DNA from: Marchantia polymorpha subsp. ruderalis
Taxonomy: Eukaryota > Streptophyta > Marchantiopsida > Marchantiales > Marchantiaceae
Assembly: GCA_037833965.1 (NCBI GenBank)
Contig: AP031357.1
Span: forward strand, 1,632,001 to 1,696,000
DNA length: 64,000 nt
Direction of reading: 5' to 3'
The notes under the pieces are model-generated. The model ran no database searches and was not told the origin of the DNA. It was given only the letters and a program-made list of their open reading frames with translations. Below are positions 1 to 64,000 of this stretch, one piece after another. The translations under genes and the position numbers were made by a program. Positions within the stretch are counted from its first letter, which is position 1; the number at the start of each line of letters is the position of its first letter.

Positions 1-822
1 GGAGCGATATCCTACGACCGGAGGGCGGCTAGGCCCTCTACGCCACTTCCGACGGCAGCTATTGGAAGGGCGGCGGCTGTGACCTCAAGCACTCCTTACG
101 ACATAGTGGAGGACATAGGGAGACAGAGGGCAAATATTTCCTTCAACCAGCTGTTGGAGGATAATAAGACGTACCGCAATATGCTGATGCTTTCGCTGCG
201 CCGGCCGCGCAAACCCCAAAAAGGGAAGCTTCCGGCGGTGTATAGAGTGGAGGGAGGAGACCTAGGACCTCCGGAGATCGAAGTGGAGATCGGAGGCTAC
301 GTCATACAGAAGGTACTAGTGGACTCCGGTTCGGGCGTTAACATCATGACGGAGGAGACGGCGAACTCCTTGGGGTTCCATACCTTCGAGCCTACAACCA
401 GAGTGTTGCGGCTGGCCGATCAAACGCGCAGAATGCCGCTGGGCATGTTGAGCAATGTGCGAACCAACATTGGAGGAGTGGACTTTCAACTATCATACAT
501 AGTATTGCAGCCCCTGATGAAGAAAGGTTACGATGTGCTGCTTGGCAGACCTTGGCTATACGACGCCAAAGCAAGGTGTGACTGGAGGAGGAAGAGATTG
601 CAGTTCCGAAACCCTTCGGACCCTCCGACCGTCATTACCGTGCCATGGACCAAGGTACCACACGAGGGCGAAACACCATCGACCAGCTCAGGTTACACGA
701 CTGGAGGGGAGAGCAACTCGTCGTACCCTTCAGATACGGAGATGTCAGATGAGTTTGTGGGATACGTCACTTGCTGCTCCATTGAGGAGGAAGGAGACGA
801 TGTGCATCCGGACGACGAATAG
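1..822 (+). CDS. gag-pro C-terminal part (aspartic protease), element A, 5' end outside window
   Basis: The frame is open from base 1 to a TAG at 820-822. The product corresponds to the last 270 or so residues of the 943-residue Gag-Pro of element B: a linker, then the retropepsin domain with the catalytic D-S-G triplet at 322-330, and the LLGRPWL segment before an acidic tail. The protease would cut the Gag-Pol polyprotein inside the particle. The stop is followed directly by CAA TTA in the same frame as pol, so this is the upstream half of a readthrough polyprotein. No stop or frameshift is seen in this part. GTG or internal ATG codons here are not real starts; the start lies left of the window. 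Confidence 0.85.
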   Translation, partial: GAISYDRRAARPSTPLPTAAIGRAAAVTSSTPYDIVEDIGRQRANISFNQLLEDNKTYRNMLMLSLRRPRKPQKGKLPAVYRVEGGDLGPPEIEVEIGGYVIQKVLVDSGSGVNIMTEETANSLGFHTFEPTTRVLRLADQTRRMPLGMLSNVRTNIGGVDFQLSYIVLQPLMKKGYDVLLGRPWLYDAKARCDWRRKRLQFRNPSDPPTVITVPWTKVPHEGETPSTSSGYTTGGESNSSYPSDTEMSDEFVGYVTCCSIEEEGDDVHPDDE

Positions 823-828
823 CAATTA
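820..828 (+). promoter_or_regulatory. Putative stop-codon readthrough site UAG CAA UUA between gag-pro and pol (element A)
   Basis: The gag-pro stop TAG is followed by CAA TTA, and the pol frame continues in phase with no other stop until 1135. UAG followed by CAR YYA is the known tobamovirus-type readthrough context. Element B has the same nine bases at its gag-pro/pol boundary, so the context is kept between two diverged copies. Readthrough itself is inferred. Confidence 0.7.
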
Positions 829-3455
829 TTAGTGGGACTAGGCAGAAGCGAGATCAGTCACACAGAAGGGATTGTCGATCCAAGTGACTGTCGCGAACTG
901 CAGCTCAGTCCAGACAAAAGCTTGAAGGTGTCAAGCCAGGTGCAAGAAGAAGAATTGAAGAGGGTACAGGCGTTTCTTCGCCAGTATGAGGATGTCTTTG
1001 CATGGAAGATTGAAGATATGAAAGGCATACCTGCAAGGTATGGAGAGCACAGGATCGACTTGTTGGACGATGCAGTTCCGGTTCGCCAACGCCAATACAT
1101 GCTCAACCCGAAATATTCATTGTTGGTGAAGGACTAAATCGATAAGTATTTGAGCGCGGGGATCATTTACCCGGTACTCAGTAGCGAGTGGGTCTCGCCA
1201 ATTGTAATCGTGCCCAAGAAACTGACAGGTAAGATTCAGGTGTGCCAGGACTTCCGAAAGCTAAACGCAGCAACGCGCAAGGATCATCACCCTCTCCCTT
1301 TTACGGACTCCATTTTGGATCATGTCGCAGGGCATGAGTGCTACAGTTTTCTAGACGGGTTCTCCGGATACAACCAGGTGTCCATCAGAGAACAGGACAA
1401 GGATAAAACGACCTTCACGATTGACTGGGGAACCTACGCTTACCACAAGATGCCTTTCGGGTTGTGCAACGCGCCGGCTACGTTCCAGCAGATGATGACA
1501 AACATCTTCCAAGAGCACCTGAGAAAGTTCCTAGAAATTTTCATCGATAACTTCTGTGTCTTCGGTAAGAGGTCGGAACACCTTAGCCACCTTCGACAAA
1601 CGTTTGACCGATGTCATGAAAGTAGCTTGTCCTTGCACCCTGAGAAGTGTTTTTTCTTTATGACCAGCGGGATTCTGCTGGGGCACAGAGTTTCGTCCGA
1701 CGGCATTGCGGTGGATGTCGAGAAGGTAAAGATTATTCTTGAAATTTAGCCGCCGACGAACCTGCGTGAGTTGAGAGCCTTTCTTGGCCATGTGGGCTAT
1801 TACAAAAGGTTCATAAATATGTACGCAATCTTGGCACCCGATCTCACAAAGCTGCTTAAGAAGGAGGAGCCCTATGTGTGGGGCAAGGAGCAACAGCTAG
1901 CCTTTGAAACACTCAAAGCTAAGCTGACGACCGCTCCGGTTCTAAGAAGCCCGGATTGGAACCGACCCTTCCATTTCTATGTAGACACGTCGGCATTTGC
2001 AATTGGAGTAGTTCTCAGTCAGAAGGATGACAACAAGAAGGACTACCCGATTTACTTCGCGAGCCGTCAGTTGTCAGTAGCAGAGAAGAAGTACACAACA
2101 ACTGAGAGGGAGGCATTGGAAATGGTATACTCCTGTAAAAAGTTCAAGCATTATTTGATCTGCTATGAGTTTGTGTTTCATGTGGATCACTACGCATTAC
2201 AGCACCTAGTGAAGAAGGCAGATCTGTCCGGACGTATTGCCAGGTGGGTACTACTGCTGCAAGAATTCACCTAGACTGTGCAGACTAGGAAGGGCGCTCA
2301 CCACGAGAACGCGGACTACCTCTCCAGACTATGGACCAAACCCATAGAAGAAGAAGTACTGGATGATTTCCCCGACGAACAACTTTTTTAGTTGTCCGCC
2401 AGCCATGAGTCTAGGTATGCGGACCTGTACAGGTTTCTGCTCACACTCCAATGTCCGGAAGGATTGGATGTTGAGCAGCGAACAGTCTTCGTGCATATAG
2501 CTGGACCTTACCAGCTCCAACAGGGAGTCTTATTCAAGAAGATGGCCGATGAGAGGCTGTGCAGATGCTTAGAGGAGTCCGAAGTTCCACATGTTGTTAG
2601 AGCAATGCACACAGAAGACGCTGGTGGTCATTACGCCACCAGGAATATGGTGACCAAAATTGTGAATGCAGGATATTGGTGGCCGACGATGTTTGAAGAT
2701 GTACACGACTACATTCGCAAATGTGATAGCTGCCAGAGGACGGGAAGACCGACACCCACCACAAGATGGCCTCTAACACTAATCATGCTCTTGGCACCAT
2801 TTGAAAAATGGGGAATCGACTTCGTACGACCCATACAACCTGTCACTAGACACACTCGCAGGCGCTACATATTGGTAGCCACGGACTATGCGACCAAGAT
2901 GGTAGAGGCCGAGGCTACACGGAAGGACGACGCAGCGACAGTAGCAACCTTCTTATTCGAATCGATCATCACACGCTACAGGTGTCCACTAGAGATTGTC
3001 AGTGACAGAGGAGCCCACTTTTTGAATCAGGTGATAGAGAATCTGACGCAGCACTTCCAGATTAAACATCGGAAGACTACCCCATACAATCCCAAGGCGA
3101 ATGGTCTGACAGAGAAGTCCAATGGATTGCTGTGCAAGATACTCCTCAAGGTGACTGTGAACCATGCGCACGACTGGGACACCAAGTTACCAGCCGCTTT
3201 ATGGGCATACCGAACTGTAGAGAAAGTCACCATCCGACAGACGCCTTACTTTCTAGTATATGGGCAGCATTCGATATTACCTATCGAATTCGAGATACCC
3301 ACACAGCGAACCTTAGATCAGAGGAGGCTGGATGCGGAAGAAAGTCAGATCTATCGACTGCAAGAAGTCATGGCGCTGGAAGAAGGACGTTAAGAGGCGG
3401 AAGATCAAACAAAACAACTGCAGCTCAGACGGAAGGAGAAGTACGATTGGAGGAT
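823..3455 (+). pseudogene. pol (RT, RNase H, integrase) of element A, first part, broken by stops
   Basis: The Pol reading frame follows the UAG without change of phase. It contains the RT domain with the YHKMPFGLCNAP segment, the RNase H domain (DTSAFAIG), the integrase zinc finger (H..H, CDSC) and the DDE core. The second RT catalytic aspartate is changed: the motif reads I-D-N-F at 1543-1554, where element B has I-D-D-F. In-frame stops lie at 1135-1137 (TAA), 1747-1749 (TAG), 2272-2274 (TAG), 2389-2391 (TAG) and 3391-3393 (TAA). No frameshift was found, so decay so far is by point mutation. The gene is cut at 3455 by an F1 solo LTR and resumes at 6430. Confidence 0.9.
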
Positions 3456-4463
3456 TGTAATAACCCACTAAAGGCTAAAACTGCAATATAGTGGTAGAAA
3501 GGTCGAACCCACAGGGACAGAGGAACACACAGGGTACAAAGTGTCACGTTTTAACAGACTATTGAGGAGTTTGAATTCTCAGGCAACTGTCACTCCCAGA
3601 AATACTGCAAGTGTCCACTCGGAGCGCACTCGGAGGTCGCACAGTGCAGCGTAACACACACACACACACCTGAAACTACAGAAACACAACCCAGAGATCC
3701 GTTAGGACCTCTACCTCAAGATTTCAGGGGGGGAAAGTCTCTCGCGAGCACACTCGGCGAAGCTGCGGGTAGTGACTTCCAACTCCGGCTTTTACAACAC
3801 TTCCACTAGCTTGCTGCTAGTGTAGGAAACCCGGTTTGGACTGCCTACTTCGGATCGAAGTCACTCATACGCGGTGAACAACACTCTCAACTCACAAAAC
3901 GCGCAGAGAACACAGGTCCGCACTGAAGGACTCACTGAGAAACATTCCAGTAACACAACAACAGTCTATTGAAGAGTTTGAATTCTCAGGCACTTGTCAT
4001 TCCCAGAAATACTACAGGGGTTACCCTCAAGGCACCTGCTGCAGCGTAACCTGAATTTACAACCAAGGCTTACACGAAGTAGCAAAACTTCACTTTGGCA
4101 TTCAGGGGAAAAATCCCAAAGGAGTACAATCAGAAAGAAACACTCGAAGGTGTAGGGGCGAAACTGTTCAAGTATCTAACTAGTCACTGGCTCTGAGCAT
4201 CGGCAGTCACCCGCAAGTACAGATCCGAACTACTCAAGTCTCTAACCAATGTACTAGCTCTAAACATTCGGCCGAAGGCCTTCAGCTACAAAATGCGGAA
4301 CGCTAAGTTGTAACTCCTCGTGCGTGGTGACAGAACTCAAGGACACAAACACGCAAAGGAAATGGGTTCCTGATCTGCACTTCTGATGGGAAAGAACCCC
4401 AGGCAAAACGCATGGAACTATTTTATACCTTCTAAGTCCTACCTAACACTACACTGCACTACG

Positions 4464-5648
4464 CTACACGCCTGCACGGAACCACGCTACACTACACTCC
4501 GCGGAACCTGTACTACGTCTCCTGCGCGGCCGACTGCCGCGCACTAACTCCCTACCCTGCCAATCTTCCGCTCGACTGCGCAGTCCCAACCGCTGCAACG
4601 CCGCAGACACCTCCCCTTCGAGGGCGGACATGGTATCCTGTGCCTTCGACAGAAAGGCATCGAGCTTCTTCGCTACCTTCCGCCGACTCCTACTGTCGCC
4701 AGACAACAACCCGGCTGCGCGCAATTCAAACTCACGCAGTGTGAGTTTCTCCTGCGCCTTCACTTCCCAGTGGGCGTAGCCCTTGAGACAGTGGGCGACT
4801 CGCCTCGCCGTCTCCACCTTCGTGCGATCCGCCTCCTTCCTGCGATCCTCTTCAATTATCACTAATTGCGATTCGGCTTCAGCACGTTGCGCTCTCAATT
4901 CGCCACACTCTGACTGTAACCTGCGGATTAACTCTTCATCCGCCTGCCGTGCGAGCTGACATTGTTCCAACAACCGCGTCTGTCGCACGAGCTCCTCTGA
5001 CAAAATCCGATTCTGGGCCTGCTCAGAGTTGAGTGCTTCCTTGACCTTCACCTGCTCCTTGGTGAGCTCGTCCAGTTTCTCATCCTTCATCTTCTCGGAG
5101 TGCTTGTAGAATTTCTGATTAAGCTTGTACTGACCCCACAAGCACGCATGCTTCTCCTTCAATTCCTTCAACTCCTGGTCCACTCTAGCTAATAGCTTGC
5201 TGGTGTGGACTTTAGTGCGAGTCCGCCTACGCACTAACTCGATGTAAGATCCCGGCTGGAGTGGGTCGGCGTATTTATCGACCTTGCGATCCAAGTACCG
5301 CAGCAACGGAATCACCTGCTCAGAGAGCGCCGCCGCCGGCGCTCCAACAATTTCCTCCTCCTCCTCCTCCTCCTCGGTGTCTTCTGCTCCTGACATTTCT
5401 TCCGTGGAGCCTCCGTCGTCATCATCCGAGTGGAGAATTTCAGTCGCCATTGATTGCGTCGGCGACTGCCCCGAGTGGGGCTGCACGTCATCGACGTGTG
5501 CTGCCTGCGAAGGCACGGCTGCAGCCTCGCTGCTCGTCGCCAAAATGTCTAAGGCGGAAGGCGAATGTACCCGTGCGGCATCCCCGTCTCTCGCTTGTTG
5601 ATTGTCTACCGCATCCTCTCTGTCGCCGTCGTCCGTCGCCGAAGGCGA
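4464..5648 (-). pseudogene. LTR ORF remnant: C-terminal coiled-coil half only
   Basis: This frame gives about 400 residues matching the C-terminal part of the 1,045-residue LTR ORF of element B: the end of the disordered region, the acidic DDDDGG...EEEEEE stretch, a long heptad-rich coiled coil and the basic tail ending AWFRAGV. The N-terminal globular domain is absent because a deletion joins position 5648 to LTR sequence that normally lies upstream of the gene. The few residues before 5648 in the open frame come from filler at the junction. It has no proper start and is probably not functional. Confidence 0.85.
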
Positions 5649-5679
5649 TCCAACAATCCAAGATTCCAACAATCCAAGA
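5649..5679. other. Deletion junction with duplicated 15-bp filler
   Basis: The 15-mer TCCAACAATCCAAGA occurs twice, at 5649-5663 and 5665-5679, exactly where the solo LTR jumps from the LTR ORF to sequence matching 13403 onward in element B. About 2.4 kb is missing. Such a repeat at a break is typical of templated end joining. Confidence 0.7.
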
Positions 5680-6429
5680 GCGCATCCACCCTTCCCGTCC
5701 GCATGGTCCGTACCGATTTGATTACTCTGGCGGCTCTTCCGACGTACGCGGCGCCGCGCTGGCGCGGAAGGCGCCGTACACTTTCTACCTCACAAGGCGC
5801 ATTTCTAGGGCCCAAGGCGGATTTTCCGCCGACGCCGAAGCGCCTGTGCACAGGCGAGCGCCTGTGCGTAGGCGGACTTCGCGCCTCCCCTAACCCTACT
5901 TCGCCTGTGCACAGGCGAACGCCTTCGTCCGCGCATAGGACAAAACTTGATTCCCCCTTCCGCGTAGGCGGAATTCGCGCCGGTGGCGAACTCCTTCCGC
6001 CGTAGGCGACCGCCTCCGTTTCTTCCAATAGCGATAACTCCCTAAGTCCTCATCCGTTCCAAGCGTTCTTGGGCTCGTTGGAATCAGTGCGTCGAGCTCT
6101 TTCCAACGGGATCCTAACTTGGTCAAGGCGCCCGAGGGTTGACCTAATTATGGAGGGTTTCCCTACAGCCGCGGACGCAACCTCCGAAGGCGGGTTTTGC
6201 GCCTTGCGCGGTAGAGATCCTAACTGCAGAGCTCGCAGGGAGGGTGGTGCCTGTCCTTACTGCGGCACCCCAAATCCTAGATTCTACAAGATCCCTCGAG
6301 AATCCCCGCGATCTTCCGGATTCACTCTGTTTTGATGTACCGAAGGCTATTTACAATGCTGCCAGGGTACAGTTTTCCAAAAATGTTTTAATTTCCTCAA
6401 AATTGCCAAAAGTGGGGTACCACAAGGAT

Positions 6430-6637
6430 CAGGCCAGTATTACTACAGAAGGGCGACTTGGCCCTGCTCTATGACAGCAGACATGCCCGATTTCCAGGCA
6501 AGCTACACTTGAGATGGATGGGGCCCTACAAGGTGATCGATGTTTTCTCGAATGGCTCGATCCAGCTCGCAAAATTGACAGGGGAATGGCTAGGCACCCG
6601 CGTGAACGGGTGGCGTCTGAAGAAATACCACGTGTAA
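6430..6637 (+). pseudogene. pol 3' end (integrase C-terminus) of element A
   Basis: After the second AGGAT copy the frame resumes with the end of the integrase. It contains the YDSRHARFPGKLHLRWMGPY segment and ends in NGWRLKKYHV with a TAA at 6635-6637. This C-terminal module is typical of plant Athila/Tat-side elements. It belongs to the same broken gene as 823-3455. Confidence 0.88.
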
Positions 6638-6657
6638 ATGTTCGCGTGGGCGCTCAC

Positions 6658-6673
6658 AATTGAGGGGGGAGCA
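6658..6673 (+). promoter_or_regulatory. Polypurine tract of element A
   Basis: AATTGAGGGGGGAGCA lies immediately before the 3' LTR start TGTGGTAAC and 20 bp after the pol stop. In this superfamily the tract primes plus-strand DNA synthesis. Elements B and Z have closely related tracts at the same place. Confidence 0.85.
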
Positions 6674-8083
6674 TGTGGTAACACACTTTTTGTTTTTTTT
6701 GCAGAATTTAAACAATTTGGAAAAAGAAGTACCGAAGCAGTGTCTGTAGTTAGGAAATGGTACGTTAAATAGAGTGAATTGAGGAGATCGTGGGTCACGA
6801 AGAATCACGGAGTTGGGCGCAACGGCGCCAAACGCATTTGGCAAGATCTCCTTTGCTGAGGTGTCTTTACCCACGCGCCTTCGGCGCTTAGGGAAGGTAC
6901 GCTTCCGGCATAGACACCTCCGGAGGAGATGTCGCTGAAGACGTCAGAAGCCGGCAAGGACCTCTGAATGCTTCCGACCAGGAGTGCGCCTTCGGCGATG
7001 CGCCGTTGGCGCGTGAGAGAAACCTTCATAACGATCAGGATTCACAATAGTTCTATTTGGTTAAGGTCTCATTGGAAAGAGCTCGGGACGGTCATTCTAA
7101 CGAGCCCAAGAGTGCCGGAGATGGATCAGAGACGAGGAAGTTATGAGCATTGGTAAACTCGCATCCGGCGATGCGCTGTTCGCGCTAGGGTTCACCTTCG
7201 GGAAGGACCCCGTACACCTTCAGCGATGCGCCCTCGGCGGCTGTGCAGCAAAAGAGAAGCGCCGACCTGATGTATGCCTCCGACGTGGCGCGGACAGGCG
7301 GATGCGCCGGCATAATTCGCGCCGGCGGGATACGCGCCTTCGGTGATACGCGGGGCAGAACGGACAAAAGAAGTTGTACAAGTACGTGTCGGCGTAATTT
7401 GCGCCGACTTGATGTGCACCTCCAGCGAGGCGCCGACGGAGAAGGAGTACGCCTTTGGCGATACGCCTCCGGCGATGGGCAGGTTGGAAAAAGACAACAT
7501 AGTTGGAGCGTACGCTCCACCGCGGCGAACTCGAGGTCAGAAGCCCTCGGCGATGACGAACTCAGAGCCGGCGGACGATGGCGGCGAGAGAATTCAACGT
7601 TCACGCATGCAAATGCGTGCTGTGCGGAGTCGTGAATTCGAGCATGCGAGGGAGAACCGTTAGGCCGTATAGCCGGCTGCGTAATCAAGTTTGATTGTAC
7701 CCACTGCGTACGAAGAGCATTGTGCGATCTTGATTTCAGAGAAGAAAAGTCTGCTCTCCACTCTCATTCTCTCATTCTCGATTTTGAGTTTTCCAGCTTC
7801 AGAGCTTGAGGCGTGCAGCTCAATCGGGCGGAGAGACCTTCAGTGAGTTGGAGAGAGTGCAGGAATCAGTGATCAGGAAGGAGTGCGTAGCAACCAGGCG
7901 CGCGGAGGCGAATTGCGCGAGGATCTTGACGGACCCTACAGAGAGTTTGAGAGTAGAGAAATTGAGCGCGCAAGGGAGGAGAGAGCAAATTCAGTTAGTG
8001 TCTAAGCGGCCGATGCGCAGCGGCGATTGTGAGAGATCGAGCGGGAGGGAAGAGCGTCTGTGTGTGCAGGGAGGGCAAGAAAT
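6674..8083 (+). other. U3 leader of element A LTR: no gene, many short palindromes
   Basis: About 1.4 kb between the LTR start and the LTR ORF start. It is full of short inverted repeats of the type GCGCC-TTC-GGCGC (for example around 6877-6890 and 6980-7000). No convincing ORF is present; open frames here are short and do not recur in sister copies. Confidence 0.6.
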
Positions 8084-8511
8084 ATGTCGAAGGTTCCCAA
8101 GCTGCAAGTGTCTCCACTTAGAGTGCCGCAGATTGGTCCGCGCGCATTCCAGGATGTGTTGACAAGGTTGAAGCTTGATTTCCTCCTGTGGGGATGGAAT
8201 TGGACGTGTCCGGAGATGGTGCGCGAATATTTGCGGGAGAAACACCAGCCCGCGCGCGGATTCCGCCCCCACCCAGAGAGGTGGGACATTAGTCACTGGG
8301 CGCAGGTATTAGGAAGGTGTGCAGGGGAGGAAGGGTATCTCCTCTTCGAGGCCGAAAGCGTGAAGGTGTCAAAGGAGGAAGAGAACTCCTATAATGATCT
8401 TTTCAAGGTTGGCAAGCATCCCAAGAACGGCTTCCGGACGCGGGATTACAAAGATCGATTGCGGAGAAATGTCGCGACTGCATTGCTTCAAATATTGCAG
8501 CCGACTAAGAC
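8084..8511 (+). pseudogene. LTR ORF (F2 type) of element A, 5' part, cut by F2 LTR insertion
   Basis: ATG at 8084 begins the MSKVP start shared with the intact F2 gene. The frame then encodes the N-terminal domain (FLLWGWNW, RTRDYKDRLRRNVATALLQIL) up to QPTK, where the F2 LTR is inserted at 8512. The gene continues at 29973 after the AAGAC target repeat. The part shown has no stop, but the downstream parts do. Confidence 0.85.
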
Positions 8512-8760
8512 TGTAATAACCCACCAAAGGCTAAAACTGCAGTATGGTGGTAAAAAGATCGAACCCACAGGGACAGAGGCAACACACAGAGTAAAAGTGT
8601 CACGTTTAACAGACTTTTGTAGAGTTTGAATTCTAGGCGACTGTCACTCCCAGAAATATTGCAGTGCTCGACTCGGAGGCTCGACTCGGAGGAGGATCTC
8701 GACTCGGAGGATGCTCGGAGGATGCACGGTACAGCGTGGTCACTCAACACACACACACAC

Positions 8761-9725
8761 TGTAATAACCCACTAAAGGCTAAAACTGCAATATAGTGGT
8801 AGAAAGGTCGAACCCACAGGGACAGAGGAACACACAGGGTACAAAGTGTCACGTTTTAACAGACTATTGAGGAGTTTGAATTCTCAGGCAACTGTCACTC
8901 CCAGAAATACTGCAAGTGTCCACTCGGAGCGCACTCGGAGGTCGCACAGTGCAGCGTAACACACACACACACACACTTGAAACTACAGAAACACAACCCA
9001 GAGATCCGTTAGGACCTCTACTTCAAGATTTCAGGGGGAAAGTCTCTCACGAGCACACTCGGCAAAGCTGCGGGCAGTGACTTCCAACTCCGGCTTTTAC
9101 AACGCTTCCACTAGCTTGCTGCTAGTGTAGGAAACCCGGTTTGGACTACCTACTTCGGATCGAAGTCACTCAGACGCGGTGAACAACACTCTCAACTCAC
9201 AAAACGCGCAGAGAACACAGGTCCGCACTGAAGGACTCACTGTGAAACATTCCAGTAACACAACAACAGTCTATTGAAGAGTTTGAATTCTCAGGCACTT
9301 GTCATTCCCAGAAATACTACAGGGGTTACCCTCAAGGCACCTGCTGCAGCGTAACCTGAATTTACAACCAAGGCTTACACGAAGTAGCAAAACTTCACTT
9401 TGGCATTAAGGGGAAAAATCCCAAAGGAGTACAATCAGAAAGACACACTCGAAGGTGTAGGGGCGAAACTGTTCAAGTATCTAACTAGTCACTGGCTCTG
9501 AGCATCGGCAGTCACCCGCAGGTGCAGATCCGAACTACTCAAGTCTCTAACCAATGTACTAGCTCTGAACATTCGGCCGCAGGCCTTCAGCTACAAAATG
9601 CGGAACGCTAAGTTGTAACTCCTCATGCGTGGTGACAGAACTCAAGGACACAAACACGCAAAGGAAATGGGTTCCTGATCTGCACTTCTGATGGGAAAGA
9701 ACCCCAGGCAAAACGCCTGGAACTA
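8761..9725 (-). other. R-U5 region of the F1 LTR (no gene)
   Basis: Non-coding stretch between the TATA box and the LTR end. It contains an (AC)n tract near 8958-8976. It also holds two diverged copies of one motif about 400 bp apart: 8868-8958 and 9272-9362 share the GAGTTTGAATTCTCAGGCA and CCCAGAAATACT words and end in CAGCGTAAC. A perfect hairpin (CCAGGC/GCCTGG) lies at 9704-9720, next to the TATA box. Confidence 0.6.
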
Positions 9726-9732
9726 TTTTATA
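9726..9732 (-). promoter_or_regulatory. TATA box of the F1 LTR (left copy of element B)
   Basis: TATAAAA on the minus strand, 37 bp after the stop of the LTR ORF. The sequence and position are kept in most LTRs of the window (4421, 20912, 33768, 42017, 44551, 51097, 51822, 61861), so it is the best candidate for the promoter of the genomic RNA. It places the LTR ORF in U3. Confidence 0.65.
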
Positions 9733-9768
9733 CCTTCTAAGTCCTACCTAACACTACACTGCACTACG

Positions 9769-12700
9769 CTACACGCCTGCACGGAACCACGCTACACTGC
9801 ACTCCGCGGAACCTGTACTGCGTCTCCTGCGCGGCCGACTGCCGCGCACTAACTCCCTACCCTGCCACTCTTCCGCTCGACTGCGCAGTCCCAACCGCTG
9901 CAACGCCGCGGACACCTCCCCCTCGAGGGCGGACATGGTATCCTGTGCCTTCGACAGAAAGGCCTCGAGCTTCTTCGCTACCTTCCGCCGACTCCTACTA
10001 TCGCCTGACAACAACCCGGCTGCGCGCAATTCAAACTCACGCAGTGTGAGTTTCTCCTGCGCCTTCACTTCCCAGTGGGCGTAGCCCTTGAGACAGTGGG
10101 CGACTCGCCTCGCCGTCTCCACCTTCGTGCGATCCGCCTCCTTCCTGCGATCCTCTTCAATCGTCACTAATTGCGATTTGGCTTCGGCACGTTGCGCTCT
10201 CAATTCGCCACACTCTGACTGTAACCTGCGGATTAATTCTTCATCCGCCTGCCGTGCGAGCTGACATTGTTCCAACAACCGCGTCTGTCGCACGAGCTCC
10301 TCTGACAAAATCCGATTCTGGGCCTGCTCAGAATCGAGTGCTTCCTTGACCTTCACCTGCTCCTTGGTGAGCTCGCCCAGTTTCTCATCCTTCATCTTCT
10401 CGGAGTGCTTGTAGAATTTTTGATTAAGCTTGTACTGTCCCCACAAGCACTCATGCTTCTCCTTCAAGTCCCTCAACTCCTGGTCCACTCTAGCTAATAG
10501 CTTGCTGGTGTGGACTTTAGTGCGAGTCCGCCTGCGCACTAACTCAATGTAAGATCCCGGCTGGAGTGGTTCGGCGTATTTATCGACCTTGCGATCCAAG
10601 TACCGCAGCAACGGAATCACCTGCTCAGAGAGCGCCGCCGCCGACGCTCCAACAATTTCCTCCTCCTCCTCCTCGGTGTCTTCTGCTCCTGACATTTCTT
10701 CCGTGGAGCCTCCGTCGTCATCATCCGAGTGGAGAATTTCAGTCGCCATTGATTGCGTCGGCGACTGCCCCGAGTGGGGCTGCACGTCGTCGACGTGTGC
10801 TGCCTGCGAAGGCACGGCTGCAGCCTCGCTGCTCGTCGCCAAAATGTCTAAGGCGGAAGGCGAATGTACCCGTGCGGCATCCCCGTCTCTCGCTTGTTGA
10901 TGGTCTACCGCATCCTCTCTGTCGCCGTCGTCCGTCGCCGAAGGCGATTGAGCGGAGGGTGGCTGCGCGGGGTTGGATTGCGCATCGCGCATCGAGATTT
11001 CATCCCGCGGACAGTCACTCCGCTCCTCCGTCTGCTGCTCCCTCGATCGGTCCGTGGGGGCTGTGCCCGGCCCGTGCGCAGGCGCATTTGCTGGCGCCTT
11101 GTCCGCTGCAGGCGTAGCGCCGCGGACATCTATCGCCGAAGGCGACATGGCCGGGGGCCGCACGCCCGATGTTCCTTGGCCTATAGGCCCTACCGCCGAA
11201 GGCGCATCTATCGGCGGACTTCCCGCCGATGGTGCAGCCTCCGCACGCTCTCTGCTCGTATCTCCTCGGCTCGAAGGCCCTGGCGCCGAAGGCGCGAATT
11301 GCGGCGCGTGGTGCGCCGGAGGGTCTGGCCCCGAGGGCCGGTGTCTCGTAGGCGGTTCTTCCGCCGGCTCCTTCCCCTTCCTACGTTGGAACGGGGGTGA
11401 TTCTTGCCTGTGCACAGGCGGCACGTGCGGAGGTGTCCTGTGCACAGGCGACCTGTGCACAGGCGAGCGCCTGTGCACAGGCGGACTGCTCCTTCCCACG
11501 CGTAAGCGTAGATCCACGTCCACTTGTGTTCGCCGGTCCGCGGAGGCTCGTCCGTCCGCGGAGGTTCGCCTGTGCGCAAACGGAACCTCTGTCCGCATCG
11601 CACGTGGTAACTCCGGAGGCCCTTGGCCCGTAGGCGGCCTCTCTCCCGACGAGGTTGCAGCGTGGCCCGTCGCTCCTGCGGTCGTCCGCGCTTCCTCTCG
11701 CCTCTCTGGCGACGCACTTCCTATCTCCGTCGCAATCGTCGCCGTGTCTGCACTGTCAGCTGGTAACACCAGTCTGCGTGCCTTCTGCTTCGGCCGGCTG
11801 TATGGCTCGCACAGCGGCCGCGGTCGAATAGGAGCAGAGAGTTCTTGATGCTGCTCCTCTTCGGACTCTTCCCTCCATCGCCGCTTCCGCGGCACTCGCG
11901 CTGCAGGGGTGTGTCTCCCTTCGTCTCTCCGTCTTGATGGGGTAGAAGTCGGGGACTCCTCTGCGTCAGTATCGACCTCGTTCTCCCGCACATACTTCCC
12001 GGGATGGTCGATGGACAATGGCGGAAAATGTTCAAGCTCCGCCGCTGTCAAACAATTCCGCTGTCGATAAAAATTGATGAGGAAAGGAGAAAGATGGTTT
12101 AGAGTTCCCCCCTTCTCCTCAAACGCGTGCTGTCGCATCACCCTGTGCAGGATGCTCGCCCAGTGAATTGGAGTTCCCTCGATGACGCACTCCACAAAAG
12201 AGACCTGCCACAATGTGATGTAGCAGGCGCGGTGCGGCTGCAGTAATTGCATCAGCGCCGCGGACAAAGTCCGGCGAAATCGATCCTTGTAATCACGGGT
12301 CCTGTACCCATTCTTGGTTGACCTCCCGGTCTTGAACAGCTCCACAAATTGCGCCTCTTCTTGCTTGGTCACCTTGATGCTCTCACTGTCGAAAAGGAGA
12401 TGCCCTGGCATGCCAGCACATCTTCCCAACGCCTGCGCCCAATCTTGGACTGTCCACCGGTCAACATGCGGACGCAATCCGCGCGAGGGTGGTCCCTGTG
12501 GCTCTAGCCACTCGCGCACCATATTCGCGCAGATGTAATTCCATCCCCATAGCAAGAAATCGAGCTTTCTTGCTATTAAGCGCTCTTCGAAAGCGCGCAG
12601 CCCGTTCTGCGGTAGGCGAAGTGGCACCATCCGCAATCTGCTCGGTCTCGTCATTGCGTTCCTGGGGTTCGCTCGCCCGCTCATTCTACTTCCGCACTGT

Positions 12701-12906
12701 CCGCGTTTCTTTCTCTCTCGGCAAACTCTAATCGTTCTCAATTCCAAATCACGCGCACTCACTTCTCCCTCAATCAACAAGAAATCTCCTGTGCGACGAC
12801 GACGAGAATGGTCCGCAGCCAGCAGATGGATGCGCGCAGCGCGCACAAGAGATTGGAATCGCGAATTCAAGAATGGGACGCTCTCCGCCGCCCGGTCGAA
12901 GGTCAT
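9769..12906 (-). CDS. LTR-encoded protein (U3 ORF), copy in 3' LTR of element B
   Basis: Intact 1,045-codon ORF wholly inside the LTR, on the gag-pol strand. Residues 1-84 are a basic N-terminal extension. About 90-310 form a conserved globular domain (LLWGWNY near 118-124, RTRDYKDRFRR near 202-212, then a hydrophobic helix-rich part). About 311-720 are Pro/Arg/Ser-rich and disordered, with PVHR repeats. About 720-758 are acidic, and about 800-935 are a heptad-rich coiled coil, followed by a conserved basic tail. No transmembrane helix, zinc finger or catalytic motif is seen. The globular part faintly recalls the putative plant transposon protein domain found with Athila-type elements; that is an impression only. 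Met85 aligns with the start of the F2 homologue and is an alternative start, but the 84-codon extension is also open and ungapped in element Z. The function is unknown. Confidence 0.85.
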   Translation of the reverse strand: MTFDRAAESVPFLNSRFQSLVRAARIHLLAADHSRRRRTGDFLLIEGEVSARDLELRTIRVCRERKKRGQCGSRMSGRANPRNAMTRPSRLRMVPLRLPQNGLRAFEERLIARKLDFLLWGWNYICANMVREWLEPQGPPSRGLRPHVDRWTVQDWAQALGRCAGMPGHLLFDSESIKVTKQEEAQFVELFKTGRSTKNGYRTRDYKDRFRRTLSAALMQLLQPHRACYITLWQVSFVECVIEGTPIHWASILHRVMRQHAFEEKGGTLNHLSPFLINFYRQRNCLTAAELEHFPPLSIDHPGKYVRENEVDTDAEESPTSTPSRRRDEGRHTPAARVPRKRRWREESEEEQHQELSAPIRPRPLCEPYSRPKQKARRLVLPADSADTATIATEIGSASPERREEARTTAGATGHAATSSGERPPTGQGPPELPRAMRTEVPFAHRRTSADGRASADRRTQVDVDLRLRVGRSSPPVHRRSPVHRSPVHRTPPHVPPVHRQESPPFQRRKGKEPAEEPPTRHRPSGPDPPAHHAPQFAPSAPGPSSRGDTSRERAEAAPSAGSPPIDAPSAVGPIGQGTSGVRPPAMSPSAIDVRGATPAADKAPANAPAHGPGTAPTDRSREQQTEERSDCPRDEISMRDAQSNPAQPPSAQSPSATDDGDREDAVDHQQARDGDAARVHSPSALDILATSSEAAAVPSQAAHVDDVQPHSGQSPTQSMATEILHSDDDDGGSTEEMSGAEDTEEEEEEIVGASAAALSEQVIPLLRYLDRKVDKYAEPLQPGSYIELVRRRTRTKVHTSKLLARVDQELRDLKEKHECLWGQYKLNQKFYKHSEKMKDEKLGELTKEQVKVKEALDSEQAQNRILSEELVRQTRLLEQCQLARQADEELIRRLQSECGELRAQRAEAKSQLVTIEEDRRKEADRTKVETARRVAHCLKGYAHWEVKAQEKLTLREFELRAAGLLSGDSRSRRKVAKKLEAFLSKAQDTMSALEGEVSAALQRLGLRSRAEEWQGRELVRGSRPRRRRSTGSAECSVAWFRAGV

Positions 12907-14150
12907 GGTCGGCTCTTGGTCGTGAAGAACGTCCCACTTGATGGCCGCGCCGGCTGTACGCTGGAACGGTCTTCGCTCTCACGCGTGGCTTCACGCTCCG
13001 CCGTCGTCGATTAAACTCTCACGCTCGAATTGGCGGATTTGAACTCCGCGAGCGTGTCACCCTCCGGACATGGGGGCGTAGCGCCGAAGGCGAGTTTTCC
13101 GCCTTGCGCGGTACACTTGTTCGTACCGCCCCTCGGCCAATCTCCTTCTGCCTTGACGCGTGTGTCCGCATGTCGGACAAAAATTCAACTCCTGCCTGTG
13201 CGCAGGCGGAAGCCTCGGTGGATCCTCCGCCGGTGCGGAACTCCATCCTCCTGTGCACAGGCGTTCGCCTGTGCGCAGGCGAATTTCGTCCGCGGCGCTG
13301 CGCTGGCGCGGAAGGCGTTGACCGTGGTCAGCCGTCTCCGTCCAATCTGTCCGTTCCTTGTCTCTCCGTCGGCGCTTCCGCCGCCGCAACTCCGTCCGTC
13401 CAAGAGCGCATCCACCCGTGCCGTCCGCACGGTCCGTACCTGTTGGATTACTCTGGCGGCTCTTCCGACGTACGCGGCGCTGCGCTGGCGCGGAAGGCGC
13501 CGTACACTTTCTACCTCACAAGGCGCATTTCTAGGGCCCAAGGCGGATTTTCCGCCGACGCCGAAGTGCCTGTGCGCAGGCGAACGCCTGTGCGTAGGCG
13601 GACTTCGCACCTTCCCTAACCCTACTTCGCCTGTGCACAGGCGAACGCCTTCGTCCGCGCATAGGACAAAACTTGATTCCGCCTTCCGCGTAGGCGGAAT
13701 TCGCGCCGGTGGCGAACTCCTTCCGCCGTAGGCGACCGCCTCCGTTTCTTCCAGTAGCGATAACTCCCTAAGTCCTCGTCCGTTCCAAGCGTTCTTGGGC
13801 TCGTTAGAATCAGCGCGTCGAGCTCTTTCCAACGGGACCCTAACTTGGTCAAGGCGCCCGAGGGTTGACCTAATTACGGGGGGTTTCCCTACAGCCGCGG
13901 ACGCAACCTCCGAAGGCGGATTTTGCGCCTTGCGCTGTAGAGATCCTAACTGCGGAGCTCGCAGGGAGGGTGGTGCCTGTCCTTACTGCGGCACCCCAAA
14001 TCCCAGATTCTACAAGATCCCTCGAGAATCCCCGCGATCTTCCGGATTCACTCTGTTTTGATGTACCGAAGGCTATTTACAATGCTGCCAGGGTACAGTT
14101 TTTCAAAAATGTTTTAATTTCCTCAAAATTGCCAAAAGTGGGGTACCACA
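12907..14150 (-). other. U3 leader of the F1 LTR (no gene), rich in palindromes
   Basis: About 1.24 kb between the LTR start and the LTR ORF. It holds many copies of CGCCTGTGCACAGGCG-like words (near 13196, 13250, 13268, 13570, 13628), of CGCCGAAGGCG-like words (near 13082, 13560), and GCGCTGGCGCGGAAGGCG words (13298, 13483). The promoter for the LTR ORF, if it has its own, should lie here. I see no clear TATA box at the expected distance. Confidence 0.6.
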
Positions 14151-14166
14151 TGCCCCCCTCCTCAAT
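14151..14166 (-). promoter_or_regulatory. Polypurine tract of element B
   Basis: On the minus strand the sequence reads TTGAGGAGGGGGGCA directly before the 3' LTR start TGTGGTACC. It is the primer site for plus-strand DNA synthesis and lies about 21 bp after the pol stop. Confidence 0.88.
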
Positions 14167-14187
14167 TGTGAGCGCCCACGCGAACAC

Positions 14188-17019
14188 TCACATGTGGTAT
14201 TTCTTCAACCGCCACCCGTTCACTCGGGTGCCTAACAAATCGCCGGCCAGGTCCGCAAGTTGGATGGATCCATTCGGGAAGACTTCGACAACCCTGTAAG
14301 GTCCCATCCACCTTAGGTGCAGTTTGCCTGGGAATCTGGCATGCCTGCTGTCGTAGAGCAATGCCAAATCACCCGCCTGCAGGAGTACCGGTTTGATCTT
14401 TTTATCGTATCTCTCCTTTCGGCGGAGCTGGATTTTCCTGGTGCGATCTTCGGCGTCTCTTCTCCTCTCATCCAGCAGCGTGACTTCCTGTAACCTGTAG
14501 AGCTGGCTCTCCTCTGCGCCCATCCTCTGCAAATCCAACGTTCGTTGGGTGGGTACTTCAAATTCGATCGGGAGGATCGGGTGTTGCCCATACACCAGAA
14601 AGTATGGTGTCTGTTTGGTCGTGATCTTCTCAGCTGTGCGGTACGCCCATAGAGCGGCTGCTAGCTTCGTATCCCAGTCGTGAGCGTGATTCACCGTGAC
14701 CTTGAGTAGTATTTTACACAGCAGACCATTGGACTTCTCCGTCAGTCCATTTGCCTTGGGATTGTAGGGAGTAGTCTTCCGGTGCTTGATGTGGAAATAC
14801 CGTGTCAGATCTTCGATGATCTGATTCAGAAAATGCGTGCCCCGGTCGCTGACTAGCTCTAAGGGACATCCGTAGCGTGTGATGATCGACTCAAACAAGA
14901 ACGCTGCCACTGTGGCAGCATCATCCTTTCTGGTGGCTCTGGCCTCTACCATTTTGGTGGCGTAGTCCGTTGCTACCAGAATGTAGCGCCTTCGTGTACT
15001 TCTAGTCACTGGTTGTATCGGCCCTACAAAGTCAATACCCCACTTTTCGAAAGGTGCTAGAGGCATGATGGGAGTCAGGGGCCAGCGTGTTGTAGGCGTC
15101 GGTCTCCCCGTCCTCTGGCAACTGTCGCACTTGCGGATGTAATCGAGAACATCCTTAAACATGGTCGGCCACCAATAACCCGCATTTAGGATCTTTGTGA
15201 CCGTGTTCCTGGTGGCATAGTGTACACCCGCCTCCTCTGTATGCATCGCACTCACTATTCTTGGTACTTCTGATTCCTCCAGGCATCTGCATAAACGCTC
15301 ATCCGCCATCTTCTTGAACAAAACCCCCTGCTGGAGTTGGTACGGGCCTGCCTTATGAATAAAGACAGTTCGCTGTTCCAAATCCATGCCTTCGGGACAC
15401 TGGAGGGTTAGCAGATATCGATACAGGTCGGCATAGCGGGACTCATGTCCTGCAGACAACTGAAATAACTCTTCATCTGGAAAATCGTCCACCAATTCCT
15501 CCTCTGTCGGCTGGGTCCATAGTCGGGACAAGTAATCCGCATTTTCGTGGTGCACCCCTTTCCTGGTCTGGACCGTGTAGGTGAACTCTTGTAGTAATAA
15601 CACCCACCTGGCGATTCGACCGGATAGGTCGGCTTTCTTGACTAGGTGTTGCAATGCGTAGTGGTCCACATGGAACACAAACTCGTAGCAGATTAGGTAG
15701 TGACGGAACTTTTTACAGGAGTACACCATCCCCAACGCTTCTCTCTCCGTCGTGGTGTAGTTCCGCTCTGCTAGAGACAGCTGTCGGCTCGCGAAGTAGA
15801 TCGGGTAGTCCTTTTTGTTGTCATCCTTTTGACTCAGTACTACACCGATGGCGAATGCCGATGTGTCAACGTAAACATGGAATGGTCGATTCCAGTCTGG
15901 ACTCCTTAGTACGGGAGCAGTCGTGAGTTTCGCTTTCAGAGCTTCAAACGCTGACTGCTGGTTCGCACCCCAAGCATAAGGCTCGTCCTTCTTCAACAAC
16001 TTGGTCAGGTCCGCCGCCAGTATTGCATACATGTGTATAAATCTTCGGTAGTAGCCCACATGACCCAGGAATGCTCGCAGCTCTCTTAGATTCGTGGGTG
16101 GCTCAAGCTCGAGTATAACCTTGACCTTCTCGATGTCCACCGCAAAGCCGTCTGCCGAGACCCGGTGACCCAACAAGATCCCACTAGTCATAAAGAAAAA
16201 GCACTTCTCGGGATGCAGTGATAAACTGCTCTCTCTACATTTATCGAAGGTCTGCTTCAAGTGACTTAGGTGTTCAGCCCGCTTCCCAAAGACACAGAAG
16301 TCATCTATGAATATTTCCAGGAACTTCCTCAGTTGTTCCTGAAAGATATTGGTCATCATCCGTTGAAAGGTGGCAGGCGCGTTGCACAGCCCGAAGGGCA
16401 TCTTGTGGTATGCGTAAGTTCCCCAGTCGGTTGTGAACGTAGTTTTATCCTTGTCCTGTTCACGGATAGACACCTGATTGTAACCTGAGAACCCATCCAG
16501 GAAGCTATAACATTCATGTCCTGCGACATGGTCTAGAATGGCATCCGTGAATGGTAACGGGTGATGATCCTTGCGTGTTGCTGCATTCAACTTCCTGAAA
16601 TCCTGACACACTCGTATTTTACCCGTCAACTTCTTGGGTACGATAACAATCGGCGACACCCACTCGCTGCTGAGCACAGGGTAAATAATACCAGCGCTCA
16701 AGTACTTATCTATCTCCTCTTTCACTAGCAAGGAGTACTTCGGGTTGAGGCGATACTGGCGCTGTCGTATGGGTACTGAGTCGTCCAGTAAATCGATACG
16801 GTGTTCCCCATACCGTGCGGGTATCCCCTTCATGTCTTCGATCTTCCAGGCGAAAACGTCGACATAATGGCTAAGGAAGGCCTGTACTTTCCTTAGCTCG
16901 TCTCCTCTCACTGCGCTTGATACCTTCAAGCACTTGCCGGGACTGAGTTGTACTTCGTGACAGTCACTAGGGTCGACAATGCCCTCAGTGTGACTCGTCT
17001 CACTCCTTCCCAGTCCCAC
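14188..17019 (-). CDS. pol: pol: reverse transcriptase, RNase H and integrase of element B
   Basis: Intact frame of 943 codons. The first codon given (GTG at 17019) is only the first possible start; the frame is continuous with gag-pro through the UAG at 17029-17031, so the natural product is probably a Gag-Pol fusion. RT spans about 110-275, with D175 in FLDGF and D239/D240 in the IDDF box. RNase H spans about 375-480 (D385, E427, D452). Integrase has the HHCC finger (H593, H600, C631, C634) and the catalytic triad D663, D725, E761 with 35 residues between the last two. It ends in a GPYRVVEVFPNGSIQL and NGWRLKKYHM module of the Athila/Tat type. The frame has no stop or frameshift. It copies the RNA into DNA and inserts it. 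Confidence 0.95.
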   Translation of the reverse strand: MGLGRSETSHTEGIVDPSDCHEVQLSPGKCLKVSSAVRGDELRKVQAFLSHYVDVFAWKIEDMKGIPARYGEHRIDLLDDSVPIRQRQYRLNPKYSLLVKEEIDKYLSAGIIYPVLSSEWVSPIVIVPKKLTGKIRVCQDFRKLNAATRKDHHPLPFTDAILDHVAGHECYSFLDGFSGYNQVSIREQDKDKTTFTTDWGTYAYHKMPFGLCNAPATFQRMMTNIFQEQLRKFLEIFIDDFCVFGKRAEHLSHLKQTFDKCRESSLSLHPEKCFFFMTSGILLGHRVSADGFAVDIEKVKVILELEPPTNLRELRAFLGHVGYYRRFIHMYAILAADLTKLLKKDEPYAWGANQQSAFEALKAKLTTAPVLRSPDWNRPFHVYVDTSAFAIGVVLSQKDDNKKDYPIYFASRQLSLAERNYTTTEREALGMVYSCKKFRHYLICYEFVFHVDHYALQHLVKKADLSGRIARWVLLLQEFTYTVQTRKGVHHENADYLSRLWTQPTEEELVDDFPDEELFQLSAGHESRYADLYRYLLTLQCPEGMDLEQRTVFIHKAGPYQLQQGVLFKKMADERLCRCLEESEVPRIVSAMHTEEAGVHYATRNTVTKILNAGYWWPTMFKDVLDYIRKCDSCQRTGRPTPTTRWPLTPIMPLAPFEKWGIDFVGPIQPVTRSTRRRYILVATDYATKMVEARATRKDDAATVAAFLFESIITRYGCPLELVSDRGTHFLNQIIEDLTRYFHIKHRKTTPYNPKANGLTEKSNGLLCKILLKVTVNHAHDWDTKLAAALWAYRTAEKITTKQTPYFLVYGQHPILPIEFEVPTQRTLDLQRMGAEESQLYRLQEVTLLDERRRDAEDRTRKIQLRRKERYDKKIKPVLLQAGDLALLYDSRHARFPGKLHLRWMGPYRVVEVFPNGSIQLADLAGDLLGTRVNGWRLKKYHM

Positions 17020-17022
17020 AGT

Positions 17023-17031
17023 TAATTGCTA
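17023..17031 (-). promoter_or_regulatory. Putative stop-codon readthrough site UAG CAA UUA between gag-pro and pol (element B)
   Basis: On the minus strand the codons at the boundary are GAA TAG CAA TTA ACT GTG GGA. The frame before and after TAG is the same. The nine bases equal those in element A and match the tobamovirus leaky-stop context UAG-CAR-YYA. This would give a large excess of Gag-Pro over Gag-Pol, as retroelements need. Confidence 0.75.
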
Positions 17032-19860
17032 TTCGTCTTCCGGCTGAATAGCTTCCGGCTCTTCTTCTTCTCCCACCGAACAGCAGGCAACGAATCCCAC
17101 GAAGTAATCGGATTCGGTACCACTGGAATCCGATCGCGCGGTCGACTCACTGTCCTCGCCCGATGTGTAACCTGCACTTGTCGATGGGGTCTCTCCTTCG
17201 TGCCTGACCCTATTCCAGGGCACCGTAATGGTTTTGGTCGGTTCCGAAGGGTGAGGAAACTTAAGGCGATGTCTTCGCCAATCACATCTGACTTGTGCAC
17301 CATATAGCCATGGTCGCCCGAGCAGGACGTCATAGCCCTGCTTCATCATCGGTTGAAGGATGATATACGTCAACCGAAAGTCCGCACCCCCGATGGTTGT
17401 CTTGACATTGCGCAGCATACCTGCAGGCATTCTCCGCGTCTGATCCGCTAATCTCAACACACGCTTCGAGGGTTCGTATTGACTGAACCCCAAGGCTCTC
17501 GCTGTATCCTCCGTCATTATGTTGACTCCTGATCCAGAGTCGATTGGCACTCTGCGTACACAACACCCTGTTATTTCCACATCGATCTCGGGTGGCCCTT
17601 GGTCTTCGCTCTCCACTTGATATACTTGAGAGGATGTGGATGCGCGCGGCTTCCGCGGATGCCGTAGCGAAAGCATCAACATTCTCCGATACGTCTTATT
17701 GTCCTCCAAGAGCTGCTTGAACGTGATGTTCACTTTTCGACTCCCGAGATCTTCAACCAAGTCATAGTGGGCGCGTTGGGTCGCCGGGGTCGGCGACGTT
17801 CTGCGAGGTTCCACGGTGGCTGCCAACTTCGCTCCAAGGGAGGATGTCAAGTCTGGCCGCGGTGGGTCCTTTTGCGTGCGGATCGCTTCCTTCAGCAGGT
17901 TGGCTACCTCGTTGCGGATATCCGGAGCATAGTCCCGTTTCAGTAGGCGCACTGGCTCGTCCTCGACTGCTGTCTGGGGGCGCACTGCTGGTGCCTCCCG
18001 CGTAGCCGAAGACTTCCGAGCAGGTCGCAAGTCGGACTTGCTGGATGTCTTCTCCTTTCCTTTTCCCGTCCGGTCGTCGGGTCTCCGTTCGTGCTTGCGA
18101 GTGTCACGCTCTTGCTCCTTCGATTTCTTGGAACTACGAGTTTCGACCCGTGCGCACATGACCTCTTCAGCCGGCCATTCTTCGTCTTCGCCATCCCCGT
18201 CTGAACCTACTTCGACCTGGTTAACTTGCACGTCCTCCTTGGCAGGAGTGTTCACAAATCGTACCACTGGCCGAGGGATTGGTGGCTGATCACACTCTGG
18301 CGCAGTGTGCCCGACCTTCTTGCAATTACTACATGTCGGAGCATAATCGTTTCGCCTTTTTGGATGGGGACACTGCGGTGAGAAGTGCCCAACTTCCCCG
18401 CAATTATAACAAGCTCGCGGTGGCGGTGGGTCAAACGTCCCTGGAGGTGCTCTCCGCCTCACGGGTACTGTAGTGGCCCGATCCACCGGAATATATCGTG
18501 GAACTTGCATTGCTGAGACTGCAGGAGGGGTAGGAACCGACTGGACGGCGTAGGCTGTCTCTTCGCTAGCCTCTCCATAGTACTGAGGGTGCTCTCCATA
18601 GTACGGTTGCGCCCACTCTACTGCGTTGACTGGATATGACGGCCGGGTGGTAAGGCACTCGGTGTTTGCATGTCCCACCGCCCCGCACGTAGTACACCAT
18701 AAGTTCGCTCGCACTCTCCCGGGTGATTTTCTGCGATCATGCCCGCCTACCACTTGAACCTTGAGATCGGCGAAGTCCTTCACAAGGGTCTCCATCTTCG
18801 AAGCTATATCTCCCGGCGCTCTGTCCGTAGTCACTCGTCGGATGCCCTTTTTCTTCGCTGACCCATGCTTCTTCCTCTTCTTCTCCTCCTCCGACGATGA
18901 GGTTTCCTCTTCTTCGGATGAAGAACGGTTCTCGTCCGAAGACGATTCCTCCGATGACGGAGTTGTACCTCTACGTCGTCTTCGCCCTCCCTTCGGTTTT
19001 CGCTCCTTCGACTCCCGTCTCTCTCTCCCTCTTCGGTTGAGAGTGGAAGTTTCGAAGGCTTCTGCCGATGCAATCACATCCTCAATAGTGTCGCACTTGC
19101 TACGTCGGCAAAAAGTCTCCATCTCCCGAGTTAAACCGGTCACGTACCAATCCACAGCTTGTTGTACCGAGAAAGGGGACCCTGGTCCTGTTTTCGGTAT
19201 TCTGTCAAGGAGGTCCAGAAATCTCTCAGTGTAGTCACGCAGACTCTCCTTCTTCTCTCGCTGCAAATTACGTAACTTTGTCAAAACCCGGCTGTCGTAG
19301 CCGAGCTCGCGGAAGCGGCGAAGGAACTTCTCCTTCAGTTGGGCCCATGTTGTCAACCCAGTCGGATCGATGCTCTCGTGATTGTACCAACTCCTCGCTT
19401 TCTTCCGCAGAAGGCTTGGAAAGATCCTTAGTCGGTCGTCGTCTGCGATCTCGCGATTGGCAATAGACACCGACTCGAATAACTTGATGTATGAATCTGC
19501 ATCGTCGTCATCCCCACTCCCTTTGTACTTCGGGTAGGAATGTTTAGTAATCGGCTGAGGTAGCCGCACATTGGCTTGTCCGTCCGCCATCGGTGTGTCT
19601 GTCGACGGTTCTCGGGCGGTCGGTTCTACTTCACTAGGCGGGTCCGTGCAAGGAATATCTAGTAGAACTGTAAGCACCAAGTTTGGTTCCGAGTCGTCGG
19701 GGGTAGGTTCCCCAAGGATGTCGGCCGAACTAGGCTTAGGTACTCTTTTTGGTGTTTTCTTGTTTTGACGCCGTGTCTCTTCCACGGCCTTCTCTGAATC
19801 TCGTCGGAACTTGCGGACAGCTCTAGCACTTAGGTTGCTCCCGCCAGCCCCAGTCGACAT
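17029..19860 (-). CDS. gag-pro: gag-pro: capsid/nucleocapsid and aspartic protease of element B
   Basis: Intact frame of 943 codons with ATG at 19860, only 86 bp inside the 5' LTR border. The capsid-type retrotransposon Gag domain covers about 125-270. A basic and acid-serine linker follows (about 285-340). Three CCHC zinc knuckles of spacing C-x2-C-x4-H-x4-C lie at about 389-402, 484-497 and 510-523. The retropepsin domain has D774-S-G and the later LLGRPWL segment (about 846-852). The product packages the RNA, forms the particle and cleaves the polyprotein. It ends in TAG followed by CAA TTA, in frame with pol. Confidence 0.95.
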   Translation of the reverse strand: MSTGAGGSNLSARAVRKFRRDSEKAVEETRRQNKKTPKRVPKPSSADILGEPTPDDSEPNLVLTVLLDIPCTDPPSEVEPTAREPSTDTPMADGQANVRLPQPITKHSYPKYKGSGDDDDADSYIKLFESVSIANREIADDDRLRIFPSLLRKKARSWYNHESIDPTGLTTWAQLKEKFLRRFRELGYDSRVLTKLRNLQREKKESLRDYTERFLDLLDRIPKTGPGSPFSVQQAVDWYVTGLTREMETFCRRSKCDTIEDVIASAEAFETSTLNRRGRERRESKERKPKGGRRRRRGTTPSSEESSSDENRSSSEEEETSSSEEEKKRKKHGSAKKKGIRRVTTDRAPGDIASKMETLVKDFADLKVQVVGGHDRRKSPGRVRANLWCTTCGAVGHANTECLTTRPSYPVNAVEWAQPYYGEHPQYYGEASEETAYAVQSVPTPPAVSAMQVPRYIPVDRATTVPVRRRAPPGTFDPPPPRACYNCGEVGHFSPQCPHPKRRNDYAPTCSNCKKVGHTAPECDQPPIPRPVVRFVNTPAKEDVQVNQVEVGSDGDGEDEEWPAEEVMCARVETRSSKKSKEQERDTRKHERRPDDRTGKGKEKTSSKSDLRPARKSSATREAPAVRPQTAVEDEPVRLLKRDYAPDIRNEVANLLKEAIRTQKDPPRPDLTSSLGAKLAATVEPRRTSPTPATQRAHYDLVEDLGSRKVNITFKQLLEDNKTYRRMLMLSLRHPRKPRASTSSQVYQVESEDQGPPEIDVEITGCCVRRVPIDSGSGVNIMTEDTARALGFSQYEPSKRVLRLADQTRRMPAGMLRNVKTTIGGADFRLTYIILQPMMKQGYDVLLGRPWLYGAQVRCDWRRHRLKFPHPSEPTKTITVPWNRVRHEGETPSTSAGYTSGEDSESTARSDSSGTESDYFVGFVACCSVGEEEEPEAIQPEDE

Positions 19861-19906
19861 TCACCGAGCATGGCTGCTCGTAAAAACCCCGGTGTTGACG
19901 CAACTG

Positions 19907-19924
19907 TCCCCGGCAGCGGCGCCA
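19907..19924 (-). promoter_or_regulatory. Primer-binding site (tRNA-Asp type) of element B
   Basis: The minus strand reads TGGCGCCGCTGCCGGGGA. The plus strand therefore looks like the 3' end of a plant tRNA-Asp with its CCA, with one base different from the common plant form. The site starts 22 bp from the LTR border, more than the few bases usual in LTR elements. The spacer 19925-19946 can pair with itself (AAGAAG ... CTTCTT). Confidence 0.85.
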
Positions 19925-20889
19925 AAAAGAAGTTGTCGGCTTCTTATGTAATAACCCACTAAAGGCTAAAACTGCAATATAGTGGTAGAAAGGTCGAACC
20001 CACAGGGACAGAGGAACACACAGGGTACAAAGTGTCACGTTTTAACAGACTATTGAGGAGTTTGAATTCTCAGGCAACTGTCACTCCCAGAAATACTGCA
20101 AGTGTCCACTCGGAGCGCACTCGGAGGTCGCACAGTGCAGCGTAACACACACACACACACACTTGAAACTACAGAAACACAACCCAGAGATCCGTTAGGA
20201 CCTCTACTTCAAGATTTCAGGGGGAAAGTCTCTCACGAGCACACTCGGCAAAGCTGCGGGCAGTGACTTCCAACTCCGGCTTTTACAACGCTTCCACTAG
20301 CTTGCTGCTAGTGTAGGAAACCCGGTTTGGACTACCTACTTCGGATCGAAGTCACTCAGACGCGGTGAACAACACTCTCAACTCACAAAACGCGCAGAGA
20401 ACACAGGTCCGCACTGAAGGACTCACTGTGAAACATTCCAGTAACACAACAACAGTCTATTGAAGAGTTTGAATTCTCAGGCACTTGTCATTCCCAGAAA
20501 TACTACAGGGGTTACCCTCAAGGCACCTGCTGCAGCGTAACCTGAATTTACAACCAAGGCTTACACGAAGTAGCAAAACTTCACTTTGGCATTAAGGGGA
20601 AAAATCCCAAAGGAGTACAATCAGAAAGACACACTCGAAGGTGTAGGGGCGAAACTGTTCAAGTATCTAACTAGTCACTGGCTCTGAGCATCGGCAGTCA
20701 CCCGCAGGTGCAGATCCGAACTACTCAAGTCTCTAACCAATGTACTAGCTCTGAACATTCGGCCGCAGGCCTTCAGCTACAAAATGCGGAACGCTAAGTT
20801 GTAACTCCTCATGCGTGGTGACAGAACTCAAGGACACAAACACGCAAAGGAAATGGGTTCCTGATCTGCACTTCTGATGGGAAAGAACC

Positions 20890-20906
20890 CCAGGCAAAAC
20901 GCCTGG
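20890..20906 (-). other. Conserved hairpin next to the TATA box
   Basis: Perfect stem of 6 bp (CCAGGC with GCCTGG) and a 5-base loop, starting about 12 bases after the first T of the TATA box. In the LTRs at 33780, 42004, 51079 and 61841 the stem is CAAGGC/GCCTTG, so one pair is exchanged from C-G to A-T on both sides. Confidence 0.5.
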
Positions 20907-20911
20907 AACTA

Positions 20912-20918
20912 TTTTATA
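20912..20918 (-). promoter_or_regulatory. TATA box of the 5' LTR of element B
   Basis: TATAAAA on the minus strand, placed so that transcription would start about 25-32 bp further on and run through R-U5, the PBS and gag-pol. It is the likely promoter of the genomic RNA. Confidence 0.65.
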
Positions 20919-20954
20919 CCTTCTAAGTCCTACCTAACACTACACTGCACTACG

Positions 20955-23900
20955 CTACACGCCTGCACGGAACCACGCTACACTGCACTCCGCGGAACCT
21001 GTACTGCGTCTCCTGCGCGGCCGACTGCCGCGCACTAACTCCCTACCCTGCCACTCTTCCGCTCGACTGCGCAGTCCCAACCGCTGCAACGCCGCGGACA
21101 CCTCCCCCTCGAGGGCGGACATGGTATCCTGTGCCTTCGACAGAAAGGCCTCGAGCTTCTTCGCTACCTTCCGCCGACTCCTACTATCGCCTGACAACAA
21201 CCCGGCTGCGCGCAATTCAAACTCACGCAGTGTGAGTTTCTCCTGCGCCTTCACTTCCCAGTGGGCGTAGCCCTTGAGACAGTGGGCGACTCGCCTCGCC
21301 GTCTCCACCTTCGTGCGATCCGCCTCCTTCCTGCGATCCTCTTCAATCGTCACTAATTGCGATTCGGCTTCGGCACGTTGCGCTCTCAATTCGCCACACT
21401 CTGACTGTAACCTGCGGATTAATTCTTCATCCGCCTGCCGTGCGAGCTGACATTGTTCCAACAACCGCGTCTGTCGCACGAGCTCCTCTAACAAAATCCG
21501 ATTCTGGGCCTGCTCAGAATCGAGTGCTTCCTTGACCTTCACCTGCTCCTTGGTGAGCTCGCCCAGTTTCTCATCCTTCATCTTCTCGGAGTGCTTGTAG
21601 AATTTTTGATTAAGCTTGTACTGTCCCCACAAGCACTCATGCTTCTCCTTCAAGTCCCTCAACTCCTGGTCCACTCTAGCTAATAGCTTGCTGGTGTGGA
21701 CTTTAGTGCGAGTCCGCCTGCGCACTAACTCAATGTAAGATCCCGGCTGGAGTGGGTCGGCGTATTTATCGACCTTGCGATCCAAGTACCGCAGCAACGG
21801 AATCACCTGCTCAGAGAGCGCCGCCGCCGACGCTCCAACAATTTCCTCCTCCTCCTCCTCGGTGTCTTCTGCTCCTGACATTTCTTCCGTGGAGCCTCCG
21901 TCGTCATCATCCGAGTGGAGAATTTCAGTCGCCATTGATTGCGTCGGCGACTGCCCCGAGTGGGGCTGCACGTCGTCGACGTGTGCTGCCTGCGAAGGCA
22001 CGGCTGCAGCCTCGCTGCTCGTCGCCAAAATGTCTAAGGCGGAAGGCGAAAGTACCCGTGCGGCATCCCCGTCTCTCGCTTGTTGATGGTCTACCGCATC
22101 CTCTCTGTCGCCGTCGTCCGTCGCCGAAGGCGATTGAGCGGAGGGTGGCTGCGCGGGGTTGGATTGCGCATCGCGCATCGAGATTTCATCCCGCGGACAG
22201 TCACTCCGCTCCTCCGTCTGCTGCTCCCTCGATCGGTCCGTGGGGGCTGTGCCCGGCCCGTGCGCAGGCGCATTTGCCGGCGCCTTGTCCGCTGCAGGCG
22301 TAGCGCCGCGGACATCTATCGCCGAAGGCGACATGGCCGGGGGCCGCACGCCCGATGTTCCTTGGCCTATAGGCCCTACCGCCGAAGGCGCATCTATCGG
22401 CGGACTTCCCGCCGATGGTGCAGCCTCCGCACGCTCTCTGCTCGTATCTCCTCGGCTCGAAGGCCCTGGCGCCGAAGGCGCGAATTGCGGCGCGTGGTGC
22501 GCCGGAGGGTCTGGCCCCGAGGGCCGGTGTCTCGTAGGTGGTTCTTCCGCCGGCTCCTTCCCCTTCCTACGTTGGAACGGGGGTGATTCTTGCCTGTGCA
22601 CAGGCGGCACGTGCGGAGGTGTCCTGTGCACAGGCGACCTGTGCACAGGCGAGCGCCTGTGCACAGGCGGACTGCTCCTTCCCACGCGTAAGCGTAGATC
22701 CACGTCCACTTGTGTTCGCCGGTCCGCGGAGGCTCGTCCGTCCGCGGAGGTTCGCCTGTGCGCAAACGGAACCTCTGTCCGCATCGCACGTGGTAACTCC
22801 GGAGGCCCTTGGCCCGTAGGCGGCCTCTCTCCCGACGAGGTTGCAGCGTGGCCCGTCGCTCCTGCGGTCGTCCGCGCTTCCTCTCGCCTCTCTGGCGACG
22901 CACTTCCTATCTCCGTCGCAATCGTCGCCGTGTCTGCACTGTCAGCTGGTAACACCAGTCTGCGTGCCTTCTGCTTCGGCCGGCTGTATGGCTCGCACAG
23001 CGGCCGCGGTCGAATAGGAGCAGAGAGTTCTTGATGCTGCTCCTCTTCGGACTCTTCCCTCCATCGCCGCTTCCGCGGCACTCGCGCTGCAGGGGTGTGT
23101 CTCCCTTCGTCTCTCCGTCTTGATGGGGTAGAAGTCGGGGACTCCTCTGCGTCAGTATCGACCTCGTTCTCCCGCACATACTTCCCGGGATGGTCGATGG
23201 ACAATGGCGGAAAATGTTCAAGCTCCGCCGCTGTCAAACAATTCCGCTGTCGATAAAAATTGATGAGGAAAGGAGAAAGATGGTTTAGAGTTCCCCCCTT
23301 CTCCTCAAACGCGTGCTGTCGCATCACCCTGTGCAGGATGCTCGCCCAGTGAATTGGAGTTCCCTCGATGACGCACTCCACAAAAGAGACCTGCCACAAT
23401 GTGATGTAGCAGGCGCGGTGCGGCTGCAGTAATTGCATCAGCGCCGCGGACAAAGTCCGGCGAAATCGATCCTTGTAATCACGGGTCCTGTACCCATTCT
23501 TGGTTGACCTCCCGGTCTTGAACAGCTCCACAAATTGCGCCTCTTCTTGCTTGGTCACCTTGATGCTCTCACTGTCGAAAAGGAGATGCCCTGGCATGCC
23601 AGCACATCTTCCCAACGCCTGCGCCCAATCTTGGACTGTCCACCGGTCAACATGCGGACGCAATCCGCGCGAGGGTGGTCCCTGTGGCTCTAGCCACTCG
23701 CGCACCATATTCGCGCAGATGTAATTCCATCCCCATAGCAAGAAATCGAGCTTTCTTGCTATTAAGCGCTCTTCGAAAGCGCGCAGCCCGTTCTGCGGTA
23801 GGCGAAGTGGCACCATCCGCAATCTGCTCGGTCTCGTCATTGCGTTCCTGGGGTTCGCTCGCCCGCTCATTCTACTTCCGCACTGTCCGCGTTTCTTTCT

Positions 23901-24092
23901 CTCTCGGCAAACTCTAATCGTTCTCAATTCCAAATCACGCGCACTCACTTCTCCCTCAATCAACAAGAAATCTCCTGTGCGACGACGACGAGAATGGTCC
24001 GCAGCCAGCAGATGGATGCGCGCAGCGCGCACAAGAGATTGGAATCGCGAATTCAAGAATGGGACGCTCTCCGCCGCCCGGTCGAAGGTCAT
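20955..24092 (-). CDS. LTR-encoded protein (U3 ORF), copy in 5' LTR of element B
   Basis: Second intact copy of the 1,045-residue protein, with the same domain order as the copy at 9769-12906. I see four amino-acid differences between them (His/Leu in the disordered part, Glu/Asp near the start of the coiled-coil part, Ser/Leu and Lys/Glu inside it). All lie outside the conserved N-terminal domain. This copy lies upstream of the TATA box that should drive gag-pol, so it cannot be read from the genomic RNA and would need a promoter in the U3 leader. The 3' copy could be read as a third ORF after pol. Confidence 0.85.
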   Translation of the reverse strand: MTFDRAAESVPFLNSRFQSLVRAARIHLLAADHSRRRRTGDFLLIEGEVSARDLELRTIRVCRERKKRGQCGSRMSGRANPRNAMTRPSRLRMVPLRLPQNGLRAFEERLIARKLDFLLWGWNYICANMVREWLEPQGPPSRGLRPHVDRWTVQDWAQALGRCAGMPGHLLFDSESIKVTKQEEAQFVELFKTGRSTKNGYRTRDYKDRFRRTLSAALMQLLQPHRACYITLWQVSFVECVIEGTPIHWASILHRVMRQHAFEEKGGTLNHLSPFLINFYRQRNCLTAAELEHFPPLSIDHPGKYVRENEVDTDAEESPTSTPSRRRDEGRHTPAARVPRKRRWREESEEEQHQELSAPIRPRPLCEPYSRPKQKARRLVLPADSADTATIATEIGSASPERREEARTTAGATGHAATSSGERPPTGQGPPELPRAMRTEVPFAHRRTSADGRASADRRTQVDVDLRLRVGRSSPPVHRRSPVHRSPVHRTPPHVPPVHRQESPPFQRRKGKEPAEEPPTRHRPSGPDPPAHHAPQFAPSAPGPSSRGDTSRERAEAAPSAGSPPIDAPSAVGPIGQGTSGVRPPAMSPSAIDVRGATPAADKAPANAPAHGPGTAPTDRSREQQTEERSDCPRDEISMRDAQSNPAQPPSAQSPSATDDGDREDAVDHQQARDGDAARVLSPSALDILATSSEAAAVPSQAAHVDDVQPHSGQSPTQSMATEILHSDDDDGGSTEEMSGAEDTEEEEEEIVGASAAALSEQVIPLLRYLDRKVDKYADPLQPGSYIELVRRRTRTKVHTSKLLARVDQELRDLKEKHECLWGQYKLNQKFYKHSEKMKDEKLGELTKEQVKVKEALDSEQAQNRILLEELVRQTRLLEQCQLARQADEELIRRLQSECGELRAQRAEAESQLVTIEEDRRKEADRTKVETARRVAHCLKGYAHWEVKAQEKLTLREFELRAAGLLSGDSRSRRKVAKKLEAFLSKAQDTMSALEGEVSAALQRLGLRSRAEEWQGRELVRGSRPRRRRSTGSAECSVAWFRAGV

Positions 24093-25336
24093 GGTCGGCT
24101 CTTGGTCGTGAAGAACGTCCCACTTGATGGCCGCGCCGGCTGTACGCTGGAACGGTCTTCGCTCTCACGCGCGGCTTCACGCTCCGCCGTCGTCGATTAA
24201 ACTCTCACGCTCGAATTGGCGGATTTGAACTCCGCGAGCGTGTCACCCTCCGGACATGGGGGCGTAGCGCCGAAGGCGAGTTTTCCGCCTTGCGCGGTAC
24301 ACTTGTTCGTACCGCCCCTCGGCCAATCTCCTTCTGCCTTGACGCGTGTGTCCGCATGTCGGACAAAAATTCAACTCCTGCCTGTGCGCAGGCGGAAGCC
24401 TCGGTGGATCCTCCGCCGGTGCGGAACTCCATCCTCCTGTGCACAGGCGTTCGCCTGTGCGCAGGCGAATTTCGTCCGCGGCGCTGCGCTGGCGCGGAAG
24501 GCGTTGACCGTGGTCAGCCGTCTCCGTCCAGTCTGTCCGTTCCTTGTCTCTCCGTCGGCGCTTCCGCCGCCGCAACTCCGTCCGTCCAAGAGCGCATCCA
24601 CCCGTGCCGTCCGCACGGTCCGTACCTGTTGGATTACTCTGGCGGCTCTTCCGACGTACGCGGCGCTGCGCTGGCGCGGAAGGCGCCGTACACTTTCTAC
24701 CTCACAAGGCGCATTTCTAGGGCCCAAGGCGGATTTTCCGCCGACGCCGAAGTGCCTGTGCGCAGGCGAACGCCTGTGCGTAGGCGGACTTCGCGCCTTC
24801 CCTAACCCTACTTCGCCTGTGCACAGGCGAACGCCTTCGTCCGCGCATAGGACAAAACTTGATTCCGCCTTCCGCGTAGGCGGAATTCGCGCCGGTGGCG
24901 AACTCCTTCCGCCGTAGGCGACCGCCTCCGTTTCTTCCAGTAGCGATAACTCCCTAAGTCCTCGTCCGTTCCAAGCGTTCTTGGGCTCGTTAGAATCAGC
25001 GCGTCGAGCTCTTTCCAACGGGACCCTAACTTGGTCAAGGCGCCCGAGGGTTGACCTAATTACGGGGGGTTTCCCTACAGCCGCGGACGCAACCTCCGAA
25101 GGCGGATTTTGCGCCTTGCGCTGTAGAGATCCTAACTGCGGAGCTCGCAGGGAGGGTGGTGCCTGTCCTTACTGCGGCACCCCAAATCCCAGATTCTACA
25201 AGATCCCTCGAGAATCCCCGCGATCTTCCGGATTCACTCTGTTTTGATGTACCGAAGGCTATTTACAATGCTGCCAGGGTACAGTTTTTCAAAAATGTTT
25301 TAATTTCCTCAAAATTGCCAAAAGTGGGGTACCACA
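24093..25336 (-). other. U3 leader of the 5' LTR of element B (no gene)
   Basis: Same content as 12907-14150: about 1.24 kb without a supported gene, dense in CGCCTGTGCACAGGCG and CGCCGAAGGCG words. The end nearest the LTR start is AT-rich (25255-25336), unlike the GC-rich remainder. Confidence 0.6.
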
Positions 25337-26049
25337 CACACACACCTGAAACTGGCAAAAAGCACAACTCGGAGGTCGGTCAGGACCTCCGCTTCGGATT
25401 TCAGGAGGAAAGTGTCTCAAAAGTTCACTTAGAGGTTCTGCAGGTAGTGCCTCCCACTCCGGCTTTTACTGCCCTTCCGCCAGGAACTAGCGTAGGGTAC
25501 CCGGACTGGACTTCCCACTTCGGAACGAAGCCTCTTCATACGCCGTGGACGTCACCCTCGACTATCACACCAAACGCAGGGAGTGCAGACCCGACTGAGA
25601 ACTTAACTGAGACACGATCCAGTAACACACACACAACCTGAATTACAAACCAAGGTTTACACGAAGTAATAAAACTTCACATTGGCATTCAGGGGAAACT
25701 TCCCGTAGGAGTACAATCAGGATATGTCACTCGAAGGAGTAAGGGGGAACTGTTCAAGTATCTAACTCGCAGCCGGCTCTGAGCATCAGAAATCACCCGC
25801 AGGTGCAGATCCGCACTACTCAAGTCTCTAACCGGGTGCTAGCTCTGAACATTCAGCCGAAGGCCTTCAACTACAACATACGGTAACTTCGCTATGCTGC
25901 AGCTTCTCTACGTGGTGCCAGGACCAAAATGCACAAACACGCCAAGAAAGTGAGTTCCTGATCTGCACTTCCGAAACTGGAAGAGTCCCAGGGCAAAACG
26001 CCTTGAACTACTTCATACCCTCAAAGATCCTAACTAGCACTACGCTATC
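25337..26049 (-). other. R-U5 of the F2 solo LTR after the element B insertion (no gene)
   Basis: Resumes with CACACACACCTGAAAC and matches 43873-44588 in the other F2 copy almost base for base. No ORF is supported. Sequence words are shared with the F1 R-U5 (for example the CACCCGCAGGTGCAGATCCG stretch), so the two LTR families are related here. Confidence 0.6.
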
Positions 26050-28605
26050 CTATCTACTACTCGCAGCATCTGCGCAAAACCAAACTATTCTACTGCACTC
26101 GGCTAATCCGGTGCTGCGCCTCCTGCGCGCCGGACTGCTCCGCTCGCTGTCTCTACTTTGCCAGTCTTCCGACCGGCTGCGCAACCCCAGGCGTCGGAGC
26201 GCTGTGGTGACTTCCGACTGTAAGTGCGCCATAGTGTCGCGCGCACCCGACAAGAAGGTTTCTAAGTTCCTCGCCACTCGCCGCCGACTCCGACTGTCAC
26301 CCTCCGTCAATGCCGCCGCCCGAAGCTCGAACTCCCTGAGTGTGATCCTCTCTTGAGCTGCCACCTCCCAATGGGCGTATCCTTTTAGACATCGAGTCAC
26401 CTGTGTCGCCAACTCTCCTCGCGCCCTGCAGCTGCTCTCCACCTCTGCCAGCTGCATTTCTGCTTCCGCACGTTGTGCCCTCAAATCCGAGCACTCGGAT
26501 TGCAAGTTGCGCAACAACTCCTCATCCTCCTTGCGGGCTCTTTGACTTTCTTCTAAGGCGCGCGTCTGGCGCGCAAGCTCGGCTGCTAGGACTTGGTTTT
26601 GTCTCCGCTCTTCCTGCAATTCCGACTCGATCTTTGCCCGCATTAGCTCGGCATCCACCTGACTTTTCGTCGCCGCATCCTCCCTCTGCTGCTGCAAGGC
26701 TTGGTATAGCTTCTGTGTGACCGCCAGGTGTTGTCGGAGGTCGGTGTTCCTATCCACATATACTTGGCACCTAGAGGCCCACCTTGCCACCTTGCTCCTC
26801 GTCCTTCGCCTAATAGTCTCCACATAAGACTGCGGTTTTAAAGTACTCGCGTACTTGGATGTCTTGCGATCCAGATATCGCAGGAGTGGAACTATCTGTT
26901 CGCACAACACCCCTGTTGGCGTTTTCTGCACCGAATCCGCTTCCTGCTCTTCCGAGCTCGTCTCATCCTCAGTCTCGAGGATTTCAGTCGCCACCGAATC
27001 CCTTGGCGACTCCCTGGAACTGTGGCGCGCAGCAGCTTCCGCTGCGACTGCTGCTCCGCTGCCTGCTAAAATATCCAGGGCAGTGGGAGATCCCACTGCT
27101 TGAGCCCCTGTTCCGGCTCGATCTTTGGTCTCCGAAGGGGTCAACGCCGCAGTGACTTTTGTCACTTTTGCACCGCCCGCTTCTGCTGCCTGCCCTTCCG
27201 GCGCAATCTGCGCAGAAGGTGTCTTCGCTGAAGGTGCGCCCGCCGAAGGCGTCCGCACACTGGTCGTCGGCCCCATCCGTCTCGCAGTCGGCGAATCCGG
27301 CCAACTCTCTGTTGTCCGACTCGCAGTCGGCCGACCAGCAGTTGTCCGACTGGGAGTCGGATACACCCTGCGCGTCTTGACCCCACTTGGCCTGCTTGCT
27401 GGTGGCGTTTTCCCAGAAGTGCCTTCCGCCGAAGACGACCCTCTGAGGGTTGTTGGCTCGTCAGCCAAACTCTCTTCTGCTTCCGGCCTGCTGTCCGGTT
27501 CAACGCGCCGTTCAGTTGGCCTTCCTTCAGCTTGTCGGCCTTCAGTCGTCCGACTCGTAGTCGGCCGACTGTCAGTCCGTCCATCTCCTCCCGAAGGCCT
27601 TGGTGCCTTCTGTGCAGAGGTATTTGTCGTCTTCCCTAGAATCTGCGCGATTATCTCCTCCTGTGTGAGATTCCGCCGGGTCGGAGTTCGCCCGGTCTCC
27701 TCAGTACCAGTTGGCATTTTGCGTGCCCTCTGTTTTGGTCGACTGTGAGGCTCGGGGGTGGGCCGACCACGAGTCGGCGCAGCTGGCACTTCCGGCTGCC
27801 TGTCCTCAGGTCTCTCATCCCACTTCCGCTTTCGCGGAATGCGCTCACTTCGACGTTCTTCTGATGCTCTTGCTGGAGCCGGAGCCGGAGGCGTACTGGC
27901 AGGTTCCCCGTCCGGATCCGTGTCTACTTCGGCCTCCCTCGAATATCTACCTGGATAGTTCCGGGTCAGCTGCGGAAACCGTGTTTTCTCAACATTTGTC
28001 AAACATCCCATCGCCCGATAAAACACGATCAAGTAAGGCAATAGATGATTGAGGGTTCCTCCTTTCTCTTCTTGCGCATGTTGGCGCGTCACCTTCCACA
28101 GGAGCCGTGCCCAATGCACTGGAGCTCCTAACAACACTAGCTCCACAAATTCTACCTGCCAACCATGCATGTAAGCGGTCTTGGTCGGCTGCAATATCTG
28201 CAGCAATGCAGTCGCGACATTTCTCCGCAATCGATCTTTGTAATCCCGTGTCCGGAAACCGTTCTTGGGATGCCTGGCAACTTTGAAGAGCTCATTGTAG
28301 GAGACTTCTTCCTCCTGGGACACCTTCACGCTATCGGCCTCGAAGAGGAGATCCCCTTCCTCGCCGGCACACCTGCGCAACACCTGCGCCCAGTTGCAAA
28401 TGTCCCATCTTTCTGGATGTGGACGGAATCCGCGAGAGGGCTTGTGTCTCTCCTGCAGATACTCGCGCACCATCTCCGGACATGTCCAGTTCCACCCCCA
28501 CAGGAGAAAATCGAGCTTCAGCCTCAGCAGCACATCTTGAAATGCGCGTAGACCGATCTGCGGCACCCTGAGTGGAGACACTCGCAGCTGGGGAACCTTC
28601 GACAT
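26050..28605 (-). CDS. LTR-encoded protein of the F2 family, intact (851 aa)
   Basis: The frame is open from 28893, but Met at 28605 (MSKVP) is chosen because the same start is seen in the F2 copies at 8084, 31161, 47167 and 58922. It has an N-terminal domain with FLLWGWNW and RTRDYKDRLRR, a Pro/Arg/Thr-rich middle with many SRPT/SRTT-type repeats, an acidic part, a coiled coil, and a C-terminal block (KGYAHWEVAAQE, LREFELRAA) clearly homologous to the F1 protein. The middle is poorly alignable between F1 and F2. That both families keep an open frame in a solo or young LTR suggests the protein mattered to the element until recently. Its role is unknown. Confidence 0.8.
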   Translation of the reverse strand: MSKVPQLRVSPLRVPQIGLRAFQDVLLRLKLDFLLWGWNWTCPEMVREYLQERHKPSRGFRPHPERWDICNWAQVLRRCAGEEGDLLFEADSVKVSQEEEVSYNELFKVARHPKNGFRTRDYKDRLRRNVATALLQILQPTKTAYMHGWQVEFVELVLLGAPVHWARLLWKVTRQHAQEEKGGTLNHLLPYLIVFYRAMGCLTNVEKTRFPQLTRNYPGRYSREAEVDTDPDGEPASTPPAPAPARASEERRSERIPRKRKWDERPEDRQPEVPAAPTRGRPTPEPHSRPKQRARKMPTGTEETGRTPTRRNLTQEEIIAQILGKTTNTSAQKAPRPSGGDGRTDSRPTTSRTTEGRQAEGRPTERRVEPDSRPEAEESLADEPTTLRGSSSAEGTSGKTPPASRPSGVKTRRVYPTPSRTTAGRPTASRTTESWPDSPTARRMGPTTSVRTPSAGAPSAKTPSAQIAPEGQAAEAGGAKVTKVTAALTPSETKDRAGTGAQAVGSPTALDILAGSGAAVAAEAAARHSSRESPRDSVATEILETEDETSSEEQEADSVQKTPTGVLCEQIVPLLRYLDRKTSKYASTLKPQSYVETIRRRTRSKVARWASRCQVYVDRNTDLRQHLAVTQKLYQALQQQREDAATKSQVDAELMRAKIESELQEERRQNQVLAAELARQTRALEESQRARKEDEELLRNLQSECSDLRAQRAEAEMQLAEVESSCRARGELATQVTRCLKGYAHWEVAAQERITLREFELRAAALTEGDSRSRRRVARNLETFLSGARDTMAHLQSEVTTALRRLGLRSRSEDWQSRDSERSSPARRRRSTGLAECSRIVWFCADAASSR

Positions 28606-29967
28606 TGCGTTGCCTGCACACACAAACATTCTCCCTTTCACTCGCTCTCTCACAATCGCCACTGCGCGTCGGCCGCTCAAGCACTGACTGCTCACTCTCT
28701 CTGCGCTCACGCTCAAGATCGCTACTCGCAATTCTCTCCAAGGTCTGTCAAGATCCTTGCGCAACTCGTCTCCGCACTCTCTCCTCTCACTGCAGGTCGC
28801 TCCGCTCTTGCGCGTAATCTTGGAAACTGGAAATCGCAAAATCAAGAATGAGAGAATGAGACTGGAGCGCAGTCTTTTCTTCTCCGATTTCAAGAACGTC
28901 CAACGTTCTTACTGGTTACAACGTACGCAGCCGGCTATACGGCCTAACGGTTCGCCCTTTGCATGCGCGAATTCACGTCTCCGCACTGCGCACATTCGCA
29001 TGCGTAAATGTTGAATTCTCCCGCCGCCGCCACCTTCCGGACTCGAGTCCGCCGCAGGGTATACGTCGGCCATGTTGTCTTTTCCTAACCCGTCCCTCAC
29101 CGGAGGCGTGTCGCCGCTGGTGCGTTCCTTATCCGTCGGCGCCTTGCTGGAGGCGCACATCTAGTCGGAGCGAATTACGCCGGCGCGCAGTCGTACCACT
29201 TATTTTGTCCTTTATGCCTCGTCCATTGCTGCCGGCGCATATCCGCCAGCGCAACTCATGCCAGCGCATCCGGCCGTCAGCGCCACGTCGGAGGCGTACA
29301 TCCGACCGGCGCTTTCCTTCCATGAACAGCCGCCAAAGGCGCTTCCGACTCTGAGTTGGTTTCCTCTTATGAGCGCGTGATTCGGCCGAAGGCGCATCGC
29401 CGAGGGCGTACGGGAATCCTTTCCGGCTGTGAACCCTAGCGCGAACGGCGCATGTCCGGCTACGAGTTTTCCGACGCTCATAACTTCTCCGTCCCTGATC
29501 CATCTCCAACGCTCTTGGGCTCGTTAGAACGAGCGTCCCGAGCTCTTTCTAATGCAACTTCAACCAACTGGATCTACCGTGTATCTCGATCGTTATGAAG
29601 GTTTTCCTTTTCCGCGCTAGCGGCGCATCGCCGAAGGCGCACTCATGGTCGGACGCCTTCAGAGGTCCGGGACCTTCTCCTGACGTTTTTTAGCAAAACC
29701 TCCTCCTGAGGTGTCTGCGCCGGAAGCGTAGCTTCCTTATACGCTGGAGGCGCGTGAGTAGAGACACCTCAGAAAAGGAGCTTTTGCCGAAGGCGCCGAA
29801 GACATTGGCGTTGGTACATCCGACTACGTGAGTCTTCGTGTCCTCGTGACGATCTCATCAATCCACTCTATTTAACGTACCCTTTTCTAACTACAAACAC
29901 TGCTTCGGTACTAGTTTTCTAAAATTGTTTAAATTCTGCAAAAAAAAACAAAAAGTGTGTTACCACA
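28606..29967 (-). other. U3 leader of the F2 solo LTR (no gene)
   Basis: About 1.36 kb from the LTR start (29967, reading leftwards) to the LTR ORF. It is GC-rich with short palindromes, and AT-rich in the last 100 bp near 29870-29967. No supported gene. Confidence 0.55.
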
Positions 29968-29972
29968 AAGAC

Positions 29973-31110
29973 CGCCTACATGCATGGTTGGCAAGTGGGA
30001 TTTGTGGAGCTAGTGTTGTCAGGAGCTCCGATTCATTGGGCACGGCTCTTGTGGAAGGTGACGCGCCAACATGCGCAAGAAGAGAGAGGAGGAACCCTCA
30101 ATCATCTTTCGCCTAACCTGATCGTGTTCTATCGAGCGATGGGATGTTTGACAGCTTCAGAGCGGGCGCGATTTCCGCTGCTGATCCGGAGTAATCCGGG
30201 TAGATACTTGCGGGAGTCTGATGTGGACACAGATCTGGACGAAGCACCTGCCAATCCAGCTCCGGCTCCGGCAAGAGCAGAAGAAGAGCATCGAATTGAG
30301 CGCGCACCGCGGAACCGGAAATGGGATGAGAGACCAGAAGACAGGCAGCCGGAAGCTCCCGCTGCGCCGACTCGCAGTCGGCCCACTCACGAGCTTTAGA
30401 GCCGGCCGAAGCAGAGGGCACGTAAGATGGTGTTGCCGACTAGCAGTGAGGAGACCGGGCGTACTCCGGTTCGGCGGAATGTTCTGCCCACGCAGGAGGA
30501 GATAATCGTGCAGATTCTGGGGAGGTCGATGAACCCCTTTGCGCAGAAGGCGCGGATGCCTTCGGAAGAAGTCAGACGAACTGAGAGTCGGCCGACTACG
30601 AGTCGGGCGACTGAAGGTCGGCCAACTGCAGGTGGGCGAGAACAGCGTGTTGAACCGGACAGCAGGCCGGAAGCAGAAGAGAGTTTGGCTGCAGAGCCAA
30701 CGACTCTCAGAGAGTAATCTTTGGAAGAAGACGCTTCTGAGGAAGCGCCTCCAGCGAAGCGACCAAGTGGAGTGAAGACATGCAGAGTGGATCCGATTGC
30801 TAGTCGGACAACAGCTAGTCGGCCGACTGCGAGTCGGTCAACTGAGAGTCGGCCAGATTCGCCGACTGCGAATCGGATAGACCCGGCGACCATTGTGTAG
30901 GCGCCTTTGGCGGACACACCTCCGGCGAAGACACCTTCCGCGCAGATCGCGCCGGAGGAGCACGTAGTAGAAGTGGGCGGTGAAGAGGCGACAAGAGCGA
31001 CTGCGGGGCCGACTCCTTCGTGAACAGGAGATCAAGCCGGAGCGGAGGCTTAGGCAGTGGGATCCCCCACTGCCTTGGATATCTTAGCAGGGAGTGGAAC
31101 GGCAGTCGCG
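29973..31110 (+). pseudogene. LTR ORF of element A, continuation of the first copy
   Basis: Resumes at the codon interrupted at 8511 (AYMHGWQVGF...) and runs through the hydrophobic part of the N-terminal domain into the repeat-rich middle. Stops: TAG at 30397-30399, where the frame reads HEL-stop-SRPK, and a later TAA/TAG in the same region (30715-30717). It is cut at about 31110, where the sequence returns to the region before the gene start. Confidence 0.8.
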
Positions 31111-33723
31111 AGAGAGAGCGGGAGGGAAGAGCGTCTGTGTGTGCAGGAGGGAGCAAGAAATATGTCGAAGGTCCCCCAGCTGCGAGTGTCTCCACTCAAA
31201 GTGCCGCAGATCGGTCTGCGCGCATTCCAGGATGTGTTGACGAAGTTGAAGCTTGATTTCCTCCTGTGGGGATGGAATTGGACGTGTTCGGAGATGGTGC
31301 GCGAATATTTGCGGGAGAGACACCAGCCCGCGCGCGGATTCTGCCCCCATCCAGAGCGGTGGGACATTAGTCACTGGGCGCAGGTATTAGGAAGGTGTGC
31401 AGGCGAGGAAGGATATCTCCACTTCGAGGCCGAAAGCGTGAAGGTGTCGAAGGAGGAAGAGAACTCCTACAATGATCTTTTCAAGGTTGGCAGGCATCCC
31501 AAGAACGGCTTCCGGACGTGAGATTACAAAGATCGATTGCAGAGAAATGTCGCGGCTGCATTGCTTCAAATATTGCAGCCGACCAAGACCGCCTACATGC
31601 TTGGTTGGCAAGTGGGATTTGTGGAGCTAGTGTTGTCAGGAGCTCCGATTCATTGGGCACGGCTCCTGTGGAAGGTGACGCGCCAACATGCGCAAGAAGA
31701 GAGAGGAGGGACCCTCAATCATCTTTCGCCTTACCTGATCGTGTTCTATCGAGCGATGGGATGTTTGACAGCTTCAGAGCGGGCGCGATTTCCGCTGCTG
31801 ATCCGGAGTAATCCGGGTAGATACTTGCGGGAGTCTGATGTGGACACAGATCTGGACGAAGCACCTGCCAGTCCAGCTCCGGCTCCGGCAAGAGCAGAAG
31901 AAGAGCATCGAATTGAGCGCGCACCGCGGAACCGGAAATGGGATGAGAGACCAGAAGACAGGCAGCCGGAAGCTCCCGCTGCGCCGACTCGCAGTCGGCC
32001 CACTCACGAGCTTTAGAGCCGGCCGAAGCAGAGGGCACGTAAGATGGTGTTGCCGACTAGCAGTGAGGAGACCGGGCGTACTCCGGTTCGGCGGAATGTC
32101 CTGCCCACGCAGGAGGAGATAATTGCGCAGATTCTGGGGAGGTCGATGAACCCCTCTGCGCAGAAGGCGCGGATGCCTTCGGAAGAAGTCAAGCGAACTG
32201 AGAGTCGGCCGACTACGAGTCGAGCGACTGAAGGTCGGCCAACTGCAGGTCGGTGAGAACAGCGTGTTGAACCGGACAGCAGGCCGGAACAGAAGAGAGT
32301 TTGGCTGCAGAGCCAATGACTCTCAAGGAGTCGTCTTCGGAAGAAGATGCTTCTAAGGAAGCGCCTCCAACGAAGCGACCAAGTGGAGTGAAGACATGTA
32401 GAGTGGATCCGATTGCCAGTCGGACAACTGCTAATCGGCCGACTGCGAGTCGGTCAACTTAGAGTCGGCCAGATTCGCCGACTTCGAATCGGATAGAACC
32501 GGCGACCATTGTGCGGGTGCCCTCGGCGGACACACCTCCGGCGAAGACACCTTCGGCGCAGATCGCGCCGGAGGAGCAGGCAGTAGAAGGGGGCGGTGCA
32601 GGGGCGACAAGAGTGACTGCGGCGCCGACCCCTTCGAGAACAGGAGATCAAGCCGGAGCGGAGGCTCAGGAAGTGGGATCTCCCACTACCTTGGATATCT
32701 TAGCAGGGAGTGGAGCGGCAGTCGCGGCGGAAGCTGCCACGCACCACAGTTCCAGGGAGTCGCCAAGAGCTTCTGTGGCGACTGAAATCCTCAAAATAGA
32801 GGATGAGACGAGTTCGGAAGAACACGAAGCGGACTTTGTGCATGGGACGCCAACAGGGGTACTGTGCGAGCAGATAGTGCCACTCTTGCGATATTTGGAT
32901 CGCAATGCAGCAAAGTACGCGAATCCTAGAAAGCCGCAGTCTTATGTGAAGTTAGTCAAGAACATGACGAGGACCAAGGTGATCATTTGGAGCACTAGGT
33001 GCCAAGCGTTGGAGATGAAGAATAATGCCCTCCAACAGCACCTGGCGATCACGAAGAGGGCTACAACAAACCCTGCAACAACAGCGTGAGGATGCGGCGA
33101 TGAAAGCTCAGGAGGATGTCGAGCTGCTGCGGGCAAGGATTGAGTTGGAATTGCAGGAAGAGTAGAGACAAAACCGCATTCTGACAAAGGAGCTTGCGCG
33201 CCAGATGCGCGCATTAGAGCAAGGTCAGAGCATGCGCAAAGCGGATGAGGAGTTGTTGCGCAACTTGCAATCCGAGTGCGCGGAATTGAGGGCGCAGCCC
33301 ACGGAGGCTGAGGTGCAGCTGATAGAGGTGGAAGGAAGCAGCCGGCGCGATGCGGATCGTACGAGAGAGGAGTTGGTGGCGCGGGTGACCCACTGTCTCA
33401 GAGGTTACACCCACTGGGAAGTGGCGGCGGAGGAGAAAATCACACTCAGGGAGTTTGAGCTTCGGGCGGCGGCGTTGACGGAGGGTGACAGTCGGAGTCG
33501 GCGGCGAGTGGCGAAGAAATTAGAGGCCTTCTTGTCGGGTGCGCGCGATACTATGGCGCACTTGGAGTCGGAAGTGACCGGGGTCCTTCGGCAGCTGGGG
33601 TTGCGCAGCCAAGCGGAAGACTGACAGGGTAGGGAGTTAGTGCGCGGCAGTCCGTCACGTAGAAGGCGCAGTACAGGATCTGCAGAGTGCATCAGTGTTG
33701 CTTGGTTCCGTGCAGGCGTTTAG
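31111..33723 (+). pseudogene. LTR ORF of element A, second copy from a 1.6-kb tandem duplication
   Basis: Starts again with ATG at 31161 (MSKVPQLRV) and repeats the N-terminal domain and middle region, then continues through acidic part, coiled coil and C-terminal block to about 33720. Stops include TGA at 31519-31521 (FRT-stop-DYKD) and TAG near 32014; at least one frameshift lies in the middle part near 32290 (one residue missing from a PEAEE stretch) and another near 33060. The gene is dead. Confidence 0.8.
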
Positions 33724-33767
33724 AGTAGCAGGTAGTGCAGTGTAGTGTTAGTTAGGACCTTAGAAGG

Positions 33768-33773
33768 TATAAA
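33768..33773 (+). promoter_or_regulatory. TATA box of the 3' LTR of element A
   Basis: TATAAA on the plus strand, about 45 bp after the end of the LTR ORF remnant, in the same context (AGAAGGTATAAA) as in F1 LTRs. Confidence 0.6.
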
Positions 33774-34749
33774 GTAGTTCAAGGCGTCTTGCCTTGGGAT
33801 TCTTCCAGTTTCGGAAGTGCAGATCAGGAACTCACTTTCTCGGCGTGTTTGTGTGTTTAGTTCTGGCACTACGCAGAGGAGCTACAGCTTGACGAAGGTA
33901 CCGCATTTTGTAGCTGAAGGCCTTTGGCTGAATGTTCAGAGCTTGTATACCGGTTAGAGACTTGAGTAGTGCGGATCTACACATGCGGGTGATTGCCGAT
34001 GCTCAGAGCCGGTTGCGAGTTAGATACTTGAGCAGTTCCCCCTTACGCCTTCGAGTGATTTATCCTGATTGTACTCCTACGGAACGTTTCCCCTGAATGC
34101 CAAAGTGAAGTTTTGCTACTTCGTGTAAACCTTGGTTGTCAATTCAGGTTACGCTGTAGAAGGCACCCTCGGGGCACACCTCTGTAGTAATTCTGGGAAT
34201 GACTAGTGCCTGAGGATTCAAACTCCTCAAAAGTCTGTTATGGTGTGTGTTACTGGATTGTGTCTTAGTTGAGTTTCTAAGTCGGACCTGTATTCTCTGC
34301 GCTTGGTGTGAGTTGAGGGTGACGTCCACCGCGTATGAGTGACTTCGTTCTGAAGTAGGAAGTCCAATCCGGGTTCCCTGCGCTAGCAGAAACTAGCAGA
34401 AGGGTTGTAAAAGCCAGAGTTGGGAGTCACTACCTGCAGAGCCTCTGAATGTACTCGTGAGAGACTTTCTCCCTGAAATCTTGAGCCGAGGTCCAGACCG
34501 ACCTCTGAGTGGTGTGTTTTTTCAGTTTCAGGTGTTTGTGTTGAGAGACTTACGCTGCATTGTGCATCCTCCAAGTGACCTCCGAGTTGAGCACTTGAAG
34601 TATTTCTGGGAGTGACAGTCGCCTGAGAATTCAAACTCTCCAAAAGTCTGTTAAACGTGACACTTTGTACTCTGTGTGTTGCCTCTGTCCCTGTGGGTTC
34701 GACCTTTTTACCACCATACTGCAGTTTTAGCCTTTGGTGGGTTATTACA
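33774..34749 (+). other. R-U5 region of element A 3' LTR (no gene)
   Basis: Holds a CAAGGC/GCCTTG hairpin (33780-33796) and the two diverged motif copies (around 34150-34235 and 34600-34650) in the orientation opposite to the F1 copies nearby. It ends GTGGGTTATTACA at 34749. Confidence 0.6.
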
Positions 34750-35255
34750 ACAGGGTACAAAGTGACACGTTTAACAGACTATTGAGGAGTTTGAATTCTC
34801 AGGCGACTTTCACTCCCAAAAATACTGCAAGTGTCCACTCTGAGCGCACTCGGAGGTCGCACAGTGCAGCGTAACACACACACACACACACCTGAAACTA
34901 CAGAAACACAACCCAGAGATCCGTTAGGACCTCTACTCAAGATTTCAGGGGGAAGGTCTCTCAAGAGTACACTCAGCGAAGCTGCGGGTAGTGACTCCCA
35001 ACTCCAGCTTTTACAACCCTTTCACTAGCTGTCTGCTAGCGTAGGGAACCCGGTTTGGACTTCCTACTTCGGATCGAAGTCACTCATACGCGGTGAACAA
35101 CACTCTCAACTCACAAAACGCGTAGAGAACACAGGTGCGCACTGAAGGACTCACTGAGAAACATTCCAGTAACACACCATAACAGTCTATTGAAGAGTTT
35201 GAATTCTTAGGCACTTGTCATTCCCAGAAATACTACAGGGGTTACCCCAAAGGCA

Positions 35256-35281
35256 CCTGCTGCAGAGTCCTGCTGCAGAGT
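35256..35281. other. Junction with exact tandem 13-mer
   Basis: CCTGCTGCAGAGT occurs twice back to back (35256-35268, 35269-35281) exactly where minus-oriented LTR sequence switches to an inverted LTR end. This looks like filler from error-prone end joining. Confidence 0.65.
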
Positions 35282-35439
35282 GTGCTTGCAGTATTTCTGG
35301 GAGTGACAGTCGCCTAAGAATTCAAACTCCTCAATAGTCTGTTAAACGTGACACTTTGTACCCTATGTGTTCCTCTGTCCCTATGGGTTCGACCTTTCTA
35401 CCACTATATTGCAGTTTTAGCCTTTAGTGGGTTATTACA
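35282..35439 (+). repeat. Inverted LTR end fragment (W)
   Basis: About 158 bp reading CTTGCAGTATTTCTGGGAG ... TTATTACA in the plus orientation, the last part of an F1-like LTR. It ends cleanly at 35439 and is followed by U3-side sequence of Y. It may be what remains of an element inserted into Y. Confidence 0.65.
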
Positions 35440-35693
35440 ATCGCGTTCTTGAAATTTGACTGCTCGCCAACTCTCTCTCTGCTCCGCTCGAGCTTCTTGC
35501 TCCCTCAGCAAACTCTAATCTCCCTCAATTCCGAATCGCGCGCACTCAATTCTCTCTCAGTCAACAAGTAATCCTCCGCGCGGCGATGTCTAGAATGTTT
35601 AACAGCTAGCAGGTGGACGCGCGCAGCTCGCACTAGAAAATGAAATCGCAAATTCAAGAATGGGGCGTCCTCCGTCTCCTGGTCAAAGATCAT
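35440..35693 (-). pseudogene. LTR ORF remnant of Y: N-terminal extension only
   Basis: About 84 codons starting with Met at 35693 match the N-terminal extension of the LTR ORF in element Z (MTF/MIFDQETEDAPFLN...). The frame ends where the W fragment begins. Nothing of the globular domain remains. Confidence 0.6.
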
Positions 35694-36633
35694 GGTCGGC
35701 TCTCGGTCGTGAGGGTCAAATCACTTGATGGCCGCGCCGGCTCCGCGCTATAACGGCCTCCTCTCTCACGCGCGGCTTCACGCTCCGCCGACGCCAACTT
35801 AACTCACACGCTCAAATTTGGCAATTTGAACTCCGCTAGCGTACTACACTCGTTCGTACCACTCTTCGGCCAATCGATCCGTTCCGTCCGTTCCAGTCAT
35901 CCGTTCCGTCCGTACAGTCCGTACAGTCCGTACGGATTTTTACCACTCCGGTGGGTCCTCGCCCGTCCGCGCTGCTGCGCTGGCGCGGAAGGCGCCGTAC
36001 AATTTCTAACCCGGAAGGCGCATTTCTAGGGCCGAAGGCGGATTTCTCGCCGACGCCGAAGCGCCTGTGCGTAGGCAAACTTTGCTTGTCCACCTGGGCA
36101 GAGGTTTCCTCGCCTACGAGTAGGCGACATTCGCGGCGGACATCGCGCCTACGTCAAACCCTATTTCGCCTACGCGTAGGCGAACTGCCTTCGTCCGCGC
36201 ATAGGACAAACTTTCCTCGCCTACTCGTAGGCGAGAAGTTGAGTATCTTGGGACCTTCATAACTCCCGGAGTCCCCATCCGTTTGTGGCGTTCTTGGGCT
36301 CGTTAGAATCAACGCGTCGAGCTCTTTCCAACGAGACCCTAACCAAGTCAAGGCGTTTGGGAATTGACCAAGTTCTGAAGGATTCCTCTAGCGCCGAAGG
36401 CGGATTTTGCGCCTTGCGCCGAAGGGGTTATTCCTTCAGAGCCCGCATGTAGGATGGTGTCCGTCCCCGACGTTGCACCCAACTCCTGGATTCTACGAGT
36501 TCTCTCGAGAATCTTTGTGATCTTCCGATTTCACTCTGTTTTGATGCACCGAAGGCTATTTACACTGCTGCCGAGGTACCGTTTTCCAAAAATGTTTTAA
36601 TTTCCTCAAAAATACCAAAAGTGGGGTACCACA

Positions 36634-38523
36634 ATGTGTCTGCGCGGGGTGAAATTTCGCATCGCGCACTCGAATTTTGTCCCGCAAACGTACAACTTGC
36701 TCCTCCGTTAGGTCCTGCGCGAGGGCTCCGCTTGGACTGCGCTTAGGCGCAATTTCCGGCGCCTGGTCCGCTGCAAGCGCAGCGCCAAAGGCGTCTATCG
36801 CCGAAGGCGACAGAGCCGAAGGCCACTCGCCCGATGTACCTGGCCCCGAAGGCTCTACCGCCGAAGGCGCATCTGCCGGCGGATTACCCGCCGAAGGTGC
36901 GGTCCCCGCACGCTCCCTGCTAAAGACTCGATGGCCCGAAGGCCCTGGCGCCGAAGGCGCAAATCGCGGCGCGTTATACGCCGGAGGGTCTGGCTCCGAA
37001 GGCCCTTGACCCGAAGGCGGATCTTCCGCCGGCTCCTTCCCCTTCTTACGTTGTACCGGGGATGAATCTTGCCTACTCGTAGGCGGCCGCCTGTGCGTAG
37101 GCGAACTTTCTCTGCCTACGCGTAGGTAGAGGTCCACGTCTGCAAGAGGTCGCCTATCCGCTGGAAATCGCCTGTGCGTAGGCGGAACACTCGTCCGCAT
37201 CGCACGTGGTAACTCCGAAAGACCTTGTCCCGCAGACCCCTGGCCCGAAGGCCGCCTCTCGTCCGCCGGAGGTGTAGCGTGGTCCGCCGCTCCCGAGGAC
37301 GTCCGCGCTCTCCCGATCGTCTCCGGTGACGCACTTCCCTTCTCCGTGGCGATCGTCGCTGTGTCCGCGCTGGTGGCCGATAACACAAGCCTGCGCGCCT
37401 TCTGCTTCGGCCGGCTACACACTTCGTGCAGTGGCCGCTGTCGTATGGGAACAGTGGGTTCTCGATGCTGCTCATCCTCTGGTTCCTCTCTCCATCTCCG
37501 CTTCCGCGGCACTCTTGCTACGAGTGTGCTTCTTCCCTCGTCCCGCCGGGTCGGCGGAGTAGAAGCTAGTGAATCCTCTGCATCGGTGTCGACCTCGTTA
37601 ACCCGCACATACTTCCGGGGATGGTCGACGGACAATGGCGGAAAGCGAGCGAGCTCCGCCGCGGTCGAACAGTTCCTCTGCCGATAGAAGTTTATCAAGA
37701 AAGGGGAGAGGTGATTGAGAGTTCCCCCCTTCTCCTCGTAGGCGTGCTGTCGCATCACTCTATGCAGGATGCTCGCCCAGTGAACTGGAGCTCCGGCCAA
37801 GATGAGCTCCACAAAAGAAACTTGCCACAAGGTGATGTACGAGGTGCGATGTGGCTGCAGCAATTGCAGCAGCGCCGCCGCTACAGTTCGGCAGAAGCGA
37901 TCTTTGTAGTCGCGGGTCTTGTACCCGTTCTTGGTAGACCTCTTCCGCTTGAACAATTCCACAAATTGCGCCTCGTCCTGCTTCGTCACCTTGACGCTCT
38001 CAATATCAAAGAGGAGGTACCCGTCGGTGCCGGCACACCTCCCCAATGCCTGCGCCCAATCGTGGACGGTCCACCGATCTACGTGCGGACGCAATCCGCG
38101 CGTAGGTTGTCGCTTCGCGTCCAGCCATTCGCGCACCATGTCTACACATATGTAATTCCACCCCCACAGCAAGAAATCAAGCTTTCTTGCGATCAGCCGC
38201 TCCTCGAAAGCACGCAACCCGTTCTGTGGAAGACGGAGCGGCAGCATCAGCAACATGTTCACTCTTGACATTGTGTTCTTGAACTTTGCTTGCGCAACAA
38301 CTCTCTCTCTACTCTGCTCGAGTTTCTTGCTCCCTCTGCAAATTCTAATCTCCCTCAATTCCAAATCGCGCGCACTCAATTCTCTCTCAGTCACCAAGTA
38401 ATCCTCCGCGCGGCGATGTCTAGAATGTTTAACAGCTAGCAGGTGGACGCGCGCACCTCGCACTAGAAAGTGAAATCGCAAATTCAAGAATGGGGCGTCC
38501 TCCGTTTCCTGGTCGAAGGTCAT
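36634..38523 (-). pseudogene. LTR ORF of element Z, C-terminal part cut off by LTR Y
   Basis: Open from Met at 38523 for 630 codons into the disordered middle region, then run into LTR Y sequence at 36633 (the open frame continues there to 36556 by chance). N-terminal extension, globular domain (LLWGWNY, KTRDYKDRFCR) and Pro/Ser-rich part are present and have no stop. Without coiled coil and tail it is broken in this window. It is about midway in sequence between identity to element B and divergence from F2. Confidence 0.8.
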
Positions 38524-39781
38524 AGTCAGCTCTCGGTCGTGAAGGTCGAATGGCCGTGCCTGCTCCGCGCTATAACGGCCTCCTCTCTCACGCGCAGCTT
38601 CACGCTCCGCCGGCGCCGACTTAACTCACACGCTCGAATTGGCAATTTGAACTCCGCTAGCGTACTACGCCGCGGACATGGGTGCGCAGCGCCGAAGGCG
38701 GATTTCTCGCCTTGCGCGCTACACTCGGTCGTACTAATCTTTGGCCAATCCCGCTCCGCTAAAGGCGATCGTCCGCGCATCGGACAAAAGTCGAACTCCC
38801 TTCTGCGTAGGCGGAATCCCCGGCGGAATTTTTCGCCGGCGCGGAACTTCATCTGCCAGTGCGTAGGCGCTCGCCTACGCGTAGGCGAATTTCGTCCGCA
38901 AATCAAATGTTCGTCCGCGCTGCTGCGCTGGCGCCGAAGGCGTTGACCGCGGTCAACAGACTCCGTCCTATTTGTCCATTTCTCTCCCCTCTCCGTCGGC
39001 GCTCTTGTCACCGTAACCCCGACCGGCCGAAGGCGCACTCATCCGTTCCGCCCGTACAGTCCGTACGGTCCGTACGGATTTTACTACTCCGTACGGTCCT
39101 CGCCCGTCCGCGCTGCTGCGCTGGCGCCGAAGGCGCCGTACAATTTCCAACTCCGAAGGCGCATTTCTAGGGCTGAAGGCGGACTTCCCGCCGACGCCAA
39201 AGCGCCTGTGCGTAGGCGGACTTCGCTCGTCTGCCTGCGCAGAGGTGTTAATCCTCCCCGCCTACGAGTAGGCGATATTCGCGGCGGACATCCCGCCGAC
39301 GTCAAACCCTATTTCGCCTACGCGTAGGCGGACTTCCCTCGTCCGCGCATAGGACAAACTTTCCTTGCCTACTCGTAGGCGAGAAGCTGAGTGTCTTGCG
39401 ACCTTCATAACTCCCGGAATCCTCAAACGTTCGTGGCGTTCTTGGGCTCGTTAGAATCAACGCGTCGAGCTCTTTCCAACAAGACCCTAACCAAGTCAAG
39501 GCGTTTGGGAATTGACCAGGTTCTGAAGGATTCCTCTAGCGCCGAAGGTGGATTTCGTGCCTTGCGCCAAAGGGGTTATTCCTTCAGAGCCCGCATGTAG
39601 GGTGGTGTCTGTCCTCGACGTTGCACCCAACTCCTGGATTCTACGAGTTCTCTCGAAATTCTTTGTGATCTTCCAGTTTCATTCTATTTTGATGCACCGA
39701 GGGCTATTTACACTGTTGCCGCAGTACAGTTTTCCAAAAATGTTTTAATTTCCTCAAAAATATCAAAAGTGGGGTACCACA
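36634..39781 (-). repeat. 3' LTR of element Z, left part missing (cut by LTR Y)
   Basis: It ends GGGGTACCACA at 39781, next to the polypurine tract. At 36634 it is cut inside its LTR ORF by LTR Y; the other part should lie left of the window. The U3 leader (38524-39781) has no gene and many CCTACGCGTAGG, CCTACTCGTAGG and CCTACGAGTAGG words, where element B has CCTGTGCACAGG words. Confidence 0.85.
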
Positions 39782-39797
39782 TGCTTCCCCCCTCAAT
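39782..39797 (-). promoter_or_regulatory. Polypurine tract of element Z
   Basis: The minus strand reads ATTGAGGGGGGAAGCA before the LTR start TGTGGTACC, about 21 bp after the pol stop. Same position and type as in A and B. Confidence 0.85.
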
Positions 39798-39818
39798 TGT
39801 GAGCGCCCACGCGAACAC

Positions 39819-41048
39819 TCATACGTGATATTTCTTCAACCGCCACCCGTTCACTCGGGTGCCTAATAATTCTCCGGTTAAGTCCGCAAGTTGAATGGAT
39901 CCATTCGGGAAGACTTCGACGACCTTGTATGGTCCCATCCATCTTAGGTGCAGTTTGCCTGGAAATTTGGCGTGCCTGCTGTCGTAGAGCAGCGCCAAAT
40001 CGCCCTTCTGAAGGAGTACAGGTTTGATCTTCTTATCGTATCTCTCCTTTCTGCGGAGCTGAATTCTCCTGGTGCGTTCCTCGGCTTCGCGTCTCCTTTC
40101 CTCCAGTACCATGACTTCCTGTAATCTGTAGAGTTTACTCTCCTCCGCACTCACCCTCTGTAGGTCCAACGTTCGTTGGGTGGGTACTTCGAATTCGATC
40201 GGAAGGATCGGATGTTGACCATACACCATAAAGTATGGTGTTTGTTTCGTCGTAATCTTCTCAGCTGTCCGGTACGCCCACAAAGCGGCCGCTAACTTCG
40301 TATCCCAGTCGTAAGCGTGGTTTACCGTGACCTTGAGCAGTATTTTACAAAACAGACCATTGGACTTCTCTGTCAATCCATTCGCCTTGGGATTGTATGG
40401 GGTAGTCTTCCGGTGCTTGATGTGAAAATGCCGTGTCAGGTCTTCGATTATCTGGTTCAAAAAGTGTGTGCCTCGGTCGCCTACTAGCTCTAAAGGACAT
40501 CCGTAGCGCGTGATGATCGATTCGAACAAGAAGGCCGCTACTGTGGCTGCATCATCTCTTCGCGTGGCCTTGGCCTCCACCATTTTGGTGGCGTAGTCCG
40601 TAGCTACCAGAATGTAGCGCCTTCGTGTGTTTTTAATCACTGGTTGTATTGGCCCTACAAAGTCGATGCTCCACTTCTCAAAAGGTGCTAGAGGCATGAT
40701 GGGAGTCAGGGGCCACCGTGTTGTAGGCGTTGGTCTCCCTGTCCTCTGGCAGCTATCGCATTTTCGAATGTAATCGAGAACATCCTTAAACATGGTCGGC
40801 CACCAATACCCTGCATTTACAATCTTCGTGACTGTATTCCGGGTGGCATAGTGACCACCCGCATCTTCGGTGTGCATTGCGCTTACTACTCTTGGGACCT
40901 CTGATTCCTCCAGGCATCTGCACAAACGTTCGTCTGCCATCTTCTTGAACAAAACTCCTTGTTCGAGTTGGTACGGGCCCGCCTTATGTATAAAGACAGT
41001 CCTTTGTTCCAAGTCCATGCCCTCGGGACACTAAAGCGTGAGCAGGTA
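39819..41048 (-). pseudogene. pol 3' part (integrase) of element Z
   Basis: Integrase with finger and DDE core, ending NGWRLKKYHV and TGA at 39819-39821. The first residues before MDLEQRT carry a TAG at 41031-41033 (a glutamine codon in B), so the frame is closed before the insertion at 41049. The catalytic region resembles element B closely. In front of the catalytic aspartate the text VGDRG replaces VSDRG. Confidence 0.88.
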
Positions 41049-42059
41049 TGTAATAACCCACTAAAGGCTAAAACTGCAATATAGTGGTAGAAAGGTCGAA
41101 CCCACAGGGACAGAGGAACACACAGGGTACAAAGTGTCACGTTTAACAGACTATTAAGGAGTTTGAATTCTCAGGCGACTGTCACTCCCAGAAATACTGC
41201 AAGTGTCCACTCGGAGCGCACTCGGAGGTCGCACAGTGCAGCGTAACACACACACACACACACCTGAAATTACAGAAACACAACCCAGAGATCCGTTAGG
41301 ACCTCTACTCAAGATTTCAGGGGGGAAAAGTCTCTCGCGAGCACACTCAGCGAAGCTGTGGGCAGTGGCTTCCAACTCCGGCTTTTACAACACTTCCACT
41401 AGCTTGCTGCTAGTGTAGGAAACCCGATTTGGACTGCCTACTTCGGATCGAAATCACTCATACGCGGTGAACAACACTCTCAACTCACAAAACGCGCAGA
41501 GAACACAGGTCCGCACTGAAGAACTCACTGAGAAACATTCCAGTAATACAACAACAGTCTATTGAAGAGTTTGAATTCTCAGGCACTTGTCATTCCCATA
41601 AATACTACAGGGGTTACCCTCAAGGCACCTGCTGCAGCGTAACCTGAATTTACAACCAAGGCTTACACGAAGTAGCAAAACTTCACTTTGGCATTCAGGG
41701 GAAAAATCCCAAAGGAGTAAAATCAGAAAGAAACACTCGAAGGTGTAGGGACGAAACTGTTCAAGTATCTAACTAGTCACTGGCTCTAAGCATCGGCAGT
41801 CACCCGCAGGTGCAGATCCGAACTACTCAAGTCTCTAACCAATGTACTAGCTCTGAAAATTTGGCCGAAGGCCTTTAGCTACGAAATGCGGAACGCTAAG
41901 TTGCAACTCCTCATGCGTCGTGACAGAACTCAAGGACACAAACACGCAGAGAAAATGGTTTCCTGATCTGCACTTCTGAAATTGGGAAAGAACCCAAGGC
42001 AAGACGCCTTGAACTATTTTATACCTTCTAAGTCCTAACTATCACTACACTGCACTATG

Positions 42060-43711
42060 CTACACGCCTGCACGGAACCACGCTACACTACACTCCACGG
42101 AACCTATGCTACGTTTCCTGCGCGACGGACTGCCGCGCACTAACTCCCTACCTTGCCAGTCTTCCGCTCGACTGCGCAGTCCCAATCGCTGCAACGCCGC
42201 GGACACCTCCACTTCGAGGGCGGACATGGTATCCCGCGCCTTCGACAGAAAAGCTTCGAGCTTCTTCGCTACCTTCCGCCGACTCCTGCTGTCGCCTGTC
42301 AACAACCCGGCTGCGCGAAGTTCAAACTCACGTAGTGTGAGTTTCTCCTGCGGCGCCACTTCCCAGTGGGCGTAGCCCTTGAGACAGTGGGCGACACGCC
42401 TCGCCGTCTCCTCCTTCGTGCGATCTGCCTCTCGCCTGCGATCCTCTTCAATTACCACTAATTGCGATTCGGCCTCAGCACGCTGCGCTCTCAATTCGCC
42501 ACACTCTGACTGTAGCCTGCGGATTAAATCCTCATCCGCCTGTCGTGCGAGCTGACACTGCTCTAACAACCGCGTTTGTCGCACGCGCTCCTCTGACAAA
42601 ATCCGATTCTGAGTCTGCTAAGAAATTAGTGCTTCCGTGACCTTCACTTGCTCCTTGGTGAGCTCTTCCAGTTTCCCATCCCTCACCTTTTCGGAGTACT
42701 TGTAGAATTTCTGATTGAGCTTATATTGACCCCACAAGCATTCATGCTTCTCCTTCAATTCCCTCAACTCCTGGTCCACTCTAGCTAGTAGCTTGCTGGT
42801 GTGGACTTTAGTGCGAGTCCGCCTGCGCACTAATTCGATGTAAGATCCCGGCTGAAGTGGGTCGGCGTATTTATCTATTTTGCGATCCAAGTACCTTAGC
42901 AACGGAATCACCTGCTCAGAGAGCACCGCCGCCGGCGCTCCAACAATTTCCTCCTCCTCCTCCTCGGTATCCCCTGCTCCTGACATTTCTTCGGTGGAGC
43001 CTCCGTCGTCATCATCCGAGTGGAGAATTTCAGTCGCCATTGATTGCGTCGGCGACTGACCCGAGTGGGGCTGCACGTCGTCGACGGGTGCTGCCTGCGA
43101 AGGCACTGCTGCAGCCACGCTGCTCTTTGCCAAAATGTCTAAGGCGGTAGGCGAATGTGCCCGTGCTACATCCCCATCGCCCGCTTGTTGGTCTTCTACC
43201 GTATCCGTTCTGCCGCCGACGTCTGCCGCCGAAGGCGATCGAGCGGAGGATGGCTGCGCGGGGTTTGATTGCGCATCGCGCACCAAAATTTCATCCCGCG
43301 GACAGTCACTCCGCTCCTCCGTCCGTCGCTGCTCCCTCGCTCGGTCCGCGGGGGCTGTGCCTGGCCTGTGCGCAGGCGCAAATGCCGGCGCCTTGTCCGC
43401 CGCGGGCGCAGCGCCGCGGACGTCCATCGCCAAAGGCGACATGGCCGGGGGCCGCTTGCCCGATGTCCCTTGGCCCTGAGGCTCTACCGCCGAAGGCGCA
43501 TCTACCGGCGGATTACCCGCCGATGGTGCGGCCTCCGCACGCTCCCTGCTCGTATCTCCTCGGCTCGAAGGCCCTGGCGCCGAAGGCGCAAATCGCGGCG
43601 CAAATCGCGGCGCGTTGTGCGCCGGAGGGTCTGGCCCCGAAGGCCGGTGTCTCGTAGGCGGATCTTCCGCCGGCTCCTTCCCCTTCCTACGTTGGAACAA
43701 GGGTGATTCCA
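42060..43711 (-). pseudogene. LTR ORF (F1) C-terminal part in the composite LTR
   Basis: About 550 codons covering the end of the disordered part, the acidic stretch, coiled coil and basic tail (AWFRAGV). One in-frame TAG at 42618-42620 (a glutamate codon in B). The N-terminal part is deleted at 43711. Confidence 0.8.
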
Positions 43712-43735
43712 AGGATTGGAACAAGGATTTGATTA
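43692..43735. other. Deletion junction F1/F2 with duplicated 11-mer filler
   Basis: TTGGAACAAGG is present at 43692-43702 and again at 43716-43726, with an inverted TTCCAA/TTGGAA pair between. It lies exactly where the F1 LTR ORF joins F2 LTR sequence beginning TAGGCGACTGTC. Confidence 0.65.
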
Positions 43736-43845
43736 GGCGACTGTCACTCCCAGAAATACTGCAGTGCTCGACTCGGAGGCTCGACTCGGAGGAGGATCTC
43801 GACTCGGAGGATGCTCGGAGGATGCACGGTACAGCGTGATCACTC

Positions 43846-43846
<1 letters not shown>

Positions 43847-43882
<36 letters not shown>
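43847..43882. repeat. (AC)18 microsatellite
   Basis: 36 bp of AC repeats after ATCACTCA. The same place holds 7-11 repeats in the other LTRs (for example 61089-61110). Element B sits in the corresponding tract of the F2 solo LTR. Confidence 0.9.
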
Positions 43883-43884
<2 letters not shown>

Positions 43885-44588
43885 GAAAACTGGCAAAAGC
43901 ACAACTCGGAGGTCGGTCAAGACCTCCGCTTCGGATTTCAGGAGGAAAGTGTCTCAAAAATTCACTCAGAGGTTCTGCAGGTAGTGACTCCCACTCCGGC
44001 TTTTACTGCCCTTCCGCCAGGAACTAGCGTAGGGTACCCGGACTGGACTTCCCACTTCGGAACGAAGCCTCTTCATACGCCGTGGATGTCACCCTCGACT
44101 CTCACACCAAACGCAGGGAGTGCAGACCCGACTGAGAACTTAACTGAGACACGATCCAGTAACACACACACACAACCTGAATTGCAAACCAAGGTTTACA
44201 CGAAGTAATAAAACTTCACATTGGCATTCAGGGGAAACTTCCCGTAGGAGTACAATCAGGATATGTCACTCGAAGGGGTAAGGGAGAACTGTTCAAGTAT
44301 CTAACTCGCAGCCGGCTCTGAGCATCAGAAATCACCCGCAGGTGCAGATCCGCACTACTCAAGTCTCTAACCGGGTGCTAGCTCTGAACATTCAACCGAA
44401 GGCCTTCAACTACAACATACGGTAACTTCGCTATGCTGCAGCTTCTCTACGTGGTGCCAGGACCAAAATGCACAAACACGCCAAGAAAGTGAGTTCCTGA
44501 TCTGCACTTCTGAAACTGGAAGAGTCCCAGGGCAAAACGCCTTGATCTACTTTATACCCTCAAAGGTCCTAACTAGCACTACGCTATC

Positions 44589-47167
44589 CTATCTACTACT
44601 CGCAACATCTGCGCGAAACCAAACTATACTACTGCACTCGGCGGATCCGGTGTTGCGCCTCCTGCGCGCCGGACTGTTCCGCTCGCTGTCTCTACCTTGC
44701 CAGTCTTCCGACCGGCTGCGCAACCCCAGGCGTCGGAGGGCTGCAGTGACTTCCGACTCTAAGTGCGCCATAGTGTCGCGCGCACCCGACAAGAAGGTTT
44801 CTAAGTTCCTCGCCACTCGCCGCCGACTCCGACTGTCACCCTCCGTCAATGCCGCCGCCCGAAGCTCGAACTCCCTGAGTGTGATCCTCTCTTGAGCTGC
44901 CACCTCCCAATGGGCGTATCCTTTTAGGCAGTGAGTCACCCGCGTCGCCAACTCTTCTCGCGCCCTGCAGCTGCCTTCCACCTCTGCTAGCTGCATTTCC
45001 GCTTCCGCACGCTGCGCCCTCAAATCTGAGCACTCGGATTGCAAGTTGCGCAACAACTCCTCATCCTCCTTGCGGGCTCTTTGACTTTCTTCTAAGGCGT
45101 GCGTCTGGCGCGCAAGCTCGGCTGCTAGGATGCGGTTTTGTCTCCGCTCTTCCTGCAATTCCGACTCGATCTTTGCCCGCATTAGCTCGGCATCCGCCTG
45201 ACTTTTCGTCGCCGCATCCTCCCTCTGCTGCTGCAAGGCTTGGTATAGCTTCTGTGTGACCGCCAGGTGTTGTCGGAGGGCGGTGTTCCTATCCACATAT
45301 ACTTGGCACCTAGAGGCCCACCTTGCCACCTTGCTCCTCGTCCTTCGCTTGATAGTCTCCACATAAGACTGCGGTTTTCCAGTACCCGAGTACTTGGATG
45401 TCTTGCGATCCAGATATCGCAGGAGTGGGACTATCTGCTCGCACAACACCCCTGTTGGCGTTTTCTGCACAGAATCCGCTTCCTGCTCTTCCGAGCTCGT
45501 CTCATCCTCAGTCTCGAGGATTTCAGTCGCCACCGAATCCCTTGGCGACTCCCTGGAACTGTGGCGCGCAGCAGCTTCCGCTGCGACTGCTGCTCCACTG
45601 CCTGCTAAAATATCCAGGGCAGTGGGGGATCCCACTGCTTGAGCCCCTGTTCCGGCTCGATCTTCGGTCTCCGAAGGGGTCGACGCCGCAGGGACTTTTG
45701 TCACCTTTGCACCGCCCGCTTCTGCTGCCTGCCCTTCCGGCGCAATCTGCGCGGAAGGTGTCTTCGCTGAAGGTGCGTCCGCCAAAGGCGTCCGCACACT
45801 GGTCGCCGGCCCTGTCCTTCTCGCAGTCGGCGAATCCGGCCGTCTCTCTGTTGACCGACTCGCAGTCGGCCGACCAGCAGTTGTCCGACTGGGAGTCGAA
45901 TACACCCTGCGCGTCTTCACTCCACTTGGCCTGCTTGCTGGTGGCGTTTTCCCAGAAGTGCCTTCCGCCGAAGACGACCTTCTGAGGGTTGTTGGCTCGT
46001 CAGCCAAACTCTCTTCTGCTTCCGGCCTGCTGTCCGGTTCAACGCGCCGTTCAGTTGGCCTTCCTTCCGCTTGTCGACCTTCAGTCGCCCGACTCGTAGT
46101 CGGCCGACTGTCAGTCCGTCCATCTCCTTCCGAAGGCATTGGTGCCTTCTGCGCAGAGGTATTTGTCGACTTCCCTAGAATCTGCGCGATTATCTCCTCC
46201 TGCGTGGGATTCCGCCGGAGCGGAGTACGCCCGGTCTCCTCAGTACTAGTTGGCATTTTGCGTGCCCTCTGTTTTGGTCGACTGTGAGGCTCGTGGGTGG
46301 GCCGACCACGAGTCGGCGCAGCTGGCACTTCCGGCTGCCTGTCCTCAGGTCTCTCATCCCACTTCCGCTTTCGCGGAATGCGCTCACTTCGACGTTCTTC
46401 TGCTGCTCTTGCTGGGGCCGGAGCCGGAGACGGACTGGCAGGTTCCTCGTCCGGATCCGTGTCTACTTCGGCCTCCCGTGAGTATCTACCTGGATAGCTC
46501 TGGGTCAGCAGCGGAAACCGTGTCCGCTCTGAATTTGTCAAACATCCCATCGCCCGATAAAACACAATTAAGTAAGGCGAAAGATGATTGAGGGTTCCTC
46601 CTCTCTCTTCTTGCGCATGTTGGCGCGTCACCTTCCACAGGAGCCGTGCCCAATGCACTGGAGCTCCTGACAACACTAGCTCCACAAATTCTACCTGCCA
46701 ACCATGCATGTAAGCGGTCTTGGTCGGCTGCAATATCTGCAGATATTGCAGATATCTGCAGATTGCAATGCAGTCGCGACATTTCTCTGCAATCGATCTT
46801 TGTAATCCCGTGTCCGGAAACCGTTCTTGGGATGCTTGGCAACTTTGAAGAGCTCATTGTAGGAGATTTCTTCCTCCTGGGACACCTTCACGCTATCGGC
46901 CTCGAAGAGGAGATCCCCTTCCTCGCCGGCACACCTGCCCAACACCTGCGCCCAGTTACAAATGTCCCATCTTTCTAGATGTGGACGGAATCCGCGTGAG
47001 GGCTTGTGTCTCTCCTGCAGATACTCGCGCACCATCTCTGGACATGTCCAGTTCTACCCCCATAGAAGGAAATCGAGCTTCAGCCCCAGCAGCACATCTT
47101 GAAATGCGCGTAGACCGATCTGCGGCACCCTGAGTGGAGACACTCGCAGCTGGGGAACCTTCGACAT
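44589..47167 (-). pseudogene. LTR ORF (F2), broken by a stop and a 23-bp insertion
   Basis: Homologue of the intact gene at 26050-28605 with about 95% of the residues alike. A TGG in LLWGWNW is changed to TAG (near 47054), and a 23-bp insertion at about 46741-46763, built of ATATTGCAG/CTGCAGAT units, shifts the frame after NVATAL. The rest, from QPTK to the C-terminal end, is open (714 codons). Confidence 0.85.
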
Positions 47168-48743
47168 TGCGTTTCCTGCACACACAAACGTTCTCCCTTT
47201 CGCTCGCTCTCTCACATCGCCACTGCGCGTCGGCCGCTCAAGCACTGACTGCTCACTCTCTCTTTGCTCACGCTCAAATTCGCTACTCGCAATTCTCTCC
47301 AAGGTCTGTCAAGATCCTCGCGCAACTCGTCTCCGCACTCTCTCCTCTCACTGCAGGTCTCTCCGCCCTTGCGCGTAATCTTGGAAGCTGGAAATCGCAA
47401 AATCAAGAATGAGAGAATGAGACTAGAGCGCAGTCTTTTCTTCTCCGAATTCAAGAACGTCCAACGTTCTTACTGGTTACAACGTACGCAGCCGGCTATA
47501 CGGCCTAACGGTTCGCCCTTTGCATGCGCGAATTCACGTCTCCGCACTGGGCGCATTCGCATGCGTGAATGTTGAATTCTCCCGCCGCCGCCGCCTTCCG
47601 GACTCGAGTCCGCCGCAGGGTATACGTCGGCTATGTTGTCTTTCCCTAACCCGTCCATCACCGGAGGCGTGTCGCCGCTGGCGCGTTCCTTATCCGTCGG
47701 CGCCTTGCTGGAGGCGCACATCTAGTCGGAGCAAATTAGGCCGGCGCGCATTCGTACCGCTTCTTTTGTCCTTTATGCCTCGTCCATTGCTGACGGCGCA
47801 TATCCGCCAGCGCAATTCATGCCAGCGCAAATCATGCCAGCGCATCCGGCCATCAGCGCCACGTCGGAGGCGTACATCCGACCGGCGCTTTCCTTCCATG
47901 AGCAGTCGCCAAAGGTGCTTCCGACTCTGAGTTGGTTTCCTCCCATGAGCGCGCGATTCCGCCGAAGGCGCATCGCCGAGGGCGTACGGGAGTCCTTTCC
48001 GGCTGTGAACCCTAGCGCGAACGGCGCATGTCAGGCTACGAGTTTTCCGACGCTCATAACTTCTCCGTCCCTGATCCATCTCCGACGCTCTTGGGCTCGT
48101 TAGAACGAGCGTCCCGAGCTCTTTCTAATGCAACTTCAACCAACTGGATCTACCGTGTATTCCGATCGTTATGAAGGTTTTTCCTTTCCGCGCTAGCGGC
48201 GCATCGCCGAATGCGCACTCATGGTCGGACGCCTTCAGAGGTCCGGGCCCTTCTTCTGACGTCTTTAGCAAAACCTCCTCCTGAGGTGTCTGCGCCGGAA
48301 GCGTAGCTTCCTTATACGCTGGAAGCGCGTGAGTAGGGACACCTCAGAAAAGGAGCTTTTGCCGAAGGCGCCGAAGACATTGGCGTTGGTACATCCGACT
48401 ACGTGATTCTTCGTGACCTCGTGACGATCTCATCAATCCACTCTATTTAACGTACCCTTTTCTAACTACAAACACTGCTTCGGTACTAGTTTTCTAAAAT
48501 TGTTTAAATTCTGCAAAAAAAACAAAAAAGTGTGTTACCACAAGAGCTCGCAGGGAGGGTGGTGCCCTTCCTTACCGCTGCACCCAACTCCTAGATTCTA
48601 CGAGATTCCTCGAGAATCTCTGCGATCTTCTGAATTCACTCTGTTTTGACGCACCGAAGGCTATTTACATTGCTGCCAGGGTACAGTTTTCCAAAAATGT
48701 TTTAATTTCCTCAAAATTACCAAAAGTGAGGTACCACAAGGTA

Positions 48744-50131
48744 TCGGTACAACTCTGCATAGCGGGACTCCTGCCCCGCGGACAACTGAAACAGCTGTTC
48801 GTCCGGAAAGTCGTCCACCAATTCCTCCTTGGTAGGCTGGGTCCATAATCTGGATAAGTAATCTGCATTTTCGTGATGCACCCCCTTCCTGGTCTGGACC
48901 GTGTAGGTGAACTCCTGTAGCAACAGCACCCATCTGGCTATCCGACCAGACAGATCTGCTTTCTTGACTAGGTGCTGCAAGGCGTAGTGATCCACATGGA
49001 ATACAAACTCGTAGCAGATTAAGTAGTGTCAAAACTTTTTGCAGGAGTACACCATCCCCAACGCCTCTCTCTCCGTCGTGGTGTACTTCCTCTCTGCTAG
49101 AGACAGCTGACAGCTCGCAAAATAAATCGGGTAGTCCTTTTTGTTGTCATCCTTCTGGCTCAAGACGACGCCGATGGCGAATGCCGATGTGTCGACGAAG
49201 ACATGGAAGGGTCGATCCCAGTCTGGGCTTCTTAGTACAGGAGCGGTCGTGAGTTTCGCTTTAAGAGCCTCGAATGCGGACTGCTGCATCTTACCCCAGA
49301 CATAAGGCTCGTCCTTCTTTAACAACTTGGTCAGGTCGGCTGCCAAGATCGCATACATGTGTATGAATCTGCAGTAGTAACCCACATGACCTAGAAATGC
49401 TCGCAGCTCCCTCAGATTCGTTGGTGGCTCTAGCTCGAGTATGACCTTGACCTTCTCGATGTCCACTGCAATGCCGTCCGACGAAACACGATGGCCCAAC
49501 AAGATTCCACTAGTCATGAAGAAAAAACACTTCTCGGGGTGCAGCGATAAACTGCTCTCTCTGCATTTATCAAAGGTCTGCTTCAGGTGACTAAGGTGTT
49601 CTGACCGCTATCCAAAGACACAAAAGTCGTCTATGAATATTTCTAGGAACTTCCTCAGCAGCTCCTGAAAAATAGTGGTCATCATCCGCTGAAAGATGGC
49701 ACAGACCGAAGGGCATCTTGTGATACGCATAAGTTCCCCAATCGGTTGTGAATGTCGTCTTATCCTTGTCCTGTTCCCGGATAGACACCTGATTGTAGCC
49801 TGAGAACCCGTCTAGGAAGCTATAGCACTCATGTCCCGCGACATGCTCTAAAATGGCATCCGTGAACGGCAGAGGGTGGTGATCCTTACGTGTTGCTGCA
49901 TTCAACTTTCTGAAATCCTGACACACTCGTATCTTACCCGTCAACTTCTTTGGTACGATAACAATCGGTGATACCCATTCACTGCTGAGCACTAGGTAAA
50001 TAATACCGGCGCTCAGATACTTATCTATTTCCTCCTTAACTAGCAAGGAGTATTTTGGGTTGAGGCGATACTGGCGTTGACGTATGGGTACTGCCTCATC
50101 CAATAAATCAATGCGGTGTTCTCCATACCGT
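48744..50131 (-). pseudogene. pol middle part (RT, RNase H) of element Z
   Basis: Continues pol after the AGGTA repeat: the end of RNase H, then RT reading leftwards to rightwards on the minus strand up to RYGEH at 50131. Defects: TGA near 49028 (an arginine codon in KKFRHYL of B), TAG near 49609 (a lysine codon after VFG), and an 11-bp deletion near 49696 that shifts the frame in the GLCNAPATF segment. The IDDF box is still encoded near 49632 but is out of frame with the start. The gene is dead. Confidence 0.88.
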
Positions 50132-50846
50132 TGTAATAACCCACTAAAGGCTAAAACTGCAATATAGTGGTAGAAAGGTCGAACCCACAGGGACAGAGGA
50201 ACACACAGGGTACAAAGTGTCACGTTTAACTGACTATTGAGGAGTTTGAATTCTCAGGCGACTGTCACTCCCAGAAATACTGCAAGTGTCCACTCGAAGC
50301 GCACTCGGAGGTCGCACAGTGCAGCGTAACACACACACACACACACCTGAAACTACAGAAACATAACCCAGAGATCCGTTAGGACCTCTACTCAAGATTT
50401 CAGGGGGGAAGTCTCTCAAGAGTACACTCAGCGAAGCTGCGGGTAGTGACTCCCAACTCCGGCTTTTACAACACTTCCGCTAGCTTGCTGCTAGCGTAGG
50501 AAACCCGGTTTGGACTGCCTACTTCGGATCAAAGTCACTCATACGCGGTGAACAACACTCTCAACTCATAGAACGCGCAGAGAACACAGGTCCGCACTGA
50601 AGAACTCACTGAGAAACATTCCAGTAACACAACAACAGTCTATTGAAGAGTTTGAATTCTTAGGCACTTGTCATTCCCAGAAATACTACAGGGGTTACCC
50701 TCAAGGCACCTACTGCAGCGTAACCTGAATTTACAACCAAGGCTTGCACGAAGTAACAAAACTTCACTTTGGCATTCAGGGGAAAAATCCCAAAGGAGTA
50801 CAATCAGGAACAGACACTCGAAGGTGTAGGGGTGAAACTATTCAAG

Positions 50847-52296
50847 TATCTAACTAGTCACTGGCTCTAAGCATCGGCAATCACCCGCAGGTGTAGATCC
50901 GAACTACTCAAGTCTCTAACCAATGTACTAGCTCTGAACATTCGGCCTCAGGCCTTCAGCTACAAAATGCGGAACGCCAAGTGGTAGCTCCTCTTGCGTG
51001 GTGACAGAACTAAGGACACAAACACGCAGAGAAAATGAGTTCCTGATCTGCACTTCCGAAATTGGGAAAGAACCCAAGGCAAAACGCCTTGAACTATTTT
51101 ATACCTTCAAAGTCCTAACTAGCACTACACTGCACTACGCTACACGCCTGCATGGAACCACGCTACACTACACTCCGCGGAACCGGTGCTACGTCTCCTG
51201 CGCGACGGATTGCCGCGCACTAACTCCCTACCCTGCCAGTCTTCCGCTCGACTGCGCAGTCCCAACCGCTGCAACGCCGCGGACACCTCCACCTCGAGGG
51301 TGGACATGGTATCCCGCGCCTTCGACAGAAAAGCGTCGAGCTTCTTCGCTACCTTCCGCCGACTCCTGCTGTCGCCTGCCACCATCCCTGCTGCGCGAAG
51401 TTCAAACTCACGCAGTGTGAGTTTCTCCTGCGCCGCCACTTCCCAGTGGGCGTAGCCCTTGAGACAGTGGGCAACACGCCTCGCCGTCTCCTCCTTCGTG
51501 CGATCTGCCTCTCGCCTGCGATCCTCTTCAATTACCACTAACTGCGATTCGGCCTCCGCACGCTGCGCTAATATCTAACTAGTCACTGGCTCTAAGCATC
51601 GGCAATCACCCGCAGGTGTAGATCCGAACTACTCAAGTCTCTAACCAATGTACTAGCTCTGAACATTCGGCCTCAGGCCTTCAGCTACAAAATGCGGAAC
51701 GCCAAGTGGTAGCTCCTCTTGCGTGGTGACAGAACTAAGGACACAAACACGCAGAGAAAATGAGTTCCTGATCTGCACTTCCGAAATTGGGAAAGAACCC
51801 AAGGCAAAACGCCTTGAACTATTTTATACCTTCAAAGTCCTAACTAGCACTACACTGCACTACGCTACACGCCTGCATGGAACCACGCTACACTACACTC
51901 CGCGGAACCGGTGCTACGTCTCCTGCGCGACGGATTGCCGCGCACTAACTCCCTACCCTGCCAGTCTTCCGCTCGACTGCGCAGTCCCAACCGCTGCAAC
52001 GCCGCGGACACCTCCACCTCGAGGGTGGACATGGTATCCCGCGCCTTCGACAGAAAAGCGTCGAGCTTCTTCGCTACCTTCCGCCGACTCCTGCTGTCGC
52101 CTGCCACCATCCCTGCTGCGCGAAGTTCAAACTCACGCAGTGTGAGTTTCTCCTGCGCCGCCACTTCCCAGTGGGCGTAGCCCTTGAGACAGTGGGCAAC
52201 ACGCCTCGCCGTCTCCTCCTTCGTGCGATCTGCCTCTCGCCTGCGATCCTCTTCAATTACCACTAACTGCGATTCGGCCTCCGCACGCTGCGCTCT
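50847..52296. repeat. 723-bp tandem duplication inside an LTR
   Basis: 50847-51569 is repeated from 51572 without any difference I could find; two extra bases (AA) lie at the joint. The duplicated piece covers part of R-U5, the TATA box and the last 130 codons of the LTR ORF. It is either very recent or an assembly artefact. Confidence 0.85.
51140..51569 (-). pseudogene. Partial second copy of the LTR ORF end
   Basis: The C-terminal 130 or so codons of the LTR ORF (EEDRRREADRTKEE ... WFHAGV), duplicated with the 723-bp unit and cut off at 51569. It has no start. Confidence 0.8.
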
Positions 52297-53208
52297 CAAT
52301 TCGCCACACTCTGACTGTAGCCTGCGGATTAAATCCTCATCCGCCTGCCGTGCGAGCTGACACTCCGCCAACAAACGCGTTTGTTGCACGAGCTCTTCTG
52401 ACAGAATCTGATTCTGAGTTTTCTCAGACATCAAATCCTGCGTGGTCTGCACCACATCCCTGGTGAGCTCTTCCACTCTATACTTCCGCATCCTGTCGAG
52501 GGCGTGCGATTTCCTCTCAAGGTTGTACCGCCCCCATAAACAGGCATGCCTCTCCCTCAATTCCTTCAACTCCTGGTCCACCCTAGCTAGTAGCTTGCTA
52601 GTGTGGACTTTAGTGCGAGTCCGCCTGCGCACTAATTCGATGTAAGATCCCGGCTGGAGTGGATCGGCGTATTTATCGAATTTGCGATCCGAGTACTTCA
52701 GCAACGGAATCACCTGCTCAGAGAGCGCCGCCGCCGGCGCTCCAACAATTTCCTCCTCCTCCTCCTCGGTATCCCCTGCTCCCGACATTGCTTCGGTGGA
52801 GCCTCCGTCGTCATCATCCGAGTTGAGGATTTCAGTCGCCATTGATTGCGTCGGCGACTGTCCTGAGTGGAGCTACACGTCGTCGACGTGTGCTGCCTCC
52901 AAAGGCACCGCTGCAGCCTCGCTGCTCTTCGCCAAAATGTCTAAGGCGGTGGGCGAATGTGGCCGTGCTACATCCCCGTCGCCCGCTTGTTGGTCTTCAA
53001 TCGTATCCCCTCTACCGCCGACATCCGCCGCCGAAGGCGATAGAGCGGAGGGTGTCTGCGCGGGGTTTGATTGCGCATCGCGCACCAAAATTTCGTCCCG
53101 CGGACAGTCAATCCGCTCCTCCGTCAAGTGCTGCTCCCTCGATCAGTCCTGCGCGGGGGCTTTGCCTGGCCTGTGCGCAGGGGCAAATGCCGGCGCCTTG
53201 TCCGCCGC
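51865..53208 (-). pseudogene. LTR ORF C-terminal half in the 50132-54694 LTR
   Basis: Open for 325 codons from Met at 52842, covering the acidic stretch, coiled coil and tail. The coiled-coil part near residues 75-110 of this fragment (KSHALDRMRKYRVEEL) differs from element B and equals the LTR at 60892, so these two form a subfamily. A TAG at about 52873-52875 and further changes break the frame upstream, and the gene is cut at 53208 by a deletion that joins the disordered part to the region before the start. Confidence 0.8.
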
Positions 53209-54694
53209 ATTCAAGTTCGCCTGCTTGCTAATTCTCCTTCCGCTCCGCTTGAGCTCCTTTCTTCCTCGGCAAACTCTAATCTCCCTCAATTCCAAATCAC
53301 GCGCACTCACTTCTCCCTCAATTCCAAATCACGCGCACTCACTTCTCCCTCAATTACCAAGAAATCCTCTGCGCGGCGATGTCGAGAATGCTTAGCAGCC
53401 AGCAGGTGGACGCGCGCAGTTCGCACTAGAGAATGGAACCGCGAATTCAAGAATGGGGCGCTCTCTATCTCCCGGTCGAAGGTCATGGTCGGCTCTTGCT
53501 CGTGAAGGACGACTCAATTGTGCGCCGGCTCTACGCTAAAACGGTCTCCGCTCTCACGCGTGGCTTCACGCTCCGCCGTCGCCGATTTAACTCTCACGCT
53601 CGAATTGACGAATTTGAACTCCGCGAGCGTACTACGCCGCGGACACGGGTGCGCAGCGCCGAAGGCGGATTTTCCGCCTTGCGCGGTACACTCGTACGTA
53701 CCGCTCCTCAGCCAATCCTCCTCTGCCTCGACGCGTGTGTCTGCATGTCGGACAAAAGTTCAACTCCCGCCTGCGCGCAGGCGGACTCCTCGGCGGATTC
53801 TCCGCCGGCGCGGAACTTCACCCTCCTGTGCACAGGCGCTCACCTGTGCGCAGGCGAAGTCCGTCCGCGTCGATGCGCTGGCGCGGAAGGCGTTGACCGC
53901 GGTCAACCGACTCCGCCCAGACTGTCCGTTCCTTGTCTCTCCGTCGGCGCTCTCACCGCCGCAACTCCGTCCGTCCAAGAGCGCATCCATCCGTCCCGTC
54001 CGTACAATCCGTTCGGTCCGTACGGATTTTACTATTCTGGCGGCTCCTTGCTCCTCCGCGGCGTTGCGCTGGCGCAGAAGGCGCCGTACAATTTCTACCT
54101 CCCAAGGCGCATTTCTAGGGCCCCAGGCGGATTTCCCGCCGACGCCGAAGCGCCTGTGCACAGGCGGACGCTTGTGCGTAGGCGAACTTTGCGCCTACAT
54201 CAAAACCCTATTTCGCCTGTGAGCAGGCGAACTTCCTTCGTCCGCGCATAGGACAAAACTTCTCGGCTTGTGCACAGGCGAAGAGCTGAGTATCTTACAA
54301 CCTTCATAACTCCCGCAGTCCTCATCCGTTGTTGGCGTTCTTGGGCTCGTTGGAATCAGCGCGTCGAGGTCTTTCCAACGAGACCCTAACTAAGTCAAGA
54401 CGTTCGGGGGTTAACCTAATTATGGAAGATTTCCCTACCGCCGCGGACGCAGCGCCGAAGGCGGATTTTGGGCCTTGCGCCGTAGGGATCCTAACTGCAG
54501 AGCTCGCAGGGAGGGTGGTGCCCTTCCTTACCGCTGCACCCAACTCCTAGATTCTACGAGGTCCCTCGAGAATCTCTGCGATCTTCCGAATTCACTCTGT
54601 TTTGATGCACAGCAGGCTATTTACATTGCTGCCGTGGTATAGTTTTACAAAAATGTTTTAATTTCCTCAAAATTACCAAAAGTGGGGTACCACA

Positions 54695-54731
54695 CGGAGC
54701 TAGGATAGACCACAGCGGCTGTGGTATTCAG
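54695..54731. other. Short filler with perfect palindrome at the LTR/gag joint
   Basis: Between the LTR end (54694) and recognisable gag lies about 37 bp not matching either. It contains ACCACAG-CGG-CTGTGGT, a perfect 7-bp inverted repeat. Its origin is unknown. Confidence 0.5.
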
Positions 54732-57405
54732 TCGACGGTGTCTCCCCTTCATGGCGGATCTTGGTCCAAGGCACAGTGATAGTCCTAGTCGGCTCCTTGG
54801 GATGGGGGAACTTAAGGCGATGCCTACGCCAGTCACATCGTACTTGTGCGCCATACAGCCACGGTCGCCCGAGCAGGATGTCATAGCCTTGCTTCAGCAT
54901 GGGCTGCAGGATGATATAGTTCAACGGAAACTCCGCACCACCGATGTTGGTTCGGATATTGCGCAACATACCTACAGGCATCCTCCGCGTCTGATCCGCT
55001 AACCTCAACACACGCCTCGAAGGTTCAAAGTCACTGAACCCCAAAGCTCGCGCAGTGTCCTCCGTCATTATGTTGACTCCGGATCTGGAGTCTACTGGTA
55101 CCTTGCGTACACAACACCCTCCTATCTCCACATCGATCTCTGGAGGTCCTTGATCTTCACTGGCCACTTGGTACACCTGGGGGGTTTTGGCTGCGCGCGG
55201 CTTCCGAGGGTGGCGTAGCGAAAGCATCAACATCTTCCGATACGTCTTGTTGTCCTCCAGGAGCTGGTTGAACGTGATGTTAACTTGCTGGTTCCCGATA
55301 TCTTCTACTAGGTCGTAGTGGACGTGTCGGTTTGGAGTCGACGTCTTGCGTGGTTCCAAAGTTGCTACCAGCCGAGCAGCAAAGGGTGTTGATAGGTTTT
55401 CCCGCTCTGTTTCCTTTTGGTTGCGGGTCGCTTCTTTCAACAAGTTCGCTACCTCCTCTCTGATATCCGGGGCATACTCCCGCTTCAGCACGCGTATTGG
55501 CTCATCCTCGACCGATGTATCGGTCCGCACTGCAGGTGCCTCGCGCATAGCCGAAGGCTTCCGTGCAGGTCGCAAGTCGGACTTGCTGATTGCCTTCTCT
55601 TCTCCCTTTCCTTTTCGGTCGTCGGCCTTCCGACCATGCTTACGAGTATCTCATTCCTCTTCCTTTGATCTCTTCGAACTGCGAGTTTCCACCCGTTCGC
55701 ACATAACTTCTTCCGCCGGCCACTCTTCTTCCTCGTCGTTTCTATCCGAACTCACTTCGACCTGGTTGACTTGGACGTCCTCCTTGGCAGGTGTTGTCAC
55801 AAATCGCACCGTGGGCCGGTGAACTGGCGGTTGATCACACTCTGGTGCAGTATGTCCAGACTTCTTGCAGTTACTACAGGTCGGAACATACCCGGTTTGC
55901 CTTTTGGGATGGGGGCACTGAGGTGAGTAGTGTCCCACTTCCCCACAATTAAAACAAGCTCGCGGTGGCGGTGGGTCATAGGTCCCTGGAGGTGCCATGC
56001 GCCTCAGAGGCGCCGTAGTGGCCCTGTCTCTCGGATGATACCGGGAAATATGCACTGGCGGGATTGGAGTAGTAGCGGCGACCGACTGGATGGCGTAGGC
56101 TGCCTCTTCGCTCGCCTCGCCATAGTACTGGGGGTTTTCCCCATAATACGGTTGTGCCCACTCTACTTCGTTGACTGGATATGACGGACGGGTGGTAAGA
56201 CACTCAGTATTTGCATGTCCCACCGCTCCGCACATAGTACACCACAAGTTCGCTCGCACTCTCCCTGGAGACTTCCGTCGATCCTGGCCACCCACCACGT
56301 GGACTTTCAGGTCGGCGAAGTCCTTCACAAGGGTCTCCACCTTCGATGCAATGTCTCCCGGCGCTCTGTCCATAGTTGCTCGTCGTGGGCCTTTCTTCTT
56401 TGCTACCCCACGCTTCTTTCTCTTCTTCTCTTCCTCCGACGAGGAGGTTTCTTCTTCTTCGGATGAGGAACGGTCCCCGTCTGAGGACTGTTCTTCCGAT
56501 GACGGTGTCGCTCCTCTGCGTCTTCTCCGCCCTCCTTTTGGTTTTCGCTCCTTCGATTCCCGTCGCTCTCTCCCTCTTCGGTTGAGAGTGGAAGTCTCGA
56601 AGTCTTCCGCCGATGCAATCACGTCTTTGATAGTATCGCACTTACTGCGTCGGCAGAAAGTCTCCATCTCCCTGGTTAAGCCGGTCACATACCAGTCCAC
56701 AGCTTGCTGAACCGAGAAGGGGGACCCTGGTCCCGTTTTCGGTATTCTGTCAAGGAGGTCCAGAAACCTCTCGGTGTAGTCACGCAGACTCTCCTTCTTC
56801 TCCCGATGCAGGTTACGCAACTTCGTCAACACCCGACTGTCGTAGCCGAGCTCATGGAAACGTCGAAGGAACTTCTCCCTCAGTTGAGCCCATGTTAGCA
56901 ATCCATTCGGGTCGGTGCTCTCGTGGTTATACCAACTTCGTGCCTTCTTCCGCAGAAGACTGGGAAAAATCCGTAGTCGGTCGTCATCGGCAATCTCGCG
57001 GTTAGTGATAGACACTCACTCAAACAGCTTGATGTAGGAATCTGCATCGTCGTCATCTCCACTCCCTTTATACTTCGGATAGGAATGCTTGGTAATCGGC
57101 TGAGGTAACCGCGCATTGGCTTGTCCGTCCGCCATCGGTGTGTCTGTTGACGATTCTCGGGCGGTCTGTTCTAAATCACGAGAGGAATCCACGCAAGGGA
57201 TATCTAGTAGAACTGTAAGCACAAAGTTTGGTTCCGAGTCACTGGGGGTAGCTTCCTCAAGGATGTCGGCCGGACTAGGCTTAAGTGCTCTCCTTGGTGT
57301 TTTCTTGTTTTGACGCCGTGTCTCTTCCACAGCTTTCTCTGAATCTCGTCGGAACTTGCGGGCAACTCTCGCACTTAGGTTGCTCCCACTTGCTCCCGTC
57401 GACAT
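54700..57405 (-). pseudogene. gag-pro: gag-pro of element Z, 3' end lost, two stops
   Basis: Begins with ATG at 57405 (MSTGASGSNL). It has the Gag domain, a basic and acid-serine linker, three CCHC knuckles and the protease domain. Two in-frame TGA codons lie at 57016-57018 (after LFE) and 55651-55653. The protease motif reads D-S-R in place of D-S-G. The frame leaves the gene after GETPST, where it joins 30-odd bases of unknown filler and the LTR. The frame is otherwise kept without indels, so decay is mostly by point mutations; both stops fit C-to-T changes. Confidence 0.9.
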
Positions 57406-57449
57406 TCACCGAGCATGGCTGCTCGCATACCCCGGTGTTGACGCAACTG

Positions 57450-57467
57450 TCCCCGGCAGCGGCGCCA
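57450..57467 (-). promoter_or_regulatory. Primer-binding site (tRNA-Asp type) of element Z
   Basis: Same 18 bases as in element B (minus strand TGGCGCCGCTGCCGGGGA), and the same 22-bp spacer to the LTR at 57468-57489, including the AAGAAG/CTTCTT pair. Confidence 0.85.
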
Positions 57468-57489
57468 AAAAGAAGTTGTCGGCTTCTTC

Positions 57490-58274
57490 TGTAATAACCC
57501 ACTAAAGGCTAAAACTGCAATATAGTGGTAGAAAGGTCGAACCCACAGGGACAGAGGAACACACAGGGTACAAAGTGTCACGTTTAACTGACTATTGAGG
57601 AGTTTGAATTCTCAGGCGACTGTCACTCCCAGAAATACTGCAAGTGTTTACTCGGAGCGCACTCGGAGGTCGCACAGTGCAGCGTAACACACACACACAC
57701 ACACCTGAAACTACAGAAACACAACTCAGAGATCCGTTAGGACCTCTATTCAAGATTGCAGGGGGAAGGTCTCTCAAGAGTACACTCAGCGAAGCTGCGG
57801 GTAGTGACTCCCAACTCCGGCTTTTACAACACTTCCACTAGCTTGCTGCTAGCGTAGAAAACCCGGTTTGGACTGCCTACTTCGGATCGAAGTCACTCAT
57901 ACGCGGTGAACAACACTCTCAACTCACAAAACGCGCAGAGAACACAGGTCCGCACAGAAGGACTCACTAAGAAACATTCCAGTAACACACCATAACAGTC
58001 TATTGAAGAGTTTGAATTCTTAGGCACTTGTCATTCCCAGAAATACTACAGGGGTTACCCCAAAGGCACCTGCTGCAGCGTAACCTGAATTTACAACCAA
58101 GGCTTACACGAAGTAGCAAAACTTCTCTTTGGCATTTAGGGGAAAAATCCCGAAGGAGTACAATCAAGAACAAACACTCAAATGTGTAGGGGCGAAACTA
58201 TTCAAGTATCTAACTAGTCACTGGCTCTGAGCATCGGCAATCACCCGCGGGTGTAGAGCCGAACTACTCAAGTC
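57490..58274 (-). repeat. 5' LTR of element Z, only the R-U5 end kept
   Basis: Starts TGTAATAACCC at 57490 next to the PBS spacer and follows the F1-like R-U5 sequence until AACTACTCAAGTC at 58274. Then it switches to F2 LTR sequence in the opposite orientation. The TATA box and the LTR ORF are lost. No gene in this stretch. Confidence 0.85.
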
Positions 58275-60891
58275 ATCCGAAGGAGTACGCCTTCGGCGAT
58301 ACGCCCCGGGAGATGGGCAGGTTGAGAAAAGACAACATAGTCGGAGCGTACGCTCCACCGCGGCGAACTCGAGTCTGGAAGCCCTCGGCGATGACGAACT
58401 CAGAGCCGGCGGACGATGGCGGCGGGAGAATTCAACGTTCTCGCATGCGAATGCGCGCAGTGCGGAGTCGTGAATTTGAGCATGCGAGGGAGAACCGTTA
58501 GGCCGTATAGCCGGCTGCGTAATCAAGTTCGATTGTACCCACTGCCTACGAAGAGCGTTGTGCGATCTTGAATTCAGAGAAGAAAAGTTTGCTCTCCATT
58601 CTCATTCTCTCATTCTTGATTGTGAGTTTTCCAGCTTCAGAGCTTGAGACGTGCAGCTCAATCGGGCGGAGAGACCTTCAGTGAGTTGAAGAGAGTGCAG
58701 GAATCAGTGAGCAGGAAGGAGTGCGTAGCAACCAGGCGCGCGGAGGCGAGTTGCGCGAGGATCTTGACGGACCCCGAAGAGAGTTTGCGAGTAGAGAAAT
58801 TGAGCGCGCAAGGAAGGAGAGAGCAATTTCAGTTAGTGTCTGAGTGGCCGACGCGCAGCGGCGATTGTGAGAGATCGAGCGGGAGGGAAGAGCGTCTGTG
58901 TGTGCAGGGAGAGCAAGAGATATGTCGAAGGTCCCCCAGCTGCGAGTGTCTCCACTCAGAGTGCCGCAGATCGGTCTGCGCGCATTCCAGGATGTGTTGA
59001 CAAGGTTGAAGCTTGATTTCCTCCTGTGGGGATGGAATTGGACGTGTCGGGAGATGGTGCGCGAATATTTGCGGGAGAAACACCAGCCCTCGCGCGGATT
59101 CCGCCCCCACCCCGAGAGGTGGGACATTAGTCACTGGGCGCAGGTATTAGGAAGGTATGCAGGCGAGGAAGGGTATCTCCTCTTCGAGGCCGAAAGCGTG
59201 AAGGTGTCGAAGGAGGAAGAGAACTCCTACAATGATCTTTTCAAGGTTGGCAAGCATCCCAAGAACGGTTTCCGGACGCGGGATTACAAAGATCAATTGC
59301 GGAGAAATGTTGCGACTGCATTGCTTCAAATATTGCAGCCAACCAAGACCGCCTACATGCATGGTTGGCAAGTGGGATTTGTGGAGCTAGTGTTGTCAGG
59401 AGCTCCGGTTCACTGGGCACGGCTCCTGTGGAAGGTGACGCGCCAACATGCGCAAGAAGAGAGAGGAGGGACCCTCAATCATCTTTCGCCTTACCTGATC
59501 GTATTCTATCGAGCGATGGGATGTTTGACAGCTTCAGAGCGGGCGCGATTTCTGCTGCTGACCCGGAGTAATCCGGGTAGATACTTGCGGGAGGCTGAAG
59601 TGGACAAAGATCCGGACGAAGCACCTGCCAGTCCAGCTCCAGCTCCGGCTCCGGCTCCGGCAAGAGCAGAAGAAGAGCATCGAAGTGAGCGCGCACCGCG
59701 GAAGCGGAAATGGGATGAGAGACCAGAAGACAGGCAGCCGGAAGCTCCCGCTGCGCCGACTCGGAGTCGGCCAACCCACGAGCTTTACAGCCGGCCGAAG
59801 TAGAGGGCACGTAAGATGGTGTTGCCGACTAGTAGTGAGGAGACCGGGCGTACTCCGGTCCGGCGGAATGTCCTGCCCACGCAGGAGGAGATAATCGCGC
59901 AAGTTCTGGGGAGGTCGATGAACCCCTCTGCGCAGAAGGCGCAGATGCCTTCGGAAGAAGTCATGCAAACTGAGAGTCGGCCGACTGCGAGTCGGGCGAC
60001 TGAAGGTCGGCCAACTGCAGGTCGGCGAGAACAGCGTGTTGAACCGGACAGTAGGCCGGAAGCAGAAGAGAGTTTGGCTGCAGAGCCAACGACTCTCAGA
60101 GAGTCGTCTTCGGAAGAAGACGCTTCTGAGGAAACGCCTCCAGCAAAGCGACCAAGTGGAGTGAAGACATGCAGAGTGGATCCGACTGCCAATCGGACAA
60201 CTACTAGTCGGCCGACTTCGAGTCGGTCAACTGAGAGTCGGCCAGATTCGCCGACTGCGAATCGGATAGACCAGGCGACCATTGTGCGGGCGCCTTCGGC
60301 AGACACACCTCCGGCGAAGACACCTTCCGCGCAGATCGCGCCGGAGGAGCAGGCAGTAGAAGTGGGCGGTGCAGAGGCGACAAGAGTGACTGCGGCGCCG
60401 ACCCCTTCGGGAATAGGAGATCAAGCCGGAGCGGAGGCTCAGGCAGTGGGATCCCCCACTGCCTTAGATATCTCAGAAGGGAGTGGAGCGGCAGTCGCGG
60501 CGGAAGCTGCCACGTGCCCCTGTTCCAGGGAGTCGCCAAGAGCTTCTGTGGCGATTGAAATCCTCAAAACAGAGGATGAGACGAGTTCGGAAGAACAGGA
60601 AGCGGACTCTGTGCGTGGGACGCCAACAGGGGTACTGTGCGAGCAGATAGTGCCACTCTTGCGATATTTGGATCGCAAGGCAGCAAAGTACGCGAATCCC
60701 AGAAAACCGCAGTCTTATGTAGAGTTAGTCAAGAACAGGACGAGGAGCAAGGTGGCCATTTGGGCCACTAGGTGCCAAACGTTGGAGATGAAGAATACTG
60801 CCCTCCAACAGCACCGGGCGATCACGAAGAGGCTACAACAAACCCTGCAACAACAGCGTGAGGATGCGGCGATGAAAGCCCAAGAGGATGT
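58275..60891 (+). repeat. F2 LTR fragment (+), both ends missing
   Basis: Begins inside the U3 leader of an F2 LTR (compare 7437 onward in element A) and runs through the LTR ORF until it is cut by the next LTR at 60892. The left joint to element Z has no LTR terminus, so it is a deletion or recombination joint and not an insertion end. 58275-58921 is leader without a gene. Confidence 0.8.
58922..60891 (+). pseudogene. LTR ORF (F2) with one stop, cut at 60891 by an LTR
   Basis: ATG at 58922 (MSKVPQLRV). It has the N-terminal domain, disordered middle with SRPT-type repeats, acidic part and the start of the coiled coil. The only stop is TAG at 59801-59803 (SRPK-stop-RARK; a glutamine codon CAG in the intact gene), after which the frame goes on in phase to 60891. 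The C-terminal part is beyond the inserted LTR and outside the window. It is the least decayed plus-strand copy. Confidence 0.82.
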
Positions 60892-63800
60892 TGTAATAAC
60901 CCACTAAAGGCTAAAACTGCAATATAGTGGTAGAAAGGTCGAACCCACAGGGACAGAGGAACACACAGGGTACAAAGTGTCACGTTTAACAGACTATTGA
61001 GGAGTTTGAATTCTCAGGCGACTGTCACTCCCAGAAATACTGCAAGTGTTTACTCGGAGCGCACTCGGAGGTCGCACAGTGCAGCGTAACACACACACAC
61101 ACACACACACCTGAAACTACGGAAACACAACCCAGAGATCCGTTAGGACCTCTACTCAAGATTTCAGGGGGAAGGTCTCTCAAGAGTACACTCAGCAAAG
61201 CTGCGGGTAGCGACTCCCAACTCCGGCTTTTACAACACTTCCACTAGCTGGCTGCTAGCGTAGGAAACCCGGTTTGGACTGCCTACTTCGGATCGAAGTC
61301 ACTCATACGCGGTGAACAACATTCTCAACTCACTAAACGCGCAGAAAACTCAGGTCCGCACAGAAGGACTCACTAAGAAACATTCCAGTAACACAATAAC
61401 AGTCTATTGAAGAGTTTGAATTCTCAGGCACTTGTCATTCCCAGAAATACTACAGGGGTTACCCCGAAGGCACCTGTTGTAGCGTAACCTGAATTTACAA
61501 CCAAGGCTTACACGAAGTAGCAAAACTTCACTTTGGCATTCAGGGGAAAAATCCCGAAGGAGTACAATCAGAAACAAACACTCGAAGGTGTAGGGGCGAA
61601 ACTATTCAAGTATCTAACCAGTCATTGGCTCTAAGCATCGGCAGTCACCCGCAGGTGCAGATCCGAACTACTCAAGTCTCTAACCAATGTACTAGCTCTG
61701 AACATTCGGCCGAAGGCCTTCAGCTACAAAATGCGGAACGCCAAGTTGTAGCTCCTCGTGCGTGGTGACAGAACTAAGGGCACGAACACGCAGAGAAAAT
61801 GAGTTCCTGATCTGTACTTCTGAAATTGGGAAAGAACCCAAGGCAAAACGCCTTGAACTATTTTATACCTTCTAAATCCTACCTAGCACTACACTGCACT
61901 ACACTATGCGCCGGCACGGAACCACGCTACACTACACTCCGCGGAACTAGTGCTACGTCTCGGATTGCCGCGCACTAACTCCCTATCCTGCCAGTCTTCC
62001 GCTCGAATGCGCAGTCCCAACCGCTGCAACGCCGCGGACACCTCCACCTCGAGGGTGGACATGGTATCCCGCGCCTTCGACAGAAAAGCGTCGAGCTTCT
62101 TCGCTATCTTCCGCCGACTCCTGTTGTCGCCTGCCACCAACCCCGCTGCGCGAAGTTCAAACTCACGCAGTGTGAGTTTCTCCTGCGCTGCCACTTCCCA
62201 GTGGGCGTAGCCCTTGAGACAGTGGGCGACACGCCTCGCCGTCTCCTCCTTCGTGCGATCTGCCTCTCGCCTGCGATCCTCTTCAATTACCACTAACTGC
62301 GATTCGGCCTCCGCATGCTGCGCTCTCAATTCGCCACACTCTGACTGTAGCCTGCGGATTAAATCCTCATCCGCCTGCCGTGCGAGCTGACACTCCGCCA
62401 ACAATTGCGTTTGTCGCATGAGCTCTTCTGACAGAATCTGATTCTGAGTTTTCTCAGACATCAAATCCTGCGTGGTCTGCACCACATCCCTGGTGAGCTC
62501 TTCCACTCTATACTTCCGCATCCTGTCGAGGGCGTGCAATTTCCTCTCAAGGTTGTACTGTCCCCATAAACAGGCATGCCTCTCCTTCAATTCCTTCAAC
62601 TCTTGGTCCACCCTAGCTAGTAGCTTGCTAGTGTGGACTTTAGTGCGAGTCCGCCTGCGCACTAATTCGATGTAAGATCCCGGCTGAAGTGGATCGGCGT
62701 ATTTATCGAATTTGCGATCCAAGTACTTCAGTAACGGAATCACCTGCTCAGAGAGCGCCGCCGCCGGCACTCCAACAATTTCCTCCTCCTCCTCCTCGGT
62801 ATCCCCCGCTCCCGACATTGCTTCGGTGGAGCCTCCGTCGTCATCTTCCGAATTGAGGATTTCAGTCGCCATTGATTGCGTTGGCGACTGTCCAGAGTGG
62901 GGCTGCACGTCGTCGACGTGTGCTCCCTGCGAAGGCACCGCTGCAGCCTCGCTGCTCTTCGCCAAAATGTCTAAGGCGGTGGGCGAATGTGGCCGTGCTA
63001 CACCCCCGTCGCCCGCTTGTTGGTCTTCAATCGTATCCTCTCTGCCGCCGACGTCCGCCGCCAAGGCGATAGAGCGGAGGGTGTCTGCGCAGGGTCTGAT
63101 CGCGCATCGCGCACCTAAATTTCGTCCCGCGGACAGTCAATCCGCTCCTCTGTCAGGTGCTGCTCCCTCGATCGGTCTTGCGCGAGGGCTGTATCCGGCT
63201 TGTGCACCGGCGCAAATGCCGGCGCCTTGTCCGCCGCAGGCGCAGCGCCGCGGACGTCTATCGCCAAAGGCGACATAGCCGGGGGCCGCTCGCCCGATGT
63301 CCCTTGGCCTTGAGGGCCTACCGCCGAAGGCGCTTCTACCGGCGGATTATCTGCCGATGGTGCTGCCTCCGCACGCTCCCTGCTCGCATCTCCTCGGCCC
63401 GAAGGCCCTGGCGCTGAAGGTGCAAATCGCGGCGCGTTGTGCGCCGGAGGGTCTGGCCCCGAAGGCCTGTGTCCCGTAGGCGGATCTTCCGCCGGCTCCT
63501 TCCTCTTCCTACGTTGGAACGGGGGTGATTCCTGCCTTTGCACAGGCGGCACGTGTGGAGGTGACCTGTGCACAGGCGGACTGCTTCTTCCCACGCGCAG
63601 GCGTAGGTCCACGTCCGCTTGTGGTCGTCTGTCCGTCGAGGCTCGCCCGTCCGTCGAGGCTCGCCTGTGCGCAGGCGGAACACCTGTCCGCAACGCACGT
63701 GGTAACTCCGGAGGCCCTTGGCCCGTAGGCGGCCTCTCGTCCGTCGAGGGTGCAGCGTGGTCCGTTGCTCCTGCGGACGTCCGCGCTCCCTCGTTCTTCT

Positions 63801-64000
63801 CTGGCGACGCACTTCCTTTCTCCGTCGCAATCGTCGCCGTGTCCGCGCTGCTGGCTGGTAACACAAGCCTGCGCGCCTTCTGCTTCGGCCGGCTGTACGA
63901 TTCGTACAACGGTCGAATGGGAGCCGTGGGTTCTTGATGCTGCTCCTCTTCGTACTCTTCTCTCCATCGCCTCTTCCGCGGCACTCTTGCTGTAGGAGTA
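60892..64000 (-). repeat. F1-like LTR inserted in the F2 fragment, continues past the window
   Basis: Starts TGTAATAACCC at 60892 after GATGT (the candidate TSD; the other side is outside). R-U5 60892-61860 has no gene and holds the (AC)11 tract at 61089-61110. The TATA box is at 61861-61867. The end is not reached, so whether it is a solo LTR or part of a full element cannot be told. Confidence 0.85.
61904..64000 (-). pseudogene. LTR ORF of the right-hand F1-like LTR, broken, 5' end outside
   Basis: C-terminal part open for 386 codons up to 63064, with acidic stretch, coiled coil of the KLHALDRMRKYRVEEL subfamily and a shortened tail. A single-base loss in a GCCGCCGAAGGCG word near 63062 shifts the frame, and a TAG at about 63115-63117 stops the upstream part, which is then open to the window edge (disordered region with PVHR repeats). 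Near 61964 a few codons of the tail are missing. Confidence 0.8.

What the first reader, a model, noticed from the sequence alone, without database searches (positions are those of the whole stretch)
8761..25336. Giant LTRs that carry a 1,045-codon ORF inside U3
Seen: both 5,390-bp LTRs of element B contain the same uninterrupted ORF on the gag-pol strand. It ends 37 bp before the only conserved TATA box of the LTR, so it lies in U3. Homologues are present in all other LTRs of the window long enough to hold it. Known: mouse mammary tumour virus encodes Sag in U3, and HIV nef overlaps U3; a large U3-coded protein is rare in plant LTR elements. Inference: the ORF is copied with the LTR at every retrotransposition and travels with every solo LTR. 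It would be a third ORF at the 3' end of the genomic RNA and could also be expressed from solo LTRs. This is the best candidate for an undescribed system here.
Basis: partly seen in the sequence, partly recalled or inferred. Interest (0 to 1): 0.88.

Follow-up and report, generated by a model that had tools for sequence, protein, structure and literature searches.

The report
Liverwort retrotransposon with LTR-borne protein gene
A jumping element in a liverwort genome carries a large protein gene inside its terminal repeats, so each insertion starts with two copies of the gene and leftover single repeats still carry one; the gene is kept by selection, but its job is unknown.

Summary
Element B (8761-25336, minus strand) is a young Ty3/gypsy element; its 5,390-bp LTRs are 99.83% identical. 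Each carries the same long ORF, ending 37 nt before the only TATA box. The borders are secure: 10 of 22 full B-family LTRs read elsewhere in the genome, and 8 of 12 in a second family, sit between identical 5-bp sequences. Nine of those ten keep an intact ORF, though copies were chosen by protein score. The ORF lies inside the LTR in three families (about 39-56% protein identity).

It is a real gene: variants shared by B copies in the N-terminal domain are 0 nonsynonymous to 23 synonymous, and dN/dS of codons 85-310 between subfamilies is 0.13. The conserved start is codon 85, so the protein has about 961 residues.

No informative Pfam, PDB or fold match. All 81 named relatives are from Marchantia polymorpha. 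Expression was not testable.

Best reading: an accessory gene in the 3' "env position" that became U3 because the polypurine tract directly follows pol; like MMTV sag in layout only. My searches listed no plant precedent.

The parts
19947..25336 (-). 5' LTR of element B (5,390 bp, TGTGGT...ATTACA in sense)
   Evidence: PBS-type sequence follows it; flank class 5' (L002)
8761..14150 (-). 3' LTR of element B (5,390 bp)
   Evidence: polypurine tract precedes it; flank class 3' (L001)
20955..24092 (-). U3 ORF, 5' LTR copy, 1,045 codons from the first ATG; conserved part from codon 85 is 20955-23840
9769..12906 (-). U3 ORF, 3' LTR copy, 1,045 codons; conserved part from codon 85 is 9769-12654 (about 961 aa)
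11953..12654 (-). conserved N-terminal domain, codons 85-318
   Evidence: dN/dS 0.13 for codons 85-310; alignment A4 of 22 sequences
9726..9732 (-). TATA box, LTR position 4419, 37 nt after the ORF stop (second copy at 20912-20918)
9704..9720 (-). 17-nt palindrome (6-bp stem) just after the TATA box; family B has CCAGGC/GCCTGG, family C has CAAGGC/GCCTTG, a paired change
19907..19924 (-). primer binding site candidate TGGCGCCGCTGCCGGGGA, 22 nt after the 5' LTR (tRNA-Asp type, name recalled)
17029..19860 (-). gag plus protease ORF (943 aa)
14188..17019 (-). pol ORF (RT, RNase H, integrase; 943 aa), same frame as gag after one UAG codon
14151..14163 (-). polypurine tract GAGGAGGGGGGCA directly before the 3' LTR; 24 nt lie between the pol stop and the tract, 37 nt between the pol stop and the LTR
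25337..29967 (-). first part of a family C solo LTR (TSD GTCTT) with an intact ORF 26050-28893; element B is inserted in it
8512..8760 (-). remaining end of the same family C solo LTR on the other side of element B

Best explanation
Element B and its relatives are Ty3/gypsy retrotransposons without a detected chromodomain, in a Marchantia-type liverwort, whose third gene lies wholly inside U3. Shown: borders, position, sense orientation, purifying selection, several families, survival in solo LTRs. Inferred: (1) the genomic RNA starts about 30 nt after the TATA box, reads R-U5-gag-(UAG)-pol, and carries one copy of the third gene near its 3' end, the position that retroviruses use for env, nef or sag and that plant elements use for sense 3' extra ORFs; (2) the gene became part of the LTR because the polypurine tract that primes plus-strand DNA sits directly after pol, so everything downstream counts as U3 and is copied into both LTRs; (3) the protein, with a conserved N-terminal domain, a proline-rich linker, basic clusters, a charged and possibly coiled C-terminal part and no membrane segment, is a trans-acting accessory factor of the element's own cycle and is not an envelope; (4) it is made from a separate message started or spliced in the U3 leader.
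For: LTR pair, ORF and TATA positions. LTRs with identical ends between identical 5-bp sequences: 10 of 22 full B LTRs, 8 of 12 family C LTRs (read by eye from the printed ends), and L049. Stop-to-TATA distance 37, 33 and 21 nt in B, C and L049. Frame-specific constraint in B copies against a real reference copy: variants in at least 2 copies 40 N: 109 S where 101: 48 is expected (p = 1e-24), N-terminal domain 0: 23; the other two frames give ratios of 2.24 and 4.06. Between-family dN/dS 0.13 for codons 85-310 (B against Z) and 0.25 for the N-terminal domain (B against C); gag control 0.14, pol control 0.05 in one comparison, dS saturated in the other. No gap columns in the ORF, against gaps in both flanking LTR parts, in the alignment of 22 LTRs. 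Gag, protease, RT, RNase H and integrase domains by Pfam, no chromodomain listed. No 19-residue window hydrophobic enough for a usual membrane span (maximum 1.14 in B, 1.29 in C; the usual threshold of about 1.6 is recalled).
Against: No transcript, start site or peptide was available. No promoter or splice acceptor conserved among families was found in the U3 leader; the one strong acceptor-like site is in family C only. Copies were picked by protein score, so intactness (24 of 28 B, 9 of 20 C) and the absence of gaps are biased upward. In family C the constraint among copies is weak: singletons 0.61, shared 0.64 (p = 0.05), and shared variants of its middle part give 1.22. Codons 1-84 are barely constrained; in B copies shared variants of codons 1-59 are 4 N: 2 S. 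The two AlphaFold models are poor (pLDDT 49.0 and 48.6), so no fold or biochemical function can be assigned.
Confidence: 0.72

Rival explanations
1. The real promoter lies at the start of the LTR, so the ORF is in R or the 5' leader and is the first gene of the genomic RNA, comparable to the 5' extra ORF (ORF0) of Retrosat2.
For: A 1,244-nt leader precedes the ORF in family B. The first 50 nt of the LTR and short leader blocks are similar between families. Plant promoters often lack TATA (recalled).
Against: The only TATA motif in the B LTR is after the stop. Its position and the palindrome after it are kept in three families and 9 window copies. The leader is the most variable part of the LTR (0.147 variable columns against 0.088 in the ORF and 0.088 after it) and holds 6, 19 and 11 ATGs in the three families.
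Confidence: 0.14
2. The ORF is an env-like gene for cell-to-cell movement, as proposed for some plant elements.
For: Sense orientation and position after pol match sense 3' extra ORFs (PMC7264820, parts 1 and 2 of 3 read).
Against: No membrane-span-like segment in B or C. None of the 10 Pfam families listed for 7 members at E up to 10 is an extra-ORF family (HMMER's filters drop most weak matches).
Confidence: 0.05
3. The ORF is not a gene: GC-rich composition or selection on DNA or RNA keeps the frame open.
For: The ORF is 60% GC, and its end borders the promoter.
Against: Shuffles reach 329 codons at most. Constraint is specific to frame 0 in B and, more weakly, in C, and is seen between families.
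Confidence: 0.02
4. A host gene was captured recently and rides along, or the LTR ORF is a host-serving domesticated gene.
For: Named relatives are known only from Marchantia.
Against: Three divergent families carry it in the same place. The genome search scored 44 dispersed B-type copies of 98-100% identity. No informative Pfam match.
Confidence: 0.05

Closest known systems
MMTV sag (superantigen gene in U3 of a betaretrovirus)
   Same: Most of a protein gene lies in U3, so it is copied into both LTRs; the paper notes that such LTRs are conserved across a wider range of viruses (PMC4667437, passages seen).
   Different: Host, protein and length differ. Sag is a membrane protein acting on immune cells (recalled). 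Here the whole coding region is inside U3 and the repeats are 4.1-5.4 kb.
Foamy virus tas/bel ORFs between env and LTR
   Same: 3'-terminal accessory ORFs that reach into the LTR (recalled), with an internal promoter named in the figure legend of PMC7828637 (passage seen).
   Different: They only partly overlap the LTR (recalled). No internal promoter has been shown here.
Sense extra ORFs (aORF-3S / eORF-3'F) of Athila, Bagy2 and SIRE elements
   Same: Sense ORF after pol, lineage-specific protein of unknown function (PMC7264820; PMC6317226 passages).
   Different: Those are described between pol and the 3' LTR. Here the polypurine tract precedes the ORF, which is therefore inside the repeat.
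Retrosat2/RIRE8 ORF0 (LTRs of about 3 kb or more plus an extra ORF)
   Same: Very long LTRs and a fast-evolving extra ORF of unclear function (PMC3485330 passages).
   Different: ORF0 lies upstream of gag-pol.

Membership tests
LTR retrotransposon, Ty3/gypsy | paired LTRs with TG..CA ends and 5-bp target duplications | tested here: met
   B's own duplication lies in a GT repeat and is weak evidence by itself
LTR retrotransposon, Ty3/gypsy | gag, protease, then RT - RNase H - integrase order | tested here: met
   Pfam domains in order
OTA (Athila/Tat) lineage | no chromodomain; tRNA-Asp-type PBS; branch position in an RT tree | tested here: inconclusive
   No chromodomain hit; PBS-like site 22 nt after the LTR, tRNA name recalled; no RT tree was built
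Tat clade | additional RNase H (aRH) domain | tested here: inconclusive
   Pfam shows one RNase H region, residues 350-479; a divergent second copy is not excluded
U3-encoded retroviral gene (MMTV sag type layout) | coding region inside U3 of both LTRs | tested here: met
   Position before the TATA box inside confirmed LTR borders; transcription start not measured
MMTV sag protein family | sequence homology to Sag | tested here: not met
   No Pfam match for B at E up to 10; the 81 named relatives are all from Marchantia polymorpha; no direct comparison with Sag was made
env-like genes of plant elements | transmembrane segments | tested here: not met
   hydropathy windows only
Known extra-ORF protein families (PF03078 Athila ORF-1, PF10536, PF04195, PF20167) | profile match | tested here: not met
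   None among the families listed for 7 members at E up to 10; PF20167 also gave nothing in the genome, but its control genomes gave nothing either; the PF03078 genome search did not complete

The most novel reading that the evidence does not exclude
Solo LTRs are not dead scars but dispersed single-gene units: each keeps a selected accessory gene (for example a helper or anti-silencing factor) that is expressed from its U3 leader and serves gag-pol elements in trans. LTR-LTR recombination would then turn proviruses into a distributed supply of that factor.
Probability: 0.13. Interest if true: 0.9.

Novelty: new variant of a known kind. Interest (0 to 1): 0.7.

Why it matters
LTRs are ordinarily regarded as non-coding (stated for retroviruses in PMC4667437), and surveys of plant elements describe extra ORFs in the internal region, so a selected gene in U3 is easily missed. 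If confirmed, it is a plant counterpart in layout to MMTV sag. It offers one reason for very long LTRs, shows that solo LTRs can keep coding capacity, and gives a test system (Marchantia is a laboratory plant) for what plant extra ORFs do. It also suggests that many 'hypothetical proteins' annotated in Marchantia polymorpha (81 named relatives) are pieces of such LTRs.

Tried and rejected
Fold assignment: two AlphaFold jobs (31- and 22-row alignments) gave mean pLDDT 49.0 and 48.6. Sequence search of the PDB with the protein and with A3: 0 matches at E <= 1. Viral contigs with A4: 49 pattern matches, no relative. PF20167 in the own genome: nothing, but its controls were silent too, so uninformative. 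Coiled coil: windows with about 3.5-residue periodicity above z = 3 start at residue 961 in B and 861 in C; two further B windows (521, 531) fall in the proline-rich linker, so this is only a hint. Splice acceptor before the ORF: found in family C only. Not-a-gene and wrong-border readings were rejected.

I saw capped listings (titles and starts of abstracts) and the papers named in this report. None of those listed showed a plant element with a gene inside the LTR; subscription papers and preprints are not held.

Full report
What is there. Element B spans 8761-25336 on the minus strand. Its two LTRs are 5,390 bp and differ at 9 sites with no gaps. In sense orientation the order is: LTR, a 22-nt spacer, a TGGCGCC-type primer site, gag plus protease, one UAG codon, pol in the same frame, a polypurine tract 24 nt after the pol stop, and the second LTR. 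Each LTR holds the ORF at LTR positions 1245-4382. The only TATA box is at 4419. By that box the ORF is entirely in U3. R would start about 30 nt further on (general rule, recalled), near a short palindrome that differs between families B and C by a paired change.

Borders. The genome (G000, 241 Mb in 9 contigs) gave 44 scored B-type ORF matches, 40 of them without a stop; this is a lower bound because only the best candidates are scored. I read 28 of these 44 places. 22 of the 28 have an LTR alignment longer than 5,000 bp, with the same ends. 10 of the 22 lie between identical 5-bp sequences: nine show no internal element sequence in the flanks read (about 250 and 490 bp), and one (L048) also shows a PBS-side match. 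Two more (L006, L033) show neither internal sequence nor a 5-bp duplication. The rest are 5' or 3' LTRs, two of them with internal matches on both sides. Nine of the ten have an intact ORF; L047 has a stop. L007 and L008 are the two LTRs of one element, 100% identical. Family C has its own 4,862-bp LTR with the ORF inside. Of 20 loci, 12 gave a near-full LTR; by my reading of the printed ends 8 of these 12 are TSD-flanked, one is a 5' LTR, one a 3' LTR, and two (L018, L020) are unresolved. Four of the 8 have an intact ORF, one more has a 3-nt in-frame insertion, and three have stops. The family C copy in the window is itself a solo LTR (TSD GTCTT) into which B is inserted. A third family, L049, has an LTR at 2807-6940 with TSD CACAT and a broken ORF whose stop is 21 nt before its TATA box.

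Is it a gene? In family B, variants against a real copy (L001; 26 others) found in two or more copies are 40 nonsynonymous and 109 synonymous; the same mutation types placed at random in the same ORF part predict 101 and 48. The N-terminal domain has 0 and 23. Singletons are 75 and 110 (ratio 0.31). The two wrong frames give 2.24 and 4.06 for shared variants (p values). Family C (reference L010; 19 others), with more decayed copies, gives 0.61 for singletons and 0.64 for shared variants, the latter at p = 0.05; its middle part gives 1.22 for shared variants. Between families, dN/dS in the N-terminal domain is 0.17 (B-Z, codons 60-310) and 0.25 (B-C); it is 0.22-0.70 in the middle and 0.25-0.48 in the C-terminal part over the pairs where dS is not saturated. 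Codons 85-310 give 0.13 and codons 1-84 give 0.67 (B-Z). Controls: gag 0.14, pol 0.05. The ORF is thus constrained like gag in its N-terminal domain and more loosely elsewhere.

What protein? B has no Pfam match at E up to 10. Ten weak families appear among the seven members scanned (best an extensin match of a Marchantia relative, E 0.00019, 21.8 bits against a cut-off of 105; CENP-K in two members; SKG6 in family C, E 0.013). They look like low-complexity or coiled-coil hits, and those with a printed cut-off are below it. There is no PDB match, and the models are too poor to interpret. Searches of 5.77 billion proteins found 4, 28 and 93 relatives. In one search, 81 carry a name, all from Marchantia polymorpha subsp. 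ruderalis, and 12 come from unnamed assemblies; a UniRef name beginning 'Integrase c' on one of them (P0085) fits an ORF next to pol. Layout: conserved N-terminal domain (codons 85-318), proline-rich middle, basic clusters, charged C-terminal part, no membrane-span-like segment.

How it most likely works. The polypurine tract fixes the left end of U3. Sense extra ORFs of Athila, Bagy2 and SIRE-type elements are described between pol and the 3' LTR (PMC7264820; PMC6317226). Here the tract follows pol directly, so the third gene is copied into both LTRs at each round, each new insertion carries two copies, and recombination between LTRs removes gag-pol but leaves the gene. A trans-acting accessory protein fits the constraint, the lack of membrane segments and the basic clusters, but this is inference. 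How it is expressed is open: a U3-leader promoter, splicing, or reinitiation. In a solo LTR the known TATA box lies after the ORF and points away from it, so expression there would need a promoter in the leader or read-in from outside.

Literature. Read: PMC7264820 (parts 1 and 2 of 3). Passages: PMC6317226, PMC3485330, PMC4667437, PMC7828637, PMC9985172, and, from hits that proved irrelevant, PMC11117352 and PMC8775202. PMC11963269: term search without matches. Listing only: PMC1654176, an antisense gene in the HIV-1 LTR. None of the eight answered searches listed a plant precedent, within their capped listings. The review says that plant extra ORFs are most frequent between pol and the 3' LTR, and the rice Retrosat2 ORF0 lies upstream of gag-pol.

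Verdict. Observation confirmed, border and selection doubts removed, start codon corrected, expression and function open.

Noticed in passing
window 17023-17031 (minus) and about 801-840 (plus): gag and pol share one frame, separated by a single UAG in the context UAG CAA UUA, which matches the tobamovirus-type readthrough signal (motif recalled); kept in a second element with 87% identical pol.
   Followed up: partly
window 19925-19946: A 22-nt spacer with a small inverted repeat (AAGAAG...CTTCTT) separates the LTR from the primer site; the same spacer, with one change each, follows the LTRs of L021 (family C) and of the copy ending at 57490.
   Followed up: partly
G000 C6:8281378, 8292566, 8303754; C4:7170582, 7181787; C2:29863752, 29882803, 29901854: Element 5' ends repeat at regular spacing (11,188 bp twice, 11,205 bp, and 19,051 bp twice), suggesting tandem element arrays that may share LTRs; L043 has internal sequence on both sides of one LTR.
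   Followed up: no
window 19560-19946 against LTRs: The PBS-gag start of element B is identical over 387 bp in 22 of the 40 scored places (its own included), while its LTRs have no closer relative than about 98.4% among 20 other full LTRs read; LTR and body may have different histories.
   Followed up: no
window 7730-8511 and 29968-33732: The family C solo LTR that hosts element B seems itself inserted in a plus-strand relative of the same ORF: three layers of nested elements of one kind.
   Followed up: partly
window 10973-11848 and 22159-23034 (plus): A 291-codon open frame lies antisense to the U3 ORF in both LTRs; probably a by-product of the codon make-up, not tested.
   Followed up: no
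family C U3 start (L010 positions 462-473): A strong splice-acceptor-like stretch (TTTTTTTTGCAG) 20 nt into the LTR, absent from B and L049.
   Followed up: partly
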